This document shows positions 1 to 64,000 of a stretch of DNA of 64,000 nt, piece by piece. The stretch spans positions 744,001 to 808,000 of the forward strand of contig NZ_FPEI01000005.1 in the NCBI RefSeq assembly GCF_900117415.1, given 5' to 3'. Position 1 is the stretch's first letter. Each line of letters begins with the position of its first letter. This DNA comes from Hyphomicrobium sp. CS1BSMeth3 (GTDB taxonomy: Bacteria > Pseudomonadota > Alphaproteobacteria > Rhizobiales > Hyphomicrobiaceae). Made by a program: the position numbers and the translations under genes. The notes beneath the pieces are model-generated. The model was not told the DNA's origin. It did not search any database and was given only the letters and a program-made list of their open reading frames with translations.

Positions 1-109
1 CGCCGGGCCACCACCGCTCGGGTCATCAGGCAGCGCCAGCGCCCGACCCCGACGCAATAGAACCTGAGCAACCCCACGCAACGAACGAGCGCGCACCAGA
101 TGGTGCGCG

Positions 110-430
110 CTAACGCGTCGTCGGCTGAAGCGGCGAGCAATTCGCGTGACCAGCCTCGACGCACATTTCGATGCGCACGCTCGTACGAAGCTGCGTGATG
201 AGCCAGCCGCCCGCCACGAGGATGGCAATCAGCACAATGGCCGCGGCAATGTTCTGCCGCATGCGAAGGCGATCCTCCTCCTCGGCTCTTAGTCGCGCGA
301 GATCACTACCCGGCGGCCGTTTCATCGCGCCAGCCCCTGCTTTGCGCTTGAAAGGAATGACCTGCGCACTCCGAGGTTCAGGTCCCTCGTGGTCCCCGTG
401 ATGATCAGTTCCCCGGTCCGGTTGGCGCAT
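110..430 (-). CDS. Small single-pass membrane protein, unknown function
   Basis: Not recognised as a named family. About 106 aa: a charged, histidine-rich N-terminus, an Arg/Glu-rich stretch (RLRAEEEDRLRMRQN), then one hydrophobic helix (IAAAIVLIAILVAGGWLITQ) and a short tail with two cysteines. It begins just after the RND pump stop codon on the same strand, so it is probably the last gene of that operon. The ATG at 430 has GGGGAG four bases upstream; an ATG at 442 is the alternative. A small helper of the pump is possible from position alone. Confidence 0.6.
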   Translation of the reverse strand: MRQPDRGTDHHGDHEGPEPRSAQVIPFKRKAGAGAMKRPPGSDLARLRAEEEDRLRMRQNIAAAIVLIAILVAGGWLITQLRTSVRIEMCVEAGHANCSPLQPTTR

Positions 431-445
431 CGCACTCCCCATGCA

Positions 446-3400
446 TCAGCGGGCGACTGTATGCCGTTCGGCGGCCTCTTCCCGAGCACTTTCCTCGACT
501 GACGTGCCGCCAAGATAGCTCGCGAAGCGGTCGAGATAGATATAGATGACGGGCGTGGTGAAGAGCGTCAGTGCCTGGCTCACGATCAGCCCGCCCACCA
601 TGGCGTAACCCAGAGGCTGGCGAATTTCGGCACCCGTGCCGGCGCCGAGCATGAGCGGGACGGCGCCGAGCAATGCCGCCATGGTCGTCATCATGATCGG
701 TCGGAAGCGGAGCAGGGCGGCGTGGCGGATGGCCTCCTCCGGCGAGAGATGATGATCGCGCTCGGCCGTGATGGCGAAGTCGACCATCATGATGCCGTTC
801 TTCTTGACGATGCCGATCAGCAGAATCACGCCGATCATTGCGACGAGGCTGAAGTCGAAGCCGAACAGCATCAGCGTCGCGATGGCACCCGCGCCCGCAG
901 ACGGCAGCGTCGAGAGAATAGTCAGCGGATGGATGTAGCTCTCGTAGAGAATGCCGAGGATCAGATAGACGACGAACAGCGCCGCGGCGATCAGCATCGG
1001 CACGGTCCTCAGCGAATCCTGGAAAGCCTGCGCATTGCCCTGGAAAGTGCCGACGACGGTCGCGGGCATCTGTATTTCACGGATGGCCTGCTGGATGGCG
1101 GCCGTTGCGGTGCCGAGTGAGGCGCCTTGCGCGAGATTGAAACTGATGGTCACGGCCGGGAACTGGCCCTGGTGGCTGATCGACAAAGGCTTGGTGAGGC
1201 GCGTCGTCCAGCGGGCAAAGGCGGCGAAGGGCACCTGCTGCCCGGTCGTGGGTGACTTGATGTAAATTTTGTCGAGCGTATCCACCCGGCCTTGCAGGTC
1301 CGGGAGGATCTCCATCACCACGTGGTAGCTGTTCTGCTGCGTGAAGTATTGCGCGACCTGACGCTGCCCGAAAGCGTCGTAGAGCGTGTCGTCGATGAGC
1401 TGTGGCGTCAGGCCATAACGCGAAGCCTGGTCGCGATCGATAGTGAGTGTGAGGGACGTGCCGGACATCTGCTGGTCGGTCGCGACGTCGCGAAGCTCGG
1501 GGATGGTCTTCAGTTTATCGAGCACGCGCGGCGCCCAGGTATTCAGCTCATCGATATTCGCATCCTGTAGGGTGTACTGGAACTGCGTGCGCGCAAGTCG
1601 CCCACCAATGTTGACGTCCTGCGATGCCTGCATGAACAGTCGCGCGCCTTCGACCTTCTCCAGTTGCGGCCTCAGCCTGGCGATGACCTGGAAAACCGAG
1701 GCGTCGCGCTCACTCTTGGGCTTGAGCGTGATGAAGAAGCGTCCGTTGTTGAGGGTCGTGGTCGAGCCGCCGGCGCCGAGGGCCATGGCGTACGATGCCA
1801 CGGCCGGATCCCTGCCGATGATCTCGCCGAGGGCCTCCTGCCGGCGCATCATGTCGGCGAAGGATATGTCCTGCCCGGCTTCCGAAATACCGGTAATGAG
1901 CCCCGTGTCCTGCTGCGGGAAGAAACCTTTGGGAATAATCGCGAAGAGATAGCCCGTCACCGCGAGGGTGCCGAGAAAGATGCAGAGAACCGCGAATTGG
2001 TGCCTGAGCACGGCATCGAGTGCGCGCTCATAGCCGCGCAGCATCGCGTCGAACATGCGCTCGGTCGCCTGATAGAAGCGACCGTGCCCGCCCGCTGTTT
2101 CATGTCGCAGGAAGCGCGACGCCATCATCGGTGTCAGCGTCAGGGCGACGAACGCAGAAACCGCGATACACATCGACACCGTGACCGCGAACTCGCGGAA
2201 CAATCTGCCGATGATGCCGCCGAGCAGCAGAAGTGGGATGAACACAGCGACCAGCGAAATGCTGATCGAGAGAATCGTGAAGGCGATCTCGCCGGCACCC
2301 TTGTAGGCCGCCTCCATCGGGCGCATGCCGTCCTCGACATGACGCACGATGTTCTCGAGCATGACGATCGCGTCGTCGACCACGAAGCCGACCGAGATCG
2401 TGAGCGCCATCAGCGAGATGTTATCGAGGCTGTAACCCATGACGTACATCAGCCCCAGCGTGCCGAGCAGCGACAGCGGCACGGTCACACTCGGAATGAC
2501 GGTCGCCCAGAACGTGCGCAGGAACAGGAAGATCACGGCCACGACCAGGCCGATCGTCAGGAGCAATGTGAACTGCACATCATCGACGGAGGCACGAATG
2601 GTCAGCGTCCGATCGCTCATGATGTCGACGTGCACCGATGGCGGAAGCGCGGCCCTCAGACGCGGAAGCTGCTCCTTGATGCGATCGACGGTGTCGATGA
2701 CGTTCGCGCCCGGCTGCTTGAACACGATGAGAAAGACGCCGCGTTTGCCCGAGGCCCAGGCCGCCTTCTTGGCATCTTCCGGGCCCGCCACCGCCTGGCC
2801 GATGTCGCGCACGCGCAGCGGCGCGCCATTCCGGTAGGCGATGATGACGTCATTCCAGTCCTTGGCGACGGGAAGCTGATCGTTGGAGTAGATGGTGAAG
2901 CTGCGGCGGTCTCCGTCGATGATGCCCTTCGGCGTGTTGACGGTCGTCACACCGAGCTGCGCGCGCACGTCCTCGAGCGACAAGTTCTTGGCGACGAGCT
3001 TCGCCGGATCGATCTGGACGCGTATGGCGGGCTTCTGCTCGCCGCCGATCGTGACCTGGCCGACGCCCGCGAGCTGACTGATCTGCTGGGCGAGCTTGAT
3101 GTCCGCGTTGTCGTCGAGCTCGGTCAGAGGCATCGTGTCCGAGGTCACGGAAATGATCAGGATCGGCGAGTCGGCCGGGTTCACCTTCCGGTAGGTCGGC
3201 GGCGAAGGCAGGTCGCGGGGAAGCTGGCCGGCAGCGGCATTGATGGCCGACTGGATGTCGTTCGCGGCGGCGTCGATATTGCGATCGAGATCGAACTGCA
3301 CGGTTATCAGGGTCACGCCGAGGCCCGATGAAGACGTCGTCTGTGCGACGCCCGGGATCTGCGCGAACTGCCGCTCGAGCGGCTGCGCGACAGAGGATGC

Positions 3401-3583
3401 CATGGTCTCGGGGCTGGCGCCGGGGAGCTGGGCCGTCACCTGTATGGTCGGAAAATCAACCTTCGGCAGCGGCGCGACCGGCAGGTTGGGGTAGGCGACC
3501 AAGCCGACGAAGAGCAGCCCCACCATGATGAGCGAGGTGCCGATCGGGTAGCGGATGAATATTGCGGATAGGTTCGAGTTCAT
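446..3583 (-). CDS. RND multidrug efflux pump, inner-membrane subunit (MdtB/MdtC/AcrB-like)
   Basis: Proton-driven exporter of the hydrophobe/amphiphile efflux family, expected to form an inner-membrane trimer that works with a periplasmic adaptor and an outer-membrane channel. Its 1045 aa is the normal family length. An N-terminal transmembrane helix is followed by a large porter domain, and this arrangement repeats in the second half. The proton-relay aspartates are visible in FVVDDAIVMLENI and the partner lysine in GIVKKNGIMMVDFAI. The start codon overlaps the stop of the upstream adaptor gene by four bases (ATGA), so the two are translationally coupled. No outer-membrane factor gene is in the window. 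Substrates cannot be read from the sequence. Confidence 0.95.
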   Translation of the reverse strand: MNSNLSAIFIRYPIGTSLIMVGLLFVGLVAYPNLPVAPLPKVDFPTIQVTAQLPGASPETMASSVAQPLERQFAQIPGVAQTTSSSGLGVTLITVQFDLDRNIDAAANDIQSAINAAAGQLPRDLPSPPTYRKVNPADSPILIISVTSDTMPLTELDDNADIKLAQQISQLAGVGQVTIGGEQKPAIRVQIDPAKLVAKNLSLEDVRAQLGVTTVNTPKGIIDGDRRSFTIYSNDQLPVAKDWNDVIIAYRNGAPLRVRDIGQAVAGPEDAKKAAWASGKRGVFLIVFKQPGANVIDTVDRIKEQLPRLRAALPPSVHVDIMSDRTLTIRASVDDVQFTLLLTIGLVVAVIFLFLRTFWATVIPSVTVPLSLLGTLGLMYVMGYSLDNISLMALTISVGFVVDDAIVMLENIVRHVEDGMRPMEAAYKGAGEIAFTILSISISLVAVFIPLLLLGGIIGRLFREFAVTVSMCIAVSAFVALTLTPMMASRFLRHETAGGHGRFYQATERMFDAMLRGYERALDAVLRHQFAVLCIFLGTLAVTGYLFAIIPKGFFPQQDTGLITGISEAGQDISFADMMRRQEALGEIIGRDPAVASYAMALGAGGSTTTLNNGRFFITLKPKSERDASVFQVIARLRPQLEKVEGARLFMQASQDVNIGGRLARTQFQYTLQDANIDELNTWAPRVLDKLKTIPELRDVATDQQMSGTSLTLTIDRDQASRYGLTPQLIDDTLYDAFGQRQVAQYFTQQNSYHVVMEILPDLQGRVDTLDKIYIKSPTTGQQVPFAAFARWTTRLTKPLSISHQGQFPAVTISFNLAQGASLGTATAAIQQAIREIQMPATVVGTFQGNAQAFQDSLRTVPMLIAAALFVVYLILGILYESYIHPLTILSTLPSAGAGAIATLMLFGFDFSLVAMIGVILLIGIVKKNGIMMVDFAITAERDHHLSPEEAIRHAALLRFRPIMMTTMAALLGAVPLMLGAGTGAEIRQPLGYAMVGGLIVSQALTLFTTPVIYIYLDRFASYLGGTSVEESAREEAAERHTVAR

Positions 3584-4788
3584 GGCTCGCCCGTCATGTT
3601 GCTACTCATGCTTTGGCTGTTGCCCGGGAGAACCTCGACGAGCGTCGCAGGCTGCAGCCGGTACTGACCGGCCGTGACGACGCGCTCTCCTGGCGCGAGG
3701 CCGTGCTCGACGACCGCCCAGCCGTCCTCTATCGGGCCGATATCGACGCTGCGAAGCTCCGCCTTTCCGTCCTTGTTGATGACGAAAGCGAAGAGGCCAT
3801 TAGGCCCCCGCTGGACCGCGACATCGGGCACCGCCACCGCATTCTTGATGGTGGAAATGAGCAGTCGCGTCGTCACTGACAGCCCGGGCCACAGCGCATT
3901 GTCGGCATTGTCGAAGCTCGCCTTGAGCCGGATCGTGCCGCTCGCGGCATCCACCTGATTGTCGACAAGCGACAGCGTTCCATGCGCGAGCGTGCGCTTG
4001 CCATCCGACGTGAGGGCCGTCACTTGCAAGGGACCCGATTTCAGCGCCGCGCTGATGCTCGGAAGCTGCCCCTCCGGCGCCGTGAAGATCACCGAGATCG
4101 GCGTGAGCTGGGTGATGGTCAGAATGCCGTTCTGATCATTGGCGTGCACGATGTTGCCCGGATCGACGAGACGAAATCCCGCGCGCCCCGTCAGCGGCGA
4201 CCGGATCGTCGTATAGGCGAGCTGAACCTTCGCGCTCTCGATGGCCGCCTGATCTGCTTGTATCTGCGCCGTGAGCTGCGCGACAGTGGCCGTGCGCTGA
4301 TCGAACAGTTGCTGCGTGGCGTCACCCTGCTTGGCGAGCGTTGCGGTGCGCTGCAAGTCCTGCTTGGCATTGAGCAGCGAGGCCTGATCCTGCGCGAGCT
4401 TCGCCGTCGCCTGATCGAGCGTGGCCTGGAAGGGCGCCGGATCGATCTGCACGAGGAGGTCGCCCTGGCGCACGATTTGGCCTTCCTCGAAGGCGACTTT
4501 CTCGATCTGGCCGTCGACGCGCGATCTGACCAGAACCGAGTTGGTCGCCTGCACCGTCCCAAGCCCATTGAGGAATACGGGAATGTCGCGCGTGGTGACG
4601 GTCGTCGCCTGAACAGGCGTGGCGCTCACGGCGAGCTGCGACCGGGCCGCCACGCCTTTTTGCATCCCGGGCAGCCCGAGATACTGCCAAGCGACGCCCG
4701 CGGCGACGAGAAGCGCCACCGCTATGAGCGCCCATCGCCCTGGATGATGGCGGGTCTTGCGACCCGAGTCTCGTGTTTGCTTTTGCAA
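3580..4788 (-). CDS. RND efflux periplasmic adaptor (MdtA/AcrA-like)
   Basis: Membrane fusion protein of 402 aa that bridges the RND pump to an outer-membrane channel. There is an N-terminal membrane anchor (about residues 18-36, WALIAVALLVAAGVAWQYLG), a lipoyl-like half motif (VRSRVDGQIEKVAFEEGQIV), an Ala/Gln-rich coiled-coil hairpin at roughly 115-190, then beta-barrel and membrane-proximal domains. The N-terminus lacks a lipobox cysteine, so anchoring is by the uncleaved helix. It overlaps the pump gene by four bases and follows the DegP-like gene on the same strand. Confidence 0.93.
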   Translation of the reverse strand: MQKQTRDSGRKTRHHPGRWALIAVALLVAAGVAWQYLGLPGMQKGVAARSQLAVSATPVQATTVTTRDIPVFLNGLGTVQATNSVLVRSRVDGQIEKVAFEEGQIVRQGDLLVQIDPAPFQATLDQATAKLAQDQASLLNAKQDLQRTATLAKQGDATQQLFDQRTATVAQLTAQIQADQAAIESAKVQLAYTTIRSPLTGRAGFRLVDPGNIVHANDQNGILTITQLTPISVIFTAPEGQLPSISAALKSGPLQVTALTSDGKRTLAHGTLSLVDNQVDAASGTIRLKASFDNADNALWPGLSVTTRLLISTIKNAVAVPDVAVQRGPNGLFAFVINKDGKAELRSVDIGPIEDGWAVVEHGLAPGERVVTAGQYRLQPATLVEVLPGNSQSMSSNMTGEP

Positions 4789-4879
4789 GCGTGTTTCCTT
4801 TCAAAGCCCGAACCGCGGGCAATCCACGCGACGCCGCCCCACGATCGGGTGGCGCGTCGCGTGGACTTTGAACGTCCTC

Positions 4880-6406
4880 TCAACCTCGTCCGATCGGCAC
4901 GGCCACGAAATGCGTTTCCGTGGCCGTCTTGATGCGCAGCAGGACTGCGCGCTGACCGTTCTTCTGCGCGGCCTCGAGGTCGGTCGTCACATCTCGGGGC
5001 GTCGACACGCTCTTGCCGCCGACCTCGAGGATCACGTCGCCTGCCTGGATGCCCTTCTCAGCGGCGGTGCCCTGCGGATCGATGCTCACCACGACCACGC
5101 CCTCCGCGCCGGCGCCTTCCACTTCGCCCGCCGGTGCGAGCCATAGGCCGAGATTGGGCTGGCTCTGCCTCGACGGCTGAGCTGGAGGAGTTGGTTCGGT
5201 CGGCAGCGCGGCAACGGTCAGTCGGAGAGTCTGCTCCTTGCCGCTCTGCCAGATGCGGAGCGCGATCGACTTGCCCGGATCCTGCGCAGCGACCGTACGC
5301 GCCAGATCGCGCGCATCGGCGATGACTTTGCCGTCGATCGACAGGATCACGTCACCGGCCTTGAGACCGGACTTCGCCGCCGGCCCGCCCGGCTGAACCT
5401 GATCGACGAGGGCGCCCGTGGCCTGCTTAAGGTTCACGCTGTCGGCAACATCCTGCGTAACATTCTGGACCGCGACGCCCATCCAGCCGCGGGTGACTGC
5501 GCCCTTGGCTTCGAGCTGCGCCGCAACGGCCTTGGCCGTATCGGCGGGAATGTCGAACGCGATGCCGACCGAACCGCCGGACGGCGAGAAGATCGCGGTG
5601 TTAACGCCGACCACCTGGCCCCGGAGGTTGAAGGTCGGTCCGCCGGAGTTGCCCTTGTTCACCGGAGCGTCGATCTGCAGGAAGTCATCATAGGGTCCCG
5701 AGCCGATATCGCGGCCTTGAGCCGAGACGATGCCCGCAGTGACCGTGCCGCCGAGACCGAAGGGATTGCCGACGGCCAGCACCCAATCGCCGATACGCGG
5801 CACCGTCTCCGCGAATGTCACAGACGGGAATCCGGCTTTGCCATCGACCTTGAGCACGGCAAGGTCGGTTTTTGCATCCGTCCCGATCACCCGCGCGGGA
5901 TAGGACTGTCCATCGATGGTCTTCACGTTCACGCTCTTGGCGTGATCGACGACGTGATAGTTGGTCAGGATGTAGCCATCCGGCGAAATGAAGAAGCCGG
6001 AACCCTGCGCCTGTATGATCCGCGGCGGCGCCTTGAGGCCCGGCTGGCCGAACTGACGGAAGAAGAATTCGAAGGGCGAGCCCGGCGGAATGACATTCTC
6101 GCCTTGCCCTTGCTCACCAAGCACCGACGCATCGCCCATCTGCTCGGCACTGACGTAGACCGACACGACGGTCGGCTTCACGTGCTCGGCGAGATCGGCG
6201 AAGCTCGGCATCTGCGCGAGCTGCCCCGGCGCAGCAACGGCAGCCGGGCTCGTCGTCGACTCGGTATTGGAGTTCTGCTCGGCTGCCCGGACGGCCCCAG
6301 CAACGATGGCGACGGCTGCGATGACGGCAACACTCGCGACCGGCCAGCCGCGTCCGATCGCGGGCCCTGGTTCCGGCCCTTTCGTCTGGCCTACGTGTTC
6401 GCTCAT
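4880..6406 (-). CDS. degP: Do-family periplasmic serine endopeptidase (DegP/HtrA-like)
   Basis: Envelope protease/chaperone that degrades or refolds misfolded exported proteins. From the chosen ATG the product is 508 aa: an N-terminal membrane or signal segment (about 21-42), a trypsin-like domain with triad His151 (NYHVVDH), Asp181 (KTDLAVLKV) and Ser254 (NKGNSGGPTF), then two PDZ domains (about 285-375 and 410-505). The start at 6406 has AAGGAGAG just upstream; the open frame runs further 5' but reads through non-conserved sequence overlapping the gene upstream. It lies between the HdeD-like gene and the efflux genes, which suits a shared envelope-stress operon. Confidence 0.93.
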   Translation of the reverse strand: MSEHVGQTKGPEPGPAIGRGWPVASVAVIAAVAIVAGAVRAAEQNSNTESTTSPAAVAAPGQLAQMPSFADLAEHVKPTVVSVYVSAEQMGDASVLGEQGQGENVIPPGSPFEFFFRQFGQPGLKAPPRIIQAQGSGFFISPDGYILTNYHVVDHAKSVNVKTIDGQSYPARVIGTDAKTDLAVLKVDGKAGFPSVTFAETVPRIGDWVLAVGNPFGLGGTVTAGIVSAQGRDIGSGPYDDFLQIDAPVNKGNSGGPTFNLRGQVVGVNTAIFSPSGGSVGIAFDIPADTAKAVAAQLEAKGAVTRGWMGVAVQNVTQDVADSVNLKQATGALVDQVQPGGPAAKSGLKAGDVILSIDGKVIADARDLARTVAAQDPGKSIALRIWQSGKEQTLRLTVAALPTEPTPPAQPSRQSQPNLGLWLAPAGEVEGAGAEGVVVVSIDPQGTAAEKGIQAGDVILEVGGKSVSTPRDVTTDLEAAQKNGQRAVLLRIKTATETHFVAVPIGRG

Positions 6407-6441
6407 GATGTCTCTCCTTGGATGGTGAAGTTTCTTGACCC

Positions 6442-7008
6442 TCAGTGTTGCGCGGGGTGGGCGCCCAAGGCCGCGAGGATCAGCATGAGCCCCGCGACGG
6501 TGAGATTGATGCCCATGTAGAGGCCGAGCGCCCACGCAGCCGTGGTCGGCCACCCGGCGATGATGAGCGCGGCAAGCAGAAAGTCGGCGGCAGCGCCGAG
6601 TGCGATCCAGAACCAGTGATCAGTGGCGCCGCGGAGCGCGCCTGCTACGGCCAGGCTGGCGATGCCATGGGCGCAGAGGTAGATCACGAGGGCCAATGTC
6701 AGCGTGAGGACGCCATCGTACGGCGAGAGCACGAGAAGGGCGCCGAGCACGCTCGTGATCGCGGCCAGCAGAATTGAGCCCCAGTAGCCCGGCGCACCTT
6801 GCGCGCTGAAGATCGAGGCAAAACGGAAAAGCCCCGTGATCAGAAGAAGCCAGCCCAGGAGCAGATCGACGGCGAGAGCGGCAACCTTCGGCAGTATCAC
6901 CGCGGCCATGCCGAGGACGACGAGCCCGCTCCCCTCGAGGATGACGAGCCGCCAGAAGTCCTGGAGCTGAGCTCCAGCTCGGCCGTTCGTTGCGCGCTCT
7001 CTCATCAC
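6442..7008 (-). CDS. HdeD/DUF308-family integral membrane protein
   Basis: 188 aa, almost entirely hydrophobic, with about six predicted helices arranged in pairs as in HdeD, a membrane protein linked to acid stress in enterobacteria. Recognition rests on overall architecture and segments such as LLLGWLLLITGLFRFASIF and LGLYMGINLTVAGLMLIL. A GTG at 7008 and an ATG at 7005 are adjacent candidate starts. It is the first gene of the leftward set and has a sigma-54-like promoter about 150 bp upstream. Biochemical function is unknown for the family. Confidence 0.85.
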   Translation of the reverse strand: MMRERATNGRAGAQLQDFWRLVILEGSGLVVLGMAAVILPKVAALAVDLLLGWLLLITGLFRFASIFSAQGAPGYWGSILLAAITSVLGALLVLSPYDGVLTLTLALVIYLCAHGIASLAVAGALRGATDHWFWIALGAAADFLLAALIIAGWPTTAAWALGLYMGINLTVAGLMLILAALGAHPAQH

Positions 7009-7157
7009 GACGCGCTCCGAAATGTTCCGGAGGCGTCGCCACGTCTCAGCGGTGAATTCGGCTCCCTGTCACGATTGATCTCGTTGCTCTCAAGCATGGA
7101 TGATGATCTCCGTCACTCGCCTGTCCACCCCAGTCAGCAGTGAGGCAAGCGGCGCCG

Positions 7158-7173
7158 AGCATCAGCCGTGCCA
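7158..7173 (-). promoter_or_regulatory. Candidate sigma-54 promoter for the HdeD-degP-efflux operon
   Basis: Read on the minus strand the site is TGGCACGGCTGATGCT. The consensus is TGGCACG-N4-TTGCW, so one core base differs, and the invariant GG and GC pairs are correctly spaced. A start point near 7147 would leave a leader of about 140 nt before the HdeD-like gene. The neighbouring regulator is of the sigma-54-activating type. Confidence 0.55.
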
Positions 7174-7220
7174 TCCTTTCAGCGCGTTGATTCGACTAGG
7201 TTCTTCGTGGCGGCGTGCAC

Positions 7221-7247
7221 GCGCGTGGTGGCCTCGCACCACCGCGC
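7221..7247. promoter_or_regulatory. GC-rich inverted repeat: possible activator site or terminator
   Basis: GCGCGTGGTG (7221-7230) faces CACCACCGCGC (7237-7247) across six bases, with one unpaired base. It lies downstream of the response-regulator stop codon and about 50-75 bp upstream of the sigma-54-like site. It could be an upstream activating sequence or an intrinsic stem ending the regulator transcript. No T-run follows on the minus strand, which favours the first reading slightly. Confidence 0.35.
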
Positions 7248-7288
7248 AGCCGGGACCGGTGGAAAGGCACCAGCGTAACGATCGTCGA

Positions 7289-8686
7289 TCAGCTCTTCAT
7301 CAGACCGTATTTCTGTATGCGGTAGCGCAGCGTCTCGCGGGTCGTGCCGAGCGCCCGCGCCGTGGCCATGACGTTGTAGCCGTGGCGCTCCAGCGCCGTC
7401 TGGATGATGTGCCGATCCATGTCGTCGAGCGCCATCGAGCCGTCGAGCGGCAGATGGATCCAGTCGCTGCCTTCCTGAACCACTCCGTGCTGCGAGGCCT
7501 GCGTCTCGTGCACCGGGGCAAGTTGCAGCCATTCTGCTGGCAGCTCCTCGTCATTGGAGAGGAGGATGCACCGCTCGATCACGTTGCGGAGCTGGCGAAC
7601 ATTGCCCGGCCAGTCGTGGGCTTGGAGCCGCGCCATGACTTCCGGGGGCACATGCCTCACGCGCTTGTTCGCCTTGGTGTTGAACTCGGCGACGAGCGCC
7701 ATCACCAGCTCCTCGATGTCCTCCTTTCGCTGGCGAAGCGCCGGCAAAGTCAGCTCGAAAACACTGAGGCGATGATAGAGGTCCGCGCGGAACTGACCGT
7801 CGCCGACTGCGCTGACGAGATCCCTGTTGGTCGCGGCAATGACCTGGATATCGACCGTGATCTCGCGCTCCCCGCCGAGCCGACGCAGCTTCCGGCTTTC
7901 GATGGCCGTGAGCAGCTTGGCCTGCAGGGCTGGATCCATCTCGCTGATCTCGTCGAGGAAGAGGGAGCCGCCATCGGCCTGCTCCATCAGGCCGCGGTGG
8001 GGACCTTTGGCGCCGGTGAAGGCACCCTGCTCATGTCCGAACAGCTCCGATTCCAGGAGATCCTTCGGAAGGGCGACGCAGTTCACCTCGACAAAAGGTC
8101 CATCGGCGCGCACGCCCGAATAATGCAGGATGCGCGCGATGAGGCCTTTTCCCGTGCCAGTCTCCCCCGCGATCATGATGCTGGAAAGCGGCAGATCCTG
8201 AAGCCGCGCGACCAGCTCGCGCACGCGCCGCGCCGCAGGGCTCGAGCCAATGAACGCCTCAGGCGAATAGCGCAGACGCTCCGCGGATGCCTGGTCCTTG
8301 AGACGCCGCTGCGCGCGGGCACTGCGCACCGCGCCGGCAATGACGAGGTCGAGCGTCTTGAACTCGGTCGGCTTTTGGAGAAAGTCGAATGCCCCGAGCT
8401 TCTGCGCGCGCTCCGCATCCGTCGGCTCGCCGTAGCCCGTAAGAAATACCCACTCGCCTGTCTCGCCGAGAGCACGCGCCTTCTCGAGCAGGTCGAGCCC
8501 GTTGCCATCGGGAAGGTTCATGTCGGAGAGCACGACCAGCGGCGTGATGCGCGTGCGAAGCAGAAGGTGCTCCGCTTCCCTCAGCGTGGGCGCGAGCACA
8601 ACATGCCAGCCAGCCCGCTGATAGTGGCGCTTCAGCTCACCGCCGAAAAGGGCCTCGTCCTCGATGATGAGCAGCGTATCCATCAC
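7289..8686 (-). CDS. Sigma-54-dependent response regulator (NtrC family)
   Basis: Transcription activator of 465 aa. The receiver domain (1-120) has the phospho-acceptor Asp55 (VVLSDMNLPDG) and Lys105 (FLQKPT). The AAA+ domain (about 145-375) has Walker A GETGTGKG at 174-181, the sigma-54-contacting GAFTGA loop at 221-226 and the LFLDEI Walker B. A Fis-type helix-turn-helix closes the protein (about 425-462, ATARALGTTRETLRYRI). It overlaps the kinase gene by four bases and should be phosphorylated by it. Sigma-54-type sites on both sides of the pair are the likely targets; that link is inference. Confidence 0.95.
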   Translation of the reverse strand: MMDTLLIIEDEALFGGELKRHYQRAGWHVVLAPTLREAEHLLLRTRITPLVVLSDMNLPDGNGLDLLEKARALGETGEWVFLTGYGEPTDAERAQKLGAFDFLQKPTEFKTLDLVIAGAVRSARAQRRLKDQASAERLRYSPEAFIGSSPAARRVRELVARLQDLPLSSIMIAGETGTGKGLIARILHYSGVRADGPFVEVNCVALPKDLLESELFGHEQGAFTGAKGPHRGLMEQADGGSLFLDEISEMDPALQAKLLTAIESRKLRRLGGEREITVDIQVIAATNRDLVSAVGDGQFRADLYHRLSVFELTLPALRQRKEDIEELVMALVAEFNTKANKRVRHVPPEVMARLQAHDWPGNVRQLRNVIERCILLSNDEELPAEWLQLAPVHETQASQHGVVQEGSDWIHLPLDGSMALDDMDRHIIQTALERHGYNVMATARALGTTRETLRYRIQKYGLMKS

Positions 8687-10203
8687 GCCGCCTCGCTGCT
8701 GACGAGGCTCAGCGTCACGACAGCCCCGCGGGGCTCACGATTGGAAAGCTCGAGCTTGCCGCCCATTGCCTGCACCATGCGCTGCACTGTCGAAAGCCCG
8801 AGACCCGATCCGCCCGCGCGCTGCGTGAGGAACGGACGTACGCCGCCTTCGATGAGGTCCTTGGAAAACCCAGGCCCATCATCAACAACGGACAGGCGCA
8901 GCATCTGGTTCTCGCGACAGGCCGTCACACTGATGGTGCCCGGGCTCTCGCCAATGGCCTGGCTCGCATTGAGCACGAGATTGAGAAGCATCTGGCGGAC
9001 CCCGTCCCTCTGCAGTCGGCAAACGACGCCCGCCGGCGTGCTGTTGTCGAGCGCGATCCGGTCCGGAACCTGGTAGCGCGCCAGCGCGAGAAGGTCCGAG
9101 ACGAGCGCGCGAACATCGACTTCCGTCGGCGCCTCCGGCTGGCGGCGGGCCCTCACCAGCAGGTGGTCGAGAAGCCGCGCCATGCGGTCGACCTCCGCCG
9201 CGATGAGCTGCAGGCGCTCGCGCTGATCGTCGTCGACACTGTCCTGCGTGAGATTGGCGAGCGCTATCTTGATGCCGGCGAGAGGATTGCGCAGCTCGTG
9301 CGCCACGCGCGCGGACATCTCGCCGACGGCCGATAGACGATCCGCCTCGGCAATTTCGACGCGTTGCCTGACGAGGGTCTCGGCTGCTGCCTGCACCTGG
9401 GCCTGGAGCTGATCCTGGTAGCGCTTGTTCGTTTGCAGAGCTTTGGTAAGGCGATCCACCAAACGATTGTAGCCCTCCATGATGGGGCGGACCGTCACGG
9501 CCACGTCGCCGGCCGGGGCCGGCCGATATTGTGCCTCGCCGATCAGATTCAGCAGCCGGCTCAAATCCCGCAGCGGTCGCGTGATGTGATCCCGCAGGAT
9601 GATCATCACGAGGAGCGCCGTGCAGGGCAGGACGAGAAGCGCGACGGCGGCCAGCATCAGCTCCGCCCGGGCGCCGTGCCGAATGCCGCTGAGCTCGCTG
9701 CGCCCTGCGGTTTTCTCGTGGTCCAGAACCTGACTGATGCGCGCGCGGGCATCCTCGGCGTTCTCCGCTGCAGCACGCGGGCTGTTGAGCGACTTGATGG
9801 CTTCGCGGAGGCGCTCCGCGCTGGTCGGGTCCGAGAAAACGTGCGCGCCGATGAGCTGCGTGAGCTGGACCTTCAGGAGGTCCATATCCGAGGAGCTCGG
9901 GTCGCTTCCTTTCACGGCGTGAAGAGCGAGGATGTTGTCGATCCGGCGCTCGATCTGCTGCAGGCGCTCCTGCTGCTCGAGGTGCACGTAGAATGGCTCG
10001 AGGCGCTGCAGTCCGCGCCAGGACACCGTGACGAGTAGTCCAAGCGCCACGAGCAGGGCCAACCCGCCGACCACAGCAAGAAGCTGGATGGGGCCCGAAA
10101 GCACGTCGTCGAGCACGGAACGCTGCGACGCGGCCGGTCGCGACGCGGCCTCGCGGGGCTCCGCAGCGGCCACATGGGCGATCGGGACGATGTCATCCGA
10201 CAT
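8683..10203 (-). CDS. Membrane sensor histidine kinase
   Basis: Partner of the NtrC-type regulator whose start it overlaps. About 506 aa: cytoplasmic N-terminus, first helix (IQLLAVVGGLALLVALGLLV), a mostly helical extracytoplasmic sensor region of about 115 residues, second helix (MLAAVALLVLPCTALLVMII), a HAMP linker, a HisKA dimerisation helix with the phospho-accepting His in VAHELRNPLAG, and an ATPase domain with N box (LNLVLNASQAI), DDGPGF and GSGLGLS. The start at 10203 has GGAG six bases upstream; a longer open frame to 10245 lacks a ribosome site. The signal sensed is unknown. Confidence 0.93.
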   Translation of the reverse strand: MSDDIVPIAHVAAAEPREAASRPAASQRSVLDDVLSGPIQLLAVVGGLALLVALGLLVTVSWRGLQRLEPFYVHLEQQERLQQIERRIDNILALHAVKGSDPSSSDMDLLKVQLTQLIGAHVFSDPTSAERLREAIKSLNSPRAAAENAEDARARISQVLDHEKTAGRSELSGIRHGARAELMLAAVALLVLPCTALLVMIILRDHITRPLRDLSRLLNLIGEAQYRPAPAGDVAVTVRPIMEGYNRLVDRLTKALQTNKRYQDQLQAQVQAAAETLVRQRVEIAEADRLSAVGEMSARVAHELRNPLAGIKIALANLTQDSVDDDQRERLQLIAAEVDRMARLLDHLLVRARRQPEAPTEVDVRALVSDLLALARYQVPDRIALDNSTPAGVVCRLQRDGVRQMLLNLVLNASQAIGESPGTISVTACRENQMLRLSVVDDGPGFSKDLIEGGVRPFLTQRAGGSGLGLSTVQRMVQAMGGKLELSNREPRGAVVTLSLVSSEAA

Positions 10204-10318
10204 GTCGGTCTCCAGGAGGTTGTCCTCGACCACCCGCCGGCCCAACGGTGGTTGAAGGCCACCAACGCACCCTAGTCAAATATAAGAAATCTGCTGCAAA
10301 TCAGCCTCTTAGATCGTC

Positions 10319-10334
10319 TGGCACAGGTGCTGCT
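10319..10334 (+). promoter_or_regulatory. Candidate sigma-54 promoter upstream of the DUF7282-like gene
   Basis: TGGCACAGGTGCTGCT fits TGGCACG-N4-TTGCW with two differences and keeps GG and GC at the required 10-base separation. It points toward the secreted-protein/MFS/EmrAB genes, leaving a leader of about 110 nt. It is the mirror of the site at 7158-7173 on the other side of the two-component pair. Confidence 0.45.
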
Positions 10335-10453
10335 GAAAGACCGACGAGAGACCTAGCAAACCGCAAGCGGCCGGGACTTCAGCGTGCGCGGACCGACCGC
10401 TCCGTCTCTCGATGAGGTGGTTGCAAACCATCGCCAACACAAGGACCCGGACC

Positions 10454-10921
10454 ATGCCCACACGCGCGAAATCCATTATGTCGCTGATGATCGCTACCGT
10501 AGCGGGGGCCACATACGCCGGCTCGGCTCTGGCACAGACGCAGACGCCGGCACCAGCTCCGGCGCCGGCGCCGGCTCAGGCACAATCGCCCTCGATCGAC
10601 GTATCGAACCAAAAGCTCACCAACAATACGGTCACGGTCAACGACGTTAACCTTCCGACGCGCGGCTATATCGCCATCCACACGACCAACGCCAACGGCG
10701 AGATGACGAACCGTATCATCGGCTATGCACCACTCCGAGCGGGAGACCACAAGAGCGTCAAGGTCCACCTGACCGGGAATCACAAGGCAGGCGAGACCCT
10801 CTGGGTGGCCGTGCATCAGCGGCGGCCCCGCCCCCTGATGGGTGCGCGCGGGAAAGGCCGCATCGGCGATCCATTCATGCAGATGGGTGTGCCGGTCGAT
10901 AAGTCCTTCCAAACTCTCTAG
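10454..10921 (+). CDS. Secreted protein with DUF7282-like domain
   Basis: 155 aa from the ATG at 10454, which follows AAGGA. The N-terminus is a signal peptide (about 1-27, ending SALAQ), then a Pro/Ala linker (about 28-46) and a small domain starting IDVSNQKLTNNTVTVNDVNL and continuing into TRGYIAIHTT, in the style of DUF7282 beta-sandwich domains. Exported to the periplasm by inference. It precedes the MHS carrier by about 70 bp and is probably co-transcribed. Function is unknown; the assignment is from motif memory and should be treated as tentative. Confidence 0.7.
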   Translation: MPTRAKSIMSLMIATVAGATYAGSALAQTQTPAPAPAPAPAQAQSPSIDVSNQKLTNNTVTVNDVNLPTRGYIAIHTTNANGEMTNRIIGYAPLRAGDHKSVKVHLTGNHKAGETLWVAVHQRRPRPLMGARGKGRIGDPFMQMGVPVDKSFQTL

Positions 10922-10992
10922 CCCTGGAATGCAGCATCGGGGCCGGCCATGGCCGATCCGGCCGGAGCCGGCCCGCTCCGAGGAATAGTGTC

Positions 10993-12318
10993 ATGGCCGC
11001 CATAGACGCTTCAGACTTAAACCTCACCGAACAACAGCATCGCGTGCAGCTGAGGCGTGCCGTGATCGCGAGTACGATCGGAACGACCATCGAGTGGTAC
11101 GACTTCTTCCTGTACAGCACCGTCACCGGCCTCGTATTTGCGAAGTTGTTCTTCCCGCACTCCGATCCCCTCGTCGGAACGCTCGAGGCCTTCACCATCT
11201 ATGCCGTCGGCTTTGCGGCAAGGCCCGTAGGCGCGGCCATCTTCGGCCACTACGGCGACCGCATCGGCCGCAAGGCGACGCTCATCGCGACCCTGATGCT
11301 CATGGGACTTGCCACCTTTGCCGTGGCGCTCGTGCCGACCTATGAGACGGCCGGCATCTGGGGTGCCGTCATTCTGACCGTGCTGCGCTTCCTGCAAGGC
11401 ATCGGCGTCGGCGGTGAATGGGGCGGCTCTGTGCTCATGTCCATGGAGTGGGCGCGCACCAACGACAGTCGCGGCTTCATCACTTCATGGCCGCAGTTCG
11501 GCGTGCCCTGCGGGCTGTTCCTCGCCAACCTGGCCGTGCTCGCCTTCAGCCAGATGTCCGGCGATCAGTTCCTCGCGTGGGGCTGGCGTATTCCCTTTGC
11601 GCTCAGCATCGCGCTGGTCGGCGTCGGGCTCTACATCCGCCTCGGCGTCCTCGAGACGCCGACGTTCCGGCGCCTCATCGAGGAGCGAAAGATCGAGCGC
11701 ACGCCCATCATCGAGGTCATCAAGCGCCAGCCTAAGGAAATCCTGCTGAGTGCGCTCCTGCGTATGGCGGAGCAGGCGCCGTTCTACATCTTCACGGCCT
11801 TCATCTTCGCCTACGGCACCGCGGCGCTCAACGTCTCGCGCGACTTCCTGCTCGTTGCCGTGCTGACGGCGGCGGTCCTGTCGTTCTTCTCCATCCCCTA
11901 CTTCGGCCACCTGTCCGACCGCATCGGGCGCACGAACATGTACATGATCGGCGCCATCGTCACCGGTATCTTCGGCTTCATCTACTTCTGGCTGCTCGAC
12001 ACCGGCTCACCGACGCTCATCTTCCTCGCGATCGTGCTGTCGCTCGTGCCGCACGACATGATGTACGGGCCGCAGGCTGCCTTGATCGCAGAGGCTTTCA
12101 CCGGTCGCCTGCGCTACAGCGGCGCATCGCTCGGCTATCAGCTCGCTTCGGTGATCGCCGGAGGCCCTGCACCACTCATCGCAACCTGGCTGTACAGCCG
12201 CCACCACTCGGGCATGGCGATCGCCGTCTACATCCTGTTCTGCGCCATTCTGAGCGTCGCAGCCACGGCGATGATGCACGACTACACCGGCAAGGACATT
12301 GGAAGTGAGTATGCCTGA
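10993..12318 (+). CDS. MFS transporter, metabolite:H+ symporter (MHS) family
   Basis: 441 aa with about twelve membrane helices. MHS hallmarks are TIEWYDFFLY near the start, FAARPVGAAIFGHYGDRIGRKATL between helices 2 and 3 (split here across the family signature), GVGGEWGG in helix 4 and the second-half copy FGHLSDRIGR. Family members import organic acids, osmolytes or aromatic acids with protons. The gene's last eight bases overlap the EmrA-like start, so it is coupled to the exporter genes, an uncommon pairing of an importer-type carrier with an EmrAB-type exporter. Confidence 0.92.
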   Translation: MAAIDASDLNLTEQQHRVQLRRAVIASTIGTTIEWYDFFLYSTVTGLVFAKLFFPHSDPLVGTLEAFTIYAVGFAARPVGAAIFGHYGDRIGRKATLIATLMLMGLATFAVALVPTYETAGIWGAVILTVLRFLQGIGVGGEWGGSVLMSMEWARTNDSRGFITSWPQFGVPCGLFLANLAVLAFSQMSGDQFLAWGWRIPFALSIALVGVGLYIRLGVLETPTFRRLIEERKIERTPIIEVIKRQPKEILLSALLRMAEQAPFYIFTAFIFAYGTAALNVSRDFLLVAVLTAAVLSFFSIPYFGHLSDRIGRTNMYMIGAIVTGIFGFIYFWLLDTGSPTLIFLAIVLSLVPHDMMYGPQAALIAEAFTGRLRYSGASLGYQLASVIAGGPAPLIATWLYSRHHSGMAIAVYILFCAILSVAATAMMHDYTGKDIGSEYA

Positions 12319-13498
12319 TGGGATCCCTGCTGGTTCGAGCCTCGCCTCGAAATTCGATGCGAGTGAGCCGGCAGGGGTGACCACCGAGCAGATCGAGGCA
12401 TTCACAAAGCCTGCCGGCGCCCCTCCGGCTTCATCGACCGAACCCGGCAGTGCGTCGCCCGCACGGTCAGCAAAGAGCTGGCTGCGTTCCCATCCCATAA
12501 CCTCCGCGGCCCTTGCGATCCTTCTCTGCGTGAGCGCCATCGCCGGCACGCTGTGGTGGCTCAACGCCCGTCACTTCGAAACGACCGACGACGCCTTCAT
12601 CGACGCACGCCAGTTCTCGATCAGTGCCAAGGTATCCGGCTACATCGAGAGCGTCGCGGTGACCGACAACGAGCGGGTTGCCGCCGGCGCTCTCCTTCTC
12701 CAGATCGATAAGCGCGACTACGCCGTCGCTGTCGCGCAGGCCGAGGCGCAGGTCGCTCAAGCCGAAGCCAGCGTCACCAACAACAGCGCCCTGATCGCGG
12801 TGCAGAAGGCCCAGGTCGCCCAATTCAAGGATCAGCTCGCTTCGGCGGGGGCATCGCTCAGATACGCCCAGCAGCAGAACGATCGCTATCAGGCGCTCCT
12901 CCGCACGGGCACGGCGACCGTCCAAAGCGCGCAGCAGTTCCAATCGCAGTTCGAGCAGGCCGTCGCCGCCGAACGCAACGCCGCAGATGCCGTCGACGCT
13001 GCCGGCAAGCAGGTCGTCGCGCTCGAGGCACAAGAGACGAGCGCACGCGCCAACCTGCGCGCAGCTCAAACGCAGCTCGACCAGGCCAAGCTCAATCTTT
13101 CCTACACGACGGTCACGGCAGGCCAGGGAGGGCATGTGGCCCATCTTTCCGCGGCGAAGGGCGCCTATGTGCAGGCCGGCCAGAGCCTGATGATGTTCGT
13201 TCCTGACGATGTGTGGGTCACAGCCAACTTCAAGGAGACCCAGATCGCCGACATGCGTCCGGGCCAACCTGTCGACATCGATGTGGATGCCTATCCCGGA
13301 CGCGCGTTCCGAGGTCATGTCGACAGCATTCAGTCGGGGTCCGGAACGGCTTTCAGCCTGCTGCCGCCCGAGAACGCAACCGGCAACTACGTCAAAGTCG
13401 TGCAGCGCGTGCCGGTCAAGATCGTGTTCGACCATATCCCGCAAGACGTGGTGCTCGGCCCCGGGATGTCGGTCGTCCCGAGCGTCAAGGTGCGATGA
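12311..13498 (+). CDS. EmrA-like HlyD-family membrane fusion protein
   Basis: 395 aa from the ATG at 12311, which has GGAAGTGAG directly upstream; a TTG at 12299 is less likely. One membrane helix (about residues 60-80, ITSAALAILLCVSAIAGTLW), a lipoyl half motif (AKVSGYIESVAVTDNERV), a long Gln/Ala-rich coiled coil (about 125-240) and a C-terminal barrel. Expected to form the periplasmic conduit of an EmrAB-type tripartite pump with the next gene. It overlaps the MHS carrier by eight bases and the EmrB gene by four. Confidence 0.92.
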   Translation: MPDGIPAGSSLASKFDASEPAGVTTEQIEAFTKPAGAPPASSTEPGSASPARSAKSWLRSHPITSAALAILLCVSAIAGTLWWLNARHFETTDDAFIDARQFSISAKVSGYIESVAVTDNERVAAGALLLQIDKRDYAVAVAQAEAQVAQAEASVTNNSALIAVQKAQVAQFKDQLASAGASLRYAQQQNDRYQALLRTGTATVQSAQQFQSQFEQAVAAERNAADAVDAAGKQVVALEAQETSARANLRAAQTQLDQAKLNLSYTTVTAGQGGHVAHLSAAKGAYVQAGQSLMMFVPDDVWVTANFKETQIADMRPGQPVDIDVDAYPGRAFRGHVDSIQSGSGTAFSLLPPENATGNYVKVVQRVPVKIVFDHIPQDVVLGPGMSVVPSVKVR

Positions 13499-15102
13499 GC
13501 GCCGTTGCGACAGAGAGGACGGACGCGGCGGGCATCGGTCTCGACGGCACCCGGACTCCCTGGCTCATTGCCTTCGTGGTGTCGATCGCGACGTTCATGG
13601 AAGTGCTCGATATCTCGATCGCGAACGTCGCGCTCCGCCACATCGCGGGTAGCGTGGCCGCATCCTACGACGAGAGCACCTGGATCCTGACGAGCTATCT
13701 GGTCGCGAACGCCATCGTGCTGCCGATCAGCGGGTGGCTGGCGACTGTGATCGGCCGCAAGCGCTTCTACATGCTATGCGTGGCAACCTTCACGGCGAGC
13801 TCGCTGCTCTGCGGCCTCGCCTGGAGCCTGCATTCACTGATCTTCTTCCGCATTCTGCAAGGCATTGGCGGCGGCGGCATGGCCCCGTCCGAGCAGGCCA
13901 TCCTCGCCGACGTCTTCCCGCCCGACAAACGCGGCCAGGCCTTTGCCTTCTACGGCGTGGCGGTCGTCGTCGCCCCCACCATCGGCCCGACGCTCGGCGG
14001 ATGGATCACCGACACGGCGAGCTGGCATTGGATCTTCTTCATCAATGTTCCCATGGGCCTCATCTCGCTGCTGCTGGTCGGCGCACTTGTGCGCGAGCCG
14101 GCCGCCAGCGAAAACGAGCGCCAGCAGCTATTGGCGAAGGGCCTCAGGATCGATTTCCTCGGCTTCGTGCTGGTCGCGCTCGGCCTCGGTTGTCTCGAGG
14201 TCGTGCTCGATGAAGGTCAACGCAGCGACTGGTTCTCATCGCCTTTCATAGTCACCTTCGCCGTAGTGTCGGCCATATCGCTCATTGCGCTCGTGCCGTG
14301 GGAGCTCACGCGTGCAGACCCTATCGTCGATCTGCGATTGCTCGGGCGGCGACAGTTCGGCACGTGCTTCCTGGTGATGCTGCTCATCGGCGCGATCCTC
14401 ATCAGCACGACCCAGCTCATACCGCAGCTCTTGCAGACGGAGTTCGGCTATACCGCCACGCTCGCCGGCATGGCGCTCTCCCCCGGCGGCGCCGTGCTCA
14501 TGCTGCTGATGCCCATCGCGGGGCGCCTCACCGACAGTGTCCAACCGAAGTATCTGATTGCGACCGGCAGCGCGATCGTCGCGCTATCGATGTGGCACAT
14601 GACCGGGTTCGACGGGAACATGACGTTCGCTTACGCGGCATGGGCACGTGTTTTCACGGCTGCGGGCCTGCCCTTCCTGTTCATTCCGCTCACGACCGCC
14701 TCCTATGGAGGGCTGCCCAAGGAGTCGACCAATCAAGCCGCCGGCCTTTTCAATGTTGCCCGCAATCTCGGCGGCAGCATCGGGGTGGCTCTAACGCAGA
14801 CACTTCAGCAGCAGCGCGAACAGTTCCACCACAGCCGGCTCGTCGAGCACCTCGTTCCGTCAGGTATCCAGTACCAGGAGACGCTCAAGCAGATCACGGA
14901 ACACTTTACGCGCTTGGGTTCGAGCAGTGCCGATGCGGCATCGCAAGCGATCAACTGGATCGGCGCCACGATCGAGCAGCAGGCGGTTTTTCAGTCCTAC
15001 ATCGATGTCTTCTGGGTGCTGGCGATCGTCTCGGCGTTCGCCATACCGGCAGCGTTCGTCTTGCGTCCGGTCGAGCTCGGCAAGGGACCCGGCGTTCATT
15101 GA
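13495..15102 (+). CDS. EmrB/QacA-family (DHA2) MFS drug exporter
   Basis: 535 aa with about fourteen predicted helices, the DHA2 pattern. Motif D1 is seen as ATFMEVLDISIANVALRHI, motif A as SGWLATVIGRKRFY and motif C as VVVAPTIGPTLGGWI. It should use the proton gradient to export hydrophobic toxic compounds through the adaptor encoded just upstream. The start ATG overlaps the EmrA-like stop (ATGA). No TolC-type gene is adjacent. Confidence 0.93.
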   Translation: MSAVATERTDAAGIGLDGTRTPWLIAFVVSIATFMEVLDISIANVALRHIAGSVAASYDESTWILTSYLVANAIVLPISGWLATVIGRKRFYMLCVATFTASSLLCGLAWSLHSLIFFRILQGIGGGGMAPSEQAILADVFPPDKRGQAFAFYGVAVVVAPTIGPTLGGWITDTASWHWIFFINVPMGLISLLLVGALVREPAASENERQQLLAKGLRIDFLGFVLVALGLGCLEVVLDEGQRSDWFSSPFIVTFAVVSAISLIALVPWELTRADPIVDLRLLGRRQFGTCFLVMLLIGAILISTTQLIPQLLQTEFGYTATLAGMALSPGGAVLMLLMPIAGRLTDSVQPKYLIATGSAIVALSMWHMTGFDGNMTFAYAAWARVFTAAGLPFLFIPLTTASYGGLPKESTNQAAGLFNVARNLGGSIGVALTQTLQQQREQFHHSRLVEHLVPSGIQYQETLKQITEHFTRLGSSSADAASQAINWIGATIEQQAVFQSYIDVFWVLAIVSAFAIPAAFVLRPVELGKGPGVH

Positions 15103-15302
15103 CACATGCGACAAGCCGGCGAACACCATCAATGATGCGTGAAACTACTGACGCGGGCATGGAAGTTGCAACGCGAAGCCACCATAGATTCAGTAGAGGA
15201 GCAGGCTTCGCGCAAAGTCCGTTGGCCTGCAGTGCTCATCAGAGCCTCCTGCACGATCACACGCATCGACCGCGACCTGTCTCCGCAGAAAGGAGAGTTC
15301 AA

Positions 15303-15764
15303 ATGCTGCGTCGCTTGTCGATACTGTGTGCCGCATCTCTCATGTGTGCCGGCGCATCTGCTGCTTATGCCTTCTCCCCCGTTCAGCAGTTGTCCCCCGG
15401 CGCCGACGCGTATCTGACGTATGTGCGCGGCGGCGGCGGTGGTGGCGGCGGCGGAGGCCATGGTGGTGGCGGTGGATTTGGTGGTGGATTTGGTGGTGGC
15501 GGAGGCCATATGGGTGGCCCGAGCTTCGGCGGTGGTCATATGGGCGGCCCGAGCTTCGGCGGCGGCCATATGGGCGGCCGTGGCTTCAATGGCCCCAGAG
15601 GTAGCCACTCCTTTGTCAGCCACCGTCCGGGTCCCGGTGGCGGTGACCATGGGCGCAGGAACGGCCGCTTCATTGGCGGCGTGTGGATCTGGTACGCCGA
15701 TCCCGGCTGGCCTGGCTGCTGGTACAGCGACTACTACGGTGGCTGGACCTGCGACTACTACTGA
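15303..15764 (+). CDS. Small exported glycine-rich repeat protein
   Basis: 153 aa starting at an ATG preceded by AAGGAGAG. A signal peptide (about 1-23, ending ASAAYA) is followed by a Gly-rich region: a polyglycine run, then ten-residue near-perfect tandem units of the type HMGGPSFGGG (three copies), and an aromatic, Cys-containing end (WYADPGWPGCWYSDYYGGWTCDYY region). Such exported Gly-rich proteins are common in Rhizobiales but lack assigned function. The repeat part is likely disordered. It converges on the cytochrome c gene. Confidence 0.75.
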   Translation: MLRRLSILCAASLMCAGASAAYAFSPVQQLSPGADAYLTYVRGGGGGGGGGGHGGGGGFGGGFGGGGGHMGGPSFGGGHMGGPSFGGGHMGGRGFNGPRGSHSFVSHRPGPGGGDHGRRNGRFIGGVWIWYADPGWPGCWYSDYYGGWTCDYY

Positions 15765-15870
15765 CCCCACCGGCTGATCGTGCTCGCGGGGCAGGCGGCG
15801 AACTTCAGGCTGCCTGCCGACGCGGGATGCGCGCTGCTCGTGTCATTCGAGCTCGGCCATCACACCGGGA

Positions 15871-16206
15871 TCAATTCCGCAGTGAGATGATGTACTCCGC
15901 GAGTTGGCGAAGCTCGCGATCCCCCAATGCGGGGCTCTCCATCGGACGATGCGGCAGTGCCAGCAACGCCTGCACCCTTTCTCGCGTCTGATGCGGGCGG
16001 TTCGCGATCTCGCTGAAGCTCGGCACGAGCGCGCCTTCGACCGTCACGCCCTTGGCGCTCCCGAGACCATGACAGCCCGCGCAGTCGCGAGTGGCGATCT
16101 GCTCACCGATCGCGCGTTCGCCGTCTTGGGCGAGAGCCGGCAGCGCTCCCGAGGCAGCAATCAGGAATGCAACCACGGCCCGTCCGGCCTTCGCAAAGCA
16201 CTGCAT
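15871..16206 (-). CDS. Small c-type cytochrome
   Basis: 111 aa, exported (signal peptide ending LPALAQ) and carrying one haem-attachment motif CAGCH with surrounding TRDCAGCHGLGS. The likely distal ligand is the methionine in HRPMESPALGDRELRQLAEYI. The start at 16206 has AAGGGA upstream; 16233 is an alternative. It resembles the second small cytochrome in this window (23062-23403): both share the pattern ERxCAxCH...F..IA.R..QT.E....LL, MxxP.L...E...LA.YI. Periplasmic electron carrier; partner unknown. Confidence 0.88.
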   Translation of the reverse strand: MQCFAKAGRAVVAFLIAASGALPALAQDGERAIGEQIATRDCAGCHGLGSAKGVTVEGALVPSFSEIANRPHQTRERVQALLALPHRPMESPALGDRELRQLAEYIISLRN

Positions 16207-16346
16207 CCAGCCAATCCCTTTCCAGCAGCGCATTCACGGCCCCGTGGTTCGCATGCTCGACGCACGCTGCCCGAGGCCAACAGCGAGCAGGGTCCTATCC
16301 GGTTCTCCCGATCGGACCCTGCTGCGACACTATCCAGTGCGGTTGA

Positions 16347-16685
16347 TCAATTCATCTTGACCATGGGGGGCACCTTCGCGCCCGTCTTCTGCAGGTCGTT
16401 GAAGAACTTCTCCGCATCGAACGCCGCCGGCAATCTCGCGCCCGTCTTCTGCAGCTCATCGAAGAACTGCTGCGGACTGAACGTACGCGAGCTCGCGCCC
16501 TGCTTCTGCAGATCGTCGAAGAACTTCTGCGCGTCGAACGCCGCCGGCAGCGAGGCGCCCGTCTTCTGGAGTTGATCGAAGAACTGCCTCGCATCGAAGC
16601 CTGACTGCTGTGCGCTCGCCATACTCGTAGCCGCTGCAAAGGCGATACCGGCTGCGAGAACGACTTTGCCAAGTGCTTTACGCAT
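16347..16685 (-). CDS. Exported tandem-repeat protein (FFDxLQK repeats), unknown family
   Basis: 112 aa from the ATG at 16685, which has AAGGAG seven bases upstream. After a signal peptide ending ASAQQ the mature part is made of four tandem units of about 22 residues: FDARQFFDQLQKTGASLPAA, FDAQKFFDDLQKQGASSRT, FSPQQFFDELQKTGARLPAA and FDAEKFFNDLQKTGAKVPP. Each looks like one amphipathic helix plus a turn. I do not recognise the family. Third-position GC is like that of neighbouring genes, supporting a real coding region. Its next neighbours are exported small proteins too. Confidence 0.75.
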   Translation of the reverse strand: MRKALGKVVLAAGIAFAAATSMASAQQSGFDARQFFDQLQKTGASLPAAFDAQKFFDDLQKQGASSRTFSPQQFFDELQKTGARLPAAFDAEKFFNDLQKTGAKVPPMVKMN

Positions 16686-17317
16686 GTGACCACTCCTTGG
16701 GACCATTTACATGTCGACAGATAAGAGCTGAATTCCACTTTTCGTTTTGATGCGGGTCAATACGGAGATGCCCTTAATTTTCGCGGCATTCTCCGCTCAA
16801 GGGTGGCGGCATAATATTAAGAGTGGCCATGTTTCGAGCGAGCGCGCGCACACTGCAGTGTCGACGAGACAGAAATCAGGAGAACTACCGATTGCCTAAT
16901 TCAAACTTTTAAGACGGCCGCTCTTTTCGAGGCGATCGACAGCCGCACATCACCGGCGCTTGGGGCCGAAGCCCTCAACAATGACAAGCGGCTAGCGCGT
17001 CATATGTCGCCGCGTGCTTCACGGTATCGTGCTCGATATATTCGCGATCACGGCGATCGACCGCACCGACCCTAATAAGCAAGCCGCTCCAATCGCAATG
17101 CAATTCCAAGGGCAATCCCGAAAACAATGCACTGAATGGCAGCCTTCTGCGTGTCGCCCCCTCCGAATTTTTAGTGCTGTTCCGCGGAATAATTCACGCG
17201 CCGCTGATGTCTATTTTGACGTCGTACTGACGAGGGCTTGATGGTCCGGCTTCATATGTACGGCGAGCGAGCGGTGGCATTGGGCTTATCGCATCGCTCA
17301 ACGGACAGGAGGAAGCC
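16686..17317. other. Non-coding stretch, lower GC
   Basis: About 630 bp with no convincing gene. GC is visibly lower than in the flanks, with A/T-rich patches near 16735-16830 and 16870-16920, so it should contain the promoters for the leftward repeat protein and perhaps for the rightward 52-aa peptide. A 75-codon open frame at 17014-17241 has no ribosome site and reads as random sequence. Confidence 0.5.
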
Positions 17318-17476
17318 ATGACGATGCTGAAGCAGATGATGATCGCTATCGCCGTTCTGGTCGCCCTTTCGGCACCCAGCTCTGCCAAGACCCTCGCAGA
17401 CGAGATCTGGGACCAGATCAATCAGACCATGCCGAATCGGCCGAGCGCCGATGAGTTTCGGGATGCGCTTCCCTAG
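17318..17476 (+). CDS. Very small exported protein (52 aa)
   Basis: ATG at 17318 is preceded by AGGAGG at five bases, one of the best ribosome sites in the window. The product has a hydrophobic signal segment (MIAIAVLVALSAPSSAK, cleavage after about residue 23) and a 29-residue mature part beginning TLADEIWDQINQTMPNRP. No family recognised. A strong inverted repeat follows the stop codon. The mature peptide would be acidic and helical, released to the periplasm or outside. Confidence 0.6.
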   Translation: MTMLKQMMIAIAVLVALSAPSSAKTLADEIWDQINQTMPNRPSADEFRDALP

Positions 17477-17486
17477 GGAAGAGCGA

Positions 17487-17534
17487 GCGGCGGGTGGGTC
17501 CACGCACCTCTCGGTTCTTGGATCCGCCCGCCGC
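17487..17534 (+). terminator. Long stem-loop after the 52-aa gene
   Basis: GCGGCGGGTGGGTCC (17487-17501) pairs over 15 positions, with two G-T wobbles, with GGATCCGCCCGCCGC (17520-17534); the loop is 18 nt. It starts ten bases after the stop codon. There is no T-run, so termination may be weak or the stem may protect the 3' end. Confidence 0.5.
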
Positions 17535-17589
17535 TAGAGCACGGCGACGAAGAGGCATACAGTTCACTCCAAAATAAGGGCGGCCTCAG

Positions 17590-17910
17590 ATGATGATCAT
17601 AGACGAGCACATGAGCATCGACGCCGATGCAGGCGGAGCCCCCGCTCGGGCGCTCCAGTCCAGCCTTCTTCACGAGATGGGGCGGCTCACCGCCGATCAT
17701 GACTTCATCTCGGCGTCTCTTACCCTCAGCAGCTTGCGCCGATGGCTTTGGCGTAGAACTTTCGCGGTATCTGTCGACGCAGCCGACGTCTCTCTCGCAG
17801 GAGTCGGCACGCACGAAGCGGCAATAGCCAAGGTCGAGCAGTATCTGCACGGGTCACACGAGATGAGAAGCCCTGTCGATCCTCATTCGCATCTGCCGTT
17901 CGATTTGTAG
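17590..17910 (+). CDS. Doubtful ORF, 106 aa
   Basis: An open frame starting ATGATGATC with only a weak upstream purine stretch. The translation has no recognised domain. A competing 125-codon frame runs on the other strand over 17473-17850, equally unrecognised. Codon third positions are moderately GC-rich but less so than in firm genes nearby. Kept only because the stretch would otherwise be unexplained. Confidence 0.25.
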   Translation: MMIIDEHMSIDADAGGAPARALQSSLLHEMGRLTADHDFISASLTLSSLRRWLWRRTFAVSVDAADVSLAGVGTHEAAIAKVEQYLHGSHEMRSPVDPHSHLPFDL

Positions 17911-17992
17911 GGAGGCGGAGGCGAGGCAGCGCGCGCTACACGGTTTCACATCCGTGCGGCGCGCATGCCTTTTCGATCGCCGATCCCGCACC

Positions 17993-18271
17993 TCAGGAGC
18001 AACTCTGCTCCATTCTCCAGCCCTTGATCTTGCAGACTTCGCGACCTCGCGCGTCGTAGCTGCACACGCGGACCGGAAAGCGCCGATATGAGCAGTAGGT
18101 GCCGGGCTGCAGAAAGCCTTCGTAACCCCGGAGGGGGCGATCGCTCTCGTAGGTCCACTGCTCGAAGCGCCGACCGCGCGCTTCGGCCTCATCCGAGGCG
18201 AGCAGGGTTACGCCACCGATCGCGACGGCCATGGCGGCGAGCAGCGCGCGCCTGATCACATTCTTCGACAT
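17993..18271 (-). CDS. Small exported cysteine-containing protein
   Basis: 92 aa from the ATG at 18271 (AGAGGA eight bases upstream). Signal peptide about 1-31 (LLAAMAVAIGGVTLLAS...AEA), then a basic/aromatic domain with four cysteines: GTYCSYRRFPVRVCSYDARGREVCKI and a final SCS. Cys spacing suggests two disulfides in the periplasm. No family name recognised. The long open frame that extends to 19009 is antisense/out of frame to the monooxygenase and is not real. Confidence 0.65.
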   Translation of the reverse strand: MSKNVIRRALLAAMAVAIGGVTLLASDEAEARGRRFEQWTYESDRPLRGYEGFLQPGTYCSYRRFPVRVCSYDARGREVCKIKGWRMEQSCS

Positions 18272-18404
18272 CACAATATCCTCTCTCGTGCGAGTGTTCT
18301 GTGCCGCGCCAGCAAGCCTGGCTGACAAGGCGTACTCGCAAAGAGGGACTGGCCGCTGTAACGCACGGAACAGGTAGTTGGATGAGCGGATGTCGTGGCC
18401 GATT

Positions 18405-19667
18405 TCAGCCTGCGGCCACGATCGGCGGGCGGCTGTTGAGTGTCTCGCGATCGAAGCCGGCGAGCCGCTTGTAGCCCGCCGCCGCATTCTCCAGCTCCGT
18501 GAGCGACAGCACGTCCTCGATGCGAGCGTAGCCTTGGGGCGCGCGCTCCTCGACGAGCTGCATGACCTGCTCGGGGCCATTGGCGCGATTGGCGAGCACA
18601 ATGCGCGCCGTGGCCGGATTGCGCTCGGCCGCATAGGCGGCAAGCGCCGCCGGGCCAAGCCCATGCACCCGAATTTCGCGCGTGAGCACGCGCACATCGA
18701 GAATGGCCTGCGACGCACCATTCGAGCCGATCGGATACATGGGGTGTGCGGCATCGCCGAGCAGCGTGACGCGACCGCTGCCCCAGCTCGGCAGCGGGTC
18801 GCGGTCGACCATCGGGTACTCGAAGCACGCGCGCGCCCCGCGAATAAGACCCGGCACATCGAGCCACCCGAACTGCCAGTTCTCGAAGTGCGGCAGGAAC
18901 TCATCGAGGCGGCCGGCGCGGTTCCAGTCCTCGCGCCGCCATTCGTGATCGGGGTCGTAGCGCAGCTCCGCGATCCAATTGACGAGCGCACGCCCCTCGT
19001 CCAGCGCACGGCGCGAAATGGGATAGCACACGAACTTCTGCCGCTCGTGCCCGGCCATGATCATGGTGCGGCCATCGAGATAGGGCGTGCTTTCCGTCAC
19101 GCCGCGCCAGAGGATCGCGCCATTCCACTTCGGCGGGCCTTCGTTCGGCACGAGCTGCGCTCGAAGCGTCGAGTGAATGCCGTCGCAGCCGACCAGCACC
19201 GCGCCTTCCGCCGCCTCGCGCGGCGCGCCGCTGCGCCGGTCGATGAACTCGGCCCTGATGCCCGTGGCGGTCTGCTCGAAGGAGGAGAAGTGATGTCCCG
19301 TTCGCACGGCATCGGGCCCGAGGCGATCGAGCACCGCACGATAGAGGATCATCTGCAGCTCGCCACGGTGGATCGAGAACTGCGGCCAGTTGTAGCCGGC
19401 AGCCTGCCCGCGCGGCTCCGACCAGATGGATTGCCCGCGCTTCGAGACATAAGAGAGCGTCGAGGTCGGGATGGCCGTTTCGGCGATCTCATCGGCGAGC
19501 CCGAGCTCGGTGAGCTCGCGGACGGCGTGCGGAAGCAGGTTGATGCCGACACCGAGCGGCTCGAGCTTGTCGACGCTCTCGTAGAGGCGCGCCGCGATTC
19601 CGACCTGATGCAGGCTGAGCGCCAGCGTCAGGCCGCCGATCCCCGCGCCGACTATGACGACCGCCAC
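18405..19667 (-). CDS. FAD-dependent aromatic hydroxylase-type monooxygenase
   Basis: 420 aa class A flavoprotein monooxygenase. FAD site GAGIGG at residues 7-12, the DG motif in LVGCDGIHSTLR (about 160-170) and the GD motif in GRVTLLGDAAHPMYPIGSNG (about 280-300). The group includes salicylate hydroxylase, 6-hydroxynicotinate monooxygenase and PhzS; such enzymes use NAD(P)H and O2 to hydroxylate an aromatic ring. It diverges from the racemase-family gene at 19814, suggesting joint control and possibly one degradation pathway. Substrate unknown. Confidence 0.9.
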   Translation of the reverse strand: MAVVIVGAGIGGLTLALSLHQVGIAARLYESVDKLEPLGVGINLLPHAVRELTELGLADEIAETAIPTSTLSYVSKRGQSIWSEPRGQAAGYNWPQFSIHRGELQMILYRAVLDRLGPDAVRTGHHFSSFEQTATGIRAEFIDRRSGAPREAAEGAVLVGCDGIHSTLRAQLVPNEGPPKWNGAILWRGVTESTPYLDGRTMIMAGHERQKFVCYPISRRALDEGRALVNWIAELRYDPDHEWRREDWNRAGRLDEFLPHFENWQFGWLDVPGLIRGARACFEYPMVDRDPLPSWGSGRVTLLGDAAHPMYPIGSNGASQAILDVRVLTREIRVHGLGPAALAAYAAERNPATARIVLANRANGPEQVMQLVEERAPQGYARIEDVLSLTELENAAAGYKRLAGFDRETLNSRPPIVAAG

Positions 19668-19813
19668 GGCAGTGCCTCCCTCGCAGATTTTCTTGCCGCA
19701 TAGGCAGCACAGATTTCAGCCTAGCGGAAGAGCGTACACGCCGCCCGCTCCGGCCGAGGTGGACGGTCCGTCGGCCGCGCGGCAAGATACCGGCATCCAC
19801 CGCGCAAGATTGG

Positions 19814-20569
19814 ATGCGAACCATGCCTGATGCTCTCGGATGGCGTTGCAAGCTCGGGGTCATGGCCCCCTCGACCAACACGATCGTCCAGCCCGACTTC
19901 GACGACATGCGCCCCCTGGGCGTCACGAACCACTACAGTCGCATTTTCACGCCGAACGTGAAGGCGCTGAGCAACGACTCCTTCCGTGCCGGCATCGACA
20001 CCATCGGCAGCAATGTCATGGACGCCATCCGCAGCGTGATGACGTGCGAGCCCGATTATCTCGTCATGGGGATTTCGGCCCTATCGTTCTTCGGCGGTGC
20101 GAAGGGCGCAGAGGCGTTCTCGAAGAGGATCGTCGAGGAGACCGGCCTCAAGGTCACGACAGGTAGCCAAGCGACCTCGGCCGCAATCGAAGCCATCGGC
20201 GGCATCAGGCGGATCGCGGTGCTGACGCCCTATTGGCCGGTCATGAATGCCGAGGTGAAGCGCTACTTCGAGGATGTCGGCCTGACCGTCGTCCGCGACA
20301 CCGCGCTTCAGTGCAAATCGTGGACGGGCATCGCGGAGGTGAGCACAGCCGAGTGCCGCGAGGCTATCCGCGCGCTCGACGGCGACGACGTCGATGCGAT
20401 CATCCAGGTCGGCACGAACCTCTCGATGGTCCGCTTGGCGGCCGCTGCGGAGCTCTGGCTCGGCAAGCCGGTGATCGCGATCAATACCGCCACCTACTGG
20501 CACGCGCTCCGTGCAAACGGCATTCGCGATCAGAAGGCTGGATTCGGCCGGCTGCTCGAAGCATTCTGA
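19814..20569 (+). CDS. Asp/Glu racemase-superfamily protein (maleate isomerase/arylmalonate decarboxylase-like)
   Basis: 251 aa with the family opening KLGVMAPSTNTIVQPD and the closing IAINTATYWHALRANGI. In maleate cis-trans isomerases two cysteines act as acid and base, in contexts like ACTSGS and SCTNL. Here the matching places read MGISALSFFGG and QVGTNLSMVRL, so both cysteines appear replaced. The only cysteines left are in VMTCEPD, ALQCKSW and TAECRE plus one in the N-terminal WRCK. Activity may differ from isomerisation. An ATG at 19823 is an alternative start; neither has a strong ribosome site. Confidence 0.82.
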   Translation: MRTMPDALGWRCKLGVMAPSTNTIVQPDFDDMRPLGVTNHYSRIFTPNVKALSNDSFRAGIDTIGSNVMDAIRSVMTCEPDYLVMGISALSFFGGAKGAEAFSKRIVEETGLKVTTGSQATSAAIEAIGGIRRIAVLTPYWPVMNAEVKRYFEDVGLTVVRDTALQCKSWTGIAEVSTAECREAIRALDGDDVDAIIQVGTNLSMVRLAAAAELWLGKPVIAINTATYWHALRANGIRDQKAGFGRLLEAF

Positions 20570-20603
20570 CCGGCGCTTCGAGCAGCCGCTGCAATCTCGA
20601 CCC

Positions 20604-20813
20604 CTACTGCTTCGGGGTCTCCGTCGGCGGCGCAGCTTCCGTGGCCGCGGGCGGAGCCGGCTGCGCACCAGGCGGCGCAACCGGCTGGACTGTCGGCGCC
20701 GTCGCGGCGGGCGGCGTTATCGGCGTTTGCTCCTCGGGGAGCGGCACCGCGTACCAGGCCAGAGCCAGGGCCAGCACGACAGCCGCGATCAAAAGCGCGG
20801 TTCTGTTCATCAT
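20604..20813 (-). CDS. Small membrane-anchored or exported Pro/Ala-rich protein
   Basis: 69 aa from the ATG at 20813, with AAGGA upstream. One N-terminal hydrophobic helix (ALLIAAVVLALALAWYAV) and a low-complexity tail rich in Pro, Ala, Thr and Gln (PITPPAATAPTVQPVAPPGA). Likely a periplasm-facing anchored tail. No family recognised. Its 3' end faces that of the racemase-family gene. Confidence 0.55.
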   Translation of the reverse strand: MMNRTALLIAAVVLALALAWYAVPLPEEQTPITPPAATAPTVQPVAPPGAQPAPPAATEAAPPTETPKQ

Positions 20814-20983
20814 GTGGATTCCTTCCCTGTCGTTAGAGCGGCGCACGACGCCGCGTCCTCGGATGCCGGAGATGGCCGACACATGAGCGCCGGACCATTT
20901 GTCCGGACGGCCAACCTTCGCGCCTCATGCGACTATAGCATGACCATCGAGTGAGGATTGCGTGGCACGCAGGTGTGACGCGC

Positions 20984-22084
20984 TCAAGCCGAGCGCGGTG
21001 CGAGCCGCGTTACGTGCCCCATCTTGCGGCCCGGCCGCGCCTCGCGCTTGCCGTAGAGATGCAAACAGAGGTCACGATCGGCCGCGAGCGCGGGCCAGTC
21101 ATCGGCGTCATGACCGATCAGATTGCGCATCTCGGCGTCGCTGTGCCGCGCCGTCGAGCCGAGCGGCCAACCGGTGATGGCGCGGATGTGGTTCTCGAAC
21201 TGCGACACCGCGCAGGCATCCATGGTCCAGTGGCCGGAGTTGTGCACGCGCGGCGCGATCTCGTTGACGAGCAGCGGCGTCGCGGACTGCTCCCCGAGAT
21301 AGAACATCTCGACGCCGAGCACGCCGACATAGTCGAGCGCCGTCGCGATATGTCCCGCGACGTTGCACGCCTGAGCCTCGATAACCGCGGGCACACCTGA
21401 CGGCACGAGCGAACGGCGCAGGATGCCGCCCTCGTGCGTGTTGCGGGGGGCATCGTAGCAGGCGAGGCTGCCGTCGAGCGCGCGCACGGCAAGCACCGAT
21501 ATCTCGAAAGCGAAATCGATCCGGCGCTCCAGCACCGCCGGCACGCTGCCGAGGGAGGCGAAGGCGGCTGCGAGGTCGTCGGGACCAGCTACGCCCGCCT
21601 GACCTTTGCCGTCGTAGCCGAGCCGCGACGTTTTCAGGATGCCCGGCACCTTCCAGTCCGCCATCGTCTTCGACGCTGCGGCGAGATCGCCCGCGTCGCG
21701 GATCGCGGCGAACGGCGCGACAGGAATGCCGAGATCGGAGATGAAGGCCTTCTCGGTGCTGCGATCCTGCGCGACACGGAGCGCCTGCGGCCCCGGCCGC
21801 ACAGGTACGCGACGCGCGAGATGCTCGGCCGCGATCACCGGCACGTTCTCGAACTCGTAGGTCACGACATCGACGGCGCGCGCGAACTCGTCGAGACGCG
21901 CGAGATTGTCGTAGGGCCCGATGAGATGGCTCGCCGCGATGTCCAGCGCCGGCCCCCAGTCATCGGAGTAGACGGCCGAGCGGAAGCCGAGCTCGGCTGC
22001 GGCCTGCACGAGCATCTTGGCGAGCTGGCCGCCGCCAAGAATGCCGATCACGCTGTGCGGGGCGAGCGGCGCTGCTGCCGTCAT
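20984..22084 (-). CDS. purK: N5-carboxyaminoimidazole ribonucleotide synthase
   Basis: ATP-grasp enzyme of 366 aa that carboxylates aminoimidazole ribonucleotide with bicarbonate and ATP in de novo purine synthesis. Visible family marks: N-terminal [41 protein letters not shown], the ATP-grasp [20 protein letters not shown] and NLIG. It overlaps the purE stop by four bases (ATGA) and forms the usual purE-purK pair. Confidence 0.97.
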
Positions 22085-22575
22085 GGTCCTTCCGGCGCCT
22101 CGGGAATGCTCGCCGTCTGGCGGGCGCGCCAGGCGTCGAGACGCGCGGCAAGCGCGGCATCGGAGATGGCGAGGATCTGGGCGGCGAGGATGCCGGCGTT
22201 CGCGGCACCGGGCTCGCCGATCGCGAGCGTGCCCACCGGAATGCCCGCCGGCATCTGCACGATCGAGAGCAGGCTGTCCTGACCGGAGAGCGCGCTCGTC
22301 TTGATGGGCACGCCGAGAACGGGGAGCGGCGTCATCGAGGCCGTCATGCCGGGGAGGTGCGCGGCGCCGCCCGCGCCCGCGATGATGACCTTGAAGCCGG
22401 CCTCGCGCGCCTTGTGCGCGAAGTCATAGAGGCGCTTGGGCGTGCGGTGGGCCGAAATGACCTTGGCCTCGTAGCTGACGCCCAGCTCGTCCAGAACCTC
22501 GGCGGCGCGTTTCATGGTCGGCCAGTCCGATCGGCTGCCCATGATGATCGCCACGTCTGCCGCCGCCCCGGCCAT
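22081..22575 (-). CDS. purE: N5-carboxyaminoimidazole ribonucleotide mutase
   Basis: 164 aa class I PurE, which moves the carboxyl group made by PurK to C4 of the imidazole. Motifs [31 protein letters not shown] and the C-terminal helix are intact. Starting at 22575 (GAGG seven bases upstream) gives the family's normal length; the frame stays open another 27 codons with no support. Confidence 0.96.
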
Positions 22576-22686
22576 TTCCCGCCTCTTTCGCTCTCGTTGG
22601 CAAAAAAGAGAAACTATTGATCCACCCCCGCCGCCGCAAGCGCCCCCGCTCGGCATGGTTGTGGACGATCGGCCCGCCCCGAGGGG

Positions 22687-22860
22687 TCAGGCGATGATGT
22701 CAGGGGTGATCTGGTCCTCGAGGGCGGTAATCCGGTCCTTCAGCAGGAGCTTCTGCTTCTTGAGCCGTTTGATCGTGACCTGGTCGTTCGAATGCTCCGC
22801 CTCGAGGCGCACGATCTGCTCGTCGAGGTCGCGATGCTCCGCGCGAAGCACCGCCAGCAT
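22687..22860 (-). CDS. DUF465/YdcH-family small coiled-coil protein
   Basis: 57 aa, almost entirely a charged helix: LRAEHRDLDEQIVRLEAE, then IKRLKKQKLLLKDRITALED. This is the typical DUF465 pattern (EHR.LD..I..LE, LKK.KL.LKD.I) and length. Function unknown; such proteins are often near housekeeping genes in alphaproteobacteria. GAGG precedes the ATG at 22860. The much longer open frame reaching 24390 is antisense to real genes. Confidence 0.8.
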   Translation of the reverse strand: MLAVLRAEHRDLDEQIVRLEAEHSNDQVTIKRLKKQKLLLKDRITALEDQITPDIIA

Positions 22861-23061
22861 CTCGCGGACCTCGCGTTCGTCTGGTCGTTGCGTCAATGGG
22901 CTCTGCTCCGCTAGTCCGTGGCCGAACAGTGCTTCGGCATATCCCTGGAGACGTCTCGGCGCAAGTCGGGCGTTGTGCGGCGCCGGTAGCCCTTGCGCAC
23001 GGTGAGCCCAGGCGGCCATTCTCGGCGCCATGAGACCGGGGGCAACATTAAGGATTGATGG

Positions 23062-23403
23062 ATGAACGCGGGGCGAGGGGTGGGGTTGCTCGGTGCGACA
23101 ATGGTTGCCCTGTGGTTTGGCGCCGGGTCGGCCTCGGCCAACGATGACATCGCGAAGGGGCGCGCCCTTGCGGAGCGCCTCTGCGCGCGCTGCCATATGG
23201 TGGCGGGACAGGGCGAGAAGCGGGCAGCCAATGAGATCCCCGGCTTTGCCGCCGTGGCGCGGCGACGCAACCAGACGTCCGAGGGCATCGTCGCCTGGCT
23301 GCGGAGCATCCCGCCGATGATGCCGAACCATCATCTGAGCCAGGACGAGATGTATGCGCTTGCCGCCTTCATCATGACGCTCGGCGAGGGGGCGAAGCGC
23401 TGA
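23062..23403 (+). CDS. Small c-type cytochrome
   Basis: 113 aa with a signal peptide (ending GSASAN), one CARCH haem motif (ERLCARCHMVAGQGEKR) and a probable methionine ligand in IPPMMPNHHLSQDEMYALAAFI. AAGGA is seven bases upstream of the ATG. It belongs to the same small cytochrome type as the one at 15871-16206. Periplasmic electron transfer; no oxidase or dehydrogenase partner adjacent. Confidence 0.88.
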   Translation: MNAGRGVGLLGATMVALWFGAGSASANDDIAKGRALAERLCARCHMVAGQGEKRAANEIPGFAAVARRRNQTSEGIVAWLRSIPPMMPNHHLSQDEMYALAAFIMTLGEGAKR

Positions 23404-23487
23404 GCGGGCGCCGGGATTGCTGACAACCGTCCGCGCCTCTGCAATGCTCGCCGGCAACGAAATGACGCGCTCGGGAGGAATCGGACC

Positions 23488-24264
23488 ATGCCGCGCTTCG
23501 CCGCCAATCTCTCGTTCATGTTCCTGGAAGTGCCGTTTCTCGACCGCTTCGAGGCTGCGGCCAAGGCGGGCTTCCGCGCCGTCGAGTTCCTCTTTCCCTA
23601 CGAGAACCAGCCCGAGGAGATCGCCGCGCGGCTGAAAGCCAACGGCCTCACTCAGGCGCTCTTCAATCTGCCGCCGGGCGACTGGACCAAGGGCGAGCGC
23701 GGTCTTGCCGCCATTCCCGGCCGCGAGGCCGAGTTCGAGCAGGCCGTGGCGATGGCGCTGCGCTATGCCGAGGCAACGGGATGCCGGCGCATTCATGCCA
23801 TGCCGGGACTGCGCCATCACGGCGCCGAGCGGCGCACATACGTCGCCAACCTGAAGCGCGCTGCGCGGCTCGCGGCGAAGGACGATGTCGACGTGATCAT
23901 CGAGCCGATCAACACGCGCGACATTCCGGGCTTCTTCCTGAACACGACGGGTGAAGCGCGCGCGGTCATCTACGAAGTGGGCGAGCCGAACCTCGGCCTT
24001 CAGTTTGACCTCTATCACCGCCAGATCCAGGAAGGCGACACGGCGATGGCCATCCGCGAGTTCGGCCACCTCGCCCGCCACTACCAGATCGCGAGCCCGC
24101 CGGACCGCGGCGAGCCGGATGATGGGGAAATGAACTACGCTTTCCTTTTCCGGGAGATCGACGCGACGGGCTTCTCGGGTTATGTCGGCTGCGAGTACAA
24201 GCCGCGCAGGGGCACGGTCGAAGGGCTCGGGTGGGCCGCAAAGTGCGGCGTCACGCTCGGTTGA
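23488..24264 (+). CDS. hyi: Hydroxypyruvate isomerase / 2-oxo-tetronate isomerase family (TIM barrel)
   Basis: 258 aa xylose-isomerase-like barrel. Family signatures: [19 protein letters not shown] at the N-terminus, the metal-site glutamate in [29 protein letters not shown] and [10 protein letters not shown] near the C-terminus. Converts hydroxypyruvate to tartronate semialdehyde, or 2-oxo-tetronate to 3-oxo-tetronate in the OtnI branch; the sequence alone does not separate these. GGGAGGAA lies seven bases before the start. Confidence 0.9.
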
Positions 24265-24364
24265 GCCGGCGCCGCCGAGACCAAACGTCCGACCGCGGGC
24301 TTCAAACTTTCGACACCTTGGCGTCGCACAGCCTCCAAGGGATCTTCCGGGGACGGGCGAAATA

Positions 24365-25732
24365 ATGTCTGGCACGACGATGAAGCGCACGCTGACGCGG
24401 CGGACGGCCCTTCAGTTGGGTAGCGCTGCGGCACTCGCGCCGGCGCTGGCACCTATGCTGCCGGCGTTCGCGCAGCAGCCGCCGTCGCGCGGACCGCTGC
24501 AGGTGGACATCGACCAGGCCAACCTGCGCCCGCGACCGATCGCCATTCCGCCCTTCCTCGGCGAGGATCCGCGATTTGCCGCCGATGTGTCAGGCGTCGT
24601 CACGGCGGACCTCGAAAGCTCCGGCCTCTTCCAGCCCCTCGATCCGCAGGGCTTCATCGAGCGGATCAACGACCTGAACGCCGCGCCGCGTTTCGCCGAC
24701 TGGCGCAGCATCGGCGCCGAGGCGCTGGTCGTCGGGCGCGTTTCTCAGATGCCGGACGGGCGCGTCAGGGCCGAGTTCCGGCTCTGGGATGTCGTGCTCG
24801 GCAAGCAGGTGACCGGCCAGCAGTTTACGACCGCGGCGGCGAACTGGCGCCGCGTCGGCCACATCATTGCGGATCAGGTCTGGGAGAAGCTGACGCTCGA
24901 GAAGGGCTACTTCGACTCGCGCATCGTCTTCATCGACGAGACGGGACCGAAGCAGAAGCGCGTCAAGCGGCTCGCCATCATGGACCAGGACGGCTTCAAC
25001 GTCCGCATGTTGAGCCAGGGCGGCGAGCTCGTGCTGACGCCGCGCTTCAGCCCTTCGACGCAGGAAATCACGTACATGTCCTACGGCGCGGGCTCGCAGC
25101 CGCGCGTCGTGATGCTCAACATCGAGACCGGCCAGCGCAGCGTCGTCGGCGATTTCCCCGGCATGACCTTCGCGCCGCGCTTCTCGCCCGATGGGCAGCG
25201 CATCATCATGAGCCTCCAGCAGGAGGGCGACAGCTCCATCCTCGAGATGGACCTGCGCAACCGTCAGATCCGGCGGCTCACGCAAGGGCGCGCGATCGAT
25301 ACGGGACCTTGCTACGCGCCCGATGGTCGCCAAGTCGTGTTCGAGTCCGACCGCGAGGGCCACCAGGCGCTGTACGTCATGGGATCGGACGGGAGTGCGC
25401 CGCGTCGCATCAGCCTTGGCGAAGGACGTTACTCGACCCCGGTCTGGTCGCCGCGCGGCGACTACATCGCGTTCACGAAGCAGCTCTCGGGGCGCTTCCT
25501 GATCGGCGTCATGCGCACGGACGGCTCAGGCGAGCGCGTGCTCACCGACGGCTATCACAACGAAGGGCCGACCTGGGCCCCCAACGGCCGCTTCCTGATG
25601 TTCTTCCGGGAGCAGCAAGGAGCCAACGGAGGCGCGCGGATCTACTCCATCGATCTCACCGGTCGGAACGAGCGAGTGATTCGCACACCGTCCTTCGCTT
25701 CCGACCCGGCATGGTCGCCGCTGCTCCGCTGA
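24365..25732 (+). CDS. tolB: Tol-Pal system beta-propeller protein TolB
   Basis: 455 aa periplasmic part of the Tol-Pal envelope machine, which supports outer-membrane constriction at division. A signal peptide with paired arginines ([13 protein letters not shown]) and an Ala-rich core ends near AFAQQ. An N-terminal domain (about 40-170) precedes a six-blade WD40-like propeller with repeats such as [24 protein letters not shown] and WAPNGRFL. The start at 24365 is chosen for the complete signal; 24380 is an alternative. tolQRA and pal, usually neighbours, are absent from this window. Confidence 0.95.
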
Positions 25733-26114
25733 GAGCCCTCCAAAACCGTATTCGGATCGTTTTCGCCGTTCAAATAGCCTGCATTTCGCCAACTCATGCT
25801 CGCTGAACCCCTTTCCAGTGTCATTTTCGCATCTCTGACGGCACAAAACATCCACAGATGCTTCGCCGTATCTTGATCTGAACACCGCTCATAAGTACCC
25901 AGAATAGGGCGACTGCCGCGTCCAAAGATTGGGCCGTAACAGTGCCGTCATTCGTGACGCCTGGGGGGGATTCCAATTGCGGTCGTGGCCATTGGGACAT
26001 GCGCGCACCCTAGTGTCGTATGCGCCAATGAGCGTGGCGCCAATGCGCCGGTGACGGAGCAGGGTCTGCGTTGAGAGTTGATCCCATCACGGGGTTTTCT
26101 AGGGGAGACTGACT
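25733..26114 (+). other. Intergenic region without recognised gene
   Basis: About 380 bp between tolB and the small lipoprotein gene. Some A/T-rich sequence (25740-25900) but no reading frame with a ribosome site and no strong hairpin. It should hold the promoter of the lipoprotein gene; no confident -35/-10 pair picked out. Confidence 0.4.
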
Positions 26115-26246
26115 ATGAAGAGTGCTATCGTTCTTGCCACGGTTATCGCGGCCGTTGCTCTTGGCGCGTGCCGCAAGGAAGTGGCCCACGAGTCCTACAA
26201 GCTCGGCGCGGGCGATGTTGCGCCTGTTACGCAGCAGGTCCGCTAA
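26115..26246 (+). CDS. Very small lipoprotein (43 aa)
   Basis: ATG at 26115 with AGGGGAG eight bases upstream. Signal MKSAIVLATVIAAVALGAC ends in lipobox LGAC, so the mature protein would be a lipid-anchored peptide of 25 residues starting at Cys19: RKEVAHESYKLGAGDVAPVT and a short end. Entericidin-like in size, but no family certain. A compact hairpin follows the stop codon. Confidence 0.6.
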   Translation: MKSAIVLATVIAAVALGACRKEVAHESYKLGAGDVAPVTQQVR

Positions 26247-26257
26247 CTGACCCTATT

Positions 26258-26287
26258 CCGGGGTTTCCGTTTAACGGACCATCCCGG
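26258..26287 (+). terminator. Hairpin after the small lipoprotein gene
   Basis: Outer arms CCGGG (26258-26262) and CCCGG (26283-26287) enclose TCCGTT/AACGGA (26266-26278). It begins 12 bases after the stop codon. No T-run follows directly, so it is a weak terminator candidate. Confidence 0.4.
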
Positions 26288-26450
26288 TATTCGGACAGCA
26301 TCGAAGCCGCATTGTTTGCCTCCGGGCGCTCAGTGCGGCTTTGTTGCATTTGGAGCCGCGTTTCGAATGCGCGGAGATTGGGCCAAACGCGCTTCCGCAT
26401 CGGCCCAAAATTAAAACAGGCAGTTTGGATTTGATTGGAGCGCTTCGCGC

Positions 26451-26705
26451 TCAGGCCGTAGCGCCACCGCCCAGAGTGGGCAGCCGTCCGCGCAGCCGTG
26501 CACCGAAAGCCAGCACGGGAGCCAGCAACTCGATGCGGCGGATGTCGAGGCGGTCAGTCTGGGAGATCACGGCAGGAAGATTGCCCGAGGCCGGCACATC
26601 TGCGCGCCGTGCGATGGGATCGCGATCCACACCTGGGTCGTCATCCGGGGCCGCCATAGCGAACCCGGCAGCCAATGCAGCGCGATGCAGTCGTTCGATA
26701 CTCAT
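26451..26705 (-). CDS. Hypothetical protein, 84 aa
   Basis: From the ATG at 26705, with GAGG eight bases upstream. It opens with a helix (IERLHRAALAAGFAMAAP), then a Asp/Pro/Arg-rich middle and a final Arg/Gly-rich part. No domain recognised. A leader of about 200 nt separates it from a sigma-54-like sequence at 26912-26927. Composition resembles coding DNA but the call is tentative. Confidence 0.4.
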   Translation of the reverse strand: MSIERLHRAALAAGFAMAAPDDDPGVDRDPIARRADVPASGNLPAVISQTDRLDIRRIELLAPVLAFGARLRGRLPTLGGGATA

Positions 26706-26796
26706 GTCGCCGACCTCGCTTGACCACCACCGGACCACAACGCGATCCAGGGCCGACCCTCGATGTCCTGCAGAGGCCTGCACCTTCACAGAACAT

Positions 26797-26805
26797 TGTG
26801 GATAA
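26797..26805 (-). promoter_or_regulatory. Perfect DnaA-box sequence
   Basis: TGTGGATAA is the exact complement of TTATCCACA, in an A/T-rich stretch (about 26785-26880) between two leftward genes. A single perfect box could titrate DnaA or regulate the downstream gene. Chance occurrence is possible in 64 kb. Confidence 0.4.
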
Positions 26806-26911
26806 TGTGCGACACTTTATCATCACGTCAAGTAAAAAATGGTAAACAACCGTGATGCTTTTGAACTAGGCGCCGCAAGGAATTGGCGGAATTTGCTCTC
26901 CTCCGACCATA

Positions 26912-26927
26912 AGCACGGCGCGTGCCA
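26912..26927 (-). promoter_or_regulatory. Sigma-54-like -24/-12 sequence
   Basis: On the minus strand: TGGCACGCGCCGTGCT, one core mismatch to TGGCACG-N4-TTGCW. It sits just past the end of the ChbG/HpnK gene and points toward the hypothetical gene at 26451-26705. No sigma-54 activator is adjacent. Confidence 0.3.
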
Positions 26928-26947
26928 ACTGAAAGCCGGCCGGGCAC

Positions 26948-27802
26948 CTAAATCGCTTTGAACGGCGCGACCACGCAGCCGGCAGCAGCAAGCACCTTCG
27001 ACCACTCGTCGCTGGCCAGAAACGCCAGCTCCGCGTCGCGCTGCGTGGTCATGGAATCGAGGCCCGTCAAAGTTGTATCAGAGTACCCAGGGTGGCACAT
27101 CATGAGCGGCCGCGGCCCGAGGTGCGCAACGAAGCGGGCGAACAAATCCGCGAGAGGCTGCCCGCCACCTCCGAGATCGTAGGCGCCGCTGAAGCCGTTG
27201 TTCATGGCGAACCCCTCGGCAGCGGCCGTTCGCGCAAAGCCTGCCCCGAGCGCCGAGATCACGAGCGCCTTCTTCCAGGCTACACCGCGCGCCAACGCGC
27301 GGCTCAGCGGCTCATGACATGAGCGCAAGTAGGGCCGCGGCCCGCCCCGCCGGGACAGCACGCTCAGCAACGCGCCGCGCACACCCGGCAACTGATGCAC
27401 GTGGTGATGACCATCGACATGGGCGGGCGGGCGCTTCCAAATGGCGACGAAGGCCTCGAGCTGCCGCTCGATCTCGGCCTCGATCTCTGCAGTCGGCAAG
27501 CGGCCGAGCAGACCCGCCCGCACGACTTTCCCGATCGGCGGCAGGCGACCGGACGGCGCGAACTCCGGCATCGCGCCGAGCGGCGCCTGATCGGTCAGCG
27601 TGAGATGCAAACCAATATCCGCGTCTCCCGCCACGGCTGCGAGGGCCGGTCCTTCTTCAGGCCAGTACGGACACACGGTCATGACGCTCGTCGCCGAGAT
27701 GCGGCCCGCGCCGATGAGCTCACGGATCCCGCGGCTGACGCCCGGCGTCAGGGCATAGTCATCGGCGCAGACGACGATCCTCGTTCGTGCATCTTCAGCC
27801 AT
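26948..27802 (-). CDS. ChbG/HpnK-family deacetylase (YdjC-like)
   Basis: 284 aa carbohydrate-deacetylase fold. Metal and catalytic motifs are plain: VVCADDYALTPG (Asp pair), DIGLHLTLT, PPAHVDGHHHVHQLPGVR (His residues) and MMCHPGYSD. Family members deacetylate chito-oligosaccharides (ChbG) or the N-acetylglucosaminyl hopanoid intermediate (HpnK). No hopanoid or chitobiose genes are nearby, so the substrate is undecided. Confidence 0.92.
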   Translation of the reverse strand: MAEDARTRIVVCADDYALTPGVSRGIRELIGAGRISATSVMTVCPYWPEEGPALAAVAGDADIGLHLTLTDQAPLGAMPEFAPSGRLPPIGKVVRAGLLGRLPTAEIEAEIERQLEAFVAIWKRPPAHVDGHHHVHQLPGVRGALLSVLSRRGGPRPYLRSCHEPLSRALARGVAWKKALVISALGAGFARTAAAEGFAMNNGFSGAYDLGGGGQPLADLFARFVAHLGPRPLMMCHPGYSDTTLTGLDSMTTQRDAELAFLASDEWSKVLAAAGCVVAPFKAI

Positions 27803-27947
27803 TCGATGGCACCCCTGCGCGCGTTGCCCCGCTGCGCCGGCGACGCGCCATTGGCAATGGGGGCAGACTGCGATACTGCAAATCCATGTGCGCAGCCAGC
27901 GCTGCTGCGCAGACTATGTCCCCGCAGAATTCCAACGGGAGGTCGAC

Positions 27948-28718
27948 ATGAGCCGCCTCGACGTACACCAGTTCATCTGCCGCAGCGACAACTTCGCCGT
28001 GCTGCTGCACGACCCCGAAACCGGAACGACCGCGAGCATCGACGCACCTGATGCGGCTGCCATCCGCCGCGAGCTCGCCAACAAGGGCTGGCGCCTGACG
28101 CACATCCTCGTCACGCACCATCATGGCGATCACACCGAGGGCATCGCGCCGCTGAAATCCGAGACGGGCTGCAAGGTCATCGGCCCGAAGGCCGAAGCCT
28201 CCAAGATCCAGGGTCTCGACCAGCTCGTTGACGAGGGCGATACGTTCAAGCTCGCCGGCCATCAGATCGATGTCATCGACACCCCAGGGCACACCGCAGG
28301 CCACATCAGCCTCGTGATGCCCGACCAGAAGATGGCCTTCGTCGGCGACACGCTTTTCGTCATGGGCTGCGGCCGCATCATCGAAGGCGATCCGCAGATG
28401 ATGTGGAACTCGCTGCAGAAGATCGCGCGCCTGCCCAAGGACACCGAGCTCTATTGCGGCCACGAGTACACGGTCGCCAATGCGAAGTTCGCGCTCTCGA
28501 TCGAGCCCGACAATCAGAAGCTCGTCGAGCGCGCCGCGCAAGTGACGGCCATGCGTGCGCGCAATGCGCTGACGCAGCCGACACGTGTCGACATCGAGCT
28601 CGAGACGAACCCCTTCCTGCGACCGCACGTGCCGGCCATCCGCGAGCGTCTCGGCATGAAGGACAAGAAGGACTGGGAGGTGTTCGCCGAGATCCGCGAG
28701 CGCAAGAACCGCAGCTGA
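27948..28718 (+). CDS. gloB: Hydroxyacylglutathione hydrolase (glyoxalase II)
   Basis: 256 aa metallo-beta-lactamase fold that hydrolyses S-lactoylglutathione in methylglyoxal detoxification. Binuclear metal motif THHHGDHTEG (about residues 56-65), DTPGHTAGHISL, FVGDTLFVMGCGR and the glutathione-binding CGHEYTVANAKFAL are all present. GGGAGG lies five bases before the ATG at 27948; the open frame extends 20 codons upstream without support. Confidence 0.96.
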   Translation: MSRLDVHQFICRSDNFAVLLHDPETGTTASIDAPDAAAIRRELANKGWRLTHILVTHHHGDHTEGIAPLKSETGCKVIGPKAEASKIQGLDQLVDEGDTFKLAGHQIDVIDTPGHTAGHISLVMPDQKMAFVGDTLFVMGCGRIIEGDPQMMWNSLQKIARLPKDTELYCGHEYTVANAKFALSIEPDNQKLVERAAQVTAMRARNALTQPTRVDIELETNPFLRPHVPAIRERLGMKDKKDWEVFAEIRERKNRS

Positions 28719-28747
28719 GCCGCATCATCCCGCACAGGCAGCATCCC

Positions 28748-29491
28748 ATGCAGACCATCCTCCACGAGAACCCCTCGCCGGGCATGAATACCCACGGTCA
28801 ACCGATCGGCACCGCCGTGCCGGGCTGGACGCCGCGCGCGCAGCCGCCGCGCACGCCCATGAAGGGCACGCGCTGCGATGTCGTCATTCTCGATCCTGCC
28901 GCACACATCGACGATCTCTGGGAGGCATTCTCTGCCGACCCGAGCGGGCGGAGCTGGACGTATCTTTTCGTGGACCTGCCGGCGAGCAAGGAGGCCCTGC
29001 GCGCCTATCTCGATGCGCAATCGAAGCTGACGGACCCGCTCTGCCACACGATCATCGAGCGTGCGAGCGGCCGCGCCGTCGGCATCGCGAGCTTCATGCG
29101 CATCGATGTGAACATGGGCGTGATCGAGGTCGGCAACATCAACTACTCGGAGCGCCTCAAGCGCACGGCGATCGCGACCGAAGCGATGTACCTCATGATG
29201 AAGCGCGTCTTCGACGAGCTCGGCTATCGCCGCTACGAATGGAAATGCGACAGCCTCAATCATCCCTCGCGCAAGGCTGCCGAGCGCTACGGCTACATCT
29301 ACGAGGGCACATTCCGCCAGGCCGTGGTCTACAAGGGCCGCAATCGCGACACCGCGTGGTTCTCGATCATCGACAAGGAGTGGCCCGCGCTCAAGCGCGC
29401 CTACGAAACGTGGCTCGATCCCGCGAACTTCGATGCTTCGGGCAATCAGCGTCGCGGCCTCGCCGAGCTGATCGCGGAGGCCAAGCGCTAG
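28748..29491 (+). CDS. GNAT-family N-acetyltransferase (RimJ/RimL type)
   Basis: 247 aa. A proline-rich N-terminal extension leads into a GNAT core: strand pair DPLCHTIIERASGRAVGIASF, IEVGNINYSERLKRTAIATEA in place of the acetyl-CoA loop, and YEWKCDSLNHPSRKAAERYGY, a signature of RimJ/RimL-like enzymes that acetylate protein N-termini or small amines. Substrate unknown. No clear ribosome site for the start; the ATG at 28784 is an alternative. It is 30 bp upstream of mnmE. Confidence 0.85.
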   Translation: MQTILHENPSPGMNTHGQPIGTAVPGWTPRAQPPRTPMKGTRCDVVILDPAAHIDDLWEAFSADPSGRSWTYLFVDLPASKEALRAYLDAQSKLTDPLCHTIIERASGRAVGIASFMRIDVNMGVIEVGNINYSERLKRTAIATEAMYLMMKRVFDELGYRRYEWKCDSLNHPSRKAAERYGYIYEGTFRQAVVYKGRNRDTAWFSIIDKEWPALKRAYETWLDPANFDASGNQRRGLAELIAEAKR

Positions 29492-29520
29492 CCGCGCGGC
29501 TGGTCAAATCTGGTGCTCGC

Positions 29521-30873
<1,353 letters not shown>

Positions 30874-30897
30874 GAATTCGGGGCGCCCGGTAACGAT

Positions 30898-30913
30898 TGT
30901 TTCACGTGAAACG
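30898..30913. promoter_or_regulatory. parS centromere site 1
   Basis: TGTTTCACGTGAAACG matches the bacterial parS palindrome TGTTTCACGTGAAACA at 15 of 16 positions. It lies between mnmE and the first VOC gene, 4.3 kb upstream of parB. ParB should load here to organise and segregate the origin region. Confidence 0.92.
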
Positions 30914-30942
30914 TTCGCCCGGGCCTGTCTCAGAGGCCAATT

Positions 30943-31308
30943 ATGAAGACCCGAGCAACGGCCCTCATCCCGTTCGTCCCCTCGGGACCGGACTTCGACG
31001 TTGCGATCGCCTTCTTCGCCGACCTCGGGTTCGAGACGGCCTGGCGGAATGGCGACATTGCCGGGCTGCGCTTTGGCGGCGCGTACTTCATGCTCCAGAA
31101 CATCCACATCCCCGTCTGGCAGGAAAACCAGATGCACGTCGTCGAGGTCGACGATCTGGATGCCTATTGGGCGGAGATCGACGCCCTGGGCCTTCCCGCC
31201 AAATACGCCGGCGTACGCACCAAGCCGCCGACCGACTATCCCTGGGGCCGCGAGGTCCACATCATCGATCCGGCTGGCGTCTGCTGGCATTTCCGAAAGG
31301 CGAGATAG
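30943..31308 (+). CDS. VOC-superfamily protein (glyoxalase/bleomycin-resistance-like)
   Basis: 121 aa with paired beta-alpha-beta-beta-beta units: ALIPFVPSGPDFDVAIAFFA opens the first, MHVVEVDDLDAYWAEIDALG the second, and REVHIIDPAGVCWHF the closing strand. Possible metal ligands are few, so it may act as a binding or resistance protein. It is four bases from the next VOC gene and lies where mnmE and mnmG are usually adjacent. Confidence 0.85.
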   Translation: MKTRATALIPFVPSGPDFDVAIAFFADLGFETAWRNGDIAGLRFGGAYFMLQNIHIPVWQENQMHVVEVDDLDAYWAEIDALGLPAKYAGVRTKPPTDYPWGREVHIIDPAGVCWHFRKAR

Positions 31309-31311
31309 GCC

Positions 31312-31734
31312 ATGCGCCCGCTGATCGTGCCCGAGTTGATCTGCAGCGACCTCGACAAAAGCCTAGCCTTTTACGTCGGCCTGCTCGGCTTCCGCATTCT
31401 CTATGACCGCCCAGAGGACCGCTTCGCCTATCTCGATCGGGGCGGCGCGGAGCTCATGCTCGAGCAGCCTCACGCGCAGGACCGGCTCTGGCCGCGCGCG
31501 CCGCTAGAGCGCCCGTATGGTCGTGGCATGAACCTCCAGGTCCGCGTCGAGGATGTGGAGGCTCTCCATGCCAAGGTCCTCGCAGCCGGCCTCCCCATGT
31601 TCCTGCCGCTGGAAGAGCGCTGGTATCGCCGCGACGACGCCGAGATCGGCGTGCGCCAGTTCGTCGTTCAGGACCCCGATGGCTACCTGATCCGCCTTCA
31701 GCAGCGCCTCGCCACGCGTTCAGTCCAGGGATAA
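31312..31734 (+). CDS. VOC-superfamily protein (glyoxalase/bleomycin-resistance-like)
   Basis: 140 aa, a different VOC subtype from its neighbour: PELICSDLDKSLAFYVGLLG, RFAYLDRGGAELML, GMNLQVRVEDVEALHAKVLAAG and RQFVVQDPDGYLIRL. The final Glu/Asp-type ligand of metal-dependent members is replaced by Arg-Leu here. It resembles fosfomycin/bleomycin-type proteins in layout, but substrate is unknown. Co-directional with mnmG 85 bp downstream. Confidence 0.88.
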   Translation: MRPLIVPELICSDLDKSLAFYVGLLGFRILYDRPEDRFAYLDRGGAELMLEQPHAQDRLWPRAPLERPYGRGMNLQVRVEDVEALHAKVLAAGLPMFLPLEERWYRRDDAEIGVRQFVVQDPDGYLIRLQQRLATRSVQG

Positions 31735-31818
31735 GGCCGCCACCCTTTTGACCGCCGGCGCGGTTTGCCCTATGGCTCTGGGCTCACAGCAAATCAAGCG
31801 CCCTGAGCAGCACGGATC

Positions 31819-33711
31819 ATGACCGAGGCGACCTACGATGTGATCGTCGTTGGCGGTGGCCACGCGGGCGTCGAGGCCGCGGCTGCGGCGGCGCGCATGG
31901 GCGCGCGAACAGCCCTCGCCACGCACAGCGCCGCGACCATCGGCGAGATGTCCTGCAACCCGGCCATTGGCGGGCTCGGCAAGGGCCACCTCGTCCGCGA
32001 GGTCGATGCGATGGACGGCCTCATGGGCCGCGTCGCCGATCAGGCCGGCATCCAGTTCCGCCTGCTGAACCGCTCCAAGGGTCCCGCCGTGCAAGGCCCG
32101 CGGGCCCAGGCCGATAGAAAGCTCTACCGCCAGGCCATGCAGGCCGCGATCGCCGCGACGGAGGGCCTGACGGTCGTCGAAGGCGGCGTGGACGACCTCA
32201 TCGTATCGAACGGCCATGTCGCGGGCGTGGTTCTTGCGGACGGACGCATCTTCCGCACCGGCGCCGTCGTCGTGACGACGGGCACGTTCCTGCGCGGCCT
32301 CATCCACATAGGCGAGACACGCATCCCGGCCGGCCGCTTCGGCGCCGCGCCTGCGGTCAAGCTCGCCGAGCGGTTTGCTGCCCTCAACCTCCGCATGGGC
32401 CGCCTGAAGACCGGCACGCCCGCCCGGTTGGCCGGCCCGTCCATCGACTGGGCAAGCCTCGACATGCAGCCGGGCGACGATGATCCCGTACCCTTCTCCT
32501 TCCTGACGACGCGGATCACGCGGCCGCAGATCTCCTGCGGCATCACCACGACGACCGAGCGCACGCACGAGATCATCCGCGCGAACCTCTCTCGCGCCCC
32601 CATGTACTCGGGCGCTATCCAGAGCGTCGGCCCGCGCTACTGCCCCTCGATCGAGGACAAGGTGGTCCGCTTCGCCGATCGCGCCGCGCACCAGATCTTC
32701 CTCGAGCCCGAGGGCCTGGACGACGATACGGTCTATCCGAATGGCGTCTCGACCTCGCTGCCGGCCGAGATCCAGGACGCCTTCCTGCGCACGATCCCAG
32801 GCCTGGAAAAGGTCGAGATCCGGCGACCGGGCTACGCCATCGAATACGACTACGTGGATCCGCGCGAGCTTTGGCCAACGCTGGCGGTAAAGCGTCTGCC
32901 CGGGCTCTTTCTCGCCGGCCAGATCAACGGCACCACCGGCTACGAGGAGGCTGCCGCCCAGGGCCTGCTGGCCGGCCTCAACGCCGCGCGGTTTGCGGGC
33001 GGTGGGGCTGGCGGCGGCAACGGGATCACGATCTCCCGCACCGAAGCCTATCTAGGGGTGATGATCGACGATCTCGTAACGCGCGGGGTCTCGGAGCCCT
33101 ATCGCATGTTCACATCTCGGGCGGAGTTCCGCCTGCGTCTGCGCGTCGATAATGCCGATCAGCGGCTGACGCCCCTCGCGATCGACCTCGGATGCGTCGG
33201 CCCCGAGCGCCGTGCTGCCTTTGCCGCGCGCAGTGGCGCGCTGGAGGCCGGTCGGGCGCTGCTTGACAATCTGAGCCTCAGCCCGAACCAGGCCGCGACG
33301 CAGGGCCTGGAGATCAACCGGGACGGCCGCCGCCGCACGGCCTTCGAGCTGCTCGCCTATCCCGGCATCGATCTGGCGCGCCTCCGTGGGATCTGGCCGG
33401 AGCTCGGCAGTCTCGACACACCAATTGCCGGGCAGCTCGAGGTGGACGCTCGCTATGCCTCCTATGTCGCGCGGCAGGAGGTGGACGTGGCGCTCCTCCA
33501 GCGCGAGGAAAGCCGGCATATCCCTGCTGAGCTGGATTTCGGCGAGATCAGCGGTCTCTCGAACGAGATCGTCCAGAAGCTCGAGCGCCACCGCCCAGCC
33601 ACGCTCGCCCATGCCGGACGGATCGACGGAATGACACCCTCGGCGCTGCTGCTCCTGCTCGCCCACATTCGCAAATTGGCTCGGAAGCCCTCCGGGCGAC
33701 GGGTCGGATGA
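31819..33711 (+). CDS. mnmG: tRNA uridine-34 modification enzyme MnmG (GidA)
   Basis: 630 aa FAD enzyme, partner of MnmE. Rossmann motif [20 protein letters not shown] near the N-terminus, the family signature [15 protein letters not shown], a second signature [39 protein letters not shown] and a helical C-terminus that contacts MnmE. The stop codon overlaps the rsmG start by four bases. Confidence 0.98.
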
Positions 33712-34376
33712 GCCGTCCCGGCCCCCTCCCGAAGCCGATTTCAAGTCCCGAGGACTTCTGCCGGGCGTTCAATGTTTCACGTGAAACCATCGATCAACTG
33801 AAGATTTACGTCTCGCTGCTGGCTCAGTGGCAGCCGCGGATCAATCTCGTCGCCAATGCAACTCTTCCCGACGTCTGGCACCGCCACGTTGCGGACAGCG
33901 CCCAGCTCGTGGCCCTGGCGCCCCCAAGCCCGCGCACTTGGCTCGATCTCGGCAGCGGCGGCGGCTTCCCCGGCCTTGTGGTCGCGATCATGCTCCACGG
34001 TGCCGGAACCCAGGTTACGCTCGTCGAGAGCGACCGGCGCAAGTGCGCCTTCCTCGCCGAGGTCGCCCGTCAGACCGGAATCACTGTGGAGATTCAGACC
34101 GCCCGCATAGAACAAACGGCGACTCAGGGTATGCTGGGAGCGGTTGATGTTGTGAGCGCGCGTGCGTTGGCGCCTCTGGCGCGTCTCATCTCCCTGAGCC
34201 TGCCCTTCTTTGGTGCTGATACCGTTGGGATTTTCCCCAAGGGGCGGGCAGCGGAATCCGAGATCGAGGAAGCGCGCGCCACCTGGGCGTTCGATGTCGA
34301 GACGGTCCCGAGCCTGACCGATGAGGAGGCCCGGATCGTGCTCGTGCGGCACCCGCGAGCGATAACGGAGGGCTAG
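33708..34376 (+). CDS. rsmG: 16S rRNA (guanine-527-N7)-methyltransferase RsmG (GidB)
   Basis: 222 aa SAM-dependent methyltransferase. [12 protein letters not shown], the SAM loop [33 protein letters not shown] and [14 protein letters not shown] are canonical. Codons for NVSRETI near the N-terminus contain a parS site, a location shared with many bacteria. Coupled to mnmG by an ATGA overlap; parA begins four bases after its stop. Confidence 0.98.
33773..33788. promoter_or_regulatory. parS centromere site 2 (inside rsmG)
   Basis: TGTTTCACGTGAAACC, 15 of 16 matches to the parS consensus, within the 5' coding part of rsmG (residues NVSRET). It is 2.9 kb from site 1 and 1.5 kb from parB. No third close copy was noticed by eye. 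Confidence 0.92.
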
Positions 34377-34380
34377 GCCC

Positions 34381-35214
34381 GTGACTGGCAGATACTCTGG
34401 AACGCACGGCCTGCGCATCCTGGCCATCACCAACCAGAAGGGCGGGGTCGGCAAGACCACGACCGCGATCAATCTCGGCACGGCGCTCGCCGCTGTCGGC
34501 GAGAACGTGCTCATCATCGATCTCGATCCGCAGGGCAATGCCTCGACCGGCGTCGGGATCGCGCCCGAGGCCCGGCACGTGACGTCCTACGACGTGATGA
34601 CCGGCCAGGCTTCGCTGAGCGCCGCCCGCCTGCTGACGGCGGTCCCCGGCCTCTCCATCGTTTCGGCGAACGCCGATCTCGTCGGCCTCGAATCCGAGCT
34701 GATGGACGATGGTGCCAAACCCTATCGCCTCCGCGATGCCGTCACGGCCCTCATTGCCGATCAGCGCGCGCGTGCCGGCGAGCAGCCTTTCACCTACATC
34801 CTGATCGATTGCCCGCCGTCGCTGAACCTGCTGACACTCAATGCGCTCGTCGCGGCGAATGCGGTGCTGGTGCCGGTGCAGTGCGAGTTCTTCGCGCTCG
34901 AAGGCATCTCGCAGCTCAAGGACTCGATCGATCAGATCCGTTCGACCCTCAATCCGGGGCTCGAAATCCAGGGCGTGGTTCTCACCATGCACGATGCGCG
35001 CACGGCCTTCTCGCGCGAGGTCGCCGAGAACGTGCGCGAGTTCTTCGGACCCAAGGTCTACGACACGATGATCCCGCGAAACATCAAGGTCGCGGAGGCG
35101 CCGTCGCACGGCAAGCCGATCCTCCTCTACGACTATGAATGCGCGGGCAGCCAAGCCTACATCCGCCTCGCCACGGAGATCATCGAGCGCGAGCGCCAAT
35201 ACAAGGCGGCTTAG
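34381..35214 (+). CDS. parA: Chromosome partitioning ATPase ParA (Soj)
   Basis: 277 aa deviant-Walker ATPase that moves ParB-parS complexes. NQKGGVGKTTTAINLG (about 18-33) carries both signature lysines; IIDLDPQGNASTGVG is switch I/A' and YILIDCPPSLNLLTLNAL is Walker B. The short N-terminus lacks a DNA-binding extension, which marks it as the chromosomal Soj type. The start is GTG, four bases after rsmG. Confidence 0.97.
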   Translation: MTGRYSGTHGLRILAITNQKGGVGKTTTAINLGTALAAVGENVLIIDLDPQGNASTGVGIAPEARHVTSYDVMTGQASLSAARLLTAVPGLSIVSANADLVGLESELMDDGAKPYRLRDAVTALIADQRARAGEQPFTYILIDCPPSLNLLTLNALVAANAVLVPVQCEFFALEGISQLKDSIDQIRSTLNPGLEIQGVVLTMHDARTAFSREVAENVREFFGPKVYDTMIPRNIKVAEAPSHGKPILLYDYECAGSQAYIRLATEIIERERQYKAA

Positions 35215-35263
35215 TTCGGTACGCGCGAGGCATGAGAGTTTTCGAGAAAGCGGGGGAAGTTGA

Positions 35264-36145
35264 ATGAATGCGCCATTGCAGAAGAGCAGGCTCGGTCGGG
35301 GATTGGCGTCGCTGATCGGCGATGCGCCGGTCACGCAGCCGCGCATTCCGCCCGAAGGCGAGCAGCGCATGGTGCCGATCGAGCAGATCCGCGCCGGCAA
35401 GCTCAATCCGCGCAAGACCTTCAAGGAGGACGAGCTCGCGGAACTCGCGGATTCGATCCGCGAGAAGGGTCTCGTGCAGCCGATCCTCGTGCGGCCCGAG
35501 CCCGGCAGCAGCAACGGCTATGAGATCGTCGCGGGCGAGCGCCGCTGGCGCGCGTCGCAGCGCGCGGGGCTGCATACGGTGCCCGTCATCGTGCGCGATC
35601 TTGCCGATCAGGAAGTGCTCGAGCTCGCGATCATCGAGAACGTCCAGCGCGCCGACCTGAACCCGATCGAAGAAGCCGCCGGCTATCACGAACTGATCGA
35701 GCGCTACGCCTACACGCAGGAGCGTCTTGCCGAGGTGATCGGCAAGAGCCGCAGCCATCTTGCGAACACGCTGCGCCTGCTCAAGCTGCCGACGTCCGTG
35801 CAGTCGATGGTCGAGAACGGCAAGCTCACTGCGGGCCATGCCCGCGCGCTCGTCGGCCGCGAGGATGCCGAGGCGATGGCCGAGCGCATCATCGAGAGCC
35901 AGCTCAATGTGCGCGATGTCGAGGCGCTCGTGCAGGCCGGCACGGAGGCCGTGCAGACCACGCGCCGCGTGCGCGACAAGGATGCCGACACGAAAGCCTT
36001 CGAGAAGGAGCTCGCGGACATGCTCGGCCTGAAGGTCGAGATCCGGCGCGGCTCGGGCGAGAGCGGCGTGCTGCAGATCAAGTACGGCAACTTCGATCAG
36101 CTCGAATACATTCGCCTGCGCCTGATGGGCGGCCCCCCAGGGTAG
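35264..36145 (+). CDS. parB: Chromosome partitioning CTPase/DNA-binding protein ParB (Spo0J)
   Basis: 293 aa. N-terminal RLGRGLASLIGD ParA-stimulating tail; CTP-binding ParB domain with QIRAGKLNPRKTF and EIVAGERRWRASQRAGL (GERRWRA box); ENVQRADLNPIEEA; central helix-turn-helix YTQERLAEVIGKSRSHLANTLRLL that reads parS; C-terminal dimer domain ending IKYGNFDQLEYI. A 49-bp gap separates it from parA. It binds the two parS sites described here. Confidence 0.97.
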   Translation: MNAPLQKSRLGRGLASLIGDAPVTQPRIPPEGEQRMVPIEQIRAGKLNPRKTFKEDELAELADSIREKGLVQPILVRPEPGSSNGYEIVAGERRWRASQRAGLHTVPVIVRDLADQEVLELAIIENVQRADLNPIEEAAGYHELIERYAYTQERLAEVIGKSRSHLANTLRLLKLPTSVQSMVENGKLTAGHARALVGREDAEAMAERIIESQLNVRDVEALVQAGTEAVQTTRRVRDKDADTKAFEKELADMLGLKVEIRRGSGESGVLQIKYGNFDQLEYIRLRLMGGPPG

Positions 36146-36226
36146 CCGCGGGGATTGCTCCGCCGCCATGGCACCACGCCGACGGTGGAGACTTACTTTC
36201 GGGCAGGCGGCGGATAACAATGTAAA

Positions 36227-36250
36227 GCGGCGGCTCTAGCGGGCCGCCGC
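36227..36250 (+). terminator. Probable terminator of the mnmG-parB set
   Basis: GCGGCGGC (36227-36234) and GCCGCCGC (36243-36250) form a perfect 8-bp GC stem with an 8-nt loop, followed by AAGTCTTTTC. It lies 80 bp after the parB stop codon. Confidence 0.6.
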
Positions 36251-36271
36251 AAGTCTTTTCAGCGCTCTTCC

Positions 36272-36384
36272 CCTTCTCCCCGTGCTTAAGGGGAGAAGGT
36301 CGGGATGAGGGGCGGCACAATCGCGAACGTCGGCGTATGCCGCCGCCCCTCACCCTGGCCCTCTCCCCGCGCGCGGGGAGAGGG
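36272..36384. repeat. REP-like palindromic intergenic element
   Basis: Two strong stems: CCTTCTCCCC (36272-36281) with GGGGAGAAGG (36290-36299), and a perfect 26-bp palindrome at 36359-36384 centred on GCG/CGC. A weaker outer pair GAGGGGCGGC/GCCGCCCCTC (36307-36316 and 36342-36351) lies between. The text 'ctcaccctggccctctcccc' is typical of REP-type repeats scattered in proteobacterial genomes. The element overlaps the 3' end of hisA. Only this copy is in the window. Confidence 0.75.
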
Positions 36385-37111
36385 GATTTCCCGCAAGTCG
36401 TTTGAGCGCCGCGGCGGGATCAATGCGCCCGTCGTAGAGCGCGCGGCCGGAGATGGCGCCGGCGAGGATCGCGCACTCGGGCGCGAGCAGCGCGTCGATG
36501 TCCGCCATGGAGGCGAGCCCGCCCGATGCGATGACCGGGATCGACGTCTCGCGCGCGAGCGCCACCGTGCCCGGCAGGTTCAGCCCCTTGAGCACGCCGT
36601 CGCGCTCGATGTCCGTGTAGATGATCGCGGCGACGCCCGCGTCCTCGAAGCGCTTGGCCAGCTCGATGGCCGTCAGCTCGCTCGTCTCGGCCCAGCCCTC
36701 GACGGCAACCTTCCCGCCCTTCGCGTCAATGCCGACAGCGACACGGCCCGGGTGCTTCTTGCAGGCTTCGCGCACGAGCGCCGGATTGCGCACCGCGACC
36801 GTGCCGAGGATCACGCGCGCGATGCCCTTCCCGAGCCAAGCCTCGATCGTCGCCATGTCGCGGATGCCGCCGCCGAGCTGAGCTGGAATGCTGATGCTCC
36901 GGAGGATGCTCTCGACCGCGGCGGCATTCGCCGGCTTGCCCGCGAAGGCGCCGTCCAGATCGACGATGTGTAGATACTTGAAGCCCTGCTGCTCGAAGGT
37001 CCGCGCCTGCGCGCCGGGATCGTCATTGAAGACGGTCGCCGAGCTCATCTCGCCGTGCTTGAGGCGGACGCACTGGCCGTCCTTGAGGTCGATCGCCGGA
37101 AACAGAATCAC
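36350..37111 (-). CDS. hisA: ProFAR isomerase (histidine biosynthesis HisA)
   Basis: 253 aa TIM barrel that isomerises the ProFAR intermediate of histidine synthesis. [17 protein letters not shown] with the catalytic Asp, [38 protein letters not shown] with the second Asp, and [15 protein letters not shown] are all intact. The start is GTG. The last dozen codons ([13 protein letters not shown]) are encoded by a REP-like palindrome, so the native C-terminus was replaced or extended. hisH, hisF and hisB are not adjacent, unlike the usual cluster. Confidence 0.96.
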
Positions 37112-37209
37112 GCGAAGCCGTCTTTCTTCTGAACGAAGTTTATTTAACGCAAGTCACACGCAAGGTTCGACCGGCAAGTCGATGCGCCCCCACGCGTTGC
37201 GTGCGCTTT

Positions 37210-38073
37210 CTATGAAACGAGCTTCAGCCGCCGCGCAAGGGCGATGGTGGCGCGGGCCTCGCGGAAGAAGGGCTCGTCGACCATCTGGCCGTCGACCGTG
37301 AAGGCGCCCTTGCCGACATTCTCCGGCAACTCACCGGCGGCGAGCACCTTCTGCGCCCACGCGATGTCCTTCTCGCTGGGCGAGAACACGCGATTGGCGA
37401 TGTCGACCTGGGTCGGGTGGATACAGCTCTTGCCGAGAAAACCCATGGCGAGCGCGTCGCGCGCATCGCGCTCGTAGCCGGCGCGGTCGTTCACGTCGGT
37501 CCACACGGTGTCGTATGCCGGCACGCCCGCCTCGGCCGCCGCCATCTTCACGGCGAAGCGCACCGGCCCCAAAGCAGCAGCGTGCCGCTCGATGCGCAGC
37601 GGCGCGAAGAGATCCGCGAGGCCGACCTGCAACGCAGCGACGCGCTTGTCCGCGCTCGTGATCTCATAGGCGAGCCTCAGACCCTTCGGGCTTTCGACCG
37701 TCGCGAGGATGCCGATCGCACGATCCACGCCTTTGCGCTTTTCCGCCTCCGCGAGCACGCGTACGGCACGGTGCACCTCATCCGCGTTCTCGAGCTTCGG
37801 CAGGCTGATGTAGTCGAGGCGCGCGGATACCACCGCATCGACATCCTCCGCGAAGTCCGGGTGTGTTACGCCGTTCGTGCGCACGATCATCAGCTTCCCA
37901 AGCTGAATGTCTACGCCGCGCAGGAAATCGCCGATCGCGCGGCGCGCCGCAGGCTTCTGCGCCGGCGCCACACCATCCTCGAGGTCGAAGGTCAGCGCGT
38001 CAGCGGCCGAGCGCATGGCCTTCTCGAAGAACTCCGGCCGGCTTCCCGGCACGAACAACTTGGATCGCATCAT
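37210..38073 (-). CDS. CitE-like HpcH/HpaI-family CoA-ester lyase
   Basis: 287 aa. MRSKLFVPGSRPEFFEKAM and DALTFDLEDGVAPAQKPAAR are diagnostic of the CitE/malyl-CoA lyase family; ILATVESPKGLRLAYEI carries a conserved Glu and FLGKSCIHPTQVDIANRVFSP the C-terminal signature. Members cleave (S)-citramalyl-, malyl- or citryl-type CoA esters. It starts five bases after the SMP-30-like gene's stop. A CoA-transferase lies close by on the other strand, so a pathway that activates and then splits an organic acid is plausible. Confidence 0.92.
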   Translation of the reverse strand: MMRSKLFVPGSRPEFFEKAMRSAADALTFDLEDGVAPAQKPAARRAIGDFLRGVDIQLGKLMIVRTNGVTHPDFAEDVDAVVSARLDYISLPKLENADEVHRAVRVLAEAEKRKGVDRAIGILATVESPKGLRLAYEITSADKRVAALQVGLADLFAPLRIERHAAALGPVRFAVKMAAAEAGVPAYDTVWTDVNDRAGYERDARDALAMGFLGKSCIHPTQVDIANRVFSPSEKDIAWAQKVLAAGELPENVGKGAFTVDGQMVDEPFFREARATIALARRLKLVS

Positions 38074-38078
38074 GGCTT

Positions 38079-38999
38079 TCAGCTCCGTGAAACCGGGCCG
38101 AACATCGGCTTGCCGGCAAATGGCATGTCGGCCACGAGGATGTGGCCGGTCTCGGATTCGGTCATGTAGAGCTGCTTGCCCCTGAAGGCGATGTTCGTGA
38201 CGAACTGGCCAACGGGCGGCTCGATGAAGTGCGTCGGCCGGCCGAGCCGGTCAAAGCGCCAAACGCCGAGCCCGATATGCGCGACCACGAGCCCGCCTTC
38301 CGCATCGAGCGCCATGCCGTCCGGTCCGCCGAGGCCGCCGGAAAGCTGGATCGCCAAGCCGACCTTCGACACGCCGCCATCGATCATCAGCGGGATGCGC
38401 CACACGGCATTGCCGCGCGTGACGGCGACGTAGACGACGCGTTCATGCAGATCGAGCACGATGCCGTTCGGGCTCGGGATCGTGTTCACGAGGCAGGTGA
38501 GCTGCCCTGCTGCGGTGTAGCGATAGACGCGACCCGTCGGATCATGCAGCCCGGTCTGGCCCTGGTCGGTGAAGTAGAGATCGCCGTTCGCCGCGAAGTG
38601 CAGGTCGTTGACGCCCTTGAAGCTCTCGGAGCGGATCGTCTCGATGAGCGGCGTCACCTTTCCGCTCGCCATGTCGAGCGTCATGATCCCGCGCTTGTAG
38701 TCCGTGATGAAGGCGCGGCCGTCGGCGTGGAACTTGAGGCCGTTCGGCCAGCCGTCGTACTCCGTCACCTGCGTCCAGGCCCCCGACGACGAGACCTTGA
38801 AGATGCGCCCGTGCGGAATGTCGGTGACGACGAGATGCCCATCCGCGTCGAAGCTCGGCCCCTCGAGGAAGCAGTCGACCGGCTGACCTGCCTTGTTGAA
38901 GTCGCCCCATTGCGTGCGCTTGGGGCGGCGCAGCTCATCGGGCATGCGCGAGAAGATCTCGGCCCGGATCACCGCGGGCGGCGCAAACAAGTTCATCAT
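38079..38999 (-). CDS. SMP-30/gluconolactonase-family protein
   Basis: About 306 aa six-bladed propeller. The calcium/active-site style residues are in LEGPSFDADGHLVVTD, WPNGLKFHADGRAFITD, VNDLHFAANGDLYFTD, IPSPNGIVLDLHERVVYVA and GGPDGMALDAEGG. Family members hydrolyse sugar or organic lactones. Several in-frame starts exist (GTG 39023, ATG 39008, 38999, 38996); 38999 was chosen for spacing to AGGGGAG. It heads a two-gene unit with the CitE-like lyase. Confidence 0.88.
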   Translation of the reverse strand: MMNLFAPPAVIRAEIFSRMPDELRRPKRTQWGDFNKAGQPVDCFLEGPSFDADGHLVVTDIPHGRIFKVSSSGAWTQVTEYDGWPNGLKFHADGRAFITDYKRGIMTLDMASGKVTPLIETIRSESFKGVNDLHFAANGDLYFTDQGQTGLHDPTGRVYRYTAAGQLTCLVNTIPSPNGIVLDLHERVVYVAVTRGNAVWRIPLMIDGGVSKVGLAIQLSGGLGGPDGMALDAEGGLVVAHIGLGVWRFDRLGRPTHFIEPPVGQFVTNIAFRGKQLYMTESETGHILVADMPFAGKPMFGPVSRS

Positions 39000-39153
39000 C
39001 CTCCGCATCTCCCCTGGCACCACATGCGCGCCATGCGCCCACCGTCTCCGCAGGAGACTTGGCGGGCCAAGCCGCGTCGTGCTCTATATTCTCTGAGTTC
39101 AGCGGGCATCAAATGGCCCCCTGCTGTAGGTGTCAAGAAACGCGAGGCGCTGC

Positions 39154-40383
39154 ATGACAGCCCCGCCCGCCAGGGAGATGATCGCTGCCATGCCCGCCAA
39201 TGATTTGCCGCTCGCCGGTGTCCGCGTGGTCGAGTTCTGCCACGTCATCATGGGCCCGACCTGCGGCCTCATTCTCGGTGATCTCGGCGCGGACGTGATC
39301 AAGGTCGAGCCCGCCCCCAATGGCGACAACACGCGGCGCATGGTCGGCTCGGGCGCGGGCTTCTTCGCGACCTACAACCGCAACAAACGCTCGCTTGCCC
39401 TCGACATGAAGACGCCTGAAGGCATGGAGATCGCGAAGAGGCTCATCGCGTCCGCCGACGTGCTCACCGAGAACTTCCGCCCCGGCGCCATGGACGCGCT
39501 CGGCCTCGGCTATGAGGAACTGAAGAAATCACACGAGCGCCTCGTTTACTGCTCACTGAAGGGCTTTCTCTCCGGCCCCTACGACAAACGCGCAGCCCTC
39601 GATGAGGTCGTGCAGATGATGGCGGGCCTCGCCTACATGACGGGCCCGCTCGGCCAGCCGCTTCGCGCCGGCGCTTCAGTCAATGACGTCATGGGCGGCA
39701 TGTTTGCCGCGATCGGCATCCTTGCGGCGCTGCGTGAGCGCGATAGCACCGGCAAAGGGCAGCTCGTTCAGAGCGCCCTGTATGAGAACTGCGCGTTTCT
39801 TGTCGGCCAGCACATGATGCAGTACGTCGTTACAGGCACGCCCGCGGCCCCAATGCCGCAGCGTCTCCAGGCCGCCTGGGGAATTTACAATGTGTTCGAC
39901 TGCGCGGACGGCCAGCTCTTCCTTGCCGTCGTGACCGAAACGCAATGGAAGATCTTCTGCGACGAGTTTGGCTTCGCTCACCTCCTGGCGGACGAGCGGC
40001 TGAAGACCAACGCCATGCGGGCGAATAATCGCGATGTTTTTCTGCCCTACGTCCGCGAGCAATTCGCGCAGTGGAAGCGCGACGACCTCGAAGCAAAGGT
40101 TGCTGCCGCGGGCCTACCCTATGCGCCAATCGCCAAGCCGCATGAGCTGTTCGACGATCCGCACTTGAACGAATCCGGCGGGCTCTTGCCGGTGACGCTT
40201 CCGGATGGCACCGAGACCGTGACACCCGCGTTGCCGATCGAGCTCGGAGGCCGCCGCCTCGGCACACGTCTCAACCCGCCGAAGATCAGCGAGCACGGCC
40301 GCGAGATCCTTGAAGAGCTTGGATACGGCGCCGACGCCTCCAGCGATCTCATCGCGCGCGGGATCGTCGCCGAGATGAAGTAG
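39154..40383 (+). CDS. Class III CoA-transferase (CaiB/BaiF family)
   Basis: 409 aa. LAGVRVVEFCHVIMGPTCGLILGDLGADVIKVE is the family N-terminus (read in two parts), with NRNKRSLALDMKTPEG and the catalytic Asp in KRAALDEVVQMMAGLAYMTG. VQSALYENCAFLVG lies mid-protein. These enzymes swap CoA between an acyl-CoA and a free acid such as oxalate, succinate, citramalate or carnitine. Divergent from the SMP-30/CitE pair. The start at 39154 follows GAGG at six bases; 39178 and 39190 are alternatives. Confidence 0.92.
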   Translation: MTAPPAREMIAAMPANDLPLAGVRVVEFCHVIMGPTCGLILGDLGADVIKVEPAPNGDNTRRMVGSGAGFFATYNRNKRSLALDMKTPEGMEIAKRLIASADVLTENFRPGAMDALGLGYEELKKSHERLVYCSLKGFLSGPYDKRAALDEVVQMMAGLAYMTGPLGQPLRAGASVNDVMGGMFAAIGILAALRERDSTGKGQLVQSALYENCAFLVGQHMMQYVVTGTPAAPMPQRLQAAWGIYNVFDCADGQLFLAVVTETQWKIFCDEFGFAHLLADERLKTNAMRANNRDVFLPYVREQFAQWKRDDLEAKVAAAGLPYAPIAKPHELFDDPHLNESGGLLPVTLPDGTETVTPALPIELGGRRLGTRLNPPKISEHGREILEELGYGADASSDLIARGIVAEMK

Positions 40384-40392
40384 TGCTCTTGC

Positions 40393-41484
40393 TCACGCCC
40401 CGTGCACGAAGGGCTCGAGGCCCGAGAGCCGCATGCGCTGCTCGATCTTCGCGGGCTTCCTCGGCGGATGCTTCTCGACGTGCTCGCGGATGTGGCGGAT
40501 GTGATCCGGCGTCGAGCCGCAGCAACCGCCGACGACGTTGAGCAGGCCATCGCGCGCCCAAGGCTCGATCTGGCAGGACATGTCGTGCGGCGTCTCGTCG
40601 TACTCGCCCATGGCATTCGGCAAGCCAGCGTTCGGATAGGCCGAGACGAGCGTATCCGCGACGTGCGCCAGTTCCGCGATGTACGGCCGCATCATCTCCG
40701 CACCGAGCGCGCAGTTGAGCCCGATCGAGAACGGCTTCAGATGCCGCATGGAGTACCAGAAGGCCTCCGCCGTCTGGCCCGAGAGCGTGCGCCCCGAGCG
40801 ATCCGTGATGGTCCCCGAGATCATGATCGGTAACTCGACGCCCTTCTCGTCGTACACGTCGAGCACCGCGACACCGGCCGCCTTCGCATTGAGCGTATCG
40901 AAGATCGTCTCGATGATCAGGATGTCCGAGCCGCCATCGATGAGCCCGCGCACCTGCTCCGAATAGGCCTCGTGCAGCTCGTCGAAGGAGACATTGCGGA
41001 AGCCCGGATTGTTCACATCCGGCGAGATCGAGGCCGTGCGGTTGGTCGGCCCGATGGCGCCCGCGACCCATCGTGGATGCTCGGGCGTCGAGAATTTATC
41101 CGCGGCCGCCCGTGCGATCTTCGCCGCCTCGAAGTTGATCTCGTAGGCGAGCGGCTCCATGGCGTAGTCAGCGAGCGAGATGCGCTGCGCGTTGAACGTG
41201 TTCGTCTCGATGATGTCGGCGCCGGCTTCGAGATACTGCTCGTGGATCTTCTGAATGATCGCGGGTTGCGTCAGCACGAGGAGGTCGTTGTTACCTTTGA
41301 CGTCCTTCGGATGATTGGCGAAGCGCGCGCCGCGATAGGCCGCCTCGTCCAGCTTGTACTGCTGGATCATCGTGCCCATGGCGCCATCGATGATCAGAAT
41401 GCGCTCGCGCGAAGCCTGATGAAGCTCGACGATGCGCGCCTCCCGCTGGCGCGGATCCACGGGACTTGGGTTGGCGTCGTTCAT
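40393..41484 (-). CDS. Homocysteine S-methyltransferase domain protein (MetH N-terminal half only)
   Basis: 363 aa corresponding to the homocysteine-binding module of cobalamin-dependent methionine synthase. [17 protein letters not shown] is the MetH opening; the zinc-binding cysteines are in [13 protein letters not shown] and [12 protein letters not shown]. The pterin, cobalamin and reactivation modules are missing. Split MetH proteins occur in alphaproteobacteria, with the second half encoded separately; no such half is in this window. Last gene of the regulator-metF-metH unit, overlapping metF by four bases. Confidence 0.9.
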
Positions 41485-42419
41485 GCTGCACCTTTGGCAA
41501 CGACCGATCCTGCGCCTGTCGACTGCGGCCGCAACCCGAGCAGGTGGCAGATGGCGTAGACGAGATCGGCGCGGTTCAGCGTGTAGAAGTGGAACTGGCG
41601 GATGCCTTCATCGACCAGATCGATCACCTGCTCGGCAGCGACGGCCGCCGCGACGAGATGCGTGGTCGCAGGGTCGTCGTCGAGGCCCTCGTAGCGGCGC
41701 GCGAGCCACGCCGGCACGCTCGCGCCTGTCCGCGCGGCGAAACCCGAGACCTGCTTGAAGTTGTGAATGGGTACGATGCCCGGCACGATCGGCGCCCAGA
41801 TGCCGCGTTTGCGGGCCGCTTCGAGATAGCGCAGAAAATGCGCATTATCGAAGAAGAACTGCGTGATCGCGCGGTCGGCACCCGCATCGATCTTGGCCTT
41901 GAGCGTGTCGAGATCGACGTCGACGGTCGCGCTCTCGGGATGCTTCTCGGGATAGGCGCTGACGGAGACGTCGAAAGCGCCGATCGCCTTGATGCCGCGT
42001 ACGAGATCCGCCGTGCTCTGGTATCCGCCCGGATGCGGCTCGTAGCGCGCGCCGACACCCGCGGCCGGATCGCCACGCAGCGCCACAATGCGGCGGACGC
42101 CGGCATCCCAATACTCGCGCACGACCTCGTCGACTTCCTCGCGCGTCGCGCCGACACAGGTGAGATGCGCCGCGGGTGCGAGCTTCGTCTCCTGGACGAT
42201 GCGGGCCACCGTCGCGTGCGTGCGCTCGCGCGTCGAGCCGCCCGCGCCGTACGTGACGGAGACGAACTCCGGCGCCAGGGGCTCGAGGCGGCGGATCGAC
42301 GTCCAGAGCGCCTCTTCCATGCGCTCGGTCTTCGGCGGAAAGAACTCGAAGGAAACGGTGATCTCGCCGTCGCCGACGAGGCGGCTCCGCCGCTCGTGCA
42401 ATTGCTGGACTGACTTCAT
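41481..42419 (-). CDS. metF: Methylenetetrahydrofolate reductase [NAD(P)H]
   Basis: 312 aa FAD-containing barrel that makes 5-methyltetrahydrofolate for methionine synthesis. [68 protein letters not shown] and [16 protein letters not shown] are typical. The ATG at 42419 overlaps the regulator's TGA by one base; the longer frame to 42497 is unsupported. Product feeds the MetH half encoded just downstream. Confidence 0.97.
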
Positions 42420-43432
42420 CACCCGACAACCTCTACCTTTGAAATGCGCTCTGTCTGCCGGCTGTGGGCGTGCACGCGCAGGCGCTCCGCCGTCCACAGC
42501 ATCACGGTCAGCTTTCCTTCGGGATCTCCCGCTTCAGGCGCGAGCTTGTTGACCGAAAGGACCTTCAGTCCGCTCTCCTGAAGCCACAGCTCCACTTGGG
42601 CGGGTGGGAATCCGAGGCGCTCGTGCGCCTGGCTCTCGCGCAGGAACTCGAGCTCGTGCGGGGCGAAGTCCACGATCAGCAGCCGTCCGCCCGGCTCCAG
42701 GATGCGCGCCGCCTCGCGAATGGCCTGCGCGGGATCACTGAGGAAGTGCAGCACCTGGTGCACGACCACGGCATCGGCGCTGCCATCCTCGAGACCGAGG
42801 TCGTAGAGATCGCCGTGGCGCACGCGCGCGTGGGCGACGCCCGCCGCCGTGAGCTTCGCGCGCGCATAGGCGAGCATGGCGTGGTTGATGTCGATGCCCG
42901 TGCCGCGCTCGAAGCGATCGGCAAAGAGCTGCAGGACGCGGCCCGTGCCGGTGCCCGCATCGACGAAATGACGGAACGGCCCGGCACCAAGCGCCGCACG
43001 CATCGCCGTCTCGACGGCACTCTCGGTCACGTGCAGCGAGCGGATCTCGTCCCACTGCGCGGCGTGTGACTCGAAATAGGTCTGCGCGGCTGCCTCGCGT
43101 TCGCGCTTCACGGCCTCGGCGCGGTTGCGGTCGCGCTGGAGCTGGGCATCGGCCAGATCGACGCTCTCGAGGAGGCGGCGCGCGAGCGCGCCCGCAGGCC
43201 CCGCGACGACGAGCTGGAAGTAGGCCCAGCTCCCTTCGCGCGTGCGCTCGATGAGGCCCGCTTCGGCGAGCAGCTTGAGGTGACGGCTGATGCGCGGTTG
43301 GCTCTGGCCGAGGATGCGCGTCAGGTCCTTGACGTTGAGTTCGCTGACCGCAAGCAGCAGCAGAATGCGCAGCCGCGTCGGCTCCGCGGCCGCTTTCAGG
43401 ATGGTGACGACGCTCTGCGAGGACAGCGACAT
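42419..43432 (-). CDS. ArsR-type regulator fused to a SAM-dependent methyltransferase domain (SahR-like)
   Basis: 337 aa. An N-terminal winged helix (about 1-95) with ILKAAAEPTRLRILLLLAVSEL and QSQPRISRHLKLLAEAGLIERTREG; a class I methyltransferase fold (about 130-300) with HFVDAGTGTGRVLQLFADR, the acidic GIDINHAMLAYARAKL and HQVLHFLSDPAQAIREAARIL. This two-domain form matches SahR, a repressor of methionine-cycle genes that senses S-adenosylhomocysteine. It is coupled to metF, and a perfect palindrome precedes it. A catalytic methyltransferase role cannot be excluded. Confidence 0.88.
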   Translation of the reverse strand: MSLSSQSVVTILKAAAEPTRLRILLLLAVSELNVKDLTRILGQSQPRISRHLKLLAEAGLIERTREGSWAYFQLVVAGPAGALARRLLESVDLADAQLQRDRNRAEAVKREREAAAQTYFESHAAQWDEIRSLHVTESAVETAMRAALGAGPFRHFVDAGTGTGRVLQLFADRFERGTGIDINHAMLAYARAKLTAAGVAHARVRHGDLYDLGLEDGSADAVVVHQVLHFLSDPAQAIREAARILEPGGRLLIVDFAPHELEFLRESQAHERLGFPPAQVELWLQESGLKVLSVNKLAPEAGDPEGKLTVMLWTAERLRVHAHSRQTERISKVEVVG

Positions 43433-43472
43433 TGGGGCCCTTCTCCGGCTTCACTGCCGAGGGTCCTGAAAT

Positions 43473-43494
43473 CATATAAAGATATCTTTATGTG
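43473..43494. promoter_or_regulatory. Palindromic operator between the SahR-like regulator and the MFS gene
   Basis: ATAAAGATATCTTTAT (43476-43491) is a perfect 16-bp palindrome; extending to 22 bp leaves one mismatched pair. It is A/T-rich in a GC-rich setting, 41 bp upstream of the regulator start. The pattern fits ArsR-family operators of the SahR type. Likely binding site for the adjacent regulator, affecting both the metF unit and possibly the divergent MFS gene. Confidence 0.8.
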
Positions 43495-43651
43495 TCAAGC
43501 GCCTTGCCGATCGGCTTTCCCGCAGACCGGCCTTACCGGACCAGGCGTTGACCAGCGCGGCGACCGTGCGCACGGTGCGGACAAGGCCACAAGGCGCACC
43601 CGAAGGCCCGCTCCGGCGGGGAAGCCCGCAGAGATCCAAAGGACCAGCACG

Positions 43652-44884
43652 TTGCCGGCGATCCATCTCCTCGGCTGGGCCACGGGTGCCCTGTTCTTCT
43701 TCTATGCCTGGATCCTGCGGGTCGCGCCGAGCGTCATGATCGACGAGATGATGCGCGACCTCGCCGTCGGCGGCGCTGTGATCGGCAATCTCTCGGCCGT
43801 GTACTTCTTCGGATATGCGGGCATGCAGGTCCCGGTCGGGATGCTGATCGACCGCTTCGGCCCGCGCCGCCTCATGACCATGGCCGCCCTCGGCTGCGTC
43901 GCCGGTTGCGCCATCTTCGCGCTCAGCGCCGGCATCTCGGGCGTCGCGGTCGGCCGCTTCGTCATCGGCGCGGCGGCGGCTTTCAGTCTGGTCGGCGCCA
44001 TGGCGGTCGCGGGGCTGTGGTTCCCCGCCCAGCGCTTCGCACTCCTTTCAGGCCTCGCCATGATGATGGGGATGCTCGGCGGCGTGTTCGGCCAGGCGCC
44101 CTTCCGGCTCGTGGTCGAGGCCCTCGACTGGCGGGGCGCCATCCTCGCGCTCGCCATGGGCGGTGTGGGCCTCGCGGTGGCGGCCTGGGCAACGGTTCGC
44201 GACCGCCCGCACGAGGCGAGAGCGTCCGCGCCGATGCTCGCCGGCCTCGGGCGCGTTGCCCGCAATCGCCAGACCTGGCTCATCGCCATCGCGGGCCTCG
44301 GCACGACAGGACCCCTGCTCGGCTTTGCCGGCCTGTGGGGTGTTCCCTATTTCGTCACGACGCTTGGCATCGACCGGACCGCCGCGGCGTCGATCACCTC
44401 GACCGTGTTCCTCGGCTGGGCATTGGGCGCGCCGCTCATCGGCTGGGCCTCGGACCGCATAGGCCGTCGCCGCTCGCCATTCATTGCGGGGCTCGTCGTC
44501 TGCATTGCCGCCATGTCCGTCATTCTCTATGTGCCTGGTCTGTCGGTGCCCGCGCTGATGGCGCTCTGCTTCATCTGCGGGTTTGGCGGCGCATCGCAGA
44601 TCGTCGGTTTCGCTGCCGCGCGCGAGAACAACCCGCCGGCGCTCAGCGCCACCGCCATCGGGCTGGTGAACGGCCTCGTGACTGGTGCGGGCGCGCTCTT
44701 CCAGCCCTTGCTCGGCTGGCTGCTCGATCTGAATTGGAAAGGCGAGATGGCTGCCGGGGCGCGGCTCTACGATGCAGGCGCCTACAGAACTGCGCTCAGC
44801 GTCATCATCGTCGGCTGCGTCATCGGCTTCCTCTGCACACTCGCCATGCGCGAGACCTACTGCCGGCCATTGGAGCAGCAGTAG
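43652..44884 (+). CDS. MFS transporter
   Basis: About 410 aa with twelve predicted helices. VGMLIDRFGPRRLM between helices 2 and 3 and GWASDRIGRRRSPF in the second half are the conserved MFS loops. The start is uncertain: a TTG at 43652 has AAAGGA eight bases upstream and puts the first helix (LLGWATGALFFFYAWIL) at the N-terminus; the ATG at 43490 lies inside the palindrome and would add an unlikely basic leader. Substrate unknown; a methionine-cycle compound is conceivable because of the shared operator. Confidence 0.85.
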   Translation: MPAIHLLGWATGALFFFYAWILRVAPSVMIDEMMRDLAVGGAVIGNLSAVYFFGYAGMQVPVGMLIDRFGPRRLMTMAALGCVAGCAIFALSAGISGVAVGRFVIGAAAAFSLVGAMAVAGLWFPAQRFALLSGLAMMMGMLGGVFGQAPFRLVVEALDWRGAILALAMGGVGLAVAAWATVRDRPHEARASAPMLAGLGRVARNRQTWLIAIAGLGTTGPLLGFAGLWGVPYFVTTLGIDRTAAASITSTVFLGWALGAPLIGWASDRIGRRRSPFIAGLVVCIAAMSVILYVPGLSVPALMALCFICGFGGASQIVGFAAARENNPPALSATAIGLVNGLVTGAGALFQPLLGWLLDLNWKGEMAAGARLYDAGAYRTALSVIIVGCVIGFLCTLAMRETYCRPLEQQ

Positions 44885-44887
44885 CCG

Positions 44888-46111
44888 TCAAATCGCCAGC
44901 GCCTCACCCTTCAGCAGCTTCGGCACCTCGCCTGTCAGGCCCGCCGCTTCGCCGACGAGCGCGCGCTTGAGGCCGGGCATACGATCGACAATCCCGAGAC
45001 CCGCATCGCGCACGGAGCGCAGCAGTGCATTGTCCTGCGAGAAGAGCGCATTGAGCGCGCTGAAGGCTGCCGCCGAGGCCGCGCCATCGAAGCGCCGCCA
45101 GCGCGCGTAGCGCTCGAGCGCCGTCGCATCGCCCACATCGAGGCCAACCCGCACCGCATCCACGAGGCACTCGCTCAGTGCCGCTACATCGCGCAGGCCG
45201 AGATTGAGGCCCTGCCCGGCGATCGGATGCACACCACGCGCGGCATCTCCCGCGAGCGCGAATCGCGGTGCGATCAGCTCGCGCGCGAGATGCATGGCGA
45301 GCGGCCAGCTTCCGCGCGGCCCGGCAAGTTCGAGCGCGCCGAGCCGGTGGCCGAAGCGCTTCTCGAGCTCGCTGAGAAATCCTGCATCATCGAGCGCGAG
45401 AATGCGCGCGGCCTCGCCGGCTTCTTCCGTCCAGGTCACGCACGCGCGATTGCCGGTCAGCGGCAGGATCGCGAATGGTCCGCCAGGAAGAAAATGCTGG
45501 ACAGCGTGGCCACCGTGCGGGCGCTCGTGCCGAACCGTCGTGACGATGCCTGTCTGCTCGTAGCGCCAATCCACCGTCTTGATGCCGGCGGCCGTGCGCA
45601 GCGGCGAATTGCGGCCGTCGCAGGCGACGACGAGGCCCGCGTTCAATGACCGGCCATCGGCAAGCTGCACGGCGACACCACTTGCGTCCGCAGCCAGGCC
45701 GGTCGCCGTCGCGGAAATTTGCGTGACGCCTGCAACCCCCGCCAAGGCCGCCATCGCTGCCCGCTGGAGCGCATCCGCAGGCACGATCCACATGCCCGGC
45801 TCGCCCTCGGCGACAGCGGTGTCATAGCTCAGCAGGATCGGCCGGATGGCGTCAGTCAGGCTCGAATCCGTGATGTCGATGCCGCTGACCGGCTGAGCCT
45901 CACCAGCCACCGCGCTCCAGATGCCAACCGCCTCCAGCAGCCGACGCGAGCCGGCCGAGAGCGCGTAGCTCCGCGGATCCGCCCGGCCAGCGGCCCCGCC
46001 GGCATCGAGCAGGGCAATCCGGGCATCGCGACCGAAGACCCCGGCAAGCGTGCGCGCGAGGACGAGCCCGGTCAGCCCCCCGCCCGCAATGACAACGTCA
46101 TGATCGCGCAT
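44888..46111 (-). CDS. UbiH/UbiF/COQ6-family FAD-dependent ubiquinone hydroxylase
   Basis: 407 aa. FAD-binding VVIAGGGLTGLVLARTLA at the start, a DG-type VVACDGRNSPLR near 155-166, and the family signature FALAGDAARGVHPIAGQGLNLGLRD near 285-312. It adds one of the ring hydroxyls during ubiquinone synthesis; which position cannot be told. Divergent from tesB with 79 bp between them, an order often seen in Rhizobiales (ubiH-type, tesB, glnK, amtB). Converges on the MFS gene. Confidence 0.92.
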   Translation of the reverse strand: MRDHDVVIAGGGLTGLVLARTLAGVFGRDARIALLDAGGAAGRADPRSYALSAGSRRLLEAVGIWSAVAGEAQPVSGIDITDSSLTDAIRPILLSYDTAVAEGEPGMWIVPADALQRAAMAALAGVAGVTQISATATGLAADASGVAVQLADGRSLNAGLVVACDGRNSPLRTAAGIKTVDWRYEQTGIVTTVRHERPHGGHAVQHFLPGGPFAILPLTGNRACVTWTEEAGEAARILALDDAGFLSELEKRFGHRLGALELAGPRGSWPLAMHLARELIAPRFALAGDAARGVHPIAGQGLNLGLRDVAALSECLVDAVRVGLDVGDATALERYARWRRFDGAASAAAFSALNALFSQDNALLRSVRDAGLGIVDRMPGLKRALVGEAAGLTGEVPKLLKGEALAI

Positions 46112-46190
46112 TCAGCGCTCCAACTTTATGCTGTAGTGCGTACACCGAATTGCGACCCGCCCTGCCAACGATCCCGAGGATGCCGCCACC

Positions 46191-47090
46191 ATGGCCAGAA
46201 AGAAAGCGTCCGAGTCCAGCGCCGTCGATGATCTCGTCTCTATACTGGACCTCGAGCGGCTGGAGCAGAACCTGTTCCGTGGTCGCGGGCCCAAAGCCGG
46301 CTGGCAGCGCGTCTATGGTGGGCAGGTGCTCGGCCAGGCTCTTGTCGCGGCCGTCCGCACGGTGCCGGAGGAGCGCGTCGCACATTCGGCGCACGCCTAT
46401 TTCCTGCTCCCCGGCGATCCGGCCGAGCCGATCATCTACGACGTCGAGCGGATCCGGGATGGCGGCAGCTTCACCACGCGGCGTGTGAAAGGCATCCAGC
46501 ACGGCCGCGCCATGTTCGCCATGAGCGTCTCGTTTCACAAGCACGAGGAGGGGTTCGACCACCACGCGCCGATGCCGGAAGCCCCCGCGCCCGAGGATCT
46601 CCCCAATGAGCAAGACCTCAAGGAGCGGATGCTCGACAAGCTCCCGGAGAACATGCGCCGCTATTGGGAGCGCGAGCGGCCGATCGAGATCCGCCCCGTC
46701 GATGTCTCCCGCTATTTCGCCCGCGACAAGCGCGAGCCGCGCCAGCTCATCTGGATGCGTGCGACCAAGCCGCTCCCCGATTCCTTCCCGCTCCACCAGT
46801 GCGTGCTGGCCTATGCCTCGGACTTCACACTGCTCGACACGGCGCTGATCGCCCATGGCAAGCTGATGTTCGACAAGGATCTCCAGCTCGCGAGCCTCGA
46901 CCACTCCATGTGGTTCCACCGGCCATTCCGCGCCGACGAATGGCTCCTCTATGCCCAGGACAGTCCCTCGGCGTTCGGCGCGCGCGGCTTCTGCCGGGGA
47001 AGTGTTTTCACCCGCGACGGGCTGCTGGTCGCCTCGACGACCCAGGAAGGCCTGATGCGCCGCCAGCCGACCGGATTTGTGGTCAGCTAG
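46191..47090 (+). CDS. tesB: Acyl-CoA thioesterase II
   Basis: 299 aa double hot-dog enzyme that hydrolyses medium and long acyl-CoAs. ENLFRG-like QNLFRGRGPKAGWQRVYGGQ, AHSAHAYFLLPGDP, GGSFTTRRVKGIQHG, the second-half DFTLLDTAL with the catalytic Asp and ASLDHSMWFHRPFRADEWLL are characteristic. Normal family length. A small stem-loop follows about 45 bp after the stop codon. Confidence 0.96.
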   Translation: MARKKASESSAVDDLVSILDLERLEQNLFRGRGPKAGWQRVYGGQVLGQALVAAVRTVPEERVAHSAHAYFLLPGDPAEPIIYDVERIRDGGSFTTRRVKGIQHGRAMFAMSVSFHKHEEGFDHHAPMPEAPAPEDLPNEQDLKERMLDKLPENMRRYWERERPIEIRPVDVSRYFARDKREPRQLIWMRATKPLPDSFPLHQCVLAYASDFTLLDTALIAHGKLMFDKDLQLASLDHSMWFHRPFRADEWLLYAQDSPSAFGARGFCRGSVFTRDGLLVASTTQEGLMRRQPTGFVVS

Positions 47091-47135
47091 CCCGACCCGA
47101 ACTGTGAGTCGCATTCGAGGCCCGGCGCTTTAGCG

Positions 47136-47155
47136 GGCAAAACTGCCGTTTTGCC
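47136..47155 (+). terminator. Stem-loop downstream of tesB
   Basis: GGCAAAAC (47136-47143) and GTTTTGCC (47148-47155) form a perfect 8-bp stem with a TGCC loop, followed by TGTTTT. Probable intrinsic terminator of tesB; alternatively a binding palindrome upstream of glnK. Confidence 0.5.
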
Positions 47156-47254
47156 TGTTTTCCCGGCAATTATGATTGCCCAAATGGCTATCTTCTGCCC
47201 CCAGACGTCACATTAGTGCCATATATTTCAACGGCTTAATCGTTCCTCTCCAAA

Positions 47255-47270
47255 TTGGCACGCCCCTTGA
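47255..47270 (+). promoter_or_regulatory. Sigma-54 promoter of glnK-amtB
   Basis: TTGGCACGCCCCTTGA fits YTGGCACG-N4-TTGC except for the last base. It lies about 90 bp upstream of glnK. NtrC/sigma-54 control of glnK-amtB under nitrogen limitation is well established in proteobacteria. An NtrC site was not clearly seen upstream. Confidence 0.75.
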
Positions 47271-47699
<429 letters not shown>

Positions 47700-47821
47700 G
47701 AGACCCGACGCCGCGCCCGCCACTTGCCGGCCTGCCATGGCAGACGGGGGAGCAGTTCGGCTGGCGCGTCGACCTCGATGAAGCTCAAACCTCAAACCGG
47801 ACTGGTGGCAGGAATAGACCC

Positions 47822-49153
47822 ATGAAGACATGCATTCGTAAGATAACCAGCGTTGCGGCGATGACCGCCGCATGGGCCATGGTCAACATGACCACCGCGC
47901 TGCCCGCGCTGGCTCAGGCCGCCGAAACGAAGCCCACGCCGACGCTCAATTCTGGCGATACGGCATGGATGCTCACGTCGACCGTGCTCGTCCTGATGAT
48001 GACGATCCCCGGCCTTGCACTCTTCTACAGCGGCATGGTCCGCAAGAAGAACGCGCTCGCAACCGTCATGCAGTCGTTCGCGGCTGCCTGCCTCCTCTCC
48101 ATTGTCTGGATGGTCGTCGGCTACTCGATCGCTTTCGGCGATGGCGGTGCGCTCAATGCATATATGGGTGGCTTCGAGAAGATGTTCCTCGCGAGCATCG
48201 GCAAGGAGTCTCTGCAGGGAACGATTCCTGAGTCGGTGTTCGCGACGTTCCAGATGACGTTCGCGATCATCACGCCGGCCCTGATCGCCGGCGCGGTCGC
48301 CGACCGGATGAAGTTCTCGAGCTTCCTCGTCTTCATCACGCTGTGGCTGATCTTCGTCTACGCGCCGATCTGCCACTGGGTCTGGGGCGGCGGCTTCCTC
48401 GGCAAGGACGGCGTTCTCGACTTCGCCGGCGGCACGGTCGTGCACATCAACTCGGGCATCGCCGGCCTCGTTGCTGCGCTCGTCCTTGGCCGTCGTCGCG
48501 GCTATGGCGCGGAGAACATGGCGCCGCACAATCTCGTCTACACCGCAATGGGCGCGGCCTTCCTGTGGGTCGGCTGGTTCGGCTTCAATGCGGGCTCGGC
48601 CGCTGCTGCCAACGACTCGGCCGGCATGGCCATGCTCGTGACGCAGATTGCAGCCGCCGCGGCCGCTCTCGCCTGGATGTTCTCGGAGTGGATGACGCAC
48701 GGCAAGCCCAGCATTCTCGGTATTGCCTCGGGTGCTGTTGCCGGTCTCGTCGCCATCACGCCGGCTGCGGGCTTCGTCGATCCGAAGGGCGCGCTGGTTC
48801 TCGGCCTCGCCGCGGGCGTCGTGTGCTTCATCGCTTCGACGGGCATCAAGCGCGCGCTCGGCTATGACGACAGCCTCGACGTGTTCGGTATCCACGGCAT
48901 CGGCGGCATCGTCGGTGCACTCCTCACCGGTGTGTTCGCGGTCGAGGCGATCGGCGGCACCAAGGGTGTGCTCGAGGGCAACGTCGGCCAGCTCTGGATC
49001 CAGTTCTACGGCATCGTCGCCACGATCGTGTGGTGCGCGGTGGCGACCTTCGTGATCCTCATGATCATCCGGGTCACCATGGGCCTCCGTGTCGACGAGC
49101 AGACCGAGGTCGAGGGTCTCGACATCCGCCTGCATGGCGAGGTCGTGCCCTGA
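47822..49153 (+). CDS. amtB: Ammonium transporter
   Basis: 443 aa with a signal peptide (ending LPALAQ) and eleven helices. GDTAWMLTSTVLVLMMTIPGLALFYSG, PICHWVWGGGFL with the first pore His, DFAGGTVVHINSGIAGL and VFGIHGIGGIVGALLTGVF with the second pore His are typical when read in parts. Conducts ammonium/ammonia at low external supply and is gated by the GlnK made from the gene upstream. In many Rhizobiales ftsK comes next; here a palindromic element follows. Confidence 0.97.
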   Translation: MKTCIRKITSVAAMTAAWAMVNMTTALPALAQAAETKPTPTLNSGDTAWMLTSTVLVLMMTIPGLALFYSGMVRKKNALATVMQSFAAACLLSIVWMVVGYSIAFGDGGALNAYMGGFEKMFLASIGKESLQGTIPESVFATFQMTFAIITPALIAGAVADRMKFSSFLVFITLWLIFVYAPICHWVWGGGFLGKDGVLDFAGGTVVHINSGIAGLVAALVLGRRRGYGAENMAPHNLVYTAMGAAFLWVGWFGFNAGSAAAANDSAGMAMLVTQIAAAAAALAWMFSEWMTHGKPSILGIASGAVAGLVAITPAAGFVDPKGALVLGLAAGVVCFIASTGIKRALGYDDSLDVFGIHGIGGIVGALLTGVFAVEAIGGTKGVLEGNVGQLWIQFYGIVATIVWCAVATFVILMIIRVTMGLRVDEQTEVEGLDIRLHGEVVP

Positions 49154-49210
49154 GGCTGAGTTCCGGATGCCTTCCGTCGGCATCCGGTCCGCTTCTTGAC
49201 CCGTACTTTG

Positions 49211-49400
49211 TTGGGACCGTGCTAGCGTGATGATCGAGAAATTCGCCAGGTTTCGCGGAACCGTGCCGAGCGAATTTCTCGATCTGAGTCACACTAGAGA
49301 AATTCCGACACTAGTGTCCCTTTTGGTTCCGAAGTTCGCTCGGGACGCCAGTACTGAGGTGTGGCGAACTTCGGAACCGGGACACTAGGAACGGTCCCAA
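49211..49400. repeat. 190-bp nested palindromic element of unknown type
   Basis: Outer arms TTGGGACCGT (49211-49220) and ACGGTCCCAA (49391-49400) are perfect complements. Inside lie two hairpins, each bounded by CTAG. The first pairs ATCGAGAAATTCGC (49233-49246) with GCGAATTTCTCGAT (49270-49283), plus GTGA/TCAC. The second pairs CTAGTGTCCC + GGTTCCGAAGTTCGC (49311-49320, 49325-49339) with GCGAACTTCGGAACC + GGGACACTAG (49364-49378, 49379-49388), a 25-bp stem with a TTTT bulge. It has no ORF. Could be a miniature mobile element or a structured RNA. Confidence 0.75.
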
Positions 49401-49533
49401 TCTCCTCTCAAACATCCCGGCGAGACGACCTTCTTCCCGGGCGCCGGACGGTACCGCACCCTTGCGGTGCCGGACCGCGGGGCCTGAGCCGATTGCTCCC
49501 CCAGTGTCGTCGCTCACCCCGCGGTCTTTTTGC

Positions 49534-50103
49534 TCACGCGATCGCGATGCATGTGTTGCGCCCCGCCGCCGCAAGCACCAGGAGCAGGTGGCGCGGCGCA
49601 AGCGCAATGCACCCCTCGGTCGGGGCATATCCCGGCCGGGCCAGATGCACGAAGATGGCGCTGCCCGCCCCCTGCATCCGTGGGCGCCGGTTATGGTCCA
49701 ACACGACGATCACGTCGTAGAGCGCGTCCAGGCGCCAGAGGCGCTCGGCACTTGCAGGATAAGGATGGCGCACCCAGCGATTGTAGTTTCTGTCACCTAC
49801 GGCGTCGCACCATCCGTCGTCCGCCTTCAGCGGGCGCACGGGCAGGGCCGTTCTCGGCCGCTGTCGGCGGTCCGCCCGGTAGAGCACCAGCACCGGCCGC
49901 CATATTCCGCTCGGCGTCGCACCATCGCCCTCGCGCTTGATGGCCGATCGTCCGCTTCGTCCGAGTGCGCACGGAAGCATGAGCGAGCCGAGCCTGAGCC
50001 AGCCCTGCGCGGCCCCCCGAGAGCGCGCAGCAACCCAGATTCGGGAGCCGGAACAACGTGCCATATCTCTGGAATGGCAAGTCTCCTGACGCCGGATTGC
50101 CAT
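49534..50103 (-). CDS. L,D-transpeptidase (YkuD) family protein
   Basis: About 189 aa. The catalytic region reads AIFVHLARPGYAPTEGCIAL, matching the HxxG...(S/T)xGC active site with the nucleophilic Cys; upstream are LPCALGRSGRSAIKREGDGATPSG and CDAVGDRNYNRWVRHPY, typical of the short cytoplasmic-looking branch without a clear signal peptide. Family enzymes form 3-3 peptidoglycan cross-links or attach proteins. The start at 50103 has GAGG five bases upstream; longer frames to 50289 lack support. Divergent from the OmpR-type regulator. Confidence 0.85.
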   Translation of the reverse strand: MAIRRQETCHSRDMARCSGSRIWVAARSRGAAQGWLRLGSLMLPCALGRSGRSAIKREGDGATPSGIWRPVLVLYRADRRQRPRTALPVRPLKADDGWCDAVGDRNYNRWVRHPYPASAERLWRLDALYDVIVVLDHNRRPRMQGAGSAIFVHLARPGYAPTEGCIALAPRHLLLVLAAAGRNTCIAIA

Positions 50104-50183
50104 CTTTGCCTCGATAGCTGTTTCCATTGGGCAACCAGTGATATGCTGCGCCCGCACAATTCGCCAATGGGGAGCGCTGCCAC

Positions 50184-50870
50184 ATGAGTACGGCACGGAC
50201 GATCCTGCTCGTCGATGACGACGAGGAGCTTCGTGCTTCTCTGAAGGATCAGCTCGCGCTGCACGACGAGTTCCACATCCTGACCGCAAGCACGGCGAGC
50301 CAAGGCGTCGAGATTGCGCGCGAGACGCGCCTCGATCTCATTCTGCTCGACGTCGGCCTGCCGGACATGGACGGTCGCGAGGCCTGCAAGATCCTGCGCA
50401 AGTCCGGTTTCAAGAGCCCGATCATCATGTTGACCGGAAATACCGCGGATTCCGACGTCATCCTCGGCCTCGATGCCGGCGCCAACGACTACGTCACCAA
50501 GCCGTTCAAGTTCGCCGTGCTGCTGGCGCGGGTCCGTGCCCAGCTTCGCCAGCATGAGCAGAGCGAGGACGCTGTTTTCTCGATCGGGCAGTACACGTTC
50601 AAGCCGGCCTCCAAGGTGCTGATCGACACGACCGGCAAGAAGATCCGCCTGACCGAGAAGGAAACCTCGATCCTCAAATACCTCTATCGGGCCGGCGAGA
50701 AGGTCATCACGCGCGACGTGCTGCTGCACGAGGTCTGGGGCTACAACGCAGGGGTCACGACCCACACGCTGGAGACCCACATCTATCGCCTGCGCCAGAA
50801 GATCGAGAAGGATCCTTCGAGCGCCGAGCTGCTGATTACCGAGATGGGGGGCTACAAGCTGGTGCCCTGA
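50184..50870 (+). CDS. OmpR-family response regulator
   Basis: 228 aa. The receiver domain has ILLVDDDEELRASL and the phospho-acceptor in DLILLDVGLPDMDG, with NDYVTKPFKFAVLLARV carrying the conserved Lys. The winged-helix output has LTEKETSILKYLYRAG and TTHTLETHIYRLRQKIE. This form is highly conserved in alphaproteobacteria and resembles CenR, the Caulobacter envelope regulator, but that identity is from memory. No kinase gene adjoins it. Near an L,D-transpeptidase gene. Confidence 0.92.
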   Translation: MSTARTILLVDDDEELRASLKDQLALHDEFHILTASTASQGVEIARETRLDLILLDVGLPDMDGREACKILRKSGFKSPIIMLTGNTADSDVILGLDAGANDYVTKPFKFAVLLARVRAQLRQHEQSEDAVFSIGQYTFKPASKVLIDTTGKKIRLTEKETSILKYLYRAGEKVITRDVLLHEVWGYNAGVTTHTLETHIYRLRQKIEKDPSSAELLITEMGGYKLVP

Positions 50871-51095
50871 ACAACTGTTGATTCGGCAGCACCCCGAATC
50901 AGCCGCCAAACAACCACTGGCCAATTCCGGGGAAAGGCGCTATAAGCCGGCCCGATTGCGACGCTGGCCGCAGGGCGGCCGGCTGATCGCGACATCCCAT
51001 TTTCAAGCCCGGGCCGTCACTCTGAAAGGTCGCGCCAGCTTGAGGCCGCCGCCTGCGGAAGCGTGGTGCGGCGCCCACACAGGAGAGTATGAACC

Positions 51096-51281
51096 ATGGC
51101 CGTCCCCAGGAAGAAAGTGTCGCGGATGAAGCGCGGCAACCGCCGTTCTGCAGATGCGATCTCGGCGCCGACGCTGGTCGAGGACAAGAAGACCGGCAAC
51201 ATCCGCCGTCCGCACCATATCGACCTGAAGGCGGGCACCTATCGCGATCGCCAGGTCCTGCCGGCGAAGAGCGAGGTCTAG
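51096..51281 (+). CDS. rpmF: 50S ribosomal protein L32
   Basis: 61 aa, full length. [20 protein letters not shown] and [20 protein letters not shown] are the alphaproteobacterial bL32 signature; the zinc-binding cysteines of some other L32 proteins are absent, as usual in this group. AGGAGAG lies upstream of the ATG. Confidence 0.97.
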
Positions 51282-51448
51282 CGAGCTGCGGCCGGGTGCT
51301 GGTCTCAGCCTCGCGCCGCTTCGCGCTCCTCGGTCCCTTCGGGATATCTTCGGCAGCGCGCCGATCCCTTTGAACGGCCACTTCCGGCCATATTCGCACG
51401 ATAGCGCGGTGAGCTTGCCGCCGCGGCGGCGCAACGAGGGAGATCGTC

Positions 51449-51862
51449 ATGTCGCTGAGGGCTCTGCCGCTCATTGTTATCCCGTTTATTCTCTACAACA
51501 TTGTCGTGCTGTTCAGCGGCGGTGCTCACGCGGACGACGTCCTGCGTAAGGTCATCTTCGAGCTCCCGATGGTCGGCGGCGCGCGGTGGCGCTTCTCGAT
51601 GGGCGATCTGCTCATTCTGGTCACCATGTTCATGCTCTTCTTCGAGCTGATCAAAGCCACCTACACGTCCTCGGCTTCGCTGCTCGACCACGGCCTGTCG
51701 ATGCTCGTTTTCATTGCCTGCCTCGTCGAATTCCTGCTCGTCCCGCAGGCGGCAACCTCCGTGTTCTTCTTCATCATGATCGCGACGCTTATCGACGTCG
51801 TTGCCGGCTTCATGATCGGCATCCGCACCGCTCGCCGCGATCTCAATATCGGCGATCACTGA
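51449..51862 (+). CDS. Conserved four-helix inner-membrane protein
   Basis: 137 aa with four predicted helices: LPLIVIPFILYNIVVLFSG, DLLILVTMFMLFFELIKA, LSMLVFIACLVEFLLVP and SVFFFIMIATLIDVVAGFMI. A short periplasmic or cytoplasmic loop follows helix 1. Looks like a conserved alphaproteobacterial membrane protein without assigned function. GAGGGAG lies just upstream of the start. Confidence 0.8.
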   Translation: MSLRALPLIVIPFILYNIVVLFSGGAHADDVLRKVIFELPMVGGARWRFSMGDLLILVTMFMLFFELIKATYTSSASLLDHGLSMLVFIACLVEFLLVPQAATSVFFFIMIATLIDVVAGFMIGIRTARRDLNIGDH

Positions 51863-52051
51863 ACCGCCGATTGTAGCTCCCTGGGCACCTCGCCTACGCG
51901 ATCCGATAGCTGATCGTCTGCGCCCGTTGGGCGGCAGCCGTGCTGACATGGCATGGCGATGGCCGCCCAATTCGCGCTGACTTGATCGCTTGTTAACTTG
52001 TTACCGGTACGGTTTCCCTGCCTCAGAGCGCTGAATTCCTTGAGAATCCAG

Positions 52052-53896
52052 ATGCATACTGACGCCCGCACAACGGAATACTGTACCGTGTCATCCGTCC
52101 GCGATTTCGCCGAAGCACATACGCCCGCTCTACGCATGAGATCCGCAGGCGAACCATCGGGCAGCCGCGGCTTCGGTCGCGAGCCCCCACGCGAAGAAGC
52201 GGACGAGGCAGCGCCCCGCTCGGAGCTGGACCTTGTCGGCATCCTCTCGGCGGTCCAGGAAACAGCGTATACCTGGGATCTCGAGAGCGACCGCATCGAG
52301 TGGGCGGCCAACGCCGCCAAGGTGCTCGGCGTCCGCTCGGCTGAGCTCATAGCTTCGGGCGCCGACTTCCAGTTCCTTATCGCGCCAGAACATCATCAAC
52401 GGCGCGCCGAGGCTGTCTTGGGTCCGGCCGGCGATCCCGTCGAGGGTAGCGTTCAGTTCCGCGTGCAGTACCGGTTCTCGCCCGGCGGACGGCGCACCGC
52501 CGGATCGCTTTGGCTGGAGGACCACGGGCAGAGCGTTCTGGACGAGAATGGCCGGCCGCAAACCGTGTGCGGCGTCATCCGCGTCATCAACGATCGCTAC
52601 TGGGAAGAGCAGCGCCTGCTGCATCGCTCCGATCACGACGAGCTGAGCGGCCAGCTCAATCGTATCCGTCTCACCGAGGCCCTTGGCTCGATCCTTGCCC
52701 GGGCGGAACGCACCCGGCGGACAGCCTGCTTCCTCATGGTGGCCGTCGACAACATGGCGACCATCAACGACAGCTTCGGCTTCGAGGTCGGCGACGAAGT
52801 GCTCGCGGCCGTAGCCCAGATCATCCGCGCGCACATGCGTGTTGGCGATGCCGTCGGGCGCTACTCGTCCAACAAGTTCGGCATCATCCTCAATGACTGC
52901 GGTCCGGGGGCCATGCGCGTCGCGGCCGAGCGGCTCGTGCGCATCGTACGCGACACGACAATCCGCACGGCGGCCTGCCAGCTCTCCGCAACGATCTCCA
53001 TCGGCGGCGTGCTCCTGCCCGACCAGGCGTCGACAGTTCCGCAGGCGCTGGGCCACGCGCTACAGGCCCTCGACAAGGCCAAGGCCCGCCGTCACGACGG
53101 CTTCGCCGCCTACGCGCCGTGCGTCTCCACCGAGGAGGCGCGCCAGCGCAATATCTCCATCGCCGACGAGGTCATCTCGGCCCTCGAGCAGAACCGGATG
53201 CTGCTCGCACTGCAGCCGATCGTCGATACGCGGACGCGCAAGCCCGCATTCTACGAGTGCCTGCTCAGGATGCAGCGTCCGGACGGCAGCATCGTCTCCG
53301 CCGGCGAGTTCATCCCACTCGCCGAGCAGCTTGGCCTGTCGCGCTTCATCGATCGTCGTGTGCTGGAGCTTGCCGTCGATTTCGCCAAGGAAAATCCGGC
53401 CATACGCCTGTCGATCAACGTCTCCGGCTACACTTCGAGCGACCACGAATGGCTGGTGGCGCTGCACCGGCTCACGGGCGGCCGCCGGCAGATCACCGAG
53501 CGGCTGACCATCGAGATCACCGAGACCGCAGCAATCCACGACCTCGACGTGTCGATCGCGTTCGTCGATACGCTGAAGGAGCTCGGCTGCCGCGTCGCCA
53601 TCGACGACTTCGGCGCCGGCTACACGTCCTTCAAGAACCTGAAGACCCTCAACGTCGACATGGTCAAGATCGACGGCTCCTTCATCAGGAACCTCGCGTC
53701 CGAGCCCGACAATCAGGTGTTCATCAAGACGCTGGTCGAGATCGCGGAGACGTTCAATCTCGAAACCGTGGCCGAATGGGTCGGCGACGAGGAGACGGCG
53801 CAGATGATGGCCCGAGCCGGCATCACGCATCAGCAGGGCTTCTATTTCGGCCAGCCCATGCTCGCGAACACCTTCCCCGGCGTACCCAAGGACTAA
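52052..53896 (+). CDS. PAS-GGDEF-EAL protein with degenerate GGDEF site
   Basis: 614 aa. A disordered N-terminus, a PAS-like sensor (about 60-185), a GGDEF domain (about 205-365) and an EAL domain (about 375-610). The cyclase signature is degraded: VGRYSSNKFGII has SSNKF in place of GGDEF, so c-di-GMP synthesis is unlikely. The phosphodiesterase core is kept: FYECLLRMQ (ECL for EAL), SINVSGY, EITETAAIHD, AIDDFGAGYTSF, KIDGSFIRN, ETVAEWV and THQQGFYFGQP. Predicted c-di-GMP hydrolase, with PAS and the dead GGDEF as regulators. The start is uncertain. Confidence 0.9.
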   Translation: MHTDARTTEYCTVSSVRDFAEAHTPALRMRSAGEPSGSRGFGREPPREEADEAAPRSELDLVGILSAVQETAYTWDLESDRIEWAANAAKVLGVRSAELIASGADFQFLIAPEHHQRRAEAVLGPAGDPVEGSVQFRVQYRFSPGGRRTAGSLWLEDHGQSVLDENGRPQTVCGVIRVINDRYWEEQRLLHRSDHDELSGQLNRIRLTEALGSILARAERTRRTACFLMVAVDNMATINDSFGFEVGDEVLAAVAQIIRAHMRVGDAVGRYSSNKFGIILNDCGPGAMRVAAERLVRIVRDTTIRTAACQLSATISIGGVLLPDQASTVPQALGHALQALDKAKARRHDGFAAYAPCVSTEEARQRNISIADEVISALEQNRMLLALQPIVDTRTRKPAFYECLLRMQRPDGSIVSAGEFIPLAEQLGLSRFIDRRVLELAVDFAKENPAIRLSINVSGYTSSDHEWLVALHRLTGGRRQITERLTIEITETAAIHDLDVSIAFVDTLKELGCRVAIDDFGAGYTSFKNLKTLNVDMVKIDGSFIRNLASEPDNQVFIKTLVEIAETFNLETVAEWVGDEETAQMMARAGITHQQGFYFGQPMLANTFPGVPKD

Positions 53897-53902
53897 TCCA
53901 GC

Positions 53903-54796
53903 CTATTCCGCCGCGTCGCGCCCTGTCTTCGGCGGGCCCGCGTCGCGGAAAGCCGTGCGCCGCTGATCCCAGTCGGCAGCACCGACACGGGCGAAGGTCA
54001 CCGAGGGGCCGCCGCCGCTGAATGTCGCCGGCGTCAGACCCGTGGCTTTGAGCTCGGCCAAGAGCTTGTCGCACAGCCCGATGATCGACGACATCAGCAT
54101 GCCCGGCACGATCGCGAGCCGATAGCCCATACGTTCGATCTCCGGGTGCGGGATAGCCGGCGTCTTGCCGCTCAGCACATTATTGAAGAGGCACGGCCCC
54201 TTCACGGCGCGCGGCACGGCAGCCACTTCCTCGACGGACTGCGGCGCCTCGAAGAAGGCCATATCCGCACCGGCTTCCAGCGCCATGTTGCAGCGTGCGA
54301 CCGCCTCGTTGAAACCTGCGACGCCGCGCGCATCCGTACGCGCGATGATCAGGAAATCGGCAGTCCTGCGGGCTACCGCAGCCGCCCGGATCTTGGCCGC
54401 ATAATCCTCGCGGCTGACCAGCTCCTTGCCATCGAGATGGCCGCAGCGCTTCGGGAACACCTGATCCTCGATATGGATCGCCGACACGCCCGCCCGCTCG
54501 AAGGACTGCACGGTCCGATAGACGTTGAGCTCGTTGCCGTAGCCCGTGTCGGCATCGCTGATGAGCGGCACGCCGACCGTCGCGGCCATGCGACCGGCAT
54601 TCGCGACCATCTCCGTCATCGTCAGCAGACCGTAGTCGGGGAGCCCATGCGAGACCGAGGTGCCGGCCCCGGTCATATAGACGGCCGGAAATCCGGCCTG
54701 CTCCACGAGGCGGGCGGTCAGGCAGTCGTACGCGCCCGGCGCGATGACCATCGGGCCCGAGCGGAGCATGGATTTGAGGGTGGCTGCTGCGGCCAT
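53903..54796 (-). CDS. Isocitrate lyase/PEP mutase-family enzyme
   Basis: 297 aa. The hallmark KRCGH loop is in EDQVFPKRCGHLDGKEL; metal ligands are in LISDADTGYGNELNVYRTV and AIHIEDQ; DFLIIARTDAR and MAFFEAPQSVEEV follow. Relatives include 2-methylisocitrate lyase, oxaloacetate decarboxylase and carboxyphosphonoenolpyruvate mutase. The sequence does not decide among them; no prpC or prpD lies nearby. Convergent with the EAL gene. Confidence 0.9.
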   Translation of the reverse strand: MAAAATLKSMLRSGPMVIAPGAYDCLTARLVEQAGFPAVYMTGAGTSVSHGLPDYGLLTMTEMVANAGRMAATVGVPLISDADTGYGNELNVYRTVQSFERAGVSAIHIEDQVFPKRCGHLDGKELVSREDYAAKIRAAAVARRTADFLIIARTDARGVAGFNEAVARCNMALEAGADMAFFEAPQSVEEVAAVPRAVKGPCLFNNVLSGKTPAIPHPEIERMGYRLAIVPGMLMSSIIGLCDKLLAELKATGLTPATFSGGGPSVTFARVGAADWDQRRTAFRDAGPPKTGRDAAE

Positions 54797-54993
54797 TTTA
54801 GTTCCTCCCGATGGCGCGATTTATCTGTTGTAGGCGACCTTAGGGGTCACCTTTCCGGGCGTCCAGCCGTGGGAGCGCCGTGCTGGCCTGTGGGTTTCGA
54901 GGGGAAAAGGGATGGACCGGCCGTGCGGCCTTGGTGACGCCGCCCGAATCAGCCGAGCGTACCTAGGCCAAGCGTGGCAAGTGGAGTCCACCC

Positions 54994-55476
54994 ATGTCCA
55001 TCAGCGTGCTGGCGCGCCAGCTCATGTCGCAGGAGATCTTCAGAGGTTTGAGCCCTCTGCAGCTCACGGAGATCGTGCGGCAGTCGGAGCGCATCGTCTA
55101 TGGCCCGGGGGAGACCATCGTCGAGGCGGGCGCCGCTGGAGATGCGGCCGTGCTGATCGTCGCCGGCGATGCCGTCCGCTTTCTGGACGACGAGCCGGCG
55201 GCCGGCCTCAACGCGCAGGCTATCGGCACCGGGTCGCTGTTGAGCGAGCTCGCCATGCTGGTCGAGCACGAGCACGGCGCGACGGTCGTTGCCCACACCA
55301 CGGTCCGCGCCTTGCGGATCACGCGCACCGGCCTGCACGCTCAGATGCTCGATGACCCGGACCTCGCCGGTCATTTCGTCGATCGCATTACCGAGCGCCT
55401 CAATCGCGTCGCCGACGAGCTGCGACGTATCGACCACGCGCTGCTGGTAACCGAGGGCGTGCCTGCGCCCGCCTGA
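54994..55476 (+). CDS. Cyclic-nucleotide-binding (CNBD) protein
   Basis: 160 aa consisting of one CNBD-like beta-barrel: IFRGLSPLQLTEIVRQSERIV, YGPGETIVEAGAAGDAAVLIVAG, LLSELAMLVEHEHGATVVA and a C-terminal helix. The Glu in SELAML is where the phosphate-binding cassette Glu usually sits, but the following Arg is not obvious, so nucleotide binding is uncertain. No DNA-binding helix-turn-helix or enzyme domain follows. Confidence 0.82.
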   Translation: MSISVLARQLMSQEIFRGLSPLQLTEIVRQSERIVYGPGETIVEAGAAGDAAVLIVAGDAVRFLDDEPAAGLNAQAIGTGSLLSELAMLVEHEHGATVVAHTTVRALRITRTGLHAQMLDDPDLAGHFVDRITERLNRVADELRRIDHALLVTEGVPAPA

Positions 55477-55526
55477 GATCTTGGGTTGCGCGCCCTTTTT
55501 ATCTGCTTTAGAGAAGATGCAGTTCT

Positions 55527-55668
55527 GAAAAGGAAAAGCGCCCAACCCCGGGGGGAGAGGTTGGGCGCTGGAGCGCTTTTTCGGCGCTTCGCACCGGGAG
55601 GGAAGCCGGTGCAGCGGATTGATGTCTTCGGCTAGACGGGGGGCACTGCCGAGTGTGTGACATCCACC
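55527..55668 (-). ncRNA. Candidate trans-acting sRNA with C-rich (anti-Shine-Dalgarno) loops
   Basis: On the minus strand three stem-loops occur in order. The first has arms GATGTC/GACATC and inner CGGC/GCCG, with loop AGTGCCCCCCGTCTA. The second has arms GCACCGG/CCGGTGC with loop CTTCCCTC. The third has an 11-bp stem AGCGCCCAACC/GGTTGGGCGCT with loop TCTCCCCCCGG and is followed by TTTTCCTTTTC, an intrinsic terminator. The C-rich loops resemble rhizobial anti-SD sRNAs. A possible CTTGAT box lies near 55705. The plus strand may also use the third stem as the CNBD gene's terminator. Confidence 0.55.
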
Positions 55669-55807
55669 GCTCTACAGTCGAATTTAGTTGCCTGTGACCG
55701 AAAATCAAGGTCCGCCCAGCAAACACTCACGATTCTTTTACTGATTGTTTCAAGCGCCGCGCGAAGGGATTCGCGCAGCACCGAAGTCAAGCCATCAACT
55801 CGTTGAT

Positions 55808-56536
55808 CTATTTCTGCTTTCTCAGCGCCGGGCTGATCACGCGGAATAATTCGACGTCCAGATCCTCGGGCCGGTCCAGGTTCGCAACCTCGACGCGCGT
55901 ATCGGCGCCCTGCGAATCGGTCGTCACCCATTCCCTGAGTTCGAGCCCCGGCGTCTTCGTCATGAACAGGCGAATCTGGCCTGGCGCATCGGGGCTCTTG
56001 TCCTGCAGCGCGAGGATGATCAGGTCCTCCGCCTCCTGCACCTCGATGATGCTCGCATCCCGGAGCAGATCGACGTCCTTGCGCAGAAGCAGCCGGAACG
56101 GCGTCTGATCGAGCGCGATCCGATCATCCGATTGCACCTCGAGATCCTGGATCGCCAGCATTTTTCCGTCCGACACGATGAGCTGCCGACTCGGGCGATT
56201 GTACTCGAACCTGAGGCGCCCGGGACGCTTCACGAAAAACGTGCCGCGCATCCGCTTGTTGTCGGCGGTCGTCTGCACAAACGTGCCGCGTAGGTTCTCG
56301 AGACCATTGAAGTAACGACTGACCTTCCCGACCGTCTCGATCTGCTGCGGGTCTAGCGCGATCCCGGCGATCGTCGTTTCCGGTTTGACGTCCGTGTTCC
56401 AGGAAGGATTTCCGAGCGGACTGCTGCCTGCCGGCTTCCCCGGATTCTGCGCCGTGGCGGCGGACGCCCACGACAGTGCCAAAGCAGCGCAAAAGATCGC
56501 AGCGCCGCGTCCACCCAAACTCAGGAATGCACGCAT
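55808..56536 (-). CDS. lolA: LolA-like outer-membrane lipoprotein carrier protein
   Basis: About 242 aa. A signal peptide (MRAFLSLGGRGAAIFCAAL to ATAQ) is followed by the LolA fold: YFNGLENLRGTFVQTTADNK, GTFFVKRPGRLRFEYNRP, LIVSDGKMLAIQDLEV and PFRLLLRKDVDLL. It ferries lipoproteins from LolCDE across the periplasm. LolB is generally missing in alphaproteobacteria. Starts at 56560 and 56593 are possible; 56536 puts the signal peptide at the N-terminus. Confidence 0.92.
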   Translation of the reverse strand: MRAFLSLGGRGAAIFCAALALSWASAATAQNPGKPAGSSPLGNPSWNTDVKPETTIAGIALDPQQIETVGKVSRYFNGLENLRGTFVQTTADNKRMRGTFFVKRPGRLRFEYNRPSRQLIVSDGKMLAIQDLEVQSDDRIALDQTPFRLLLRKDVDLLRDASIIEVQEAEDLIILALQDKSPDAPGQIRLFMTKTPGLELREWVTTDSQGADTRVEVANLDRPEDLDVELFRVISPALRKQK

Positions 56537-56740
56537 ACCAAGCCCCCAGCGCGAGATCATTGCATCCGCCCCACAAAGGTTCCAGTTCAGCATCCCATTC
56601 CCCCAAGATTGGGACGAGATCTAGGCGCCGGCAATCTCGCCAAAGGATTGCGACGTGCCGTCACGCGTGCTACCCGCCACCTGTGCTGAGCACATGACAT
56701 CTTCACCCGATCACGTCCACTGTAGAGGCGCTGCATCACC

Positions 56741-57262
56741 ATGCCGAAAAATCCGACACCTACATCCGGCAATGGTCCTGCCGCGTCCGCCGGTGCAGCG
56801 CAGCCCCAGCAGGTTCAGGTGCGCATTGCCGGCCAATACATCAAGGATCTTTCCTTCGAAAATCCCAATATCGGCAAGCTCATCACGAGCGCGCCCGAAA
56901 GCCCGAACCTCGACGTCGAGATCAATGTCAGCATCGCCGAGCTCGGCGCCAATCTCTATGAGTCGGCCATCGATTTCAAAGCACGCGCCGAGGCCAAAGA
57001 TCTTGTGATCTACGAGTTCGAGGTCGTCTACGGCGGGGCCTTCCAGATCGAGAATGCGCCACCGCAGGCGCTCGAGCCCATGCTCTTCGTCAACTGCCCT
57101 TCGCTGCTCTTTCCATTCCTGCGCCGCGTCGTCGCCGACATCACGCGCGAAGGCGGCTTCCCGCCGCTGCTTCTCGATCCCGTTGATTTCGGGGCGCTTT
57201 ACATGCGCAAGAAGCAGCTCGGCATGCCGCCCCAGGCCGGACCGTCAACCACTCTGTCCTGA
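56741..57262 (+). CDS. secB: Protein-export chaperone SecB
   Basis: 173 aa. QVRIAGQYIKDLSFENPN, DVEINVSIAEL, VIYEFEVVYGGAFQIEN and FVNCPSLLFPFLRRVVADITREGGFPPLLLDPVDF (read in parts) define SecB, a tetramer holding preproteins unfolded for SecA. A low-complexity Pro/Ala N-terminus precedes the core. Its last 18 bases overlap the 3' end of dnaQ on the other strand. Confidence 0.97.
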   Translation: MPKNPTPTSGNGPAASAGAAQPQQVQVRIAGQYIKDLSFENPNIGKLITSAPESPNLDVEINVSIAELGANLYESAIDFKARAEAKDLVIYEFEVVYGGAFQIENAPPQALEPMLFVNCPSLLFPFLRRVVADITREGGFPPLLLDPVDFGALYMRKKQLGMPPQAGPSTTLS

Positions 57263-57982
57263 GCTGTTTTCGCCACCCTCGGGACGTTCGAACCGGATCC
57301 ACAGAGCCTCCGGGCCGAGCGTCTCGACGAAAGCACGATGCGCGGCGACGTCGGCTTCGCTCAGCCGGGCAGCAAGAGGCCGCGGCCGCGTGCGGATGGC
57401 GGAGATCGTCGCCACGCCCACGCTCCGTTGACGGGTCGCCGCCTGGGCCAGGCCCAATGTCGCCTGCCGTTCCCCGAGCAGCTCCAGATAGACCTCGGCG
57501 AGAAGCCACGAGTCCAGCAGTGCGCCGTGGAATGTGCGCTTGGAGTTGTCGATCTGGTAGCGTTTGCAAAGCGCATCGAGGCTGTTCGGGCCGCCCGGAT
57601 ACTTGCGCTTTGCCAAGGCGAGCGTGTCCACGACCCGGTCCATGCCGATCGCCGGATGGCGAAGGCGCTGAAACTCCGCATTGATGAAGCCGATGTCGAA
57701 GGCCGCGTTATGGATGACGAGCGGCGCATCGCCGATGAACTCGACGAATTTAGGCGCAACCTCGTGAAACTTCGGCTTATCGCGCAACTGGTCCATGGAG
57801 ATGCCGTGGATGGCCTGAGCATCCGGATGGACGTCGCGATCTTCGGGATGAATGTAGTGGTGGAAGGTCTTGTCGGTCGGAATGCGATTGATCAGCTCGA
57901 CGCATCCGATCTCGATGATGCGATCGCCCCGGCGAGCATCGAGACCGGTGGTCTCCGTATCGAGCACCACCTCGCGCAGCAT
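57245..57982 (-). CDS. dnaQ: DNA polymerase III epsilon subunit (3'-5' exonuclease)
   Basis: 245 aa proofreading exonuclease. ExoI motif LDTETTGLDARRGDRIIEIGC, ExoII in VIHNAAFDIGFINAEF and ExoIII around RTFHGALLDSWLLAEVYLEL show the DEDDh residues when read in parts. The C-terminal segment (about 190-245) would bind the alpha subunit. It follows coaE on the same strand by 40 bp, in the order conserved near alphaproteobacterial origins. Confidence 0.97.
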   Translation of the reverse strand: MLREVVLDTETTGLDARRGDRIIEIGCVELINRIPTDKTFHHYIHPEDRDVHPDAQAIHGISMDQLRDKPKFHEVAPKFVEFIGDAPLVIHNAAFDIGFINAEFQRLRHPAIGMDRVVDTLALAKRKYPGGPNSLDALCKRYQIDNSKRTFHGALLDSWLLAEVYLELLGERQATLGLAQAATRQRSVGVATISAIRTRPRPLAARLSEADVAAHRAFVETLGPEALWIRFERPEGGENSSGQSG

Positions 57983-58022
57983 GGAGAAGCCTTCCCCCGG
58001 ATCCCGGAATTGAGACTGGGCC

Positions 58023-58646
58023 TCAGGCCCAGTATTTGGCGAACGCGGTCCCCGTTCGCCCGCTCAACTGGGCCATGATTCGATCGATCTGCGCTTCCGT
58101 CTCGGGAATGCTGCGCGAGGTATCCACAACGAAATCAGCGCGCTGACGCTTTTCCTCGTCCGGCATCTGGCGGGACAGGATCTGCTCGAGCTTCTCAGGC
58201 GTCATACCGGCACGCTCGAGCACGCGAAGCCGTTGAATGTCCGGCGGTGCGCTGACGACGACCGTCACGTCGACGCGCTGATCGCCGCCCGTCTCGAAAA
58301 GGAGCGGAACCTCCAGGACGAGCTTCTCGACGCCCTTGGCTGCCTTCTGCTGAAGGAACGCCCGCTCCGTTGCGAGCACGAGCGGATGAACAATGGCCTC
58401 GAGACGCGCATACGCACTCGGATCGGCGAGCAGTGTCGCGGCCAGTTTCTGGCGATCGATGCCGCCTTCCTCGTTGAGCGAGCCTGGAAATGCCGCCTCG
58501 ATCGGAGCCACACCTGCTCCACCGGCCTTGTACAGCTTGTGCACAATGGCATCCGCATCGCAGACGGGAATGCCGAGCGTCCGTATGCGCGCTGCAGCCG
58601 TCGATTTTCCCATTCCGATCGAGCCGGTCAAGCCGATGAGCAGCAT
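58023..58646 (-). CDS. coaE: Dephospho-CoA kinase
   Basis: 207 aa P-loop kinase, last step of coenzyme A synthesis. Walker A is LTGSIGMGKSTAA (about residues 5-17); CDADAIVHKLY and LEVPLLFETGGDQRVD follow; the lid has RVLERAGMTPEKLEQILSRQ. The start overlaps the aroE stop by one base. Confidence 0.97.
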   Translation of the reverse strand: MLLIGLTGSIGMGKSTAAARIRTLGIPVCDADAIVHKLYKAGGAGVAPIEAAFPGSLNEEGGIDRQKLAATLLADPSAYARLEAIVHPLVLATERAFLQQKAAKGVEKLVLEVPLLFETGGDQRVDVTVVVSAPPDIQRLRVLERAGMTPEKLEQILSRQMPDEEKRQRADFVVDTSRSIPETEAQIDRIMAQLSGRTGTAFAKYWA

Positions 58647-59497
58647 TACTTCCTCTCTATGTCGGCAACGAGAATATCGCGCAGAGCCTGCGTCACCTCG
58701 GGCCGCACGCCGAACCAGCGCGCAAAACCCGGCACGGCCTGATGCAGCAACATCCCCAGGCCATCCACTGTGCGATGTCCTCTTGCCCGCGCCCCGGAAA
58801 GAAGCGGCGTTTCCAGCGGCACGTAGACGATATCGGCCACGATCGCGTCCCTATCGAGCGCGGAAAGATCGAGGTCGAGCGGTGCATTGCCGATCATTCC
58901 AAGCGTTGTCGTGTTGACGACGACGCCGGCGTCCGAGACGCCCCGCGCGCGATCCGACCAGGCACAACTTTCGACGCGCGATCCGAAGTGCGCGACCAGC
59001 GCCTCGGCACGCTCGGGCGTCCGGTTGATCAGGCGAACCCGCTCCACACCGGCGTCGAGGAAGCCATAGACGATGGCGCGCGCCGCCCCACCGGCGCCAA
59101 AGAGCGCGACGGGCGCGTCCCGCTTGTCCCAGCCGGGGGCCGACTGGGCGAGATGCGTCATGAATCCGTAGGTGTCCGTATTGGCCACGCAGACCTTGCC
59201 GCCCTCGCGCCACACGGTATTGGCCGCGCCGACGGCCTCGGCGGAGGGATCACGCCAGTCGGCTGCCTCGAAGACGGCCTGCTTGTGGGGTGCCGTGACG
59301 TTGCAGCCTTCGAGGCCACGCGCCTCGAGCGAATGAATAAAGGCCGCAGCCTCACCCGGCGGCACCGCGACGCGGTCGTAGCGCCCGGCAATGCCGTAGG
59401 TCTTCAGCCAATGGCCATGAATGAGCGGCGAGCGGGATTGCTCGATCGGCCAGCCAATGACGCACGCTTGTTTTACTTCGCTATTCACGTCACCCAT
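58646..59497 (-). CDS. aroE: Shikimate dehydrogenase (NADP+)
   Basis: 283 aa. Substrate loop IEQSRSPLIHGHWL (SxS), catalytic Lys/Asp pair in NVTAPHKQAVFEAAD and AANTVW, nucleotide loop ALFGAGGAARAIVYGFL with NRTPERAEAL, and C-terminal GLGMLLHQAVPGFARWFG. The ATG at 59497 overlaps the maf stop (TGATG); the GTG directly before it is an alternative. Makes shikimate for aromatic amino acids. Confidence 0.97.
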   Translation of the reverse strand: MGDVNSEVKQACVIGWPIEQSRSPLIHGHWLKTYGIAGRYDRVAVPPGEAAAFIHSLEARGLEGCNVTAPHKQAVFEAADWRDPSAEAVGAANTVWREGGKVCVANTDTYGFMTHLAQSAPGWDKRDAPVALFGAGGAARAIVYGFLDAGVERVRLINRTPERAEALVAHFGSRVESCAWSDRARGVSDAGVVVNTTTLGMIGNAPLDLDLSALDRDAIVADIVYVPLETPLLSGARARGHRTVDGLGMLLHQAVPGFARWFGVRPEVTQALRDILVADIERK

Positions 59498-60162
59498 CAC
59501 ATCGACAATACGCCGCGCTCACGCAGCTCCTCGAGCAGGGGAAGCAGCGGCATGCCCAGTATGGTGAAGTAGTCGCCGGCTATTTCCTCGAAGAGCTGCA
59601 CCCCGAGCCCTTCGAGCTGATAGGCACCGACCGACTCGCACACCCGCTCCCCCGCCCGCGACAGGTATTCCGCCAGAAAGTCGTCCGAGAAATCGCGCAT
59701 GCTGAGCTCGGCACTATCCGTGCAGGTCCACAGCACCTCGCCACCCTGGGCAATTGCGACGGAGGCATGAAGCTGATGGGCGCGTCCCCGCAAACGCGAC
59801 AAGTGCGCGCGGGCCGCTGCCATGTCCGCGGGTTTCTCGAAGATTTCGTAGCTCGCCGCGGTCCAGCGCTTGCCGCCGAACTCCATGCGGCGTTCAGTCG
59901 CGAGCGCCAGCACCTGGTCGCAGCCGATCACCAGCGCATCCGGCAGCCTGACGCTGACATCCACGGCCTTGGCAGCCGCCAGCATCTCGGCGACCTCGAT
60001 CGGGTAGTCCTCGTCGAGCGCGCGCTCGGGCTCGAAGGTCGCACGCATGGCCGCCTCGTCGACGTCCGACGGCACGACATCGAAGATGAGCCCCGCCTGC
60101 TCGAGCATGGTCCGCCGGGAGCGGCTCTGCGAGGCAAGAACGACGCGCAAGCGCTCAGCCAT
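59497..60162 (-). CDS. Maf-family nucleoside triphosphate pyrophosphatase
   Basis: 221 aa. VVLASQSRSRRTMLEQAGL is the Maf opening, followed by PSDVDEAAM, VIGCDQVLAL (catalytic Asp) and SVGAYQLEGLGVQLFEEIAGDYFTILGMPLLPL at the end (in parts). Hydrolyses non-canonical or damaged nucleotides and has been linked to septum control. GAGGAA lies seven bases before the ATG at 60162. It overlaps ppsR by eight bases and aroE by one. Confidence 0.95.
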   Translation of the reverse strand: MAERLRVVLASQSRSRRTMLEQAGLIFDVVPSDVDEAAMRATFEPERALDEDYPIEVAEMLAAAKAVDVSVRLPDALVIGCDQVLALATERRMEFGGKRWTAASYEIFEKPADMAAARAHLSRLRGRAHQLHASVAIAQGGEVLWTCTDSAELSMRDFSDDFLAEYLSRAGERVCESVGAYQLEGLGVQLFEEIAGDYFTILGMPLLPLLEELRERGVLSM

Positions 60163-61006
60163 CCGCCGGTTCCTCGTCGCGCATTTCCTCGCGCTCATGC
60201 ATGAGCTTGATGATGGTCGCCGCCGTTTCCTCGATCGAACGTCGGGTCACGTCGATCACCGGCCAGCCGTGACGCGCACAGAGGCGCCGCGAATGGGCAA
60301 TCTCCTCCGCAATACGCGTGCGGTCCACGTAATCGTCCAGGTCGCGGTCCGACATCATCATCGCGCGATGGCGGCGGATCTCGGCGATGCGGTCGGGGCT
60401 TGCGACCAGGCCGACGACGAACGCCTTGTGCGGCTCGAGCAGTGCGGGCGCGATTTCGATGCGGGGCACGAGCGGCAGGTTCGTCGTCTTGTAGCCGCGC
60501 TGGGCGAGATAAATGCTCGTCGGCGTCTTCGACGTGCGCGACACGCCGAGAATGATGATGTCGGCCTGGTTGAGATCGTCGGGCAGGCGCCCGTCATCGT
60601 GCGCCATGGTGAAATTCAGCGCATCGATGCGGCGGAAATAGTCGGCATCGAGCACGTGCTGGCCGGCGACGATCGGCGTCTTCGGCGCCCCGAGATAGCT
60701 CTCGAATATCTTCATGATCGGCTCGAGCACGTGCAGGCAGGGCACGGCAAGATCGCGGCAGCGCTGCTCGAGCGCCGTCTGCAACTGCTCGTTGACGACC
60801 GTGTACAGCACGATGCCCGGCGTCGACTCGATCTCCTGGAGCACGCGGTCGAGCTGACGCTGCGTGCGCACCAGCGGATGGACGTGCTCGATGGGCCGGA
60901 CCTGGGCGTACTGAACCGCTGCCGCCTTGGCGATCGTGGTGAGCGTCTCGCCGGTTGCATCCGAGATCAAATGCAAATGGAAGTAGCTCGGCTGGGTGTG
61001 GGGCAT
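60155..61006 (-). CDS. ppsR: Pyruvate, phosphate dikinase/PEP synthase regulatory protein (DUF299)
   Basis: 283 aa bifunctional kinase/pyrophosphorylase that switches pyruvate phosphate dikinase or PEP synthase off and on by threonine phosphorylation. FHLHLISDATGETLTTIAKA is the family start and the P-loop region is ILGVSRTSKTPTSIYLAQRG. It is the RP001-type gene that lies beside oriC in Rickettsia and Caulobacter, opposite hemE, and it does so here. First gene of the ppsR-maf-aroE-coaE-dnaQ run. Confidence 0.95.
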   Translation of the reverse strand: MPHTQPSYFHLHLISDATGETLTTIAKAAAVQYAQVRPIEHVHPLVRTQRQLDRVLQEIESTPGIVLYTVVNEQLQTALEQRCRDLAVPCLHVLEPIMKIFESYLGAPKTPIVAGQHVLDADYFRRIDALNFTMAHDDGRLPDDLNQADIIILGVSRTSKTPTSIYLAQRGYKTTNLPLVPRIEIAPALLEPHKAFVVGLVASPDRIAEIRRHRAMMMSDRDLDDYVDRTRIAEEIAHSRRLCARHGWPVIDVTRRSIEETAATIIKLMHEREEMRDEEPADG

Positions 61007-61433
61007 TTGTTGATAGAGTTCCGACTTATCCAGCGCGGTGCCGTGGCCAGCGCCGGCACTCTACACCGTCCACCGATTGACCAACAGCACGATCAACAGG
61101 TCTCCCCGTGTGGATCCGCTGCCGGTCACTCGTGTGGGCGATCTTCGACCAGGGGTGGTGACTTCCGCATCTTTTCCAGCGGCCATCACCAGCCCGTTAG
61201 GCATATCTGGAGCTGCAACTGCGTCCGTAAGCCCATGGCACAGAATTCGGTTTTGTCGCTAGTAGGGGCATGGCTGCGGAGCTACCAGATCTGCGAGGGC
61301 GCGCGGGGCCCGCCCGAAGAACCTGTTGAGGCCCTTGTGACAGCCGGCCAATTCCCGCTACCCACAGCGGTAAGAAGAAGAAAAGAAACCTGAAGACTCT
61401 GAATTGAAAGATTAAGAGGCAGAGACCCGATCC
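61007..61433. other. Candidate chromosomal replication origin (oriC)
   Basis: 427 bp between divergent ppsR and hemE, the conserved location of oriC in Caulobacter and Rickettsia. DnaA-box-like sequences include GGATCCACA (complement of 61109-61117; 8/9 to the Caulobacter G-box TGATCCACA), TTATCCAGC (61026-61034; 7/9 to TTATCCACA) and CTACCCACA (61358-61366; 7/9). An A-rich, low-GC segment lies at about 61370-61425 and contains one GANTC site. No perfect DnaA box is present. Support comes mainly from synteny. Confidence 0.55.
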
Positions 61434-62489
61434 GTGGACAAGTCCGATCCCAAAGACCGCCGCCGCTTCCTGCAGCCGTTCGCTGGCGAGGCTCTCGATC
61501 CACCACCGATCTGGCTCATGCGGCAGGCAGGTCGCTATCTGCCCGAGTACCGCGAGACGCGGGCGAAGGCCGGCGGCTTTCTCGATCTCTGCTACAGCCC
61601 CGCGCTCGCGGCCGAGGTCACCCTGCAGCCGATCCGGCGCTACGGCTTCGATGCAGCGATCCTGTTTGCGGACATCCTGCTGGTGCCCGATGCGCTCGGC
61701 CAATCCGTGCGCTTTGCCGAAGGCGAAGGGCCGCTGCTCGATCCGCTCCGCACCGCAGCGGATCTCACCCGCTTGTCACCGACGGCGACTCGACCCAAGT
61801 TCGAGCGCGTCTTCGAGACGGTTCAGCGCCTGCGCCAGGACCTGCCGGACGAGACGGCATTGATCGGTTTCTGCGGGGCACCATGGACGGTCGCGACCTA
61901 CATGATCGAAGGGCGGGGATCGAAAGATCAAGCTGCCGCACGCCTTTTCGCTTATCGCGATCCGGATGGTTTTCAGAAGCTCATGGACGTACTCGTCGAG
62001 GCCTCCATCGAGTATCTCTCGGGGCAGGTGCAGGCTGGCGCCGATGCGCTGCAGATCTTCGATACCTGGGCGGGCAGTCTCCCCGATGACCAGTTCGAGA
62101 AGTGGGTCATCCACCCGACCCAGCGCATTGTCGAAGCCATGCACAAACAGCATCCGGACGTACCAGTCATCGGGTTTCCGCGCGGCGCGCAGGGCTCGGC
62201 CCTCTGGTATGTCGCCGAAACCAAGGTGGATGGCATCGGCTGCGACACCGCCATGCCGCCCTACATGATGGCCGAGGCCTTCGACGGCGAGAACGTCGTC
62301 GTCCAGGGCAATCTCGATCCGCTCCTGCTGGTTGCTGGCGGGGAGGCGCTCAAGACCCGCGTCGGCGAAATCCTCGAGCTCATGGAAGGCCGCCCCTTCA
62401 TCTTCAATTTGGGCCACGGCATCGTGCCCGAGACCCCGCCCGAGCATGTGGCGGACCTCGTGCGCTGGGTTCGCGGGGGGGCTCAATGA
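61434..62489 (+). CDS. hemE: Uroporphyrinogen decarboxylase
   Basis: 351 aa. PPIWLMRQAGRYLPEYRETR is the substrate-binding signature; ILFADILLVPDALG, GFCGAPWTVATYMIEG, QIFDTWAGSLP, DTAMPPYMMAE-type and NLGHGIVPETPPEHVADLV follow. Decarboxylates uroporphyrinogen III to coproporphyrinogen III in haem synthesis. The start is GTG at 61434 with only a weak ribosome site. It overlaps hemJ by four bases. Confidence 0.98.
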   Translation: MDKSDPKDRRRFLQPFAGEALDPPPIWLMRQAGRYLPEYRETRAKAGGFLDLCYSPALAAEVTLQPIRRYGFDAAILFADILLVPDALGQSVRFAEGEGPLLDPLRTAADLTRLSPTATRPKFERVFETVQRLRQDLPDETALIGFCGAPWTVATYMIEGRGSKDQAAARLFAYRDPDGFQKLMDVLVEASIEYLSGQVQAGADALQIFDTWAGSLPDDQFEKWVIHPTQRIVEAMHKQHPDVPVIGFPRGAQGSALWYVAETKVDGIGCDTAMPPYMMAEAFDGENVVVQGNLDPLLLVAGGEALKTRVGEILELMEGRPFIFNLGHGIVPETPPEHVADLVRWVRGGAQ

Positions 62490-63013
62490 CAGGCGGCGAC
62501 GATGCCGGCAGCCCTGCCCTCAGGGCGGCCGTGGCACTTGGGATCACGGCCATTGCCCTCGCCGCGGTGGTCCTCGTTCTGGGGGACGCCGCCTACATGT
62601 GGGTCAAGGCGGCCCACGTCGTTGCCATCATCTCCTGGATGGCGGGGATGCTCTATCTGCCGCGCCTCTTCGTCTATCACTGCGACGCGGCACCGGGCTC
62701 CGAGCTTTCCGAGACCCTGAAGGTCATGGAGCACCGCCTGCTCAGGGTTATCATCAACCCGGCCATGGTTCTTTCCTGGGTTCTGGGCCTGTGGCTCGCC
62801 TGGCGCGGCGGTTTTCTCATGGCCGGCTGGTTCCATGCCAAGCTGGCCCTCGTCATCCTGCTGTCAGGTTTTCATGGGTATCTTTCGGCGGCGACCCGAC
62901 GGTTCTCACAGGATGCCAATACGGTTCCGGCGCGCCGCTGGCGGCTGCTCAACGAGGCGCCTGCCGTACTGATGATCGGGATTGTGGTGCTCGTGATCGT
63001 CAAACCGTTCTAA
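62486..63013 (+). CDS. hemJ: Protoporphyrinogen IX oxidase, HemJ type
   Basis: 175 aa with four main helices preceded by an extra N-terminal hydrophobic segment (ALGITAIALAAVVLVLG). The HemJ signature KAAHVVAIISWMAGMLYLPRLFVYH includes the conserved His, with VMEHRLLRVIINPAMVLSW and KLALVILLSGFHGYLSAATRRF later. Oxidises protoporphyrinogen IX in the membrane. hemH, often beside it, is not in the window. Translationally coupled to hemE. Confidence 0.93.
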   Translation: MTGGDDAGSPALRAAVALGITAIALAAVVLVLGDAAYMWVKAAHVVAIISWMAGMLYLPRLFVYHCDAAPGSELSETLKVMEHRLLRVIINPAMVLSWVLGLWLAWRGGFLMAGWFHAKLALVILLSGFHGYLSAATRRFSQDANTVPARRWRLLNEAPAVLMIGIVVLVIVKPF

Positions 63014-63309
63014 GCGCCGCTGCCGGTTCGTATCGTTTGTGCCAAAGCAGTGGGCAGAAACGAAAATTTGAGCATCTCGACACGCTGCCCCTTTGACTCC
63101 GAGGGAACCTCTGAGCTAGAGTTGCGTCTATCAGATCGAGTCGCTGTGTCGGCGTGACCATCGCTGAGCCACCAGCCGACGAGCCCGCACATTCCAAATC
63201 GCATCGGACCCCTAGCGCGGCTACCGCCGACAATGGGTTCCTTCCCGCACATCGCGATACGGTGCCCCCACCCCTCGGCGGCTCTTCGCACCCTCCCAAC
63301 GAGTTTCCA

Positions 63310-64000
63310 ATGCAAGACGTCATCAAAAAAGAAGTAAAGCTCCAGGACCTCAAGACAAAGACGGCGACGGAGCTTCTCAGCTTCGCCGAGGAAGCCGGTG
63401 TCGAGAACGCAAGCACCATGCGCAAGCAGGAGCTCATGTTCGCGACGCTGAAACAGCTCGCCTCCCAGGACATCGAGATCGTCGGAACCGGCGTCGTCGA
63501 GGTCCTGCAGGACGGTTTCGGCTTCCTGCGCTCGCCCGATGCCAACTACCTGGCCGGTCCGGACGACATTTATGTCTCCCCCTCCCAGATCCGCCGCTTC
63601 GCGCTGCGCACCGGCGATACCGTCGAGGGCCAGATCCGCGGTCCCAATACCAAGGAAGGCGAGCGCTACTTCGCCCTTCTCAAAGTCACCCGGATCAATT
63701 TCGAGGATCCGGAAGCGACCAAGCACAAGGTTCACTTCGACAACCTGACGCCGCTCTATCCCACCGAGTGGCTGAAGATGGAAATCGAGGATCCGACCAT
63801 CAAGGATCTCTCGGCCCGCGTCATCGACATCGTGGCGCCGATCGGCAAGGGCCAGCGCGCCCTCATTGTCGCCCCGCCCCGCACCGGTAAGACGGTCGTT
63901 CTCCAGAACATCGCCCGGTCGATCTCGACCAACCACCCCGAGTGCTACCTGATCGTTCTGCTGATCGACGAGCGCCCGGAAGAAGTCACGGACATGCAGC
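63310..64000 (+). CDS. rho: Transcription termination factor Rho (5' part, cut by window end)
   Basis: 230 codons visible; the gene runs off the window. [21 protein letters not shown] is the N-terminal helical part, [29 protein letters not shown] the RNA-binding cold-shock-like domain, and [24 protein letters not shown] the Walker A loop (each quoted in part). The frame stays open upstream to a GTG at 63154, which would add a Pro/Ser-rich 52-residue extension; ATG 63310 has a weak ribosome site. The 296-bp gap after hemJ is probably leader. Confidence 0.95.

Follow-up and report, generated by a model that had tools for sequence, protein, structure and literature searches.

The protease, drug-pump and envelope-protection genes that neighbour a sensor kinase and an NtrC-type regulator in Hyphomicrobium sp. 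CS1BSMeth3 are most likely switched on by this pair via three matching sigma-54 promoters. The best reading of the locus is a transferable two-component sigma-54 regulon for envelope/acid stress, which follows the logic of ZraSR without being a ZraSR member, and we consider it probable that the kinase, the regulator, the dyads and the three promoters make up a self-contained stress regulon as proposed here. In the window (the whole 64,000-nucleotide stretch that was analysed), the gene calls of the original prediction to the left of, to the right of and between its two promoter sites hold by domain searches and are as follows, L002 being the sister locus.

110..442, minus strand: small 110-aa protein without a Pfam family, conserved in L002, in which a single hydrophobic stretch was noted by eye
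446..3583, minus strand: RND efflux permease, MdtB/C-like
3580..4788, minus strand: RND periplasmic adaptor
4880..6406, minus strand: DegP/Do-family periplasmic protease, cluster-specific form
6442..7008, minus strand: HdeD-like membrane protein (DUF308), 32.6 bits to the HdeD equivalog, below its cut-off of 189
7289..8686, minus strand: NtrC-type sigma-54 response regulator with D55 and a Fis-type HTH
8683..10203, minus strand: membrane sensor histidine kinase, HisKA/HATPase, with ATG at 10203 and a longer TTG start possible at 10245
10454..10921, plus strand: secreted DUF7282 protein
10993..12318, plus strand: MHS-type MFS carrier
12299..13498, plus strand: EmrA-like adaptor
13495..15102, plus strand: EmrB-like MFS exporter (MFS_1)

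The regulator combines REC, AAA+ and Fis-type HTH domains (Pfam PF00072, PF00158, PF02954), and a profile search of the source genome returns a single rpoN (one PF00309 match, 72.5 bits); by its domains and the presence of rpoN in the same genome it is a response regulator of the NtrC kind. Its GAFTGA loop is intact, as predicted, at residues 221-226, and is present in 64/66 members of the distinct clade in which the regulator sits (support 100/100). Among the best 25 of 69 NCBIfam families, neither member of the pair reaches a cut-off: the regulator scores 277.5 bits against 760 for ZraR, 349.4 against 714 for AtoC and 329.9 against 558.6 for the NtrC family, and the kinase 125.4 against 479 for ZraS.

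Two predicted promoters flank the pair, each preceded by a TGGT-N8-ACCA dyad.

7158..7173, minus strand: left predicted -24/-12 promoter TGGCACGGCTGATGCT, facing HdeD-DegP-adaptor-RND-small protein, predicted start ~7147
7226..7241, minus strand: left dyad TGGTGCGAGGCCACCA, a presumed operator of the regulator that precedes the -24 element by 68 bp
10249..10264, plus strand: right dyad TGGTTGAAGGCCACCA, a presumed operator that precedes the -24 element by 70 bp and lies 46-61 bp upstream of the kinase ATG
10319..10334, plus strand: right predicted -24/-12 promoter TGGCACAGGTGCTGCT, facing DUF7282-MHS-EmrA-EmrB, predicted start ~10345

Both sites lie and point as originally claimed, towards the named operons, and both show the -24/-12 spacing TGGCAC-N6-TGC in a pattern search of the window. 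Exact matches to this pattern number 4 in the window against 0.92 expected, a count reached by 0/100 shuffles, and one correctly oriented exact site in each of two intergenic gaps would be expected ~4e-7 times at genome density; a mis-spaced control, one base shorter between the elements, gave 19 matches against 21.6 expected. Could these nonetheless be fortuitous hits to a short consensus, with ordinary sigma-70 operons on either side? In the window, the one-mismatch pattern with TGCW occurs at chance level (8 vs 7.4 expected), and genome-wide the exact TGCW pattern (29 in 6.02 Mb) is less common than its reversed control (56), so that a lone consensus match means little. Moreover, a sigma-70-like match (9/12) is located at 7127-7100, in the interval from the left site to the HdeD gene, but the count of such matches upstream of that gene is not above chance (1 found vs 0.5 expected). 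Against the chance explanation stand the placement of the sites, their conservation, the equal dyad spacing, a third copy recovered by genome scan and the recurrence near homologous regulators, and we regard it as very improbable. The case rests on the upstream dyad; the -24/-12 consensus alone proves little.

A genome-wide search for the dyad combined with the site recovered a third copy, 0.84 kb to the left of the window and beside the cluster (C3:743082-743163), where it precedes the gene of a secreted protein whose 3' end enters the window.

1..60, plus strand: 3' end of the gene for the third target, a secreted, His/Pro-rich protein of 261 aa (L147 9275-10060)

The distance from dyad to site is 66-70 bp across all three promoters. 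The idea that one sigma-54 switch faces two operons is supported by both dyads and by this third, like-built promoter just outside the window. The original prediction did not name the dyad; both copies in the window fall inside the regulator-footprint intervals proposed there (7174-7260 and 10240-10318). Since the right dyad lies just upstream of the kinase gene, the kinase-regulator pair may also control its own expression through it. Separately, the possibility that a palindrome in the right 5' leader acts as an RNA element was rejected, as the folding of this leader is no better than that of shuffles (z 1.02; 168/200 shuffles as good).

Conservation of the site pair with the same gene order, which the original prediction had offered as a check, is seen in the only further genome of the genus in which this locus was found, G002, whose 21,395-base locus (L002) was compared. 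The left site is identical at 15/16 positions within intergenic DNA at 47% identity, a level reached by 2/296 alignment windows. The right site is identical at 14/16 positions within intergenic DNA at 61%, and is less exceptional by conservation alone because 14/310 windows do as well. The third -24/-12 is poorly conserved (11/16; 22/263 windows as good), and the proposal that the third promoter is broken in L002 by wrong -12 spacing was rejected when a looser -24 (CGGC) gave a site at 69 bp; the L002 dyad-to-site distances for the three promoters are 69, 71 (dyad with one mismatch) and 69 bp. HdeD-DegP-adaptor-RND and DUF7282-MHS are present in the L002 locus. The claim of two multidrug exporters under the switch needs amending: EmrA and EmrB give no match scoring over 60 bits within L002, were rejected as part of the conserved core and, from this comparison, look like a late addition to the cluster. 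The regulator and the cluster DegP occur together in G000 (the source genome) and G002, and neither was found in G001, G003 or G004.

Relatives of the regulator occur in 108/151 sampled Methylococcales genomes and in 2/385 Alphaproteobacteria, source genome included. For a first set of homologous loci, 20 genomes matched: 17 contributed regions, L003 and L009 were already included, and the last, which lay at a contig end, was omitted. Also omitted before counting were L179 (a second Sinorhizobium medicae strain), L195 (47% identity), L196 (44%) and two short contigs, L010 and L011. A later set comprised one locus each from 38 of the 108 matching Methylococcales genomes, mostly picked for long contigs, plus two other loci. 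Dyad-promoter pairs lie near the regulator homologue in 12/27 loci of the first set and 6/40 later loci, vs 1/86 control loci, under relaxed thresholds fixed after the first set was inspected; strict criteria leave pairs in only 3/40 later loci. Most homologous loci thus show no pair near the regulator (15/27 and 34/40), and the independence of the later set is incomplete, since L230, L233, L235 and L236 are close kin of the first-set L183. Sites, dyads, spacing, conservation and this recurrence were all computed directly.

For regulator binding, promoter activity, phosphorylation, operon limits and signal, we infer the following model. The membrane kinase (8683-10203) would sense an envelope insult, at best guess acid/proton stress and the accompanying protein damage, and would phosphorylate the regulator (7289-8686) at D55. 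The regulator would bind the TGGT-N8-ACCA dyads 66-70 bp upstream of the three -24/-12 promoters, contact the sigma-54 polymerase via GAFTGA and open the promoters, such that promoter 1 would drive HdeD-DegP-adaptor-RND-small protein, promoter 2 DUF7282-MHS and possibly EmrA-EmrB, and promoter 3 the secreted His/Pro-rich protein. An alternative hypothesis is that just one or two of these promoters obey the regulator and the rest answer to another sigma-54 activator, as the 21 NtrC-type matches in G000 (the regulator itself and ~20 further relatives) and the poorly conserved third site would allow. However, the same dyad stands at similar distance before all three sites and reappears around this regulator's homologues, in contrast to other NtrC-type regulators (1/67 loci), and divided control is unlikely.

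The genes behind these pairs differ between loci. A DegP gene directly follows the regulator gene behind such a pair in L180 and L184, an RND permease lies behind one in L266, cytochrome bd in L184 and L187, a Dps-like protein in L014 and SulP in L235; YfdX genes lie behind -24/-12 sites in L159. We tentatively hypothesize, at somewhat less than even confidence, that the regulator (usually with its kinase) and the TGGT-N8-ACCA operator form a hitherto unnamed sigma-54 stress cassette that is transferable and conserved in both Alpha- and Gammaproteobacteria, and that its effectors are exchanged: DegP/HdeD/RND at this locus, and in other loci cytochrome bd, transporters of the SulP and DabA kinds, YfdX and Dps-like proteins. 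If true, the cassette would be a main envelope-stress system of methanotrophs and the sigma-54 counterpart of the EvgAS acid/drug response of E. coli. EvgA itself is not known to act as a sigma-54 activator, and its partner EvgS is a kinase of the hybrid phosphorelay type.

The best guess of an acid signal derives from neighbouring genes alone: the S. medicae orthologue, which ties the system to a culturable organism, adjoins lpiA-fsrR-tcrA-tcsA, genes labelled acid-responsive, and also has DUF1614 and DUF1003 genes as neighbours, and YfdX genes occur in L159. In addition, the targets of EvgS/EvgA given in the available part of PMC5093140 include acid genes, YfdX and efflux genes of the EmrK/Y type, a set similar in kind to HdeD, EmrAB and RND here and to YfdX in L159. 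The chances are about even, however, that the regulon is real and the signal is another, for example oxidants/chlorine, metals, a respiratory block or a drug-like compound, with HdeD, DegP and the pumps serving as general damage control. The cytochrome bd, Dps-like and SulP genes behind dyad-site pairs favour such a signal, as does the tie of tLST HdeD/YfdX to heat and chlorine in the accessible portion of PMC8290217; the S. medicae neighbours and the EvgA-like target set argue against it. The tLST resembles the cluster in having HdeD, YfdX and DegP forms and in moving between bacteria, but its regulation is not described as sigma-54 in that portion of PMC8290217. The cluster falls outside the tLST, sharing only HdeD-like and DegP forms among its 11 genes plus the third target, and the scanned genes include no small heat-shock protein, ClpK, FtsH, KefB or thioredoxin gene.

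Sigma-54 control of envelope genes, originally called unusual, has precedents. E. coli ZraSR/ZraP likewise joins a sigma-54 response regulator and sensor kinase to a target beside the pair and to envelope stress, but the direct ZraR targets named in the excerpted PMC7657598 are zraSR, zraP and mgtA, not DegP or pumps, and the pair studied here scores far below the ZraR and ZraS cut-offs. What does remain of the claim is that no RND or EmrAB pump surfaced as a direct sigma-54 target in a literature survey whose sources were mostly in outline, so that absence is not proven; those outlines on sigma-54 with cydAB/DegP/Dps and on methanotroph sigma-54 systems likewise do not describe the system found here. 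The predicted sigma-54 control of a periplasmic protease and a multidrug RND pump would add to the few sigma-54 envelope-stress cases. For a two-component system outside the NCBIfam cut-offs (best 25 of 69 families), the analysis yields a candidate operator, three predicted sigma-54 promoters and a defined clade. Further precedents, alike by description, are DVU1419 and DVU3381 of Desulfovibrio vulgaris, sigma-54 response regulators placed under 'envelope stress response' in the part of PMC4641369 at hand, but their targets were given in 2011 as hypothetical genes (PMC3333781, in part). The mapped D. vulgaris regulator sites, according to the same partial text, are mostly palindromic, with 4-6 bp repeats 3-8 bp apart, a build that resembles TGGT-N8-ACCA here (PMC3333781).

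The original prediction placed an NtrC-type regulator and its kinase between two sigma-54-type promoters, one facing the HdeD-DegP-adaptor-RND-small protein genes and the other the DUF7282-MHS-EmrA-EmrB genes, and the window sequence and gene calls bear out the positions of both sites and of the named genes. The sigma-54 consensus has GG at −25/−24 and GC at −13/−12, and the left and right sites both show this spacing. How much weight can such matches bear? The exact pattern TGGCAC-N6-TGC occurs four times in the window against 0.92 expected, a count reached in 0 of 100 shuffles. With one mismatch and TGCW, 8 were observed against 7.4 expected, which is no enrichment, and across the genome exact matches (29) are rarer than matches to the reversed control (56), so that a consensus match alone is weak evidence. 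At genome-wide density, finding both gaps occupied by an exact site in the right orientation has an expectation of ~4e-7. The genome has one rpoN match. A sigma-70-like match lies at 7127–7100 (minus strand), between the left site and HdeD, being the 1 found against 0.5 expected over 6800–11050. The window also has a third exact match to TGGCAC-N6-TGCW, at 26927–26912 (minus strand), 3′ of a minus-strand YdjC-like gene.

Both gaps also contain the inverted repeat TGGT-N8-ACCA, a presumed operator, which starts 68 bp (left) and 70 bp (right) before TGGCAC. A search of the window's genome for this dyad together with a −24/−12 site returned four places: the left and right gaps, a third position immediately left of the window, and a fourth elsewhere in the genome. 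With a looser pattern the same three came back along with two others.

Dyads and elements of the putative third promoter in the window's genome
Window 7241–7226, minus strand: left dyad
Window 10249–10264, plus strand: right dyad
C3:743082–743163 (9082–9163 of L147, the same locus extended leftward), left of the window: third dyad and −24/−12 site, from the genome search
L147 9275–10060: putative third target gene, behind the third dyad and site, encoding a secreted, His/Pro-rich protein of 261 aa

This gene and the small protein gene are convergent. Its product has no Pfam or NCBIfam family; the counterpart in the sister locus, L002, has 227 aa. All three dyads recur in L002, at 69, 71 and 69 bp (with one mismatch in the dyad at 71 bp), and the third −24/−12 element there is CGGCATGAAATCTGCG, conserved at only 11 of 16 positions. 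Because the right dyad lies 46–61 bp 5′ of the kinase ATG, autoregulation of the regulator and kinase through this dyad is plausible. A second palindrome, GGTGGTTGCAAACCATC, with a shorter spacer than the operator's, is present in the right 5′ leader (window 10416–10432, plus strand) and has a counterpart in L002. This palindrome may serve as an additional binding site. The RNA of this leader folds no better than shuffles. A Gly/His-rich ORF with a signal-like start and no Pfam family lies 3′ of EmrB (window 15421–15777, plus strand).

The search covered four further genomes of the genus. A regulator orthologue (82%) is present in G002 alone; in the remaining three, the top matches reach E-values of 2e-66 to 2e-65, and one of these three genomes is only 87% complete. 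L002 (JALHOW010000001.1, a contig of 1,027,330 bases) belongs to the G002 assembly, leaving a single independent sister locus. On one side L002 retains HdeD-DegP-adaptor-RND-small protein, and on the opposite side DUF7282-MHS; neither EmrA nor EmrB has a match above 60 bits in the locus. The original prediction proposed looking for the site pair wherever the gene order is kept, and both sites are present in L002. The left site is identical at 15 of 16 positions within DNA of 47% identity, a level equalled by 2 of 296 windows; the right site is identical at 14 of 16 within DNA of 61% identity and, being equalled by 14 of 310 windows, is not striking by itself. The cluster form of DegP (72% in G002) co-occurs with the regulator in the window's genome and G002, and G001, G003 and G004 have only homologues of 48–50% identity. 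A second DegP form in the window's genome (C3:449145–450593) is 56% identical to the cluster DegP, nearer than the 48–49% copies.

Dyad-site pairs recur near homologous regulators elsewhere. Under strict criteria (a dyad and a site at 45–130 bp), 30 loci yielded 14 pairs, of which 5 come from the loci that defined the pattern (the window, L002 and L147); the controls gave 2 wrong-side pairs in the same 30 loci and 1 pair among 67 loci with other NtrC-type regulators. With those three loci excluded, relaxed criteria (one dyad mismatch, site score ≥3, 60–112 bp), chosen after the first set had been seen, gave 21 pairs in 12 of 27 loci of that set (wrong-side 0) and 10 pairs in 6 of 40 later-fetched loci (wrong-side 2). 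The relaxed controls yielded 0 pairs in 19 regions 500 kb away in the same genomes (wrong-side 1) and 1 pair in the 67 other-NtrC loci (wrong-side 2); Fisher tests against 1/86 controls give 4e-8 for 12/27 and 0.004 for 6/40. Strict criteria retain only 3 of the 40 later loci (wrong-side 0; controls 0/19), and most clade loci have no dyad-site pair near the regulator even when relaxed (15/27 and 34/40). Spacings cluster at 66–71, 77–83 and 95–112 bp, which hints at helical phasing. The window's sigma-54 regulon is very probably real and well placed, and better supported than the original prediction could show.

In a 78-row tree, a branch of 66 regulators separates from 12 other NtrC-type regulators (100/100). 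GAFTGA is kept in 64 of the 66, and each position of RETLRYR, in the HTH, is conserved at 90% or more. The nearest regulators outside the genus are mostly gammaproteobacterial (up to 65%), together with the alphaproteobacterium G326 (58%) and 13 Sinorhizobium medicae plasmids (58–59%). The regulators of the window, L002 and S. medicae cluster together (96/98) within a clade that is mostly gammaproteobacterial, which suggests transfer of the regulator into Alphaproteobacteria; several deeper forks of the tree are weak. Among sampled genomes, centre genomes included, the regulator occurs at E ≤ 1e-110 in 2 of 385 genomes of the window's class and in 20 of 369 of the Sulfuriferula class. At E ≤ 1e-140, it occurs in 3 of 349 genomes of the Sulfuriferula order and in 108 of 151 Methylococcales, the order to which a Methylococcaceae MAG belongs. 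A kinase match lies immediately 5′ of the regulator in 33 of 40 later loci.

How would such a switch operate? By family knowledge, the kinase would sense envelope stress, the phosphorylated regulator would bind the dyads, and its GAFTGA ATPase would open sigma-54 polymerase at three promoters, raising protease, membrane, secreted and efflux functions jointly. ZraSR works alike (PMC7657598); among the best 25 of 69 families, however, the window's regulator and kinase fall far short of the ZraR and ZraS cut-offs, as does the regulator of those for AtoC and NtrC. The target set resembles that of EvgAS (PMC5093140) and, in part, the tLST (PMC8290217). Sigma-54 was proposed in 2011, in general terms, as controller of the "bacterial exterior" in PMC3162934, in whose main text a term search finds efflux, RND and DegP 0 times each. 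The literature searched, mostly without subscription papers, yielded no description of the regulator clade or of a directly sigma-54-driven RND or DegP operon. The general kind of regulon is already known; the clade, operator and target set are new.

Acid is tentatively favoured as the signal, from the neighbouring genes and the likeness to the EvgA target list; an oxidant, metal or respiratory signal is possible. In S. medicae, the regulator is flanked on one side by an MHS-like carrier ORF and by lpiA-fsrR-tcrA-tcsA, genes that carry acid-inducible or acid-responsive labels, and on its other side a dyad and a TGGTGC-type site, identified by eye, precede a DUF1614 gene. In WSM419, acid activation of lpiA requires fsrR, according to PMC5613336. 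In L178 (S. medicae plasmid CP140906.1), the orthologue near lpiA-fsrR-tcrA-tcsA has no kinase match of its own adjoining, and the intervening MHS-like carrier is split over two overlapping ORFs.

The genes behind dyad-site pairs elsewhere, with Pfam checks, are as follows. DegP follows the regulator directly in L180 and L184, an arrangement shared by the window except that HdeD precedes DegP there; DegP lies within 7.5 kb of the regulator in 6 of 31 loci. In L266 an RND permease and then an adaptor, divergent from the regulator-kinase pair, stand behind a dyad-site pair; its close relative L265 has a similar RND layout, the scan for pairs having covered L266. Also behind pairs are cytochrome bd (subunit II in L184, subunit I in L187, and L186 by clustering), SulP (L235 and, judged by resemblance, L005) and, in L014, a protein resembling ferritins and Dps, with its family assigned from its relative in L013. 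The pairs before DabA (L240) and a DUF202 protein (L180) each have a single mismatch in the dyad. The SulP- and DabA-type genes of L005, L235 and L240 (Methylococcales) could move inorganic carbon. L159 has two YfdX genes behind −24/−12 sites, with one pair of mismatched dyad and no perfect dyad found. In L182, L186 and L187 the regulator-kinase pair lies amid cytochrome bd subunit genes and CydDC-like ABC exporter genes (by clustering; Pfam for L187 subunit I only). In L180 the kinase gene itself stands behind a dyad-site pair.
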